From Chitinophagaceae bacterium (GTDB taxonomy: Bacteria > Bacteroidota > Bacteroidia > Chitinophagales > Chitinophagaceae): a stretch of DNA of 36,459 bases. Shown piece after piece: positions 1 through 36,459 of the stretch. The stretch's first letter is position 1, and the number at the start of each line of letters is the position of its first letter. The DNA lies in the NCBI GenBank assembly GCA_023251255.1, contig JAHEZD010000061.1:1-36459 (forward strand), in the 5' to 3' direction. Below the pieces are notes generated by a model. It was not told the origin of the DNA, ran no database searches, and worked only from the letters and a program-made list of their open reading frames with translations. A program made the position numbers and the translations under genes.

Positions 1-269
1 AATTTCATTTACTGGCAAATCCGTTGTTTCAATAAGGCTATCGCCTGTTTAAGCCTTACTTCCACTAAATATTGATGGGGTGTAAGCTGGTAGGTTTCCT
101 TGAATTTCCTTGTAAGGTGTGCTTTTGACAAATGTGCAGCAGCAGCAATGACATCCAGCGAGATGTCCCTGTAATAATTCGTTTCAATAAATTGCTTGGC
201 TTGTTCTATTCTATGGGAAAGTGCTTCTACCGGAGCAGGATTTTTTTTATGCATGGTGCAAACGGGCAT
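1..269 (-). pseudogene. AraC-type HTH regulator, frame broken near its C terminus, runs off the left edge
   Basis: The 86-residue reading frame (stop at 9-11) carries the first helix-turn-helix of an AraC/XylS DNA-binding domain: an IEQAKQFIETNYYRDISLDVIA stretch, then LSKAHLTRKFKETYQLTPHQYL. The frame ends with LLKQRICQ and a stop, where family members continue with a second HTH. Read one base out of frame, the same DNA gives TTDLPVNEI, the normal AraC continuation, and runs off the window. Adding one A to the AAA tract (TTT at 27-29 on the plus strand) restores the frame. So this is either a real frameshift or an assembly error in a homopolymer. There is no room for a long sensor domain upstream: the nearest Met lies only about 15 residues before the domain. 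Target genes are unknown. Confidence 0.75.
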
Positions 270-275
270 TACAAA

Positions 276-527
276 TTAAACTGATGAAAAAATCAGTTTC
301 TCCCGTGTGCAGTAATGGTTCAATAGTGGCAAGCTAATATTAAAGCTGCATTCTGCCAACAACTCTTGCCATTCATCACAAGTTTGCCCGATGCTGCTAT
401 ATTTGCAACTCATTTTTGGGCAGGACAGCCTGCATTTATAGTGTGAGAAGCTGTTTAAATTCAATTCAGCGGTTTCCCCATGTAAATTTTTGGCTGTAAC
501 TGTGTTGGATTTTTCGCCATAGGCCAC
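276..527 (-). CDS. Doubtful small ORF, unknown function
   Basis: An 83-residue frame with six cysteines (HYKCRLSCPKMSCKYS and later single Cys residues) ends 6 bases before the AraC-type gene on the same strand. The spacing would fit an operon, or an N-terminal part of the regulator separated by a stop. I recognise no domain. It has no signal peptide or membrane segment. The Cys pattern could suggest metal or redox sensing, but that is a guess. It may be non-coding. Confidence 0.3.
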   Translation of the reverse strand: MAYGEKSNTVTAKNLHGETAELNLNSFSHYKCRLSCPKMSCKYSSIGQTCDEWQELLAECSFNISLPLLNHYCTREKLIFSSV

Positions 528-629
528 CAGCTATGTCTGCAAAATCCGCCTTGTTTCGCTCAAAAATTATACAATGGGGAATTCCACCAATCAAATTCAA
601 ACAGCTTCTAAGTAAGAAAACAGCGAATT

Positions 630-1958
630 ATGTTCAACAATTTATCGGAAAAACTGGAATCGGCCTTCAAGAACCTCAAAGGCGAGGCAAGGATCAATGA
701 CCTCAACATTGCCAATACCGTAAAGGATATACGCCGTGCATTGATCGATGCCGACGTTAACTTCAAAATAGCCAAGGAATTTACCGATAAGGTAAAGGAA
801 AAGGCCACTGGCGAAAAAGTAATCAACGCTGTTAGCCCGGGCCAGTTGATGGTAAAAATTGTGCAGGACGAGCTGACCGAATTAATGGGCGGCGAACCTG
901 CAGCCTTCAATATTTCCGGTAACCCGGCGGTCATCCTGATTGCCGGTTTGCAGGGTAGCGGTAAAACAACCTTCACTGGCAAGCTGGCCAATTACTTGAA
1001 AACACAGAAGGGCAAATCGCCCCTTATGGTTGCGGCAGATATTTACCGTCCGGCTGCCATGGACCAGTTGACGGTCCTAGCTGAGCAAATTGGCGTGGAC
1101 ATCTATAAAGAAACCGACACCAAAGATGCCGTACTGATTGCCCAAAACGCCATCAAACATGCCAAGGCCAATAACAAAAACGTGGTAATCATAGATACTG
1201 CAGGCCGTTTGGCCGTGGATGAAGTGATGATGACGGAAGTGGCCAATATCAAATCGGCTGTTAACCCAACAGAAATCCTGTTTGTGGTGGACAGCATGAC
1301 CGGACAGGATGCTGTGAATACGGCAAAAGCGTTCAATGACCGATTGGATTTCACTGGCGTAGTGCTTACCAAATTGGATGGTGATACCAGGGGCGGTGCT
1401 GCCCTTTCCATCAAGTACACGGTAAACAAGCCCATCAAGTTCATGAGCAATGGGGAGAAAATGGACACATTGGATGTGTTCTATCCCGACCGTATGGCGC
1501 AGCGTATATTGGGCATGGGCGATATCGCCTCCTTGGTGGAAAAGGCCCAGCAACAATATGATGAGGAAGAGGCCAAAAAACTGGAAAAGAAAATCCGCAA
1601 GAACCAGTTCGATTTCCAGGATTTCCTGAACCAGCTCCAGCAGATCAAAAAGATGGGCAACCTGAAAGACCTGATGGGCATGATACCCGGTGTGGGCAAG
1701 GCCATGAAGGATGTGGAAGTAAATGATGACAGTTTCAAAGGCATCGAAGCCATGATCCATAGTATGACCCCTACTGAAAGGAGCAATCCGGATTTGCTGG
1801 ACCAAAAAAGGAAGCTGCGTATTGCCAAAGGAAGTGGCAAGGACATCAATGAAGTCAATGCCTTCATGAAGCAGTTTGACCAAATGAAGAAGATGATGGG
1901 CATGATGAACAAAATGCCCATGGGCGGTTTTCCGGGGATGAAGGGCATGAGGAAATAA
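630..1958 (+). CDS. ffh: Signal recognition particle protein Ffh (SRP54 GTPase)
   Basis: Ffh binds signal sequences of nascent membrane and secreted proteins together with 4.5S RNA and delivers ribosomes to FtsY at the inner membrane. The 442 residues match the usual length. An N-terminal helical bundle (about 1-85) is followed by the G domain with GLQGSGKTT (about 105), the DTAGR motif (about 190) and the TKLDGD specificity motif (about 248). The C-terminal M domain has the GMIPG finger-loop segment and ends in a Met- and Gly-rich tail (MKKMMGMMNKMPMGGFPG). The ATG at 630 gives the canonical MFNNLSEKL start. A strong terminator follows directly, so it is probably the last gene of its transcript. 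It marks the left housekeeping boundary of the accessory block. Confidence 0.97.
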   Translation: MFNNLSEKLESAFKNLKGEARINDLNIANTVKDIRRALIDADVNFKIAKEFTDKVKEKATGEKVINAVSPGQLMVKIVQDELTELMGGEPAAFNISGNPAVILIAGLQGSGKTTFTGKLANYLKTQKGKSPLMVAADIYRPAAMDQLTVLAEQIGVDIYKETDTKDAVLIAQNAIKHAKANNKNVVIIDTAGRLAVDEVMMTEVANIKSAVNPTEILFVVDSMTGQDAVNTAKAFNDRLDFTGVVLTKLDGDTRGGAALSIKYTVNKPIKFMSNGEKMDTLDVFYPDRMAQRILGMGDIASLVEKAQQQYDEEEAKKLEKKIRKNQFDFQDFLNQLQQIKKMGNLKDLMGMIPGVGKAMKDVEVNDDSFKGIEAMIHSMTPTERSNPDLLDQKRKLRIAKGSGKDINEVNAFMKQFDQMKKMMGMMNKMPMGGFPGMKGMRK

Positions 1959-1981
1959 ACAACACCAACCAATATTTTTTG

Positions 1982-2019
1982 AACAGGAAAGGAGGCCGTT
2001 GGCCTCCTTTCCTGTTTTT
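1982..2019 (+). terminator. Rho-independent terminator of ffh
   Basis: A perfect 16-bp stem (1982-1997 with 2001-2016) closes a 3-base GTT loop and is followed by Ts. It starts 24 bases after the ffh stop. Its A/T-rich outer stem also gives it an A-rich flank, so it could work in both directions. Confidence 0.9.
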
Positions 2020-2089
2020 ATTTTTATGACAATCCTTTTTCTGCCTAGAGATGGATTGCCCCTCCTAGCGCAATTCAAGAAAGGCGGAA

Positions 2090-2222
2090 CAACGGTTATG
2101 GCTTGGTGTTGTAGGGGAAATCAGGGAACGTCGGCCCAACCTTGCACTAAAGATGAATTGAAATACAATACCAGAGCCTTTATTCTTCACCCCTATAACG
2201 CCAAACGCCTCATGTTAGCGGT
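2090..2222 (-). repeat. Cassette-boundary repeat S1 (attC-like, subfamily I)
   Basis: An imperfect inverted repeat of about 130 bp lies just after the DoxX-like gene. Read on the minus strand it runs from CCGCTAAC (2214-2222) through GGCGTTATAGGGG to CCCCTACAACACCAAGCC and AACCGTTG. It aligns over about 115 bases with S7 at 12272-12410, with long identical blocks (TTGTAGGGGAAATC, GAGCCTTTATTCTTCA on the plus strand), and less well with S5. The outer arms are complementary, as in attC sites of integrons. The right-hand boundary core is GTTAGCGG on the plus strand. It is the leftmost member of the series and lies next to the ffh terminator. Confidence 0.75.
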
Positions 2223-2253
2223 TCGTTGTTCTCTTTTTATTCTCTCATCAATG

Positions 2254-2625
2254 CTAAATGTTTACTGCCTGCCTTTTGTAATGAAAGTAGTAAGACCCGG
2301 AAATAATCCCCAATATAATGATAGGGAAAACAATATATGATATTGGGTTGCCAACTGCTAATAGTGAATAGATTGCTCCAATTAAGTCAAACACAAGTCC
2401 TCCATAAGCCCATTCTTTAAGTCTTGGAAATTTAGGAGTAAAGATTGCGATTAATGCCAAAATTCTTGCAATACCTAAAAAAGGTGAAAGGTAAGCTGGA
2501 TAACCAAGATCTGTAATTATTTTAATTGATTGTGGATTTCCTATAATGTCCATTACTGAGCCAAAACCAAAGCTAGGTATTAACAAGCCAGTAAAAACCC
2601 AATAGAAAATATTCAAACGTTTCAT
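2254..2625 (-). CDS. DoxX-like small membrane protein
   Basis: This 123-residue protein has four predicted membrane helices, as DoxX-like proteins do: an N-terminal helix (FYWVFTGLLIPSFGFGSV), a LGYPAYLSPFLGIARILALIAIF segment, the conserved KEWAYGGLVFDLIGAIYSLLA helix and a final IVFPIIILGIISGSYYF helix. It starts 4 bases after the stop of the SRPBCC-VOC gene and is the last gene of a three-gene operon with that gene and the ArsR-type regulator. In Bacteroidota such DoxX-like genes often sit beside SRPBCC/AHSA1 and VOC genes under ArsR control (known context). The biochemical role is unknown; DoxX relatives are linked to redox or thiol stress. Confidence 0.8.
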   Translation of the reverse strand: MKRLNIFYWVFTGLLIPSFGFGSVMDIIGNPQSIKIITDLGYPAYLSPFLGIARILALIAIFTPKFPRLKEWAYGGLVFDLIGAIYSLLAVGNPISYIVFPIIILGIISGSYYFHYKRQAVNI

Positions 2626-2628
2626 AAC

Positions 2629-3591
2629 TTATTTGTTTTGATAGTTAATCATCCAGTTAATTCCATATTGGTCTTTAAATTCCCCAAAGTAGGCACCAAA
2701 AAACATATCTGCCAATGGCATTGAAATGTGTCCACCGACTGAAAGTTCGTCAAAAAGACGTTTGGCTTCTTCCCTTGTTTCGGGCTCAATGCAGATATGC
2801 ATCTGATTTCCAGATAGCAGAGTAAATCCCATTTCTTTTGGAGCATCTGTTCCCATTAAAATGTGCCCCCCTACAATTGGAAGCTCTACGTGCAATACCA
2901 TCTTCTTTATTTCTTCTGCAACGGTTGGATGCCCTGCATCAACCGGAATTTCTCCAAAACGCTTAATTCCGTTGATGAAATCTGTTTTAAAAACTGATTT
3001 GTAAAAGTTGAATGCTTCTTCGGTATTGCCTGGAAAGTTGAGATATGTTGTTACCCTTGCCATATTATTAGATTTATTTTGTTTTCTTAATTGGAATTGT
3101 GCTTTAATGTATTGGTCAAGATTTTCGAGAGCCATTGTAAAGCCTTGTTGAAAGCCCATTTCAATAATTTTTTCTAAGTCAGAAAGCTTGTCATACTTAG
3201 CAGTAATGGTTACAAGGGTTGTGTTTTCCATTTCTGTAAACAGATTTGTCCAAGCCGTTCTGGGCATTTCAGTATTTACGTTACCGTCTTCATCACAAAA
3301 TGCATCTAAGCCCGAAAACATTGACTGATGCACTATTTTGAGGTAATCATTTTTACACCAATGCTTTACATTTTCAGGGCTAATCATAGCATACAACCAC
3401 ATTCCACCTTCTCTAAAATCCATTGATTTTGTTTCTGTGCGATAGGGTTTTGGTGCCCACCATTGGTCAAGGATTTCGGGGTTTGTCCAAGCTTCCCAAA
3501 CCAATTCGAGGTTTGCGGCAAACTCACGCTTTACATTAACTGTATTGTTTCCTTTGTTAACAATGAAGTCAAATTTTAAGTTGCTATTCAT
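2629..3591 (-). CDS. SRPBCC (AHSA1-like) and VOC (PhnB-like) two-domain fusion
   Basis: Residues 1-165 form an AHSA1/START-like SRPBCC domain ([18 protein letters not shown], then [13 protein letters not shown] and a terminal helix [17 protein letters not shown]). Residues from about 176 form a complete PhnB/3-demethylubiquinone-methyltransferase-like VOC domain ([55 protein letters not shown]). The linker is QNKSNN followed by the Met that normally starts free-standing PhnB-like proteins. In relatives these are usually two adjacent genes. The linker DNA is AT-rich like an intergenic gap, so the fusion may come from loss of a stop or an indel. It overlaps arsR by 4 bases and is 3 bases from the DoxX-like gene. 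Ligands are unknown. Confidence 0.88.
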
Positions 3592-3914
3592 TTTCTATTT
3601 GATTTTAGTTGTTCTAATACGTTGTCTAATTGGTCGAAACGCTTTGCAAGTAATTGCTTAAACTGTTCTAACCATTTTTCTATGTCCTTCATTTTGTCGG
3701 CATTTAAGTGATAATGAACCTCTCTGCCTTGCTGCTCTTGTTTTAATATTTCGCACTCGGTCAAAATTTGCAAATGTTTAGAGACAGCCTGTCTGCTTGA
3801 ATTAAAATGTTCAGCAATGGCATTTGGTGTCATCGCACCAACAGTCAAGAGCAAAATGATTGCTCGTCTTGTCGGGTCGGCTATTGCTTGAAAAATATCT
3901 CTTCTTGTTTCCAT
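3588..3914 (-). CDS. ArsR-family winged-helix repressor (SdpR-like)
   Basis: The 108 residues contain a standard ArsR fold: [16 protein letters not shown], the recognition helix region [19 protein letters not shown], and the wing [14 protein letters not shown]. It contains only one Cys and no CxC metal site, so it is more like the metal-independent SdpR-type repressors than ArsR or SmtB. Its ATG at 3912-3914 lies just downstream of a promoter overlapped by a palindrome, so it probably represses its own operon with the SRPBCC-VOC and DoxX-like genes. The inducing signal is not visible. The ORF overlaps the next gene by 4 bases, which implies translational coupling. Confidence 0.9.
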
Positions 3915-3927
3915 TGTCAGTTTATGT

Positions 3928-3974
3928 GCAACTAAGTGATTGCAAATATAAATGCAACTATTTAGTTGCGCAAA
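3928..3974 (-). promoter_or_regulatory. arsR operon promoter with embedded operator
   Basis: On the minus strand, TTTG (3971-3974) is followed after 20 bases by TATATTTG (3943-3950), which matches the Bacteroidota -33/-7 pattern TTTG...TAnnTTTG. Between them lies a perfect inverted repeat GCAACTA-TT-TAGTTGC (3954-3969 on the plus strand). A second GCAACTA half-site with a weaker partner lies at 3928-3943, 26 bases away. Repressor bound here would block the polymerase, fitting autoregulation by the adjacent ArsR protein (inference). Confidence 0.7.
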
Positions 3975-4053
3975 TTTTTCTGTGTGTTTTTTTTGCCCCT
4001 GACTTTCTAAGAGTGATTTATGTCTTGTTGTAGTGTCCTTTTACAATGAGCAC

Positions 4054-4317
4054 TAACGGAGCAGCTATTGCCGAAGTAGGGGCCATTCGGGCCTCTACTC
4101 TACGCCTTGTTTTAAATGGAAGCAATAGCGTCAATCGTCGACGGCTTGCTGCCAGACCGGACTTCTGTGTTACGCCGCCCCAGCTACAGGACCTGGCTAA
4201 AAAATTGAACTTTAAACTAACAAAATCTAAGTTACAAAACGGTCGCCCAATGGGTGCTGTTGATTGATAACTGCTGCTCATTGCAACTACGTCGAGCCAG
4301 CTTGGCAGCTGACGCTA
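4054..4317 (-). repeat. Possible degenerate cassette-boundary repeat S2
   Basis: This gene-free stretch lies between the lyase-like gene and arsR. Read on the minus strand it starts with CGCCTAGCGTCAGCTGCCAAGC and ends with GGCAATAGCTGCTCCGTTAGTGC. An inner segment (TTGCAATGAGCAGCAGTT) resembles one in S3 and S8 (GGAGCAATCAGCAGCAGT). It is longer (about 260 bp) and less symmetric than the others and also contains a local GGGGCC-ATTC-GGGCCTC-type hairpin near 4080-4096. A 73-codon frame on the plus strand here is judged spurious. Confidence 0.4.
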
Positions 4318-4340
4318 GGCGTAGCTTTTTATATGTTGTC

Positions 4341-5090
4341 TTATTCTTTAATTTTTTGTTTGCTGAATTCATCAAAATATATTGTCATTGGGATTGCTAT
4401 TAAATCGCGGTATAATCCCATTTTAAAATAAAAACTACTGTTAGTAGCAAATCCATATTGAGTACCGTAACAGGTTATACCAGTATAATTAATGATATCC
4501 TTATTATTTAGGGCTGCGACAATTGAACCATTAGCGCCTCTCGAAAATTTAATTTTAAACTTTAAATCCAGCCATCGGCCTTTTATATTTTCTTTAGTTC
4601 TGTAAAGAATTTCTTTTTTCAAACTTGTCTGAAGTGTAATGAATAATTCTCCGGATTCATAACGGATTGCAATTATGGGACTTCTATCTTGACAACTATT
4701 CTCCTCGCATCGTTGTTTCCATTGTGCAATAACTAGTCTTGTTGGTACAATGGGAAAACTGTCTGGAACAAAAATACTAAACGAGTAAGCGTATTTTTGT
4801 TCTTCGAGCGACTCTAATTCTTTGGCTTCCAATAATTCGTCTCTTTCAGAAGCCTTACTGCTATCATTGCCTGATTCATATATGTCACCTGTATGTAGCG
4901 TAATCTTTGCAGCATTTTTTCCACTGTGAACCACCTGTGATTGTATCTCCAGGGAATTAGGAGCTAACTTATTTGATTTCCAGATTTTACTTAGCTCTTG
5001 TTTCTCAAACCCATCATATGTATTTAATTGAGCATTGCAGGGCGAAGCAAAAAAAAGTGCAACAATAGCAGGTAAATAGTTTTGATTCAT
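4341..5090 (-). CDS. Secreted polysaccharide-lyase-like protein (heparin-lyase-I fold, PF14099-like)
   Basis: The 249 residues start with a signal peptide (about 1-20, ending CNA-Q). The mature part resembles the heparin lyase I/alginate-lyase-like jelly-roll family: an SERDEL motif (about 80-86) after a strand-rich N terminus, YAYSFSIFVPDSFP (about 103), VIAQWKQR (about 123), SPIIAIRYESGELFI (about 138), and GRWLDLKFKIKFSRGANGSIVAALNN (about 172). A C-terminal LYRD element and YFDEF strand complete the fold. Such proteins act in the periplasm or outside the cell on acidic polysaccharides (family knowledge). It stands alone between two boundary repeats, not in a SusCD-type locus, which is unusual for a polysaccharide enzyme. 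The substrate cannot be told, and it might be only a binding protein. Confidence 0.7.
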   Translation of the reverse strand: MNQNYLPAIVALFFASPCNAQLNTYDGFEKQELSKIWKSNKLAPNSLEIQSQVVHSGKNAAKITLHTGDIYESGNDSSKASERDELLEAKELESLEEQKYAYSFSIFVPDSFPIVPTRLVIAQWKQRCEENSCQDRSPIIAIRYESGELFITLQTSLKKEILYRTKENIKGRWLDLKFKIKFSRGANGSIVAALNNKDIINYTGITCYGTQYGFATNSSFYFKMGLYRDLIAIPMTIYFDEFSKQKIKE

Positions 5091-5109
5091 TAGAGATTTT
5101 TAAAGTTAC

Positions 5110-5295
5110 ACCTAACACTAGGGCCTGACGATGTAGCGGCATTTGAAAAACGTCCTGCTCGGCCCCCCCTGTCCAATAGAATTACTACTGTTGAAGATAA
5201 CAACTAAAGCGCAAAAGTAAAAGTCAAGCCTAGACTGCTGCTGATTGCTCCAATGTCCAGGCCCACTATTGGCAGTACCAATTTAGCAGTTGGGC
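5110..5295 (-). repeat. Cassette-boundary repeat S3 (attC-like, subfamily II)
   Basis: On the minus strand the element begins 4 bases after the GNAT stop with GCCCAAC (5289-5295) and ends with GTTAGGT (5110-5116). These match the integron core consensus RYYYAAC and GTTRRRY exactly and are the best consensus matches in the window. Inside are GGGCCTGGACATTG near one end and a complementary GATGTAGC..AGGCCC arm near the other. The GGAGCAATCAGCAGCAGT block is shared with S8 (12988-13162). The length of 186 bp is above the usual 57-141 bp for attC. Confidence 0.7.
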
Positions 5296-5299
5296 AAAA

Positions 5300-5764
5300 T
5301 TATATGTCCTTCTCAAACACCACCCTGTCTTGTCCAGGTGCAGCATAGTCTTTTACTACTTCGATGCCGTTTTCATTTTTGCTACCGAGCAATTTCATTC
5401 CAATTTTTCTGTGAAAGGAAATGGACAATTGGTTCGTTGCGGTGGTAATTGCTTTTAATTTAGTGTATCCTTTATTTTTAACATATTTTTTAAAGTGTTC
5501 ATACAGCAGTTTCCCAAGGCCCTTATTTTGGAAATTTTGTCTTACCCCAATTAAATGGACATAACCTGTCTTTTGGGTTTGCGATAAAAAACCAAATAGA
5601 TATGCAATGACTCTTCCATTGTCCTTGATAACAAATGCCGTGTCACCAAACTCATATATGAACATGGGATGATGAACACTCAATGTCCTGTCACTACCCC
5701 AAAAGTCAGAGATGTCTGTCAGGATTTCATGAAAGTCACTTTGTGTGCAATTGTCAATTATCAT
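5300..5764 (-). CDS. GNAT-family N-acetyltransferase
   Basis: A 154-residue single-domain GNAT protein that would transfer an acetyl group from acetyl-CoA to an amine. Motif A is clear: VHLIGVRQNFQNKGLGKLLYEHF (about 93-115) with the Q-x-x-G-x-G acetyl-CoA loop. Motif B follows as ATNQLSISFHRKIGMKLLG (about 124-142). The N-terminal part (FHEILTDISDFW) fits the substrate-binding region. Substrate cannot be inferred. It lies between repeat S3 and the HxlR-type gene, 49 bases from the latter, and could be read from the HxlR promoter. Confidence 0.88.
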   Translation of the reverse strand: MIIDNCTQSDFHEILTDISDFWGSDRTLSVHHPMFIYEFGDTAFVIKDNGRVIAYLFGFLSQTQKTGYVHLIGVRQNFQNKGLGKLLYEHFKKYVKNKGYTKLKAITTATNQLSISFHRKIGMKLLGSKNENGIEVVKDYAAPGQDRVVFEKDI

Positions 5765-5813
5765 CGTCTTTTTTTGCCTTACTGCTAACGGGCAGGTATT
5801 GCTGCTGCTTTTG

Positions 5814-6248
5814 CTAGCTGCTGCTTTTTTTCTCGGTCATTTTGATTTTCAGTTCTTTCGTAACCTGCTTTATAAATTTGTCCTTGTCTTTCTTCGCTTC
5901 CTTAATGGTTGCTTTTAGGTCGGCCGGCATTTCATAATATTTTTCTGACCAAATGTAAACCTCCATAATTACAGGCAATAAGTCAATTCCTTTTGGTGTC
6001 AGTCTGTACAAAATTTTTGCTTTACTGTCCGGGTGTACTGATTTTTCAATAACGCCATTCTCTTCAAGCCCTTTCAGTCTTGATGCTAAAATATTGGTGG
6101 CAATACCTTCTTCCGATTTTAAAAAGTCGTTGTAAGTACACTTGTTTCCGAACATCATGTCCCGGATAATGAGTAATGACCATTTGTCGCCAAACACGTC
6201 AAGCGAAAAACTCAATGGGCAGTCGGACCTTTTTTTACTTGCTTCCAT
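5814..6248 (-). CDS. HxlR-family winged-helix regulator
   Basis: I place the start at the ATG at 6246-6248 (144 residues), because MEASKKRSDCPLSFSLDVFGDKWSLLIIRDM is the normal HxlR N terminus; an upstream in-frame Met would add 30 residues that overlap the operator region. The single N-terminal Cys next to the FGDKWSLLIIRD helix is typical, and in some HxlR proteins it senses aldehydes or reactive electrophiles (family knowledge). The recognition region is GIATNILASRLKGLEENGVI, with a wing KILYRLTPKGIDLLPV. The C-terminal tail is Lys-rich. It is divergent from two SDR genes and a quinone-reductase-like gene, whose expression it probably controls through the palindromes in between. Confidence 0.92.
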   Translation of the reverse strand: MEASKKRSDCPLSFSLDVFGDKWSLLIIRDMMFGNKCTYNDFLKSEEGIATNILASRLKGLEENGVIEKSVHPDSKAKILYRLTPKGIDLLPVIMEVYIWSEKYYEMPADLKATIKEAKKDKDKFIKQVTKELKIKMTEKKSSS

Positions 6249-6277
6249 AAAATAATTTAAAAGTATTTTGAAAAATA

Positions 6278-6326
6278 ACTTGCAATTTGAAAGTTGTTTA
6301 TATATTTGCACTTGCAATTTGCAAGT
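6278..6326. promoter_or_regulatory. Tandem palindromic operators between hxlR-type gene and SDR genes
   Basis: A perfect 17-bp palindrome ACTTGCAATTTGCAAGT (6310-6326) is preceded by a second copy, ACTTGCAATTTGAAAGT (6278-6294), that differs at one base. The copies are exactly 32 bp apart, about three helical turns, so two dimers would bind the same face. The sequence TATATTTG (6301-6308), a TAnnTTTG -7 element facing the SDR genes, lies between them and abuts the second palindrome. This fits joint control of both divergent units by the HxlR protein. Confidence 0.8.
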
Positions 6327-6359
6327 AAAATTACACATTAAAAAGTAAACCGAGTAAAA

Positions 6360-7166
6360 ATGAAAAAAAATATTTTAGTCACAGGGGCATCTTCGGGCTT
6401 TGGTTTGTTAGTCGCAAACGAGCTACACAAAAGGGGTTACAATGTAATTGGTACAAGCAGGAATCCTGAAAAAAATCAGTCGTCCTTGCCGTTCAAAATG
6501 TTGGCATTGGATATTACTGATGATCATTCTATCAAATCTTTTGGCAAACAACTTTTTACCGAAATCAAACAATTAGATGTTTTGATAAATAATGCAGGTT
6601 TTTATTTGTCAGGACTTGCCGAAGAAACTTCTATTGAGCAAGGAAAACAACAATTAGAAACCAACTTTTGGGGAACTGTAAAATTGACCAACGAGATACT
6701 GCCCTACTTTAGAAAGCAACGTTTTGGCAAAATAATCACATTAAGTTCTATTATGGGGTTAATCAGTCTTCCAGGCGGTGCTTATTATGCTGCTTCTAAG
6801 CATGCCCTTGAAGGTTATTTCAGAGCACTGCGTTTTGAACTAAAAGAATTTAATATAAAAGTAAGTATGATTGAGCCTGTGGGTTTCAAAACCAATATAG
6901 TTACTAACTCTAAAGTTGCAGAAAATAAAATAAGTGATTACGATGAATATCGCACAACACTTGAAGATTATACAAAATATTTATTTACAAAATCAGAAGA
7001 GCCAACTGCTGTTGTTGAAACCCTTTTAAAATTGGTTGAAAATGAAAACCCCCATTTTAATCACCCCGTGGGCAAAGGTTCTACTTTGTTCCCTGCAGTA
7101 CAGTTCTTTTCATTTAAAACTTTTGAAAATGCAATAATTAAAAGTATTAACAAATTTAAAAAATAA
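6360..7166 (+). CDS. SDR-family NAD(P)-dependent oxidoreductase (classical)
   Basis: The 268 residues have the Rossmann TGASSGFG cofactor motif (about 8-15), an Arg in GTSRNPEK that suggests NADP preference, the NNAG motif (about 78), the catalytic Ser in ITLSSIMG (about 132), and the YYAASK catalytic Tyr-Lys pair (about 145). The C terminus (KVSMIEPVGFKTNI and later) resembles the retinol-dehydrogenase-like/carbonyl reductase group of SDRs. It is the first gene of the plus-strand unit divergent from the HxlR regulator and is followed after 4 bases by a second SDR. With the third gene it probably detoxifies or reduces carbonyl compounds (inference). Confidence 0.93.
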   Translation: MKKNILVTGASSGFGLLVANELHKRGYNVIGTSRNPEKNQSSLPFKMLALDITDDHSIKSFGKQLFTEIKQLDVLINNAGFYLSGLAEETSIEQGKQQLETNFWGTVKLTNEILPYFRKQRFGKIITLSSIMGLISLPGGAYYAASKHALEGYFRALRFELKEFNIKVSMIEPVGFKTNIVTNSKVAENKISDYDEYRTTLEDYTKYLFTKSEEPTAVVETLLKLVENENPHFNHPVGKGSTLFPAVQFFSFKTFENAIIKSINKFKK

Positions 7167-7170
7167 AAAA

Positions 7171-7953
7171 ATGGAGTTAAAAAATAAAACGATTTTAGTT
7201 ACGGGAGGCACTGCTGGTATTGGGTTAGAGGCAGCAAGGCAATTTTTAAATGTTGGTGCAAAAGTTATTATCACTGGCAGAGACCGAGAAAAATTAGATG
7301 CGGTACAACTACAATACCCTACTATAATTGCTATAAAAAGTGATGTAGCAAACGAAGCCGATGCCATTTCCCTTTTCCAACAAGTTGAAAAACTCGGTGG
7401 AATTGACATTTTATACAACAATGCAGGTGTTTTAAAATTGTCAAACAATATGGGCATCAAAAGCGATAGCCATTTAACAGATGCCGAATATGAAATGACC
7501 ACCAATTATTTCGGAGTCATACGCCTTAATAATCTTTTTATGGATATGCTGAAATCAAGAAAAGAAAGTGCGATTATCAATACAACTTCACTGCTTGCTT
7601 ATGTTCCTTCGGCAATTGAAGCAACATACTCCGCTTCCAAAGTGGCACTGCGTTTTTATACAGAAACGCTAAGAAAACACCTTGAAATTCTTAACAGCAA
7701 TGTAAAAGTGTTTGAACTTTTACCTCCCGTAGTTAAAACTGAAATGACCGCCACCAGAAACGATAAGAAGATAACACCTGAGAAACTGGTAAACGCACTT
7801 CTTGCTGGCCTTAGGAAGAATCAATTTACCATCCGTGTTGGCGATACAAAATTGCTATATATCGTCAATCGGCTTTTCCCAAAACTGGCTTTTGGTTTGG
7901 TTAACTCAAAGCAGCATACAAAGCAGTTGCTGCCACAAAATTTTGCGGGTTAA
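7171..7953 (+). CDS. SDR-family oxidoreductase, DltE/YdfG-like
   Basis: A 260-residue classical SDR with TGGTAGIG (about 11-18), the TGRDREKL cofactor strand, NNAG (about 88), the Ser in INTTSLL and the catalytic YSASK (about 151). The C-terminal region VFELLPPVVKTEMTA is typical of the DltE-like branch. It is similar in size to, but clearly different from, the preceding SDR, so the pair is not a recent tandem duplication. It begins 4 bases after its neighbour and so is very probably co-transcribed and coupled. Substrate unknown. Confidence 0.92.
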   Translation: MELKNKTILVTGGTAGIGLEAARQFLNVGAKVIITGRDREKLDAVQLQYPTIIAIKSDVANEADAISLFQQVEKLGGIDILYNNAGVLKLSNNMGIKSDSHLTDAEYEMTTNYFGVIRLNNLFMDMLKSRKESAIINTTSLLAYVPSAIEATYSASKVALRFYTETLRKHLEILNSNVKVFELLPPVVKTEMTATRNDKKITPEKLVNALLAGLRKNQFTIRVGDTKLLYIVNRLFPKLAFGLVNSKQHTKQLLPQNFAG

Positions 7954-8008
7954 AAGATAATCAGTGACATAAAATATTTCTTGACAACGTAAATGAAAAT
8001 TAACCAAA

Positions 8009-9013
8009 ATGAAAGCATTCATAGTAAAACGCTACGGCAAAAAGGAAAAGTTACATTTAACTGACTGGGCAGAACCAATTGTAAAAGAAAATGATGTATT
8101 GGTACAAGTTCATTCGGCCGGTGTCAATCTGTTAGATTCATTAATCAGAAATGGCGACTTCAAATTGTTTTTACCTTACAAGCCACCATTTGTTAATGGG
8201 CATGATGTGGCAGGTGTTATAACAAAAATTGGTTCAGAAGTTAGCAAATTCAAAGTTGGCGATGAAGTGTATTCCCGTCCATCAGATTATAGGGTTGGCA
8301 CATTTGCAGAATACATTTCTATTGATGAAAACGATGTTGCGTTAAAGCCAAAAAATCTTACCATGGAAGAAGCCGGCTCAATTCCGTTGGTTGGTTTAAC
8401 TGCATGGCAGGCACTTGTGGAAATAGGAAAAATCAAAAAAGGGCAAAAAGTTTTCATTCAAGCTGGCTCAGGTGGTGTAGGTACATTCGCCATTCAATTA
8501 GCAAAATATTTAGGGGCTTTCGTTGCTACAACTACAAGTACAAAAAATATTGATTTAGTCAAAAGTCTTGGTGCTGATTTAATCATTGATTACAAAACCG
8601 AAGATTTTGAAACCAAATTGAAAGATTATGATTTGGTGTTACATAGTAATAGGGATACCAAAATTTTAGAAAAATCGCTCCGCATTTTAAAGCCAGGCGG
8701 GCAACTCATTTCATTGGTCGGGCCTCCAACGCCTGAATTTGCAACCCAAATTGGTTTGCCTTGGCATTTAAAACTCGTTACAAAACTTTTGAGTTTGAGT
8801 ACAAAGAAAAAAGCAAAGAAATTAAACACCCATTTTGTATTCTTGTTTATGAGAGCAGAAGGCAAACAATTAGGTCAAATAACACAACTCATTGAATCGG
8901 GTGCCATAAAACCTGTCATTGATAAAGTGTTTCCATTTGAGCAAACTAATGAAGCATTGGCTTATATAGAAACAGGCCGGTCAAGAGGAAAAGTCGTTGT
9001 TAAAGTCAAGTAG
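8009..9013 (+). CDS. MDR-family NADP-dependent quinone oxidoreductase (zinc-independent type)
   Basis: The 334 residues show the medium-chain dehydrogenase layout: a GroES-like N-terminal half (GVNLLDSLIRNGDF, GHDVAGVITKIG) and a Rossmann half with AGSGGVGTFAIQLAKYLGA (about 152-170). The Cys/His pattern for structural zinc is absent, which points to the QOR/zeta-crystallin-like group that reduces quinones or alkenals with NADPH. The end, SRGKVVVKV, is standard. It follows the two SDR genes on the same strand 55 bases away and probably belongs to the HxlR-controlled unit. HxlR regulators beside quinone reductases often respond to electrophile stress (known association). Confidence 0.92.
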   Translation: MKAFIVKRYGKKEKLHLTDWAEPIVKENDVLVQVHSAGVNLLDSLIRNGDFKLFLPYKPPFVNGHDVAGVITKIGSEVSKFKVGDEVYSRPSDYRVGTFAEYISIDENDVALKPKNLTMEEAGSIPLVGLTAWQALVEIGKIKKGQKVFIQAGSGGVGTFAIQLAKYLGAFVATTTSTKNIDLVKSLGADLIIDYKTEDFETKLKDYDLVLHSNRDTKILEKSLRILKPGGQLISLVGPPTPEFATQIGLPWHLKLVTKLLSLSTKKKAKKLNTHFVFLFMRAEGKQLGQITQLIESGAIKPVIDKVFPFEQTNEALAYIETGRSRGKVVVKVK

Positions 9014-9031
9014 TTTTGTCTGTGCAGGGCG

Positions 9032-9256
9032 GCAGATAACATGGGTTTGTGAGAAAACTGAACTCTTTTTAAATTATCAAGACACCTATTGGAGAATGAT
9101 TGTCGTTTAAGCGATTCTCGAAGCTCTTTTTTAGTTTTTTCACAGTCTAATGACCAAGGCTTGGCGAAGGCGGGATATTTGATATTGCGTCCGCTTAGTA
9201 AAGCTGCCGATTGATTTTCCGTCTGCCAAACTTTTGTAAATACCTGTGTTATGCGC
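9032..9256 (-). repeat. Cassette-boundary repeat S4 (attC-like)
   Basis: The ends are inverted: GCAGATAACA (9032-9041) and TGTTATGCGC (9247-9256). Inner arms GGCTTGGCGAAGGCGG and CCGTCTGCCAAAC are also complementary. The left half, with ATTGGAGAATGATTGTCGTT (near 9090-9110) and TTGTGAGAAAAC, recurs at S8 (13009-13064). It lies between the convergent ends of the quinone-reductase and VOC genes. The 283-base gap between those genes holds nothing else that I can see. Confidence 0.65.
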
Positions 9257-9296
9257 TGCTTTTGTTGTCTGCATTGTCCAAATTGGCGCCGATTAT

Positions 9297-9773
9297 TCAG
9301 TCAGGTTCTTTTAAAGCATTTCTATTTGCAGTGAGTTGTTCTGCCAGACCGATAAGAACTCCTTCAGGACCGCGTATATAACAAAGCCTATACAATTCTT
9401 CATACTTAACCACTTCTCCCACGAGCCGTGCACCAATTTTCTGGAGCCTTTCAAGTGTATCATCGATATCGTCCACCGTGAACATAACGCGTAAATAGCC
9501 AAGCGCATTAACTGGTGCATTGCGGTGATCCGCAATAATGGGCGGAGTTAGAAATCGTGATAGCTCGAGACGACTGTGACCATCAGGAGTAACCATCATT
9601 GCAATCTCTACCTGCTGGTTCCCTAATCCGGTGATACGCCCAGCCCATTCCCCTTCTACTGTTGCCCGCCCTTCCAATGTTAAACCAAGCTCGGCGAAAA
9701 AAGCAATGGCCTCATCGAGGTATTCTACCACAATGCCAACATTGTCCATCCGTATTAGTTTGTTATTTGCCAT
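9297..9773 (-). CDS. VOC-family (glyoxalase/bleomycin-resistance-like) protein
   Basis: A 158-residue protein with two beta-alpha-beta-beta-beta modules of the vicinal oxygen chelate fold: IRMDNVGIVVEYLDEAIAFFAELG with EIAMMVTPDGHSRLELSRF, then ALGYLRVMFTVDDIDDTLERLQKIGARL with LCYIRGPEGVLIGLAEQL. Glu and His residues at the usual metal positions (HSRLEL and GVLIGLAE) fit a metal-dependent enzyme or binding protein. The ligand is unknown. It is followed 95 bases upstream by DUF4345 on the same strand, and the pair sits between repeats S4 and S5. Its codon use looks more GC-rich than its AT-rich neighbours, hinting at a different origin. Confidence 0.88.
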   Translation of the reverse strand: MANNKLIRMDNVGIVVEYLDEAIAFFAELGLTLEGRATVEGEWAGRITGLGNQQVEIAMMVTPDGHSRLELSRFLTPPIIADHRNAPVNALGYLRVMFTVDDIDDTLERLQKIGARLVGEVVKYEELYRLCYIRGPEGVLIGLAEQLTANRNALKEPD

Positions 9774-9868
9774 AGCTATATTTATCTAGTAATAAATGTC
9801 ACTTTCTCTATTTAGGGCTTCTATTCGAAAAGACCCTGTCCGAAAGTAGCACATAATGGGCGGTTTTT

Positions 9869-10264
9869 TTATTGACCTACTGTCGCCCTGTATTTGTGTA
9901 AGTTTCTTGTTCCCCAAATAGCAAGTATTAATTCCGATGCAACTCCAACTGAAAAGGAAATCGATGGAACCCCGTCCACTACTAAGCTAATGATCCTTCC
10001 AAATGCCAAGCCAGCCATAAAAAACACATTTGAAATTGTTGCGGCCCGCCAATGGACTGGTTTTAAAATCCCCATCACCCAAAGTACAACCATCGCTAAG
10101 TACAATCCCATTGTCGCCCTAAAAACGTGCTTCAAATCAATGGACTCCACGTTGAAGTCAAATAATCTTGGTAGCATATTGCTTGGGAACAAGCCGTACA
10201 CCAATGAAATAACCGAAACAATAATGGCTGAAACAGTTAAGTGTAAGTTTTTCCTTTTTGTCAA
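9869..10264 (-). CDS. DUF4345 integral membrane protein
   Basis: The 131 residues form four hydrophobic helices (about 8-25, 47-68, 75-95 and 102-120), with LKHVFRATMGLYLAMVVLWVMG and FFMAGLAFGRIISLVVDGVPS between them. This pattern matches the DUF4345 family of small Bacteroidota and Proteobacteria membrane proteins, whose function is not known. It starts about 40 bases from repeat S5 and is read in the same direction as the VOC gene downstream. The 95-base gap to that gene contains only a half-core-like ATTATGTGC and no full boundary repeat, so the two genes may be one cassette. Confidence 0.8.
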   Translation of the reverse strand: MTKRKNLHLTVSAIIVSVISLVYGLFPSNMLPRLFDFNVESIDLKHVFRATMGLYLAMVVLWVMGILKPVHWRAATISNVFFMAGLAFGRIISLVVDGVPSISFSVGVASELILAIWGTRNLHKYRATVGQ

Positions 10265-10301
10265 AATTTGAGATTGGAATTTGAAAGCAGTTATAAAACC
10301 T

Positions 10302-10441
10302 CCGCTAACGTTTCAGGGCTTGGCAATGTGGGGAAATCATGGCCCATCTGCCCAGCCCACAAACTAAAGATAAATAAAATGCTGAACTACAGCCCATGTT
10401 CTTCTGTCCCATAACGCCAAACCCAAGTTGTGTGCAGGCGT
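10302..10441 (-). repeat. Cassette-boundary repeat S5 (attC-like, subfamily I)
   Basis: On the plus strand it runs from CCGCTAACG (10302-10310) through CAGGGCTTGGCAATGTGGGG to CCCATAACGCCAAACCCAAG and GTTGTGTGC (10427-10435). The inner arms GGGCTTGGC and GCCAAACCC are complementary. It shares AACTAAAGATAAAT and the GGGGAAATC block with S1 and S7. On the minus strand it starts about 6 bases after the stop of the MORN-like gene. Confidence 0.7.
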
Positions 10442-10448
10442 TATTGCT

Positions 10449-11408
10449 TCAACATTTTTTCCCATCTTTCCATATGAATTCTTTAAGCTGTCCATCAATA
10501 ACTTCAGTTTTATTTGTCCCATCTTCATCCCATTCCCTAATAACTTTTGTGTCTTTGCCATTAGACTTATTATGATGCCAATATTCTGTCCTTACAAGTT
10601 TTCCATCATAGTCAAATACTTTGAACTCACCATCTATTTCACCCAAGTTATTTTTAAAAAATATACTTGAAATATTTCCATTTTTATGATATGCTGTTAT
10701 TTGCCCGCTTTCAACTCCGCTTACAATTGTATAAGTCCGCATTATTTTTGTTGTTCCAGAATAATAGTCAGTCCATGAGCCGTTTGGTCTTCCCATTTTA
10801 TAAAAGCCTTGTTGATTGTCGGATTTTATTTTCAGCATGATGTATTTGGAAGAATCAACAAAATATGGTTGTCGAGGATTCAGTAAAAGGGTGGAAAGTA
10901 TTGGTTGGGCGACCTGCTTTTTTTGGATATGCTTTACTTCATCTAAAAAAATCGGGTTGCCAAAAAATGCAGTTAAATCCCACGTAGAGGATACTCTGTC
11001 ATTTAGTTTAAAATGTGTAATAAGTTCAAAGTTTGGCTTCGTGTCAAGAAATGTTATTATGGAGCCAAACGCAACAAAAGTTTCCAAATTATTACTGTCA
11101 ATAAGATAAGCTTGGTTAAAATTAATTATTGCACTATCAATTATGCCAATTGTGAAATAATTCCAACCATTTATTAGCAGTTGCCTATATGCCGATTCCT
11201 TGTCGTCATATTTACTTATAAGTTGTTTTGTGAGCATTTGTTCTTTGTCAAGTTGCATGGCACTTTTTTTAACACCATAAAAAAGTGGAGCAAGAAAATA
11301 GTTCTTTTTAATTTTTTGTTGCCATGAGGTATTTTCAATTAGATAAGGTTGTCCTTGAACATTGATGATAAAAGCAACTGAGAATATTATTGCAATAAGT
11401 CCTTTCAT
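10449..11408 (-). CDS. Exported TPR-like/MORN (YwqK-like) protein
   Basis: The 319 residues start with a signal peptide (about 1-19, cleavage near NVQG-Q). A helical middle (about 75-125: QLLINGWNYFTIGIIDSAIINFNQAYLIDSN) looks like one or two TPR units. The C-terminal 120 residues contain MORN_2/YwqK-type repeats: GRPNGSWTDYYSGT, ESGQITAYHKNGNISSIFFKNN, GEIDGEFKVFDYDGKLVRTEYW. Such proteins are common in Bacteroidota and mostly unstudied; a few YwqK relatives are antitoxins, but the signal peptide argues against that here. It is a single gene between repeats S5 and S6. Confidence 0.75.
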   Translation of the reverse strand: MKGLIAIIFSVAFIINVQGQPYLIENTSWQQKIKKNYFLAPLFYGVKKSAMQLDKEQMLTKQLISKYDDKESAYRQLLINGWNYFTIGIIDSAIINFNQAYLIDSNNLETFVAFGSIITFLDTKPNFELITHFKLNDRVSSTWDLTAFFGNPIFLDEVKHIQKKQVAQPILSTLLLNPRQPYFVDSSKYIMLKIKSDNQQGFYKMGRPNGSWTDYYSGTTKIMRTYTIVSGVESGQITAYHKNGNISSIFFKNNLGEIDGEFKVFDYDGKLVRTEYWHHNKSNGKDTKVIREWDEDGTNKTEVIDGQLKEFIWKDGKKC

Positions 11409-11429
11409 AAATTTCAGGGTGTTTTTCTA

Positions 11430-11566
11430 CGCTTGTACACAACGGGCTGGGCTTTCTGCTGGGCTGGCATTTAGACGTCCAGTTCGGAACTGAAGCTGGG
11501 ATTTACAATTGGCTCATGTTACAAGGTCAAGCCCAACTCGCATAAAACTCAATGTTAGTAGCAGTG
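11430..11566 (-). repeat. Cassette-boundary repeat S6 (attC-like)
   Basis: The ends are GTACACAAC (11435-11443) and GTTAGTAGC (11554-11562), facing each other. Inner arms GGGCTGGGCTTTC and GGTCAAGCCCAAC are complementary in part, and a small hairpin (CAGTTCGGAACTG, 11480-11492) sits in the centre. On the minus strand it follows the stop of the acyl-carrier-like gene by about 8 bases and ends shortly before the MORN-like gene start. Confidence 0.65.
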
Positions 11567-11569
11567 CTT

Positions 11570-12265
11570 TTATGCTGCCCAACTGAATTTGTCATTTTTT
11601 GTTAAATATGCTTTGTCTATGTCAAGCTCGGTACTAAATGTGTCAATGATAACTTTCAAGATTTCGTGTCTATTAATTGTCCCTTTTTTTCGTCTACTGT
11701 CAATATAATTTTCCCTTACAATTTTTTCTGTCAACTGTCTTACTGTTTTAATTTTAAATTCCTTTGCAAAGAACTTATTCGCTGTCCAACCCACAGCGAT
11801 GAAAAATAAAAGACCGCTTAATGCCAATTGCCACTTTATAAAGAACGTAATGAGAGAAGCGACAATGCCGATAAATATTGTCCACCCTAACCATGAGTTG
11901 ATGTCCAAAATGTCAAGAGGCAAACCTAATTCATTTTTAAGTTCTTGAATTTTTTGTCTGCGTTTATGTCGTGGAAAGATGTCCTGTAATTTGGTGTCCA
12001 GGTTTATAGAGTTTTTGTCTACTAGTTGTGTCGCTGAGATTGCATTGCGAACTTTATAAAATGCTTGTTGTGATGTACAGTCCTCTGAATCGGTTCCTTG
12101 AACGTTGTTTGTAATTATATCACACAGGTCGCCGAATGTTTGAACGTAAAGGAAGGCGTCCTTTTCAAATTTCAAGTTGAAAGACTTTTCAAGTTTTACA
12201 ACTACATCAAAGATGTCTTCATCTTCGTAGTTGTCAAGTGTTGTTATGTCGTTAAGGATTGCCAT
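11570..12265 (-). CDS. Acyl-carrier-like domain with two membrane helices, unknown function
   Basis: I choose the ATG at 12263-12265 (231 residues). A longer frame adds 29 residues, but these are encoded by repeat S7. The N-terminal part (EDEDIFDVVVKLEKSFNLKFEKDAFLYVQTFGDLCDIITNNV) has the helix pattern of acyl-carrier-like proteins such as DUF1493, yet the DSL phosphopantetheine serine is missing. Two hydrophobic helices follow (SWLGWTIFIGIVASLITFFI and LALSGLLFFIAVGWTA). The C-terminal section again looks like a carrier-like helix bundle (HEILKVIIDTFSTELDIDKAYLTKNDKF). It may tether a partner to the membrane; this is speculative. Single gene between S6 and S7. Confidence 0.7.
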   Translation of the reverse strand: MAILNDITTLDNYEDEDIFDVVVKLEKSFNLKFEKDAFLYVQTFGDLCDIITNNVQGTDSEDCTSQQAFYKVRNAISATQLVDKNSINLDTKLQDIFPRHKRRQKIQELKNELGLPLDILDINSWLGWTIFIGIVASLITFFIKWQLALSGLLFFIAVGWTANKFFAKEFKIKTVRQLTEKIVRENYIDSRRKKGTINRHEILKVIIDTFSTELDIDKAYLTKNDKFSWAA

Positions 12266-12271
12266 TGCATT

Positions 12272-12410
12272 GCTACGGTTTTGGGCTTGACGTTGTAGGG
12301 GAAATCGGGGGAACGTCAACCCAACCTCTACTAAAGATAAATTGAAATCCAATAACTTGAGCCTTTATTCTTCAGTCCCTATAATGTCAAACCCAAGTTA
12401 GCTGCTGGCG
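12272..12410 (-). repeat. Cassette-boundary repeat S7 (attC-like, subfamily I)
   Basis: On the plus strand it starts with GCTACGG and TTGGGCTTGACGTTGTAGGG and ends with CCCTATAATGTCAAACCCAA and GTTAGCTGC (12397-12405); these arms are complementary with few mismatches over about 22 bases. It is the closest relative of S1, about 10 kb away. The stop codon of the orphan gene at 12398-12970 (TAA, complement of 12398-12400) is part of its GCAGCTAAC core. Confidence 0.8.
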
Positions 12411-12970
12411 TTCTTCGTTGTCCCGTCATCATTTATAAAAGTGAATTGGTGTTCCTGATTTATAATCTGTCCACCTATTTGTAAAAAGCTACCGAACAAC
12501 CCACGCCAATCTTCAACGTCATTTTCTTTATTTGTATCCCAACGAATTTGTCCATACATATAGTTGTCAGCAGTTTTGTTTAATACCACGCCAAATTCAT
12601 TTTTTAGCATGACTTTCGTTCCTGCAAGAAAATCCTGGTTTCTCTTCCATTTGTCAGCTATACGAAATATGTTGTTGCCTAGTTCCTTTCCTTGTTGTCC
12701 ACCGAATATGTCCCATTCTTTTGTCGGTGTAAACCATTCCCAGATCCTCGTGAAGTCAGTAATGTTGTCTCCTTCTATTTCATATAGTTCCTCGATATAG
12801 TCCTCTTTAAATTTAAAAAAAACGCTCTCGTTTTTGTCGTTGCCGATATCAATCAAAAGTCTTTTTGCTTTGTGCAAGTCATCAAACAATTCAAACAACT
12901 CCCATTTTTTCCAATAGTCAATCTTGGAAAGTTTGTCAGAGTTGCGTTTCTTAAAAAGTCGTTTGAGCAT
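12398..12970 (-). CDS. Orphan cytosolic protein, unknown function
   Basis: The 190 residues match nothing I recognise. It is soluble, charged and rich in aromatic residues: a basic start (MLKRLFKKRNSDKLSKIDYW), a helical part KKWELFELFDDLHKAKRLLIDIGND, then TRIWEWFTPTKEWDIFGGQQ, FRIADKWKRNQDFLAGTKVML, and a C-terminal YGQIRWDTNKENDVEDWRGL. The last residues (KNASS) and the stop are encoded inside repeat S7, so the terminus depends on the boundary element. That is expected when a gene was caught by a cassette. It sits alone between S7 and S8. The Trp-rich pattern might belong to an immunity or SMI1-like fold, but I cannot support that. Confidence 0.75.
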   Translation of the reverse strand: MLKRLFKKRNSDKLSKIDYWKKWELFELFDDLHKAKRLLIDIGNDKNESVFFKFKEDYIEELYEIEGDNITDFTRIWEWFTPTKEWDIFGGQQGKELGNNIFRIADKWKRNQDFLAGTKVMLKNEFGVVLNKTADNYMYGQIRWDTNKENDVEDWRGLFGSFLQIGGQIINQEHQFTFINDDGTTKNASS

Positions 12971-12987
12971 AATGTTGGTCTAAGCTT

Positions 12988-13162
12988 GCAGCTAGCGAGA
13001 GTTTGTGAAAAAACTAAGCGGTTTATATTAATGTCAAGGGCGCTTATTGGAGAATGATTGTCGTTTAAGTGATTTTCAACCCGAACCAAAGCCGATAGCG
13101 AACTGCTGCTGATTGCTCCAACGCCCAGCCCCGCTATTGGCAATACTCATGTTAGTGGTAGC
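12988..13162 (-). repeat. Cassette-boundary repeat S8 (attC-like, subfamily II)
   Basis: The ends are GCAGCTAGC (12988-12996) and GTTAGTGGT (13151-13159). The right half shares GCTGCTGATTGCTCCAA and a CTATTGGCA block with S3. The left half shares TTGTGA-AAAAACT and TTATTGGAGAATGATTGTCG (near 13038-13057) with S4, so S8 looks like a mosaic of both. The DUF4145 stop (13147-13149) lies inside its terminal core. Confidence 0.75.
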
Positions 13163-13812
13163 TTTCCTTTCGAACTAATCCGGTCTGTTAATTCTTTAAC
13201 TTTTTTAGGGGCTACGTATAAGTACTCTACAACGATTAAGAAAAAATCATTTAATAATTCAGCATCCCAAATGTCTATTTCCTCTTCAGATGCATGTGAA
13301 CCCATATTCCCTACAATCCGAATTAAGTCCGTAAAGTCTTGAAAGTGTCCTGGAAATTTACCTTTAGTAGAAAGGTCTTTAATTTTATTGAACAGTGTTT
13401 TACCTACAGCTTTTTGTTCCTCACATATAAGTTCTAAGCCGCGTCTAATTTGATTAGCAAAGGCATTAGGAGCTTGATGTCGAAGATGATATATTCCATT
13501 ATAAAGCTTTCGCAATGTTTCAGGGACATTTTCATTTAGTAAGCTAGATTTTGGAAAAATGTAATCATAATCACTTATTAGTCTATTTGTGTATTTTAAA
13601 TGCGGCTCAAATTCTCCATAAATATTAGGACACTCACAAGTTGAGCATTGATAAATCAGAAACTCGTACTTCTCAAAAAACTTTTCAGTAAATAGTTGTT
13701 CATAAAGCTTTGTACCGATTTGTGTAAGCAACAATTTTTGTAAAGTAACATTCCCGCAATGATGACATTGAGCTTTTATTTCACTTTTTGTATGTTGGGT
13801 AGTTTTTGCCAT
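13147..13812 (-). CDS. DUF4145 protein with zinc-ribbon-like start
   Basis: The 221 residues contain two CxxC pairs (CHHCG at 16-20 and CSTCEC at about 55-60), which could bind one zinc ion. They are followed by the helical DUF4145 core: IYHLRHQAPNAFANQIRRGLELICEEQKA and a C-terminal FTDLIRIVGNMGSHASEEEIDIWDAELLNDFFLIVVEYLYVAP, with the typical IxGNxGxH element. DUF4145 domains are often attached to or near restriction enzymes and other defence proteins (known association); stand-alone ones like this have no assigned role. It is the last gene on the right of the repeat-bounded block, between S8 and S9. Confidence 0.85.
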   Translation of the reverse strand: MAKTTQHTKSEIKAQCHHCGNVTLQKLLLTQIGTKLYEQLFTEKFFEKYEFLIYQCSTCECPNIYGEFEPHLKYTNRLISDYDYIFPKSSLLNENVPETLRKLYNGIYHLRHQAPNAFANQIRRGLELICEEQKAVGKTLFNKIKDLSTKGKFPGHFQDFTDLIRIVGNMGSHASEEEIDIWDAELLNDFFLIVVEYLYVAPKKVKELTDRISSKGKLPLT

Positions 13813-13817
13813 TAATT

Positions 13818-13850
13818 GCCACTAACACAAAGATTGACGCTATTAGCTGC
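13818..13850 (-). repeat. Short core-like end S9 of the repeat-bounded block
   Basis: A 33-bp segment with GCCACTAAC (13818-13826) and ATTAGCTGC (13842-13850) facing each other lies 6-9 bases upstream of the DUF4145 start codon. It has both cores but almost no body. On the minus strand, which is the direction of the array, it precedes the first cassette, the place where an integron would have attI. Beyond it no further repeat of this kind is seen. Confidence 0.45.
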
Positions 13851-14046
13851 AATTCCAAAAATAATTGGTATTAATAATCAATAAGTTAACGTTATACTTT
13901 TTATACCAACCTGCCGGCAATTAAGCTGTTGTTAAGACAATCCATTTTTTCAATACGGTACTGTATAAAAAAAGAGCAATTTTAATCATCAACCCACCTC
14001 CCTCCTCCCTACAACAGAATGCCGTTTAGTTAGGAAGTACCATGTT

Positions 14047-14155
14047 GGAGCCTGCCCCGTTTTTTCATCGGGGTCGAGTTGCGGGGAAGCCGCCGTAAAA
14101 CGTAATTCCGCTAGCCGCCTTTGACAATCCCGATAGTCATCGTGGACAGGCTGAC
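14047..14155. repeat. Dispersed repeat, copy 1 (TTTCATCGGGGT family)
   Basis: This copy has GAGCCTGCCCCGTTTTTTCA, then CATCGGGGTCGAG, AGCCGCCTTTGACAA and GGACAGGCTGACA in order. The same blocks occur in the same order at 14677-14780, with substitutions. It lies about 40 bases after the stop of the coiled-coil gene. The rest of the gene-free stretch 13851-14196 is AT-rich and shows nothing I can name. Confidence 0.6.
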
Positions 14156-14196
14156 AACCTAGTGTTCCAATGCAAACTGATGCATTACCCGCATTT

Positions 14197-14622
14197 TCAA
14201 GATGCACCACCCACCAGCTCCGCCCTCCTAGCAGTGAGGTCGGCAATGAGCTGGTCCGTTTGGGAGAGGTCACCTTCCACGCTGACCAGTTCCCGCTGCT
14301 TGTCCAGCAGGGCAAAACTGCCAGTGGTTGTCCTTTTTCTTTCCAGTTGGTAGAGCTTCGTTTGCTGCCTGTTCCTGTCGTTCAGGTAATCGGCTTTCGT
14401 GGGCCCTTCAGGCAGGGTGGCAAGGATGGTGTCCAGAAAGGCCAGTTCCGCAAGCACCATGCGGATTTCCGTTTCCACTTCCGCAGCAGTTCCCTGCAAC
14501 CTTGTTTCCATGTACTGCAGGCGTGCCTGCCTGGCCAACAGGTCCCCTCTGCGCTTATTGAACGTGCGCAGCAGTTCATCGCATTCGCCCACCGTTTTCA
14601 GGTCATTTACTGAATAGGTCAT
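14197..14622 (-). CDS. Coiled-coil protein, unknown function
   Basis: The 141 residues are almost entirely helical and rich in Leu, Glu, Arg and Gln. Two long heptad-like stretches (about 15-75 and 82-135) flank a loop with TLPEGPTKADY (about 68-78), as in an antiparallel coiled coil. There is no signal peptide or membrane segment. The segment AELAFLDTILATLPEGPTKAD resembles GTLALIAQLCKLPPSSRGNE in the XRE protein upstream, and both genes are followed by a copy of the same dispersed repeat. The two may therefore derive from one ancestor, or be partners. They lie on the same strand 306 bases apart. The frame overlaps many antisense frames, but its amino-acid composition and length favour this one. 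Confidence 0.65.
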   Translation of the reverse strand: MTYSVNDLKTVGECDELLRTFNKRRGDLLARQARLQYMETRLQGTAAEVETEIRMVLAELAFLDTILATLPEGPTKADYLNDRNRQQTKLYQLERKRTTTGSFALLDKQRELVSVEGDLSQTDQLIADLTARRAELVGGAS

Positions 14623-14676
14623 AACAGCTATTTTAATGGTTGATCAATACCGTAGTGATTCATTTTGAACTATTGT

Positions 14677-14780
14677 CAGAGCCTGTCCGGTTTTCATCGG
14701 GGTTGAGGTCGTCGAAACCGACTTAGGATTACAATGCAAAGCCGCCTTCGACAAGCTCTGGCTGACATCATCCTCCGAAG
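14677..14780. repeat. Dispersed repeat, copy 2 (TTTCATCGGGGT family)
   Basis: It parallels copy 1 at 14047-14155: GAGCCTGTCCGGTTTTCATC, GGGGTTGAG, AGCCGCCTTCGACAAG and TGGCTGACATCATC. The CTTCGACAAGCTC..GGCTGACA part is also related to sequence inside the MITE-like copies at 20161-20495 and 26923-27063. It sits in the 306-base gap between the coiled-coil and XRE genes. Confidence 0.6.
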
Positions 14781-14818
14781 ATTACTGCTTCGTAAAATGA
14801 TTGATTTACTTCCATCTG

Positions 14819-14915
14819 TCATCCCTGCCTTTGACGGCAGGCAGGTTCAATGCCGATAGCTATCGGCAGATTGTTTTGCGGAGCAAACATGGATTACACG
14901 GGTTGACATTCTTGG
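14819..14915. repeat. Dispersed repeat with TTTGCGGAGCAAA hairpin
   Basis: CATCCCTGCCTTTGACGGCA is followed by a GCCGATAGCTATCGGC palindrome, then TGTTTTGCGGAGCAAACATG and a TTGACAT end. Related copies are at 20392-20466 and, in part, at 17650-17710. All share the TGTTTGC-GAA-GCAAACA hairpin. It lies just after the stop of the XRE gene. Confidence 0.65.
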
Positions 14916-14928
14916 TAGAAAGAAATAT

Positions 14929-15450
14929 TCAACCACCGTATTGGCTGGCCAGTTGTTCCTGCATCCATACCATGGCCTGCAGCTTCAGGGAAACCACTGC
15001 CTGCTTGCCCGGCCCGCAGGCCCAGCAGTTTTTCTGCATCCGGGCTTCCACTTGGTTTATCCAGATTTCATTTCCCCTGCTGCTGGGTGGCAGCTTGCAC
15101 AGTTGGGCAATGAGGGCCAATGTCCCCACGCATTCCGCATATTCAGTCTCCATGGCCTGCAGTTGCTGCTGCAGCACGTACACATTGCGCTGGCACCGGC
15201 TGGCCATTTTGGCCATGAACGGGGCCACTTGCTGCTGCTGGTGGGCCTGTTGTATGGCTGCTGCATTGGCATCCAGTTCCTCCGCACTGTCCAGGCAGTG
15301 CTTCATCCTGGTCCATTTGCCCGTGGCTTTGTGGGGCAGGTCACGTTGGCCACTTTCAAAATCAGCCACCTGTGTGCGGCTCAGGCCCAGGTAGCCAGCC
15401 AGTTCCTGCTGGCTGAAACCCATTTCCTTCCTGATCTGGTTGATGCTCAT
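14929..15450 (-). CDS. XRE-family helix-turn-helix regulator with helical C-terminal half
   Basis: Residues 1-50 are a Cro/C1-type HTH: SINQIRKEMGFSQQELAGYLGLSRTQVADFESGQRDLP. The remaining 120 residues are helical, Gln-rich (AAAIQQAHQQQQ, LQQQLQAMETEYAECVG) and contain several Cys, including an NCWACGPG motif near 140; they may dimerise or sense a ligand, but no known domain is seen. The ATG at 15448-15450 starts the HTH directly. A striking concentric palindrome lies 45-102 bases upstream and is a good candidate for autoregulation. The coiled-coil gene downstream on the same strand may be functionally linked. Confidence 0.85.
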   Translation of the reverse strand: MSINQIRKEMGFSQQELAGYLGLSRTQVADFESGQRDLPHKATGKWTRMKHCLDSAEELDANAAAIQQAHQQQQVAPFMAKMASRCQRNVYVLQQQLQAMETEYAECVGTLALIAQLCKLPPSSRGNEIWINQVEARMQKNCWACGPGKQAVVSLKLQAMVWMQEQLASQYGG

Positions 15451-15494
15451 ATAGTTTGTTTTTGTTTCGGAAAGCCATTAAAAAAAATTCAAAA

Positions 15495-15552
15495 AAATGC
15501 GACACTTTTTTTTGCGACATTTTAAAATGTCGCATTTTTTTGTGTCGCATTT
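15495..15552. promoter_or_regulatory. Concentric double palindrome upstream of the XRE gene, candidate operator
   Basis: An inner perfect 22-bp palindrome TGCGACATTTTAAAATGTCGCA (15513-15534, written here as two 11-base arms TGCGACATTTT/AAAATGTCGCA) is framed by outer arms AAATGCGACAC (15495-15505) and GTGTCGCATTT (15542-15552). Both share the centre at 15523/15524. T tracts of 7 separate the arms on both sides. This gives four TGCGACA-like half-sites with dyad symmetry, as expected for cooperative binding of a Cro/C1-type dimer. A terminator is less likely, because no plus-strand gene ends here. Confidence 0.7.
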
Positions 15553-16442
15553 ATTTTTTATTTTTTTTCATCGTATTTTTTTGATCCTATTTTTTTCATT
15601 TTCCGGCGCATTGCTTTTTTACAATGCGGTCATGCTTGATTGATATAAGTGCACTGCCAAGGGCAGTTGGATAAATGGGAGGAGGCTGTCCAATGCTTGA
15701 CGCTGGTTTTCCAGTAAAATGCGGGTGCTGCCATAACGGTCAGGGTTAGGTGGAACTGGTTTCCCTAAATTAGGACAGGCCTGGAGTCGGCAAAGGGGGC
15801 TGTGGTGAATTAAGGAAATTTTAGCATATGGCAGAGGTCCTCTCCTTTTTGCCATCGCCGCAAAAAGGAGCAAAAAAGGCTAGGACAACCCGAATGGCTC
15901 CCGCCCGTTTGTCCGCCAGCGCTGCCCTAAGTGTAGCCCGCCGTGTTTTACTGCTGGATGGCTGCGGTTTTCGGATTGCTTGCACACATGGATGGGTGGA
16001 GTGCAACTTCCAAGCACTGCACCCATTCCTTTTGATCCCGTGCCCTTCGGACGGGACAAATCCCGCATTCCATGCGGCACCGGAATGGGTGAGGTGCTTA
16101 GTGGCATTTTATGCAGGTGAGGGTTTGGGTGGCAGGGGAATTAATCAATGGATGGCTGATTTCCAGTTGTTGTTAGCTGGAAAACAAGAAGCCAATTTGT
16201 TCCGTCCGAATAAGTGTCCACAGTATAGGACCTTTCGGGGGGAGAAACATGAATTAGCAGGGATGGGTTCATATTGCCGCTTGCGGCAACCATTCGTGAA
16301 AAAGATTCGTGCAGATTAGTGGCATTGGTGGCTAAAAGGTTAAGAAAGTGGGCTCCATGATTACCTGAAACTATGCACTTACATTAACTAAATTAAATCC
16401 AAAACAAGGGCAGCAGCACATATTTTTGCCAAAATCTTTGTT
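15553..16442. other. Gene-poor stretch of about 0.9 kb
   Basis: No convincing gene is visible. The longest plus-strand frame (15828-16319) is Arg/Ala-rich with no domain and overlaps minus-strand frames of equal quality. A minus-strand frame at 15619-15873 ends in a protein-like stretch (STRILLENQRQALDSLLPFI) and might be the remnant of a small gene. Short inverted repeats occur near 15848-15875 (CTTTTTGCC..GCAAAAAG) and 16030-16060 (CCCGTGCCCTTCGGACGGG). It is probably degenerate or repetitive DNA upstream of lptB, whose promoter should lie at its right end. Confidence 0.5.
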
Positions 16443-17615
16443 TTGAGCTTAACCATACATACCAAGGACCTCGTTAAGAGTTACAAGAACCGGACTGTAG
16501 TGAACCATGTAAGCGTTAGTGTAAGGCAAGGTGAAATTGTGGGCCTGCTTGGTCCTAACGGCGCAGGGAAGACCACCTCCTTCTATATGGTGGTGGGGCT
16601 GATCAAACCAGATGAGGGCGATGTGTTCCTGAACGACATCAACATTACCAAACTGCCCATGTACAAACGTGCCCAAATGGGCATTGGGTACTTACCGCAG
16701 GAAGCTAGTGTGTTCAGGAAGCTGAGCGTGGAGGACAATATCATGGCCGTTCTTGAAATGACCAACTTGAAGAAGGCGGAACGCCAACAAAAACTGGAAA
16801 GCTTACTGGACGAATTCAACCTGCACCATGTGCGCAAAAACAATGGTGACAGTTTAAGTGGGGGGGAAAGAAGGAGGACGGAGATAGCCCGGGCACTGGC
16901 GGTGGACCCCAAATTTATTTTGCTGGATGAGCCTTTTGCTGGCGTGGACCCCATAGCGGTGGAAGATATTCAAAGTGTGGTGGCGAAATTGAAATACAAG
17001 AATATCGGCATTCTCATAACCGACCATAATGTAAATGAGACCCTATCGATCTGCGACAGGGCCTACTTGCTGATTGATGGAAAGATATTCCAACATGGCA
17101 CTGCGGAGGAACTGGCAGACAACGAGCAGGTAAGGCGGTTGTACCTGGGAACAAATTTTGAACTGAAGAGAAAGGACTGGATCATTGAAATGGGGATGAA
17201 CGATTCCAGTATATCCAGCATGGTACGTGCATTGGACAGTCTCCATGAACATGGCGAAAAGATATTGCTGGCCGATTTAAGTGCCATTACAGATGTACAG
17301 CCAACCGCTATGAAGCTGGAAGACTTAAAAGTGGACGAATATGTTTCGCTGTACAATTCCACCAAGAGCTATTTACAAAAATGGGCCAGTTCCATAACAG
17401 AAACGGACTTGCAGGAACTCATCAATTCCTTGCCGGAAATAAGTAAGGAAGATTTTGCCGAACCCTCCTTCCATCTTGTACACGATATTGCCAATGACCC
17501 CCGCTTCTATAATATTGCCAATCATTTCAAGTATGAGGAAACAAATGGCAAGCTGCAACAACTGACTTCACATTTGGGAATTATCAAATTGAGGTTAACG
17601 GCTTTGGCAAATTGA
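16443..17615 (+). CDS. lptB: LPS export ABC ATPase LptB with C-terminal extension
   Basis: LptB powers extraction of lipopolysaccharide from the inner membrane with LptFG. The first 245 residues are a typical Lpt[21 protein letters not shown], Walker [13 protein letters not shown] (about 38-49), Q-loop [18 protein letters not shown], signature [15 protein letters not shown] (about 138), Walker [14 protein letters not shown] (about 158) and the switch His in ITDHNV. LptB usually ends near [10 protein letters not shown]. Here about 145 more residues follow (from [15 protein letters not shown]), forming a soluble helical region unlike any domain I know. The start is a TTG; no in-frame ATG precedes the core, and the resulting N terminus aligns with family members. 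Confidence 0.92.
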
Positions 17616-17623
17616 AAAAGCCA

Positions 17624-17729
17624 CTAGCGCATATCTCAAAAGTCCTGCAAGACGCCATATTGGGCAACCCGTGTTTGCGAAGCAAACATTTGGTACTCAG
17701 CATGACATTCACTTTTGGGATATGCCTAG
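17624..17729. repeat. 106-bp inverted-repeat element downstream of lptB
   Basis: Ends CTAGCGCATATCTCAAAAGT (17624-17643) and CACTTTTGGGATATGCCTAG (17710-17729) are complementary with one indel and one or two mismatches. The interior holds the perfect hairpin TGTTTGC-GAA-GCAAACA (about 17673-17689), also found in the repeats at 14819-14915 and 20392-20466. It starts 8 bases after the lptB stop. It looks like a small non-autonomous palindromic element. The remaining gap to 17898 shows nothing else. Confidence 0.75.
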
Positions 17730-17898
17730 CTTCATGAAATCGTTTTTAAACAGTCCCTAAGACTTCAATTTGGGGGAAGCTACTAAGGAGGCACAGGTAA
17801 TGGCCATAACTTATCTTTTGTTTATTTCATTAAACAAAGATTAAAATAGCTTCTTCCATTTCAGTTTCATTGCTTATTTTGCTGTCATAACCCCCAAA

Positions 17899-19410
17899 AT
17901 GAAATTGCTTAGCCCCACCATATCCAGATTGGCACGTTTACGCTATTGGCGTATTGAGCAATGGATGCAGGAACCCATTGCAGCACAGCGTGAAGTGTTG
18001 CAGGACCTCGTAAGCAGGGGCCAATACACGGAAATTGGCAGGAAATATGGCCTGAACAAATTGTTCAATGTCCGCGAATTCAAGAAAGCGGTGCCCATTC
18101 ACCAGTATGACGACCTGAAGCCTTATATAGAACGTTTAATGAACGGGGAGCAGAACCTTTTATGGAACACACCCGTTACCTGGTTTGCCAAAAGCAGCGG
18201 TACCACCAATGATAAGAGCAAGTTCATTCCCATAACGGAGGAAAGCCTTAACGATTGCCATTTCCAGGCCAGTAAGGATGTGCTGACCATGTACTATAAT
18301 TTCAATCCGGATAGCGACCTGCTCACCGGCAAAGGTTTATTGATAGGTGGCAGCCATCAGGTGAGCCCCTTGAATGAGGACGCACAATATGGGGACCTCA
18401 GTGCCGTACTCTTCCAGAACACGCCTATCTGGGCCAACTGGATACGTACCCCTGAACTCAGTATTGCTTTAATGGACCAATGGGAAAACAAAATAGAAAC
18501 CATAGCCCAGGCTACCATTGCAGAGAATGTGACCAGCATGAGCGGTGTGCCTACATGGACCATGGTGCTCATTAAACGTATCCTCGAAATATCGGGCAAG
18601 AAAACCTTGAAGGAGGTTTGGCCCAACCTTGAGCTGTACCTGCATGGTGGCGTTTCCTTCACGCCTTACCGTGAGCAGTTCAAAAAATTGATTGGGGGCC
18701 CCATCAACTTCCTGAACATGTACAATGCCAGTGAAGGTTTCTTTGCTGCACAGAACAATCCAGATGATGAAGGCATGCTGCTGTTCCTGCAGCATGGTAT
18801 ATTTTATGAGTTCATGCCCATTGAGGAATATGGAAAGGAGAGCCCGCAGACCATTGGCCTGAATGATGTGGAAATTGGGAAACAGTACGCACTGGTCATT
18901 TCAACCAATGGTGGGCTGTGGAGGTACCTTGTTGGCGATACGGTCCAGTTTACCTGCTTGGCCCCTTTCAAAATAAATGTGAGTGGGCGCTTGAAGCATT
19001 ATATCAATGCCTTTGGCGAGGAAGTGATTGTGGACAATAGTGATAAGGCCATAGCCATGGCGAGTGAAAAATGCAATGTGGTGGTAAATGATTACACGGC
19101 TGCCCCTGTTTATTTTAGCGATCATGCAAACGGGGCCCATGAATGGCTGATTGAATTTGAACATGCACCTGCAAACATTGATGAATTTGCCTACGAACTT
19201 GACTGCGCGCTGAAAAGCATCAATAGTGATTATGAAGCCAAGCGCCATAAGGATATTGCGTTGAGGATGCCCATTATCCATGCATTGAACAAAACTGTTT
19301 TCACCAATTGGTTGAGGAGCAAGAACAAATTGGGCGGCCAGCATAAAATTCCCAGGCTGAGCAATGACAGGAAGTTCATTGATGAAATCCTAAGCCTAGT
19401 ACATACATGA
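17899..19410 (+). CDS. GH3-family acyl-adenylate-forming protein
   Basis: A 503-residue member of the bacterial GH3 branch of the ANL adenylating superfamily. The nucleotide-binding loop FAKSSGTTNDKSKFIP (about 97-112) is followed by GLLIGGSHQVSP, the core YLHGGVSFTPYREQF and FLNMYNASEGFFAAQ (about 274-290), and the adenylate-binding GGLWRYLVGDTVQFT (about 337). Plant GH3 enzymes conjugate amino acids to carboxylic acids such as auxin; the bacterial substrates are unknown (family knowledge). The ATG at 17899 gives the normal start. Its stop overlaps the start of the next gene by 4 bases, so translation is coupled. Confidence 0.92.
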   Translation: MKLLSPTISRLARLRYWRIEQWMQEPIAAQREVLQDLVSRGQYTEIGRKYGLNKLFNVREFKKAVPIHQYDDLKPYIERLMNGEQNLLWNTPVTWFAKSSGTTNDKSKFIPITEESLNDCHFQASKDVLTMYYNFNPDSDLLTGKGLLIGGSHQVSPLNEDAQYGDLSAVLFQNTPIWANWIRTPELSIALMDQWENKIETIAQATIAENVTSMSGVPTWTMVLIKRILEISGKKTLKEVWPNLELYLHGGVSFTPYREQFKKLIGGPINFLNMYNASEGFFAAQNNPDDEGMLLFLQHGIFYEFMPIEEYGKESPQTIGLNDVEIGKQYALVISTNGGLWRYLVGDTVQFTCLAPFKINVSGRLKHYINAFGEEVIVDNSDKAIAMASEKCNVVVNDYTAAPVYFSDHANGAHEWLIEFEHAPANIDEFAYELDCALKSINSDYEAKRHKDIALRMPIIHALNKTVFTNWLRSKNKLGGQHKIPRLSNDRKFIDEILSLVHT

Positions 19411-20093
19411 GCCAACCCTCCAAAGAAAGCCTGCACAAGGAATTTGAGCTGGAAAGATTGATCCTTTTTAGCGATGCTGTTTTTGCAATCGCCATTACCT
19501 TATTGATTATCGAAATCAAGTTTCCCCACTTACCGGAAAACCTTGCGGGTGTGAATATTGTGCATGAGTTCAAACCATTGATTTTTGAATTTGTGGCATT
19601 TCTAATTAGCTTTTTCTTCATAGGCCTATCTTGGAGCAAGCATCTGAAACTTTGCAAACATTTGAAGACGTATGATGACGGCGTTATTTTCAGGAACCTT
19701 TTTTCTTTGTTGTTCATTGTGACTTTTCCTTTTGCTGCATCCAGCCTTACGCATATACAGCCCGGATTCATGCTGCCCATGGTCATTTACATTGGCAATA
19801 TCTTCTTGGTTTGCTTATCCCATTTTATGCTGACTGATTATACCCTACATAAGAAGCAGCATTTAATACATGCAGGAAACGATGCTGAAAAGAAGTATTT
19901 ATATGTGCAAGCCAAATTTCCTACTATATTAATGGGTGCCACATTTTTAACAGCGTTGGTTTCCTCTTTTTTTGTTCATGGCATGAACGATGTGGTTGCT
20001 GTGAGTTATGCTGTGCCACTTGGCATCGGCTCCGCAATTATGAAAAGGAAAATCAAGAAGTACAAAGTTGCTTATAAAAATTCGACCAGCTAA
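19407..20093 (+). CDS. TMEM175-family (DUF1211) potassium channel-like protein
   Basis: The 228 residues include the signature FELERLILFSDAVFAIAITLLIIEIKFP (about 11-38) with the FSDAVFAIAIT filter helix of prokaryotic TMEM175 channels. Further hydrophobic helices follow at about 55-75, 93-110, 115-135, 168-186 and 192-207, giving a six-helix unit that would assemble as a tetramer in the inner membrane and conduct potassium. An RLILFSD element is in place. The ATGA overlap with the GH3 gene upstream suggests they are co-expressed. There is no visible link between acyl adenylation and potassium flux. Confidence 0.88.
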   Translation: MSQPSKESLHKEFELERLILFSDAVFAIAITLLIIEIKFPHLPENLAGVNIVHEFKPLIFEFVAFLISFFFIGLSWSKHLKLCKHLKTYDDGVIFRNLFSLLFIVTFPFAASSLTHIQPGFMLPMVIYIGNIFLVCLSHFMLTDYTLHKKQHLIHAGNDAEKKYLYVQAKFPTILMGATFLTALVSSFFVHGMNDVVAVSYAVPLGIGSAIMKRKIKKYKVAYKNSTS

Positions 20094-20298
20094 GTGCAAT
20101 CAATTGCCTACTACTGCCATAACTGATTTATTATATTGCTATTGATCAAGGAACTTAGTTACTGATGTTACGCAAAGATTGTGGGAATAATGTCAGCCTG
20201 AGGTTCTCGAAGGCGATTTCGTTTCCAAATAGGTTTCGACAAACTGCCGTTAGTATAAGATGTTGAAAAGCATTTGTTTACAAATGCCTTTTATTTTA

Positions 20299-20369
20299 CC
20301 ACAAAGACACGAAGACACAAAGGAAAAAAACGAAGTTTTTTTAAACTTAGTGCCTTTGAGTCTTGGTGG
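20299..20369. repeat. Long hairpin of CACAAAGACAC type nested in MITE copy 1
   Basis: The left arm starts CCACAAAGACACGAAGACAC and the right arm ends AGTGCCTTTGAGTCTTGGTGG; they pair with few mismatches around a AAAAAAACGAAGTTTTTTT core. It is followed by another small hairpin, CCCGATGGCTATCGGG (20374-20389). Such a transcribed hairpin could act as a terminator for either convergent gene. Confidence 0.65.
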
Positions 20370-20391
20370 TAGACCCGATGGCTATCGGGTG

Positions 20392-20466
20392 TCATCCCTG
20401 CCTTTGCCGGCAGGCTGGGTCAATGTGTTCGTTTGCGAAGCAAACATGAGCTACTCAACTTGACAT
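20392..20466. repeat. Dispersed repeat with TTTGCGAAGCAAA hairpin, second copy
   Basis: CATCCCTGCCTTTGCCGGCA, then GTTTGCGAAGCAAACATGAG and CTACTCAACTTGACAT repeat the order seen at 14819-14915. It lies inside MITE copy 1, so the elements are nested. Confidence 0.65.
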
Positions 20467-20494
20467 CAGTATTTGACATTTTGCGTAACATCAG

Positions 20495-21754
20495 TTAGCT
20501 AGTGGGTCCTATTTCCTTGTCGTGCAACGAAATGAAGTAGCCCACCATTATTAAGCTTACGAACGAGGAAGTATAAAACAGGTACAGGTAAGGTACATCA
20601 ATTAAATTGTAGAACACCACTAACGATAATTTGAAAGTAGCCAATCCAATGTTGTTGATGCTGTAATTTTTCTTGCTTTTCAACCAAAGCACCATCAGCA
20701 TAAATAACAACGGGACCACAAAAGTTAACCCAATCAATAAACGATGCTGCAGCAAAATATGCTTCGGTCCGAAAAACTTGGCCAATCCCAAACTGCTTGA
20801 AAACACGATAGGTGAATCTTTCCATACCCTTAACCCAAATTCAATGTACTGATTGGGCAGTGACAATAACCTTTGAAAAGGGGCCCATCCAAATGGAAGC
20901 ATCATCAACAATAAAAAGGCAACTGTGCCAATAAGCACCAACTTAACAATTGAACGGTACTTTTTTTCGTGCAGCAGCAATAAAACAAAAGGAAGCAGCC
21001 AACCAATCAATGCATACCTGCTCAGGGCACATACACTGATACCGATGCCAATGAACCAAATATTGCCATTGAGTAATGCCAAGGTTAGTATAACGTAATA
21101 AAAAATCACCACCCCTTCTTCTGTATATGGAATAAGTCCATGTGCATTTTGCACGGACAGCCACCAGAACAGCACAAAAGCCGTAGCTATTATATAGGGG
21201 GAATTTTTCTTTTGGTGCGTAGGATGGAAAACAAAAATGAAAATAATGAAAGTGAGGGCGAGGCAGATGGCCGTAACCCAACGAAGATCGAAACCTGCTG
21301 CAACCCCTGCACTGAAAGGCATCCACATGGCAGGGAGGTACACGGGCCGTATGCCGTTCCATATTTCGGGAATGGTATCGTACACCTGGCCCCAATGACC
21401 GCTTAAAAACCGCTCGCACATAATTTTCATAATGGGCAGCATGTCAGCATCATGAAAATCCAATGGCGCATCACTGATCCATGTATTGGAAAAGTGGAAC
21501 AGCTCCACACACATAATAATGACTGCCATGATCCGGAAAGACAGGCTGGGCAAATGATGTGCGTTTGCCTGTACAGAAAAGGATTGCTTGGCTTGGGGAA
21601 GGAACAATACGAGCGCCGCAACTGCCAATCCACTTAACGGATAGACGATGGAAGCAATGGGAACAACAGGGGCAAACAGCAATGCATAAGTGGCACATAA
21701 CGTTTCCAATACAAAAAAAACTATCAATAGTTTCTTAGTGGTTGCTTTGCTCAT
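20495..21754 (-). CDS. GT87-like polytopic glycosyltransferase (GT-C fold)
   Basis: The 419 residues form about ten to twelve membrane helices. After two N-terminal helices, the loop APLDFHDADMLPIMKIMCERFLSGHWGQVYD (about 95-125) has the acidic LDFHDAD motif and the following G-x-x-Y, as in DUF2029/GT87 polyprenol-phosphate-sugar-dependent mannosyltransferases. PVYLPAMWMPFSAGVAAGFDLRWVTA follows. Such enzymes add sugars on the periplasmic side of the inner membrane to glycolipids or glycans. The stop codon overlaps the end of MITE copy 1. It is convergent with the TMEM175-type gene. Donor and acceptor cannot be read from the sequence. Confidence 0.75.
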   Translation of the reverse strand: MSKATTKKLLIVFFVLETLCATYALLFAPVVPIASIVYPLSGLAVAALVLFLPQAKQSFSVQANAHHLPSLSFRIMAVIIMCVELFHFSNTWISDAPLDFHDADMLPIMKIMCERFLSGHWGQVYDTIPEIWNGIRPVYLPAMWMPFSAGVAAGFDLRWVTAICLALTFIIFIFVFHPTHQKKNSPYIIATAFVLFWWLSVQNAHGLIPYTEEGVVIFYYVILTLALLNGNIWFIGIGISVCALSRYALIGWLLPFVLLLLHEKKYRSIVKLVLIGTVAFLLLMMLPFGWAPFQRLLSLPNQYIEFGLRVWKDSPIVFSSSLGLAKFFGPKHILLQHRLLIGLTFVVPLLFMLMVLWLKSKKNYSINNIGLATFKLSLVVFYNLIDVPYLYLFYTSSFVSLIMVGYFISLHDKEIGPTS

Positions 21755-21980
21755 ACGCTCTAAAAATATTTATTTATAGCGAACTAAACGGAGTTAATAT
21801 ATTTGAGCGTACCAAAAATGGCTTGTGAAATCATTAGCAAAAAAACAGGTACCGTTACAGGCTGTAGCAGTGGTATTGGCATTGGTACTGCCATAGTTCC
21901 AAGTTAGCAGCGCAGGCCAGCTTATCAAAAAGCAGGACGGTACCACCTTAATAAAGAAACAACCAAACCACAGTTCATCA

Positions 21981-22835
21981 ATGAACCACAACAAAACTGC
22001 AACTACTTGTAAGAACTGCGGCAACCATTTTGCTGGCAAGTTCTGCAATAATTGCGGGGAAAAAGTCTATAGTGACCACGATAAGACCATTTTCCATTTT
22101 ATTGAAGAGGGCATTCACTTCATGACTCATTTTGAAGGCACTTTACTCACAACACTTAAAACTATTTTCACCAAGCCTGGGCAATTATCGCTTGATTACT
22201 GCAATGGTATCCGCAAGAAATACTTCAAGCCCATTCCGCTCTTCTTGTTACTGGTTGTTTTGTACCTGTTATTTCCAGCGATGGAGGGTTTGAACATGCG
22301 GCTGAAATATTATCCAAGCCAACCATATTATGGTTCGTACGCAGAGACCAAGATTCTGCATAAGCTTGCGGAAACTGGTTATACCAAGGAACAACTTTCA
22401 GAAAAATTCCACGAAAAAGGGGAAAAGGTTTCCAAGTTCATGCTCCTTACCCTCATACCGCTTACAGCTTTATTCCTCTATGCATTTACTTTTAGGAAGA
22501 GGAAATACTTTTTCGACCAAATGGTACTGGCAACGGAAATCAATTCTTTCTATCTCCTGTGGGGGTTCCTATTGACCCCTTTGATCATAAACATCACTAA
22601 CAAGTTATACCAACCTATTACACACAAGAACATTCCCTTTACTGAGGACGTCATTGGACTAATGATTTACTCGGTAGTTTCCGTGTTTACAGTAAGGGCC
22701 TTCAGGAAGTTCTACCGGTTCACCTGGCTGCAAAGCATTGGCCTAATGTGCCTGTTTTACATTGTGCATGTGTTTATTGTGTACACTTTGTATAAATTCC
22801 TTTTATTTGTAACCATCATTAACCAAATTCATTAG
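21981..22835 (+). CDS. DUF3667 membrane protein with N-terminal zinc ribbon
   Basis: The 284 residues begin with a zinc ribbon, CKNCGNHFAGKFCNNCGEK (10-28, two CxxC pairs). A conserved amphipathic section follows: FHFIEEGIHFMTHFEGTLLTTLKTIFTKPGQLSLDYCNGIRKKYFKPIPLFLLLVVLYLL, of the DUF3667 type with its TKPGQ and RKKYFKPI motifs. Four to five membrane helices make up the rest. This family is frequent in Bacteroidota and its role is unknown. It ends one base before fabG and could be co-transcribed with it, but that may be chance. Confidence 0.88.
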   Translation: MNHNKTATTCKNCGNHFAGKFCNNCGEKVYSDHDKTIFHFIEEGIHFMTHFEGTLLTTLKTIFTKPGQLSLDYCNGIRKKYFKPIPLFLLLVVLYLLFPAMEGLNMRLKYYPSQPYYGSYAETKILHKLAETGYTKEQLSEKFHEKGEKVSKFMLLTLIPLTALFLYAFTFRKRKYFFDQMVLATEINSFYLLWGFLLTPLIINITNKLYQPITHKNIPFTEDVIGLMIYSVVSVFTVRAFRKFYRFTWLQSIGLMCLFYIVHVFIVYTLYKFLLFVTIINQIH

Positions 22836-22836
22836 T

Positions 22837-23592
22837 ATGAAACTTCTCGAAAATAAAACGTCCATCGTCACAGGTGCAGCCCGTGGCATTGGTGCTGCTA
22901 TTGCTTTGAAACTGGCTGAACATGGTAGCAATATTGCTTTTAGCTATGTAAGTGATAGCAGCGCAGAAAAAGCATTGGCTTTGGAAGCACAACTAACTGC
23001 ATTGGGCGTTAAGGCCAAGGCCTATAAAAGCAATGCTGGCAATTTTGGGGAAAGCGAAACTTTTGTAGCCGATGTGCTAAAGGAGTTTGGTGCCATTGAT
23101 GTTTGTGTGAACAATGCCGGTATCTCCAAGGACAACCTCCTGCTCCGTATGACCGAGGAGCAATGGGATGATGTAATGGACATTAACCTGAAAAGCATTT
23201 TCAACATGACCAAGCAGGTAATACGCCCCATGATGAAGGCTAAAAGCGGAAGCATCATCAACATGAGCTCCATTGTTGGCATCCGTGGAAATGCAGGCCA
23301 ATCAAGTTATGCGGCAAGCAAGGCCGGCATTATTGGCTTTACCAAATCCATTGCTGCGGAACTGGGCAGCCGCAATATCCGTTGCAATGCCATTGCTCCG
23401 GGTTTTGTGGAAACAGATATGACCCATTATTTAAAGGAGGGTGCCGGGGCGGATGAATTTTTAAAGAAAATTCCTTTGGGAAGGTTTGGCAGGGCGGAAG
23501 AAATTGCCAATACGACGCTCTTCCTGGCTAGCGATATGGCCAGTTACATTACCGGGCAGGTACTTAGTGTTTGCGGTGGACTGAATATTTAG
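22837..23592 (+). CDS. fabG: 3-oxoacyl-[acyl-carrier-protein] reductase FabG
   Basis: FabG reduces 3-oxoacyl-ACP with NADPH in each cycle of fatty-acid elongation. The 251 residues show TGAARGIG (12-19), CVNNAGISKDNLLLRM (about 92-107, typical of FabG), the catalytic Ser in INMSSIVGIRGNAGQ (about 140), YAASKAG (about 153) and APGFVETDM (about 184), and end with the family's GQVLSVCGGLNI where most have DGG. The length and the NLLLRM and GRFGRAEEIA motifs favour FabG over a generic SDR. Being away from other fab genes, it could also be a FabG paralogue for PHA or another pathway. Confidence 0.88.
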   Translation: MKLLENKTSIVTGAARGIGAAIALKLAEHGSNIAFSYVSDSSAEKALALEAQLTALGVKAKAYKSNAGNFGESETFVADVLKEFGAIDVCVNNAGISKDNLLLRMTEEQWDDVMDINLKSIFNMTKQVIRPMMKAKSGSIINMSSIVGIRGNAGQSSYAASKAGIIGFTKSIAAELGSRNIRCNAIAPGFVETDMTHYLKEGAGADEFLKKIPLGRFGRAEEIANTTLFLASDMASYITGQVLSVCGGLNI

Positions 23593-23623
23593 TAAATCAA
23601 CACAACAACTAAAATTTCAGCCT

Positions 23624-23980
23624 TTGAGTAAGCCACACAAATATCATTTAAGGCCTAGTTACGGTTCGGGTAAGTTGCTTTTGGAATTCATCCTTGATAG
23701 TTCCGATACTGAATTTTGCAAGGAGGTTTTGACAACTTTGAAAGAGATTAATCCTATTGTTGACTTAGCTGAGGATGTATGGATGAACGACGAAGTTTTA
23801 TTGAATGTGTCGTCTGACAAAGGAGTCTTTTCGTTATCAAAAGATGTTTGGGACTTTGCATTTATTATGGCAGAGAATAATCAACCCTGCATAAAATTCA
23901 TTGACAAAATACTAAGCAACTCTCAATTATTTCAGAAAGAAGAAGTTGACTTTGAAAATTATGCGAGTTTGAAAATTTAA
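23624..23980 (+). CDS. Small conserved-looking protein, unknown function
   Basis: The 118 residues start at a TTG (23624-23626), 31 bases after fabG; no in-frame ATG lies near. The protein is acidic and soluble: MSKPHKYHLRPSYGSGKLLLEFILD, then EVLTTLKEINPIVDLAEDVWMNDEVLLNVSSDKGVFSLSKDVWDFAFIMAENNQ. The alternation of strand- and helix-like parts suggests a small alpha-beta fold, perhaps immunity-like. I recognise no family. Its base composition is more AT-rich than fabG. It is convergent with nth. Confidence 0.6.
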   Translation: MSKPHKYHLRPSYGSGKLLLEFILDSSDTEFCKEVLTTLKEINPIVDLAEDVWMNDEVLLNVSSDKGVFSLSKDVWDFAFIMAENNQPCIKFIDKILSNSQLFQKEEVDFENYASLKI

Positions 23981-24002
23981 GCCAACGGCATTTTTATTTA
24001 AA

Positions 24003-24653
24003 CTAGTTGTTCTTCAAAAAACGCTGATAATACTTGCATTCCCTTGTCAATCCACACTGGTCACATTTAGGGTTGCGTGCCACACAAATGTAACGCCCAT
24101 GCAGTATGAGCCAATGATGGGCTTTATGCACCAGTTCCTGTGGAATGTTCTTGATCAGTTCCTTTTCAACGGCCAATGGCGTACTGGCAGTTTCCGCAAC
24201 CAGTCCAATTCTTTTGCTCACGCGGAAAACATGTGTATCAACTGCCATGTTGGGCTGTTCATCAATTACACTGGTAATTACGTTTGCTGTTTTCCTGCCC
24301 ACGCCAGGAAGCTGGACCAGTTCATCAACCGTCATTGGCACCTGCCCATGGAACCTGTCCATAAGCATGTTTGCCATACCGATTAAATGCTTGGTTTTAT
24401 TGTTTGGGTAGGAAATGCTCCTGATAAAGGGGAAAAGCTCATCAAACGTGGCTTTTGCCAGTTCCTTTGGTGTAGGATATTTTGCGAAAATGGCCGGTGT
24501 TGTAAGGTTCACCCGTTTATCGGTGCACTGGGCCGATAAAATGACCGCAACCAATAATTGATAGGGATTGTCGTAAATCAATTCTGTTTCTGCTTCTGGA
24601 ACATGTTCCAAAAAGTAGTCAATAACAAACCGGTACCTTTCTTTCTTTGTCAT
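24003..24653 (-). CDS. nth: Endonuclease III
   Basis: This DNA glycosylase/AP lyase removes oxidised pyrimidines in base-excision repair. The 216 residues include the six-barrel helices (YQLLVAVILSAQCTDKRVN, about 28-46), the helix-hairpin-helix LPGVGRKTANVI with the catalytic Lys (about 115-126), VDTHVFRVSKRIGL with the catalytic Asp (about 139), and the 4Fe-4S cluster ligands near the C terminus, CVARNPKCDQCGLTRECKY, spaced C-x6-C-x2-C-x5-C. Length and motif order are normal. The start is ATG at 24651-24653. Confidence 0.97.
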   Translation of the reverse strand: MTKKERYRFVIDYFLEHVPEAETELIYDNPYQLLVAVILSAQCTDKRVNLTTPAIFAKYPTPKELAKATFDELFPFIRSISYPNNKTKHLIGMANMLMDRFHGQVPMTVDELVQLPGVGRKTANVITSVIDEQPNMAVDTHVFRVSKRIGLVAETASTPLAVEKELIKNIPQELVHKAHHWLILHGRYICVARNPKCDQCGLTRECKYYQRFLKNN

Positions 24654-24713
24654 AATTGAGCAAAGAAAAGAAGATACCGGTTCAAAATAAGTTTTTAGGT
24701 TATCGACTATCGT

Positions 24714-24947
24714 TTAGTGTGCAACAGCATCTGTTGCTTTTGCATAGCTGAGAATGGCATTGATGGTAGACTGACGTGGTGAACGAAGTTTGAATGCATC
24801 CAACTGTTTAATGGTACGTTCCAACATTTTCATTTCATCGTGTAGCTCCCAATCGTTTTGTATGGCCGATTCTATAGCAAGCGTTACCTCTTGAGAAGTT
24901 TCCTTATACAAATACTGCATAAGTACTTCCTGCTTAAATTTTTGCAT
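24714..24947 (-). CDS. Small helical protein, unknown function
   Basis: The 77 residues (MQKFKQEVLMQYLYKETSQEVTLAIESAIQNDWELHDEMKMLERTIKQLD) are all helical with no membrane segment. The opening, with LMQYLYKETS and an acidic middle ELHDEMK, resembles the N-terminal zinc-less part of small anti-sigma-like proteins found in Chitinophagaceae, but this is only a pattern. The C terminus SPRQSTINAILSYAK is well-ordered and looks conserved. It is 60 bases upstream of nth on the same strand. Confidence 0.65.
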   Translation of the reverse strand: MQKFKQEVLMQYLYKETSQEVTLAIESAIQNDWELHDEMKMLERTIKQLDAFKLRSPRQSTINAILSYAKATDAVAH

Positions 24948-25027
24948 AAATACTGTGTGAGTGTGAAAAATCCTTTTTCCGAAACAACAATATTAAAACG
25001 ACATTAAAGTGCCGATATTGTGGCAAG

Positions 25028-25330
25028 TTATCTTTTTGTTGCCAAACTATCTTCCACAATAAATACATCTTCACCGTCTTTTTTGAGCATATAGCGCTCA
25101 CGGCCAAATTTCTCAATTGCAGCCGGATTCCCCTGTAAATCAGACAGTTCCTGCTTTGCCTTGGCTATTTCTGCAGTATAGTAATCTTTCTTTTCCTGCA
25201 ATTTTTTCAGCTCATGGCCCCTGTCTGAACTATAGAAAAAGTCCTTTTGGTCGAAGAAAATCATCCATACCAAGAACCCACCAATGGCCAAAAGGTACTT
25301 ATTGAGCAATATGGAAGGAATTTTTTTCAT
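25028..25330 (-). CDS. DivIC/FtsB-like septum formation initiator
   Basis: The 100 residues have the layout of FtsB/DivIC cell-division proteins: a short cytosolic start, one membrane helix (KYLLAIGGFLVWMIFF, about 10-26), a periplasmic coiled coil (RGHELKKLQEKKDYYTAEIAKAKQELSDLQ, about 37-66) and the conserved EKFGRERYMLKKDGEDVFIVED terminal block (about 73-94). The protein would bridge FtsL and FtsQ in the divisome. It lies downstream of eno on the same strand, an arrangement common in bacteria (eno-ftsB), supporting the call. Confidence 0.9.
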   Translation of the reverse strand: MKKIPSILLNKYLLAIGGFLVWMIFFDQKDFFYSSDRGHELKKLQEKKDYYTAEIAKAKQELSDLQGNPAAIEKFGRERYMLKKDGEDVFIVEDSLATKR

Positions 25331-25467
25331 GAAAGTAAAAAGTTGATGGCTGTAAAGTTAATGTGAACCACACTAAACCAACAACCATCAACTATTCACA
25401 GGTGTTTATTACCCCTCTCCCTTTTTGGGCATTTTTCCAAGGGAAGGAAGTGGAAGCAACCCTACAT

Positions 25468-26769
<1,302 letters not shown>

Positions 26770-26820
26770 TTAAGATTCGTAATTGATGTTTGAATATTTT
26801 GTAATTGTTCAATACCGATG

Positions 26821-26828
26821 CAAAACTA
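26821..26828 (-). promoter_or_regulatory. Candidate -7 element of eno
   Basis: TAGTTTTG on the minus strand fits TAnnTTTG and lies about 67 bases before the eno start. I see no clear TTTG element at the right distance upstream, so the call is weak. Confidence 0.35.
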
Positions 26829-26922
26829 CCAGCAAATGGAATTTGATAACTTGACTTTTATCAGTCTTACAACTGAACCATGCTATTTTTTGAAGGTTAT
26901 TTCCAAAAATAAATGATTTAAG

Positions 26923-27063
26923 AACTGATGTTACGCAAAATGTAAATACTGATGTCAGAACCCGCCCCGTTCAGGCGGGCTTGTCGAAACCTATTTGTAA
27001 ACCAGAGCCCTTCGAGGACCTCAGGCTGACATCATTCCCACAATTCTTTGCGTAACATTAGTT
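26923..27063. mobile_element. MITE-like element, copy 2 (141 bp)
   Basis: Inverted ends AACTGATGTTACGCAAA (26923-26939) and TTTGCGTAACATTAGTT (27047-27063) differ at one base. The sub-terminal parts match copy 1 at 20161-20495 in inverted orientation. The core has CCCGCCCCGTTCAGGCGGGC and CCTTCGAGGACCTCAGGCTGAC, related to the repeats at 14047-14155 and 14677-14780. No coding capacity. Its right end provides bases of the stop codon of the ABC ATPase gene. Confidence 0.8.
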
Positions 27064-27763
27064 AGGAAGTAAGGTTCCTGAAAATTTCCTCCAAATTATC
27101 CCCTTTGCGTTTTAGGTTCACCAAAGTATCGTCTGCCACAATCTGCCCTTTGTTGATTACAATAATCCTATCACAGATTGCCTCCACTTCCTGTAAAATA
27201 TGCGATGAAAACAAAACAGTCTTGTCCTTCCCCTGTTCTTTGATTACGTTCCTTATTTCAATTATTTGGTTGGGGTCCAAGCCGCTAGTGGGTTCATCCA
27301 AAATCAATACTTCTGGATTGTGGATCAAAGCAGCAGCCAGCCCTACACGTTGTTTATAGCCCTTGGAGAGCTGCCCTATCTTTTTTTTCTGCTCAACCTG
27401 CAGCCCCGTTAACTCAATAACCGAAGCAACCTGCAATTCAGCATTGGGGATTTGATGGACACCTGCTATGAACTTCAGGTATTCCTTCACATACATTTCA
27501 TAATACAAAGCATTGCTTTCTGGTAAATACCCAATTTTCTGCTTCGTTTCTATAGGGCTTTGGTTCACGTTGATCCCACAAACCTTTGCATTCCCAGCAT
27601 CGGCCTTGGTATAGCCCGTAATGATTTTCATGGTGGTACTTTTACCGGCACCATTGGGCCCAAGAAAACCCACAATTTCGCCTTTATTGATGGTGAATGA
27701 AATATCGTTTACCGCTTTTTGCGTGCCATATTGTTTCAGTAAATGTTGAACCTCAATTGACAT
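27062..27763 (-). CDS. ABC-2-type transporter ATP-binding protein (GldA/CcmA-like)
   Basis: I choose ATG 27761-27763 (233 residues, MSIEVQHLLKQYGTQKAV); a longer frame adds 13 residues that do not look like the family. Motifs: Walker A GPNGAGKSTTMKI (about 37-49), GYLPESNALYYEMYVKEYL, signature QLSKGYKQRVGLAAALI (about 133), Walker B VLILDEPTSGLDP (about 153), H-loop FSSHILQEVEAICDR. It is closest to ATPases of ABC-2 exporters, such as the gliding protein GldA or drug/polysaccharide exporters, but the usual 60-80-residue C-terminal extension of GldA is missing. No permease gene is next to it. The stop overlaps MITE copy 2. Confidence 0.88.
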   Translation of the reverse strand: MSIEVQHLLKQYGTQKAVNDISFTINKGEIVGFLGPNGAGKSTTMKIITGYTKADAGNAKVCGINVNQSPIETKQKIGYLPESNALYYEMYVKEYLKFIAGVHQIPNAELQVASVIELTGLQVEQKKKIGQLSKGYKQRVGLAAALIHNPEVLILDEPTSGLDPNQIIEIRNVIKEQGKDKTVLFSSHILQEVEAICDRIIVINKGQIVADDTLVNLKRKGDNLEEIFRNLTS

Positions 27764-27806
27764 GTAGTAAATAATTTTAGCCCTGCAAAGCAGGGCAAAC
27801 AAAAAA

Positions 27807-28145
27807 TTAGCCTCCTAAAAACATGGGCAAAATACTGGAGAGAATGATAACCAACAACACAAAATACATCCCAACGGTGACCACATTATAGAAACGCATC
27901 AGGGTCCGTGCTTTGGGGGGGTCTGCCATTTCCTGATCTTCTTCATTGTACCATTTGAAGATAGCAAAAATGAGTCCCGATAGCCCCTCCAGATGCTTGT
28001 TGAACAAAAAAGACAATAGAATCTTAAAGCCCACTATTGCCCCCAAGAGTAACCAGAAGTAATGATAATATGATGCTAGGTTCTTTAATAACATAAGGTA
28101 AAATCGGGCAGACATCTGAACAGCTTCCAAACACTCCATGCACAC
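27807..28145 (-). CDS. Small two-helix membrane protein, unknown function
   Basis: The 112-residue frame has two hydrophobic helices (YHYFWLLLGAIVGFKILLSFLF and TVGMYFVLLVIILSSILPMFLGG) around a charged middle, FKWYNEEDQEMADPPKARTLMRFYN. The start is uncertain: Met at 28145, 28139, 28115 or 28094 are possible, and the Met-Ser at 28115 looks best because the first ten residues have no membrane or signal character. It is followed 44 bases downstream by the ABC ATPase start and could be its partner, but two helices are too few for an ABC-2 permease. Confidence 0.6.
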   Translation of the reverse strand: MCMECLEAVQMSARFYLMLLKNLASYYHYFWLLLGAIVGFKILLSFLFNKHLEGLSGLIFAIFKWYNEEDQEMADPPKARTLMRFYNVVTVGMYFVLLVIILSSILPMFLGG

Positions 28146-28249
28146 AAAAACTGTTCGGCCAGTGTACTTCTTTTATAAACGACGCTTTAAGAACCGCCAT
28201 TTAAGCCTCACGAAATTGAAGAAAAAAAAGCAATTGGCGAAAAGCATCT

Positions 28250-28474
28250 TTATTTGTCCATATCGTACTCGCCTTTTAGGCTGTACCAGCCAAAGAGGGC
28301 AAGGCCAACAGCAATAGGTGTGAAGATGGTAATGATGATTATCCAGAAAGTAGGTTTGTTAATATCCTCTTTTCCATGATTTACGTGTGCAAATGCAGAC
28401 TGGACCAATAAAAAGATAGCCGCAACTGAAATAATTACCCAAACGATACCTAGAAATTTCTTGATGCTATTCAT
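28250..28474 (-). CDS. DUF6814-like two-helix membrane protein
   Basis: The 74 residues are MNSIKKFLGIVWVIISVAAI and a first helix to about 28, a short HVNHGKEDINKPTF loop, and a second helix FWIIIITIFTPIAVGLALFGWYSLKGEYD. Small proteins of this design (DUF6814) lie next to MHS-type MFS genes in Bacteroidota (known association), as here, 5 bases after the carrier gene. It may act as an accessory subunit of the carrier. The gap 28146-28249 to the next gene holds no visible feature. Confidence 0.75.
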   Translation of the reverse strand: MNSIKKFLGIVWVIISVAAIFLLVQSAFAHVNHGKEDINKPTFWIIIITIFTPIAVGLALFGWYSLKGEYDMDK

Positions 28475-28479
28475 ACAAT

Positions 28480-30015
28480 TTAGTTTTTGGGATGAATGTA
28501 TTCGTTCACATCGTCACTAACATCATCGTCTTTTTTATTGGAAAGGTAAAGTAGGCCAATGATAAAACAAAGGGCTGCCACACCAATGGGATACCATAAT
28601 CCATCTAAATAATTACTGCCTTTTGTTGTTGTTATCAATATGGCAATAAAGGGAACCAGTCCCCCAAAAACACCATTGCCAATATGGTAGGGCAAGCTCA
28701 TGCTGGTGTAGCGGATTTTGGTTGGGAACATTTCTACCAGGAATGCAGCCATTGGTCCATAGACCATTGTCACAAATAGTACAAGGATAAAAATCAATCC
28801 AATTAATTTCCATTGGTAACGTGAATCCAGTGTAATGACTTTTTTTGTTTCGCTTGCTTTGTTGTTGCCAGCCTTAATTGCTAGCTTAGCATACTTATCA
28901 GTTTGGAAGAGTTTTGTGCTGTCTGTGTAAACGGCATGGGTTGTTTTGATAACCAACGAATCGCTATTGTTTTCGGGATTGATTACTTTTTTGGTGGTGA
29001 TAACCGATGAGACTTCTTGCCTTGTATTAACATCGCTCATATCGTGCAATGCAGTGAATATTGGTCTATAACAAATAACAGCCAGTAGCATTCCCATCAA
29101 TATAATTCCCTTTCTCCCAATCCTGTCACTTAACCAACCAAAGAAAACAAAGAATGGTGTGGCCAATAACAAGGCTATCCCAATCCATGTATTGGTCTGC
29201 GTGGGTTCTAGCCCACAAACCTTTATCAAAAAGGTTTGTGCATAAAACTGGCCTGTGTACCAAACAACGCCTTGACCCATGGTTGCACCAAATAAAGCAA
29301 GCAGCACCATCTTCATGTTTTCCTTCTTGCCAAAACTTTCCTTTAAAGGATTGGTGGAAGTCTTGCCTTCACTTTTTAGTTTGGCAAACAATGGACTTTC
29401 ATCCATCTTCATTCTTATCACAATGGAAACAAGTACCAAAACAATACTTAACAGAAACGGCAACCGCCATCCCCAATCTTCAAATGCTTCTTTTGTGAGG
29501 CTCTTTTGAACAGTGATAATTACAATCAAGGAAACAAACAAACCCAAAGTGGCCGTGGTTTGTATCCAACTGGTGTAATACCCACGTTTATGTACTGGTG
29601 CATGTTCGGCCACATAAGTTGCCGCTCCACCATATTCACCACCCAATGCCAAGCCTTGCAGTAGACGAAGTATCAAAACAAGAAATGGAGCAAAATGAAA
29701 TGTTTCGTAAGAAGGGATACAGCCAATTAAAAAGGTGGAACCTCCCATAATAACCAAGGTGAGCAGGAAAGTATATTTCCTTCCAATCAAATCACCCAAC
29801 CTCCCAAAAAACAATGCACCGAATGGGCGAACAATAAACCCTGCAGCAAATGTGGCAAGTGTTGCTAAGAATGCAGTGGTTGAATTTCCTGATGGGAAAA
29901 ATTTTGTGGAGATAATAGTGGCCAAGCTCCCAAAAATGTAGAAGTCGTACCATTCGATTAAAGTTCCAACAGATGATGCTCCGATAACTTTCCAGATTCC
30001 TTTTTCAGACGACAT
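28480..30015 (-). CDS. MHS-family MFS carrier with a large external loop
   Basis: The 511 residues are a metabolite:H+ symporter (MHS) of the major facilitator superfamily with twelve helices: the TLIEWYDFYIFGSLATII start, GALFFGRLGDLIGRKYTFL (about 77-95, MFS motif A), LQGLALGGEYGGAATYVAEHAP and GFFGWLSDRIGRKG in the second half. Relatives are ProP, KgtP and ShiA, which take up organic acids or compatible solutes. Between helix 9 and helix 10 an insert of about 65 residues (from HDMSDVNTRQEV to ITLDSRYQW) faces outside; ordinary MHS carriers are about 430-450 residues. It is divergent from acs, so short carboxylates such as acetate are likely substrates (inference). Confidence 0.9.
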   Translation of the reverse strand: MSSEKGIWKVIGASSVGTLIEWYDFYIFGSLATIISTKFFPSGNSTTAFLATLATFAAGFIVRPFGALFFGRLGDLIGRKYTFLLTLVIMGGSTFLIGCIPSYETFHFAPFLVLILRLLQGLALGGEYGGAATYVAEHAPVHKRGYYTSWIQTTATLGLFVSLIVIITVQKSLTKEAFEDWGWRLPFLLSIVLVLVSIVIRMKMDESPLFAKLKSEGKTSTNPLKESFGKKENMKMVLLALFGATMGQGVVWYTGQFYAQTFLIKVCGLEPTQTNTWIGIALLLATPFFVFFGWLSDRIGRKGIILMGMLLAVICYRPIFTALHDMSDVNTRQEVSSVITTKKVINPENNSDSLVIKTTHAVYTDSTKLFQTDKYAKLAIKAGNNKASETKKVITLDSRYQWKLIGLIFILVLFVTMVYGPMAAFLVEMFPTKIRYTSMSLPYHIGNGVFGGLVPFIAILITTTKGSNYLDGLWYPIGVAALCFIIGLLYLSNKKDDDVSDDVNEYIHPKN

Positions 30016-30134
30016 AACAATGGTGATTAGTTAGTTTTGAGTAATCACATAAAGCAGGCAAAACAATGACGGCATGAACATACACGATAAATGGCATTCT
30101 GCAAAAATCTTTGATTGCTGTATGCCAACTATCA

Positions 30135-30150
30135 ATTGTTAGTTAACAAT
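30135..30150. promoter_or_regulatory. Palindrome in the acs/MHS-carrier intergenic region
   Basis: ATTGTTA-GT-TAACAAT is a perfect inverted repeat about midway in the 235-base gap between the divergent carrier and acs genes. It is a candidate operator controlling both. No nearby regulator gene is visible to pair with it. Confidence 0.5.
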
Positions 30151-30250
30151 AAATACAACCCCGTTCATTATGACTTCGTAAATAACAAGAAAAGTAAAAT
30201 CAATTCAAGAACCATTACCCTTAATTTTATTGCCAAATAAAAAATTTGCC

Positions 30251-32185
30251 ATGAGCTACCCATACCAGATCAAATCTTTTGACGAATACAAGGAAACCTA
30301 CCAAAAAAGCGTGGAAGACCCTGAAGGTTTCTGGGGGGAAATAGCCAGCCATTTTGTTTGGCGTAAAAAATGGAGTTCCGTTCTCAACTGGAACTTTGTG
30401 GAACCAAAAATTGAATGGTTCAAGGATGGCAAACTTAACATTACAGAAAGTTGCATTGACAGGCATTTGGAGGAACTTGGCGAGAAGCCGGCCATCATTT
30501 GGGAGCCGAACCATCCTGATGAGAGAACAAGAATCGTTACCTACAACCGTTTGCACAAAAGGGTTTGCCAAGTTGCACAAATGCTTATTAACAATGGCGT
30601 AAAAAAGGGCGATCGGGTTTGTATCTATATGGGCATGGTACCAGAACTGGCCTATGCTGTTTTGGGCTGTGCCAGGATTGGTGCCATTCACAGTGTCATT
30701 TTTGGTGGCTTTTCTGCACAAAGCATTGCAGACAGGTTATATGATGCAGGTGCGGAGTTCATCATTACATGTGATGGTGCTTACCGTGGTGAAAAAGTAA
30801 TCCCATTAAAAAGCGTTATCGATGATGCCTTGATTGGCAATAGAACGATAAAAAGGGTCATTGTTTTTACAAGGACAAGAACGCCCATCAGTATGTTGAA
30901 AGGAAGGGATGTTTGGTGGGAGGATGAAATGGAATATTCCGAGCAACAAGTGGAAAAAGATGGCAAGGTTTCCTTCCCTGCCGAAGAAATGGATGCAGAA
31001 GACCCATTGTTCATTCTCTATACAAGTGGCAGCACAGGCAAGCCCAAAGGTGTTGTTCATGCCTGCGGGGGGTACATGGTCTACACCAACTACACTTTTG
31101 TAAACGTGTTCCAATACCAGCAGGGACAAATACATTTCTGCACAGCGGATATTGGCTGGATAACTGGCCACTCATACATTGTTTATGGCCCGTTAAGTGC
31201 GGGTGCAACAAGCTTGATGTTTGAAGGGATCCCAACCTATCCAGACGCAGGAAGGTTCTGGGATATCATTGATAAATACAAAGTAAATATCCTGTACACT
31301 GCACCAACAGCCATAAGGAGCTTAATGGGCTTTGGCCTTGAACCTTTGGAAGGCAAGGACTTGTCTTCCTTGAAAGTTTTGGGTACTGTTGGTGAGCCCA
31401 TCAATGAAGAAGCATGGCATTGGTATGATGAACATATTGGCAAGAAAAAATGCCCGATTGTAGATACTTGGTGGCAAACAGAAACCGGCGGCACTTTAAT
31501 ATCCAACCTTGCAGGCATCACTCCTGCAAAACCAAGCTGGGCCACACTTCCCATGCCCGGTGTGCAAATGGTTCTGGTAGATGAAAAAGGCGAAGAGGTT
31601 ACCACTATGGAAGATGGCGTTTACAAGGGCAACCTCTGCATCAAGGCTCCATGGCCAAGCATCCTAAGGACTACTTATGGTGATCATGAACGCTGCAGGA
31701 CCAATTATTTTGCAACTTACCCCAATTTATATTTCACTGGTGATGGAGCATTGAAAGATGAGAATGGCTTCTTCAGGATTACAGGAAGGGTTGATGATGT
31801 ATTAAATGTAAGTGGCCATAGAATTGGTACTGCCGAAGTGGAGAATGCCATCAATATGCACGCTGGTGTGGTAGAAAGTGCAGTGGTTGGTTATCCCCAT
31901 GCAATTAAAGGCCAGGGCATTTATGCGTATGTGGTAGACAATAAAACCCATGGCGATGAGGAACGGACCAGGAAAGATATTCTTCAAACTGTTACAAGGG
32001 TCATTGGAGCTATTGCCAAGCCTGATAAGATCCAGTTTGTAACTGGCCTGCCCAAAACAAGAAGCGGCAAAATCATGCGTAGGATATTGAGGAAGATAGC
32101 AGAAGGGGAAACGCAGAATTTAGGTGATACTTCCACATTGCTTGACCCAAGTGTGGTAGAAGAAATAAAAAATGGAAAGCTGTAA
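30251..32185 (+). CDS. acs: Acetyl-CoA synthetase (AMP-forming)
   Basis: Acs makes acetyl-CoA from acetate, ATP and CoA. I use ATG 30251 (644 residues, MSYPYQIKSFDEY), which aligns with family members; a TTG seven codons upstream is less likely. Motifs: WNPHPxD-like IIWEPNHPDERTRIVTY (about 87), the P-loop LFILYTSGSTGKPKGVVHACGGY (about 255-277), DIGWITGHSYIVYGPLSAGATSLMFEG, WWQTETGG (about 411), YFTGDGALKDENGFFRITGRVDDVLNVSGHRIGTAEVE (about 495-530), and the regulatory Lys in TRSGKIMRRILRKI (about 610), where acetylation switches off Acs in many bacteria. The last codons are part of the terminator stem. It is divergent from the MHS carrier and DUF6814. Confidence 0.97.
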   Translation: MSYPYQIKSFDEYKETYQKSVEDPEGFWGEIASHFVWRKKWSSVLNWNFVEPKIEWFKDGKLNITESCIDRHLEELGEKPAIIWEPNHPDERTRIVTYNRLHKRVCQVAQMLINNGVKKGDRVCIYMGMVPELAYAVLGCARIGAIHSVIFGGFSAQSIADRLYDAGAEFIITCDGAYRGEKVIPLKSVIDDALIGNRTIKRVIVFTRTRTPISMLKGRDVWWEDEMEYSEQQVEKDGKVSFPAEEMDAEDPLFILYTSGSTGKPKGVVHACGGYMVYTNYTFVNVFQYQQGQIHFCTADIGWITGHSYIVYGPLSAGATSLMFEGIPTYPDAGRFWDIIDKYKVNILYTAPTAIRSLMGFGLEPLEGKDLSSLKVLGTVGEPINEEAWHWYDEHIGKKKCPIVDTWWQTETGGTLISNLAGITPAKPSWATLPMPGVQMVLVDEKGEEVTTMEDGVYKGNLCIKAPWPSILRTTYGDHERCRTNYFATYPNLYFTGDGALKDENGFFRITGRVDDVLNVSGHRIGTAEVENAINMHAGVVESAVVGYPHAIKGQGIYAYVVDNKTHGDEERTRKDILQTVTRVIGAIAKPDKIQFVTGLPKTRSGKIMRRILRKIAEGETQNLGDTSTLLDPSVVEEIKNGKL

Positions 32186-32198
32186 GCTTTCCATTTTT
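32168..32198 (+). terminator. Terminator overlapping the acs stop codon
   Basis: Stem AATGGAAAGCT (32171-32181) and AGCTTTCCATT (32185-32195) is perfect, extended by A:T pairs to 32168-32198, and followed by T. The loop GTA (32182-32184) holds part of the acs stop codon (TAA, 32183-32185). So the last four codons of acs form the left arm. It is probably active in both directions. Confidence 0.85.
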
Positions 32199-32223
32199 GT
32201 TGTTATTTATTCTTCCACAACGT

Positions 32224-32373
32224 TTTGCCCTTCTCCAAGGAAGTGGTGCATTGGTTATCAGTGCTGCAGCAGAGGTAGGCTTCGCACTGGAAAGTGCCGA
32301 ATGGAACAATGGCTTATTTACTTATGCTGTATTAAAAACACTGAAGGAAAAAGATGGGGATGCGAACAAGAAT
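32224..32373 (+). pseudogene. Relic of a caspase-like (peptidase C14) domain
   Basis: A stretch of about 50 codons reads LLQGSGALVISAAAEVGFAL then ESAEWNNGLFTYAVLKTLKEKDGDANKN. This corresponds to the C-terminal part of C14 caspase-like domains in Bacteroidota WD40- or TPR-caspase proteins, which typically have GtGtxVIxAs...E(F/Y)AxEsxxWgnGlFTYaLLxGL. The catalytic His and Cys lie upstream in full proteins and are absent here; upstream is only the acs terminator. Downstream the frame meets a terminator hairpin and then the response-regulator gene on the other strand. So it is a decayed fragment, not a working protease. Confidence 0.65.
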
Positions 32374-32405
32374 AAAAAGAGAGCCGCTCCTTCTCAGGAA
32401 CGGCT
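32371..32405 (-). terminator. Terminator of the single-domain response regulator
   Basis: On the minus strand AGCCGTTCC-TGAGAA-GGAGCGGCT (32382-32405) forms a 9-bp stem with one mismatch and is followed by CTCTTTTTATTC. It lies 46 bases after the stop of the response-regulator gene. Confidence 0.75.
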
Positions 32406-32450
32406 TCTTCTCGTTCATAGGGAACGGTTGGAGCGGGGGTTTAATAATTT

Positions 32451-32855
32451 TTATGCTGCGTTACTGAATATATTGATTAGTTGCTGGCTGCCAATAGGCT
32501 TAACAATAAAGTCGGAAATGTCGCTGATTGTCTTTGCCCGGTTAATATCTATTTGGTTAATAGACGAGCTGATCATATAAACGGTAATGTTTTTATTTAG
32601 CTTGGGCTTCAGCATGGCAAACAGTTCCATAAAAGTCCAGCCATCCATTACAGGCATATTGATGTCGAGCAGGATCATATCCGGAAGAACCTCATTGCTT
32701 GAAGACATTTTGCTAAGAAATTCTATGGCATCGAAACCATTCTTGAACTCATGAACATTATCTACAAGTTTGTTTTTCTGAATAATCTTTTTCATGGTAA
32801 AAAGATAAATCTCGTCATCATCAATCAGGAACAATGAATTCACAGTTGGTTTCAT
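32451..32855 (-). CDS. Single-domain response regulator (CheY-like receiver)
   Basis: The 134 residues contain only a receiver domain: acidic pocket DDDE (12-15), phospho-acceptor Asp 64 in MILLDINMPVMDGW, the Ser switch in VYMISSSINQID (about 97) and the Lys in DFIVKPI (about 118). There is no output domain, so it must act by protein-protein contact. The LFLIDDDEIYLFTMKKII start and the long gap in the receiver (MSSSNEVLPD) are typical of Bacteroidota CheY-like proteins that work with hybrid kinases. The partner kinase is not obvious; the kinase at 33921-35729 has its own OmpR-type regulator. Confidence 0.93.
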   Translation of the reverse strand: MKPTVNSLFLIDDDEIYLFTMKKIIQKNKLVDNVHEFKNGFDAIEFLSKMSSSNEVLPDMILLDINMPVMDGWTFMELFAMLKPKLNKNITVYMISSSINQIDINRAKTISDISDFIVKPIGSQQLINIFSNAA

Positions 32856-32998
32856 AGTGGTACGTTTCTACAGCAAAAGTAGAAACCAAATCCTTTGGGG
32901 CTGTAAGGTTATTGCTATTATTGCTGTGGTTATTATCACTACAAATAAAAAAGCCATGCTTATAAGCATAGCTTTTAAATATTGATAATTTAATCCAA

Positions 32999-33811
32999 TT
33001 AATTTCCAAAACGCATTACCCTTCCTCCATTTTGCATATTATTGATCATTTCCTGTTGTAATTTACCAAACTCTTCCCTACTAACTTTCTTTCCTTTGGA
33101 GGGCGCTTTGATTTCCTTCCTGTTCACTTCCTTTTTTATTTCGGTGGCAGTATAAACGATTTCACCATTATTGATATCGAGCTGTAAAATAACGCCTGGT
33201 AATCCACCATTGTTTTCTGGCCCAACAGGGCTAACAATGTCTTCGGCATACCAAGCAGTTACATCCGCTTCCTGTGGCTGGCTGGCTTTTGAACTATCTG
33301 TTTTGGTTGTATTACCATTGGTACTCGTGATCATTCTCACGCCACCTGTGCGCATCATCTGTTTGGTGATTGCTTTGCGGCAGTTGTACCCGCTAATCTT
33401 TTTTGTGCCATCCGTTAGTTTCCATTTCTGCTGGCGCAAACTATCTTCTATGATGTAAGTCTTTGCTCCCAAGTCCGTTTGCATGATGGATTTTGATTCA
33501 GCGAAATTTTTATACAATTCCCCTCCATCAGCACCACTCATTCTCATCACTACCCTTCTTCCACCCCCGCCCCCATCAAATGGATCTGGTGCTTCGTCTT
33601 CCGGTAGCATCTTGTAAATAGAAGTGCTGTCGCTAAAAAGAAGTACATGCTTCGTGGTGTTGAACTCTGGTACCATGGCCCGCATCTGTTCATCCGTTAT
33701 CCTTTTGTGCATGTTTGTCTTTCTTTCGTAAACAATCGTACCTTCTTTAACTTGGGCATTGGCTTTAGAGAAACCAGCCAAAAGCATCCCTGCCAAAAAT
33801 ATTTTTTTCAT
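32999..33811 (-). CDS. GLPGLI-family exported protein
   Basis: I take the second Met (33811) as start, since MKKIFLAGMLLAGFSKANAQ is a clean signal peptide; a longer frame from a TTG adds 7 residues. The name-giving motif is GGLPGVILQLDI (about 217-228). Other family traits are EGTIVYERKTNMHKR after the signal, an unusual poly-Gly loop DPFDGGGGGRRVV, YIIEDSLRQQKWKLTDGTKKISGYNCRKA with the conserved GYNCRKA, and VTAWYAEDIVSPVGPENN. GLPGLI proteins are Bacteroidota-specific periplasmic or outer-membrane-associated proteins of unknown function. The gene is divergent from the two-component pair, with 110 bases between, and could be a target of it. Confidence 0.9.
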   Translation of the reverse strand: MKKIFLAGMLLAGFSKANAQVKEGTIVYERKTNMHKRITDEQMRAMVPEFNTTKHVLLFSDSTSIYKMLPEDEAPDPFDGGGGGRRVVMRMSGADGGELYKNFAESKSIMQTDLGAKTYIIEDSLRQQKWKLTDGTKKISGYNCRKAITKQMMRTGGVRMITSTNGNTTKTDSSKASQPQEADVTAWYAEDIVSPVGPENNGGLPGVILQLDINNGEIVYTATEIKKEVNRKEIKAPSKGKKVSREEFGKLQQEMINNMQNGGRVMRFGN

Positions 33812-33920
33812 TGATAAAATTTTATGCTCCAAAACTAAAAGCAGTATGGGTTAAGTAGGGTTGCTTAAAGGTTAATTAAGGTTAACGGCTTCTTCTTCTT
33901 AAAAATGGATATCTATTTTT

Positions 33921-35729
33921 GTGCCGATGAAGAAACTGCACCTGTCAAGGAACTTAATGATTGCCGCTATACTCTTAATAGTGGCCTTCCAGGTTTATTG
34001 GCTGAACAAGCAATACAATGATGAATACAGCAGTTTGAAAAAGGAAGTGGATGTAACGTTCAGGGAAACAATATATAAACTGCAAAAGCAACGATTTGAG
34101 GGCGACCGCCTGCTTTTTCAATCATCAGGGGAAAAGGATGCTATCTGGTACAATGAAGAGGGGGCTGAAGGTGCCGCATTAAAGAACAATGCAAGCCCAA
34201 AACAAGTGAAGAAACCAAAGTCTTTTTCAAGAATCGAGGTAAGAGGCATTGGTGACATGGAAGCACTGAAGCATCTTGACCCATCGAAACTTGATTCTAT
34301 GAAAGTATTCAAATCAAGAGGAAGCATGCCCCTACCCCCGCCAGGCCTAATTGAAATTTTTGTGAAGCAAAGACTGAATGGGAAGGACACAAGCTTTACC
34401 ATCAAAAAAGACTCCAGTGGTAAAACCATTATTACCAATATCACATATAGTACCAATGCCCGGCATGCATTCTTTCCGAGTGAAAAAGATTCTTTTAACA
34501 GGCAGATACCCAAGAAGGATACCCTTATCATGATGTACGGAAAAAGCAAAATTCCATTTATCAAAAAAGGCGATTCATTAAAAGCAAGGTTCCCAATAGA
34601 AGAGATGTCTGCTTCTCCTATTATCCGTTTCTTGTCGAATAGCAAGAGCATTAATGATTCCATTCCGGTAAAAACAATTGACTCTGCCTTTAAATCAGAA
34701 CTGGGCAAATCGAGCAAAAAAATAAACTACGCTATTATCTTCAAGAAAGGCAATAAAAATGATACGGCAAAAGGCGATCTATCAAAAGATACTTCGAAGG
34801 AGTTTGCAACAAGCCATGTATTGGTTGGTTACAATACACCCTACTCCTATCAGGCCAAGTTCAATAATGTTTTCAGTTTCATCATTCAAAAAATGGGATG
34901 GCAAATAAGTGGCTCCTTACTGCTCCTCGCATTTGTGGTTATATCGTTCATTAGCTTGTACAGGAACCTCTTGGCACAAAGAAGATTGGCACTGATCAAG
35001 AATGAATTCATCAGTAATATTACCCACGAACTCAAAACACCTATAGCAACAGTTAGCGTGGCCATTGAAGCCCTGAAAAACTTTGGGGGCATTACAAGCC
35101 CTGAAAGGACAAAGGAGTACCTGGACATATCTTCATCCGAACTTCAACGTTTAAGCTTATTGGTTGACAAAGTGCTGAAACTGTCCATGTTTGAAAACAG
35201 GGAAATAGAACTGAAAGCCGAAGCGCTCGATATGAAAAAAGTTGTTGAAGAAGTGGTCAATACAATGAAACTCCAATTTGAAAAACATAAAGCTATCCTT
35301 GAACTTAAAACGGAAGGTGAACACTTCACAATTAATGCAGACCGATTGCATATGGTGAGCGTGTTATATAACTTATTGGACAATGCCTTGAAATACAGCA
35401 TGGAGAATCCCTTGATAACTGTTAAGCTGACCAGCAAACAAGAACATCTTGAAATAAGTGTTACTGACAATGGAATAGGCATTGCCCCAGAATACAAGGA
35501 CAGGATTTTTGAAAAATTCTTCAGGGTTCCTATGGGCAATGTGCATAATACAAAGGGTTATGGGCTGGGTTTAAGTTACGTGGCACATGTAGTAAAGAAG
35601 CATCAAGGTTTTATTGAAGTCAAAAGCAAGCTTGGCATTGGCAGTAGTTTCACGGTGAACCTACCTTACAATAATCACAGTAACACAATACAATTTGACA
35701 ACTACCGATCAATTAGCAAGGAACCATGA
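33921..35729 (+). CDS. Membrane sensor histidine kinase
   Basis: The 602 residues begin with a short basic segment and membrane helix (LMIAAILLIVAFQVYWL, about 12-28; GTG start at 33921, with ATG two codons later equally possible). A periplasmic domain of about 300 residues has no recognisable fold and is rich in Lys, Ser and Asp (KDTSFTIKKDSSGKTIITN). Helix 2 (ISGSLLLLAFVVISFISLYR, about 330-350) leads into HisKA, NEFISNITHELKTPIATVSVAIEALKNF with the phospho-His near 369, and HATPase_c with N-box NLLDNALKYS, G1 DNGIGI and G2 GYGLGLSYV. It lacks a HAMP domain, as is common in Bacteroidota. The stop overlaps the regulator start by 4 bases. Confidence 0.95.
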   Translation: MPMKKLHLSRNLMIAAILLIVAFQVYWLNKQYNDEYSSLKKEVDVTFRETIYKLQKQRFEGDRLLFQSSGEKDAIWYNEEGAEGAALKNNASPKQVKKPKSFSRIEVRGIGDMEALKHLDPSKLDSMKVFKSRGSMPLPPPGLIEIFVKQRLNGKDTSFTIKKDSSGKTIITNITYSTNARHAFFPSEKDSFNRQIPKKDTLIMMYGKSKIPFIKKGDSLKARFPIEEMSASPIIRFLSNSKSINDSIPVKTIDSAFKSELGKSSKKINYAIIFKKGNKNDTAKGDLSKDTSKEFATSHVLVGYNTPYSYQAKFNNVFSFIIQKMGWQISGSLLLLAFVVISFISLYRNLLAQRRLALIKNEFISNITHELKTPIATVSVAIEALKNFGGITSPERTKEYLDISSSELQRLSLLVDKVLKLSMFENREIELKAEALDMKKVVEEVVNTMKLQFEKHKAILELKTEGEHFTINADRLHMVSVLYNLLDNALKYSMENPLITVKLTSKQEHLEISVTDNGIGIAPEYKDRIFEKFFRVPMGNVHNTKGYGLGLSYVAHVVKKHQGFIEVKSKLGIGSSFTVNLPYNNHSNTIQFDNYRSISKEP

Positions 35730-36409
35730 CCATTAAAATTTTATACGTTGAAGACGAGCTGTTCCTGGGCAAGATTGTAAAGGAAACATTGGAAGGTCGC
35801 GGATTTGAAGTAAGTATGGAAACCGATGGCGACAAAGTGGTTCCTCTATTTCAGGAGGTTGAACCGGATATTTGTGTGCTGGATATAATGCTGCCCAATA
35901 AAAATGGTTTCGACATAGCTGAAGACATCAGGAAACTAAATGATGACGTGCCCATTATCTTCCTTACCGCAAAGACAGAAACAGAAGACGTGGTCAAAGG
36001 TTTTAAGCTTGGTGGCAATGATTATATACGCAAGCCATTCAGCATGGAAGAGCTGATTGTGAGAATTGAAAACTTGCTCCGTGTAAAAAAAGAAAATGCC
36101 CTTGCTGTTTCAGGAGATGCCATCAATCTCGGTGGTTATACGTTCCATCTCAATAAACAGGTATTGAGTTTCAAGGAAGAAGAGAAAAAACTCTCCTACC
36201 GTGAAAGTGAACTGTTGAAATACTTATTTGCCAACCGTAATAGCGTCATTGACAGAAAGGACCTACTTAACCATATTTGGGGCAATGACTCTTTTTTCAA
36301 CAGCAGGAACCTGGACGTTTACATCACCAAACTACGTTCCTACTTGAAAGAAGATACAGCCATTGAAATTCTTACCATTAAAGGCGTTGGGTACAGGTTT
36401 GTTACCTAA
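35726..36409 (+). CDS. OmpR/PhoB-family response regulator
   Basis: The 227 residues combine a receiver domain (acidic pocket ED at 9-10, phospho-acceptor Asp 53 in CVLDIMLPNKNGFD, Thr in IIFLTAKTE, Lys in DYIRKPFSMEEL) with a winged-helix DNA-binding domain (INLGGYTFHLNKQVLSF, KKLSYRESELLKYLFANRNSVIDRKDLLNHIW, SRNLDVYITKLRSYLKE, IKGVGYRF). The ATG at 35726 overlaps the kinase stop, giving coupled expression as cognate partners. Targets are unknown; the divergent GLPGLI gene is one guess. The last 50 bases of the window show no gene. Confidence 0.96.
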   Translation: MTIKILYVEDELFLGKIVKETLEGRGFEVSMETDGDKVVPLFQEVEPDICVLDIMLPNKNGFDIAEDIRKLNDDVPIIFLTAKTETEDVVKGFKLGGNDYIRKPFSMEELIVRIENLLRVKKENALAVSGDAINLGGYTFHLNKQVLSFKEEEKKLSYRESELLKYLFANRNSVIDRKDLLNHIWGNDSFFNSRNLDVYITKLRSYLKEDTAIEILTIKGVGYRFVT

Positions 36410-36459
36410 GCAAACGTTTGCGTAGAATATCTTTTCTTTACAGTAAGTAGTTTCTATTT

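Follow-up and report, generated by a model that had tools for sequence, protein, structure and literature searches.

The window, a stretch of 36,459 nucleotides from a Chitinophagaceae genome, very probably carries the decayed cassette array, without a recombinase, of an integron-like system found widely across the window's class, the Bacteroidia. Sequence comparison revealed a cassette unit with its boundary, paired arms, an attI-like motif, and sites linked to one recombinase family. The cassette-array reading rests mainly on the relatives, namely on the complementarity of their cassette ends, the pairing of their arms, and one unit present in triplicate.

Sites and cassettes of the window

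The first-pass annotation had described an array of cassette-like repeats at 2.09-13.85 kb, and the array was indeed present there. The attC-like sites lie on the minus strand and were numbered S1 to S10, S1 (2085..2230; left core 2214-2230) being the last of the array and S10 (13810..13861) a partial site at its upstream end. The sites were searched with R1, a covariance model whose training set comprised 20 sites of nine genomes, none of them the window genome. R1 recovered S8 (12262..12412; E 4.1e-15), S6 (10293..10442; E 6.7e-13), S1 (match 2082-2224; E 8.6e-12), and S7 (11427..11569; E 7.9e-6). S5 (9024..9263), which contains a 95-bp palindromic insert at 9049-9143, was matched weakly on 9140-9258 (E 0.025), and the short site S4 (5773..5827), also recognised by its cores, gave an E value of 0.15. 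On the minus strand of the window, R1 gave no match for the long site S2 (4041..4328), S3 (5100..5299), S9 (12980..13165), or S10. The cores of S2 and S3 were placed by eye, S9 was placed by its cores, and S10 by comparing the cassette start with the S9 left core (score 8.0). S9 also contains a stretch related to the S5 insert, the two sharing repeat D10.

The sites separate the following cassettes, whose genes lie on the minus strand unless stated otherwise and were assigned by Pfam. The first cassette of the array encodes a DUF4145 protein (13147..13812; PF13643, 2.8e-15). It is followed by a 190-aa protein without a Pfam match between S9 and S8 (12398..12970), another such protein between S8 and S7 (11570..12264, with the start set by eye within a listed ORF of 11570-12352), and a 319-aa protein with a weak MORN repeat between S7 and S6 (10449..11408; end score 11.0). 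The S6-S5 interval (9297..10264) encodes glyoxalase-like and DUF4345 proteins, and one site may have been lost between these two genes. The S5-S4 cassette (5814..9013) contains an HxlR regulator on the minus strand, and two short-chain dehydrogenases and a zinc alcohol dehydrogenase on the plus strand. A GNAT acetyltransferase (5300..5764; PF00583, 4.2e-16) lies between S4 and S3, the end score of S3 with S4 being 12.0, and a polysaccharide lyase family protein of 249 aa (4341..5090; PF14099, 1.6e-27; end score 10.4) between S3 and S2. The S2-S1 cassette (2254..3914; within-cassette end score 8.2) carries three genes, for a DoxX-like protein, an AHSA1/glyoxalase-like fusion, and an ArsR-type regulator.

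Every left core either overlaps the preceding stop codon or is located no more than about 35 bases from it. The exact RYYYAAC/GTTRRRY ends of S3 were partly coincidental, since homology to the start of its own cassette identifies the adjacent TGCTAAA as the left core.

The two ends of each of the nine window cassettes were also compared. Their mean complementarity was 8.8, whereas the two ends of a single site scored 5.0 and all remaining pairs 5.5. The permutation p of 5e-5 is optimistic because the cores were placed by eye; the true partner was the single best match in only 5 of the 9 rows. Single-strand folding, which had been expected to bring the two cores together, was no better than in shuffled sequences for S1, S6, S7, and S8 on both strands (z -1.60 to +1.18), and it was in the relatives that arm pairing found support. 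A custom arm scanner detected none of S1-S10 in the window; it gave three unrelated matches per strand against two and two in shuffled sequences, and 0-6 matches per shuffled locus. Because the scanner missed the window sites and also matched shuffles, single matches were regarded as unreliable, and pair statistics, controls, and covariance models were preferred. No match was obtained with Rfam at the gathering score for the window or for the related loci L045 and L053. Taken together, R1, the cassette-end tests, and arm pairing bear out attC-like repeats in one orientation between cassettes.

The first-pass annotation had also counted genome-wide occurrence of the repeats, irrespective of cassettes, against an array. 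Further repeats are indeed present in other parts of the genome (30 at E <= 0.01), 25 of them in seven contigs with at least two each; the genes between them were read on the window and on one further contig, C168.

Cassette unit in related loci

In related arrays, the first five bases of the cassette ends were complementary (5/5) in 79% of 72 cassettes, compared with 3% of 103 same-site pairs. In a set of related loci, of which 71 of 80 were used, the same complementarity was found in 28 of 46 within-cassette pairs and in 1 of 75 same-site pairs. When sites were set by the cassette ends alone, the arms paired (score >= 10) in 53 of 60 sites against 412 of 2845 swapped combinations; this test is fairer than counting covariation in A2 and A4, where the numbers are inflated because the scanner demanded complementary arms. 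Furthermore, a 471-bp cassette occurs in triplicate in L045, and the boundary of every copy falls within a shared CGTT core. End complementarity within cassettes and this triplicate unit indicate that the repeats behave as attC-like sites. Comparison of 142 units revealed no cassette shared across genomes.

A cassette begins with the GTT that closes one site on the right and stops one base short of the GTT of the following site. Within it lie the gene, the left core belonging to that cassette (..AAC), and the inner arms. A circular form would accordingly rebuild a site with matching cores.

A tyrosine recombinase next to similar arrays

A PF00589 search of the window contig gave no match, in agreement with the earlier statement that no integrase lies beside the array. 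On contig C168 of the same genome, a 385-aa tyrosine recombinase is encoded directly upstream of a similar array on the same strand. Canonical integrons are defined, in PMC9668308 and PMC7790495, by an IntI with an IntI-specific additional (I2) domain. The C168 recombinase falls outside this definition: it aligned to IntI 2a3v at residues 12-201 and 250-320 only, without the I2 insert, and scored 180.5 bits with TIGR02249 (IntI), below the 265-bit cut-off.

The best NCBIfam score of the protein was for XerA-like NF040815 (204.4 bits), and in a PDB fold search with the model of a relative's recombinase, XerA 5hxy (E 7.5e-17) stood beside the best match, IntI 2a3v (6.8e-17). The C168 protein differs from XerA-like proteins in that it is below the 220-bit cut-off, has an extra N-terminal domain, and adjoins cassette arrays. 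Some longer relatives in the class pass the NF040815 cut-off. In the wider tree, the array recombinases grouped as a single branch with support of 41. The N-terminal domain is weakly similar in fold and sequence to the HARP domain of SMARCAL1 and the N-terminal domain of XPB (Foldseek E 0.065-0.09, TM 0.54 for XPB and 0.44 for HARP; PDB profile search, HARP-like match at E 0.28). Pfam HARP (PF07443) matched 2 of 21 members, the best E of 0.0011 being the one significant score, and no match was listed for the C168 protein.

A scan of 20 window-family loci, run without a shuffled control, located a first-cassette start near the stop codon in 13, one of which looks spurious, and gave no match in seven. 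In 11 of the 13 matched loci, an attI-like motif, tGCgtATatTTa.G before GTT, was seen by eye 3' of the recombinase gene. On C168, too, an attI-like motif follows the recombinase. By hand count, 16 Bacteroidota loci with at least 5 kb on both sides of the recombinase contained 60 sites downstream and 12 upstream, and 11 other loci contained two on each side; in L232, G534, G568, and G594 the array is on the opposite side.

The arrays resemble sedentary chromosomal integrons: the cassettes all point one way, the sites are inverted repeats with AAC/GTT cores and a left spacer shorter than the right, the cassette boundary is at GTT, an attI-like point lies by the recombinase, and the recombinase has the SP-L/V-D tail. 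They differ in having a recombinase without the I2 insert but with the extra N-terminal domain, in the direction of its gene, which is mostly read towards the array, and in the cassette ends, where the match spans about 12 bases and position 8 is always an A.C mismatch.

Competing readings and significance

A CALIN, according to PMC9668308, is a group of at least two attC sites spaced by under 4 kb, with no integrase nearby. If its sites are counted as attC, the window array has the form of a CALIN: nine sites plus a partial tenth are separated by at most 3.2 kb, and no recombinase is adjacent. It is nevertheless unlikely that the window is a CALIN of ordinary integrons, with true attC sites moved by a foreign IntI and the C168 recombinase merely nearby. 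Such a reading would account for the spacers, which average about 2 on the left and 5 on the right in window-family and classical attC sites of the phylum alike, an asymmetry partly imposed by a filter requiring right > left. Unfiltered spacer votes were one-sided in many loci, for example 20 to 0 in L045. It would also account for the end signature, which classical IntI arrays share (64% of 25 within-cassette against 5% of 41 same-site pairs). However, the IntI profile was over its cut-off in none of the 117 genomes of the window's family; the same profile passes in 105 of 395 genomes of the phylum. R1 was nearly silent in IntI loci, with only two matches at E <= 0.1 in 214,602 bases. Position 8 of the cassette ends never matches in window-family arrays, whereas it does in 48% of IntI pairs. 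RYYYAAC and GTTRRRY fitted 5 and 6 of 93 window-family sites, but even in IntI control loci no more than 7 and 9 of 41.

Moreover, the presence of sites tracks the I2-less recombinase; in contrast to a CALIN, the partner of these sites is not IntI. Among 149 Bacteroidia genomes, 118 have sites and 82 the recombinase, the latter counted as profile matches of which several span the core only and leave the N-terminal domain uncovered. Sites were found in 80 of the 82 recombinase-positive and 38 of the 67 recombinase-negative genomes (Fisher 2.7e-10), and in 70 of 72 positive genomes when 10 model-training genomes were removed (Fisher 3.6e-9).

The recombinase-negative genomes with sites might suggest that the cassettes are moved by the host XerC/XerD, with the array recombinase as a bystander; almost any genome would be expected to encode Xer recombinases. 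We consider this very improbable, because the sites adjoin the special recombinase, the attI-like motif is present, and Xer-type controls form a separate branch with support of 100. That the repeats are terminators or mobile repeats (REP/MITE) that chance to follow genes is hardly credible: every repeat begins near a stop codon and S5 contains a palindromic insert, but terminators would pair within a site, the ends in the relatives pair across the gene within a cassette (the cassette-end test already contradicts this reading there), and one complete unit recurs with sharply defined ends.

As alternatives, the first-pass annotation had named the remnant of a sedentary integron and a cassette system that uses another recombinase. 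Since the window array looks decayed and has no adjacent recombinase, and the recombinase matched in the genome is not IntI, the latter fits best. In such a system, the I2-less recombinase would excise and insert cassettes and would act on a folded single strand, its N-terminal domain would replace I2 in reading the hairpin, and the C168 recombinase may serve the window array in trans. The chances are about even that these arrays represent a second kind of integron, in which folded sites are handled without I2 and the hairpin is read by the HARP-like N-terminal domain. Among the titles and abstract openings searched, apart from subscription papers, preprints, and supplements, the system is undescribed; it may be described elsewhere.

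Integron finders require the I2 profile for an integrase call, as stated in PMC9668308, and PMC9024848 names one complete integron found by IntegronFinder 2.0 in Bacteroidetes proper, in Salinibacter ruber. If the present reading holds, a large bacterial class commonly carries gene-capture arrays that such programs would not recognise as complete integrons. A second kind of integron, if true, would represent a surviving relative of the state that preceded the gain of I2, or else an independent solution, and I2 would not be the sole route to single-strand cassette recombination. A recombinase lineage that lacks I2, is tied to cassette arrays, and falls in the IntI part of the tree, apart from the Xer-type controls, would make the story of integron origin testable.

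Array in the window and a recombinase on contig C168

The genome containing the window comprises 6.1 Mb in 188 contigs, the window being contig C166. At 2.09-13.85 kb of the window, small unrelated genes lie chiefly on the minus strand with inverted-repeat sites in between. The first-pass annotation had described repeats separating unrelated genes and no integrase. Both points held, as nine sites and a partial tenth were found with different Pfam families between them (DoxX-like, AHSA1/glyoxalase, ArsR, polysaccharide lyase, GNAT, HxlR, dehydrogenases, glyoxalase, DUF4345, and DUF4145), and recombinase matches were absent from the window in a PF00589 search. Its attC-like reading fared worse on folding: the window sites folded no better than shuffles. 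REP-like repeats, short ones around GTTTGCGAAGCAAACAT and an inverted pair of 36 nt separated by 6.8 kb, were observed at 14817-20466 and 20178-27070.

Five PF00589 matches were found in the genome, one of them on contig C168. This recombinase (385 aa; PF00589 and PF13495) is encoded directly upstream of approximately 19 kb of genes mostly on its own strand, and window-type sites lie between many of them. Within a C168 cassette, the start repeats the end in inverted, nearly identical form, as with GTTGTAGGTAACCC and GGGCTACCTACAAC. Relatives of the recombinase are named in Algoriphagus, Winogradskyella, Flavobacterium, Rufibacter, and others, and on this basis the class of the window genome is probably Bacteroidia. 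The classical integron layout, with the array upstream of the recombinase or divergent from it, was seen at locus L232 and in genomes G534, G568, and G594.

Complementarity of cassette ends

The window, C168, and 20 regions of relatives were scanned with a program that considers nothing but AAC, GTT, and the inner arms; outside the window, 103 sites in 19 of 21 loci remained after filtering. The bases after GTT were then compared with the reverse complement of those before AAC over five positions. All five matched in 79% of 72 same-cassette pairs versus 3% of 103 same-site pairs (left and right cores of one repeat); among 84 outer pairs the figure was 2%, and among 4564 random pairs it was 3%. 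Among named relatives (71 of 80 loci used), the ends matched in 28/46 same-cassette versus 1/75 same-site pairs, and at 12 IntI loci of the same phylum in 64% of 25 versus 5% of 41. Position 8 never matched in C168 and the relatives' arrays, showing a conserved A.C mismatch, whereas it matched in 48% at the IntI loci. Because circularity from the scanner-based arms was to be avoided, cassettes were also defined from their ends alone, giving 141 pairs versus 11 in one shuffle per locus. The arms paired in 53 of 60 sites flanked by two such cassettes, and in 412/2845 when arms were exchanged between loci.

A 471-bp unit occurs three times in L045 (8535-9005, 10846-11316, and 17497-17968) with differing neighbours, two copies being identical (471/471) and the third 95%. 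The common stretch starts at CGTT and stops before or within the next GTT. Only about 275 bases lie between its sites, leaving little space for a gene. A palindromic element of 95-97 bp, GTGAAAAAACTAA..TTAGTTTTTTCAC, is located at the right core of S5 (window 9049-9143), with a related stretch in S9 (13045-13077) and further copies at C168 12946, 13863, and 15041 and at L161 3491. It looks as if it were a small mobile element targeting array sites, in parallel with the attC-specific insertions that are known.

Distribution of sites and recombinase

With a covariance model (R1) trained on 20 sites from nine other genomes, 30 sites in the window genome reached E 0.01 or less: six each on C168 and C161, four on the window contig, three on C66, two each on C49, C170, and C46, and five single. 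Sites were found in 79 of 117 family genomes under stricter filters and the recombinase in 40 (E 1e-60), 38 of which carried sites (hand count from tables). Four or more sites occurred in 37/40 recombinase-positive versus 22/77 other family genomes (Fisher 1.2e-11, hand count); without the nine training genomes, in 28/31 recombinase-positive genomes (3.9e-9). Across 149 class genomes, a second model (R2, 40 sites) detected sites in 118, and 82 matched the recombinase profile A3 (E 1e-70). Sites were present in 80/82 recombinase-positive versus 38/67 negative genomes (Fisher 2.7e-10), and without ten training genomes in 70/72 recombinase-positive genomes (3.6e-9). The many site-bearing genomes without a detected recombinase have their classical counterpart in CALINs, attC clusters without an integrase. 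IntI above cut-off was found in none of the 117 family genomes and in 105/395 phylum genomes.

A candidate attI was seen at 13 of 20 loci, where a GTT no more than 320 bases past the recombinase stop matched the end of a later cassette; one of these matches, in L061, appears spurious. The preceding bases resembled tGCgtATatTTa.G in 11 of the 13, as judged by eye without a shuffled control. On sequence grounds, cassette recombination by the C168-type recombinase is putative, and three observations count against it: arrays on the other side of the recombinase, window sites that fold no better than shuffles, and the many site-bearing genomes in which no recombinase was detected.

Relationship of the recombinase to IntI

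The best NCBIfam match of the C168 protein was NF040815 (204.4 bits, cut-off 220); TIGR02249 scored 180.5 (cut-off 265). Its alignment with IntI 2a3v omits IntI residues 202-249, which we take to be the region of the IntI insert, I2. The residues that we assume to form the catalytic set were invariant across 13 members. An SP-x-D tail is common to IntI and many family members; Xer-type controls have other ends. In an 88-row tree, the family (support 98) and IntI (100) grouped with other class recombinases, and 23 Xer-type controls stood apart (100). With 22 further recombinases, the tree did not settle the branching order of IntI, the family, and others (family support 41), and constraining IntI and the family together was not rejected (p-AU 0.22). 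In the available passages of PMC8138268, the insertion is incompletely conserved within its integron-like subgroup, and therefore I2-less relatives may already figure there. Window-type arrays are not described in the available passages of PMC9668308, PMC8138268, PMC9024848, PMC7790495, PMC8352920, and PMC2426708.

Alphaproteobacteria, a Variovorax, and Patescibacteria also have related recombinases whose tail is SP-x-D/E or similar (L237, L247, L253, L255, L240, and L248). In these, the N-terminal domain was not detected by a simple pattern search, nor did the scanner find any sites in the stretches read. Two members are long, L141 (450 aa), in which the N-terminal domain is apparently duplicated, and L215 (542 aa).

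The predicted model of an Algoriphagus member (mean pLDDT 84.8, pTM 0.56) matched IntI 2a3v best (E 6.8e-17), XerA 5hxy being nearly equal (7.5e-17). For its isolated N-terminal domain (pLDDT 90.4), the PDB search ranked XPB and the HARP domain of SMARCAL1 highest, with weak scores throughout (E 0.065-0.09). HARP also ranked first with the sequence profile (E 0.28), and the Pfam HARP family matched 2 of 21 members. We infer that this N-terminal domain would read the hairpin instead of I2.
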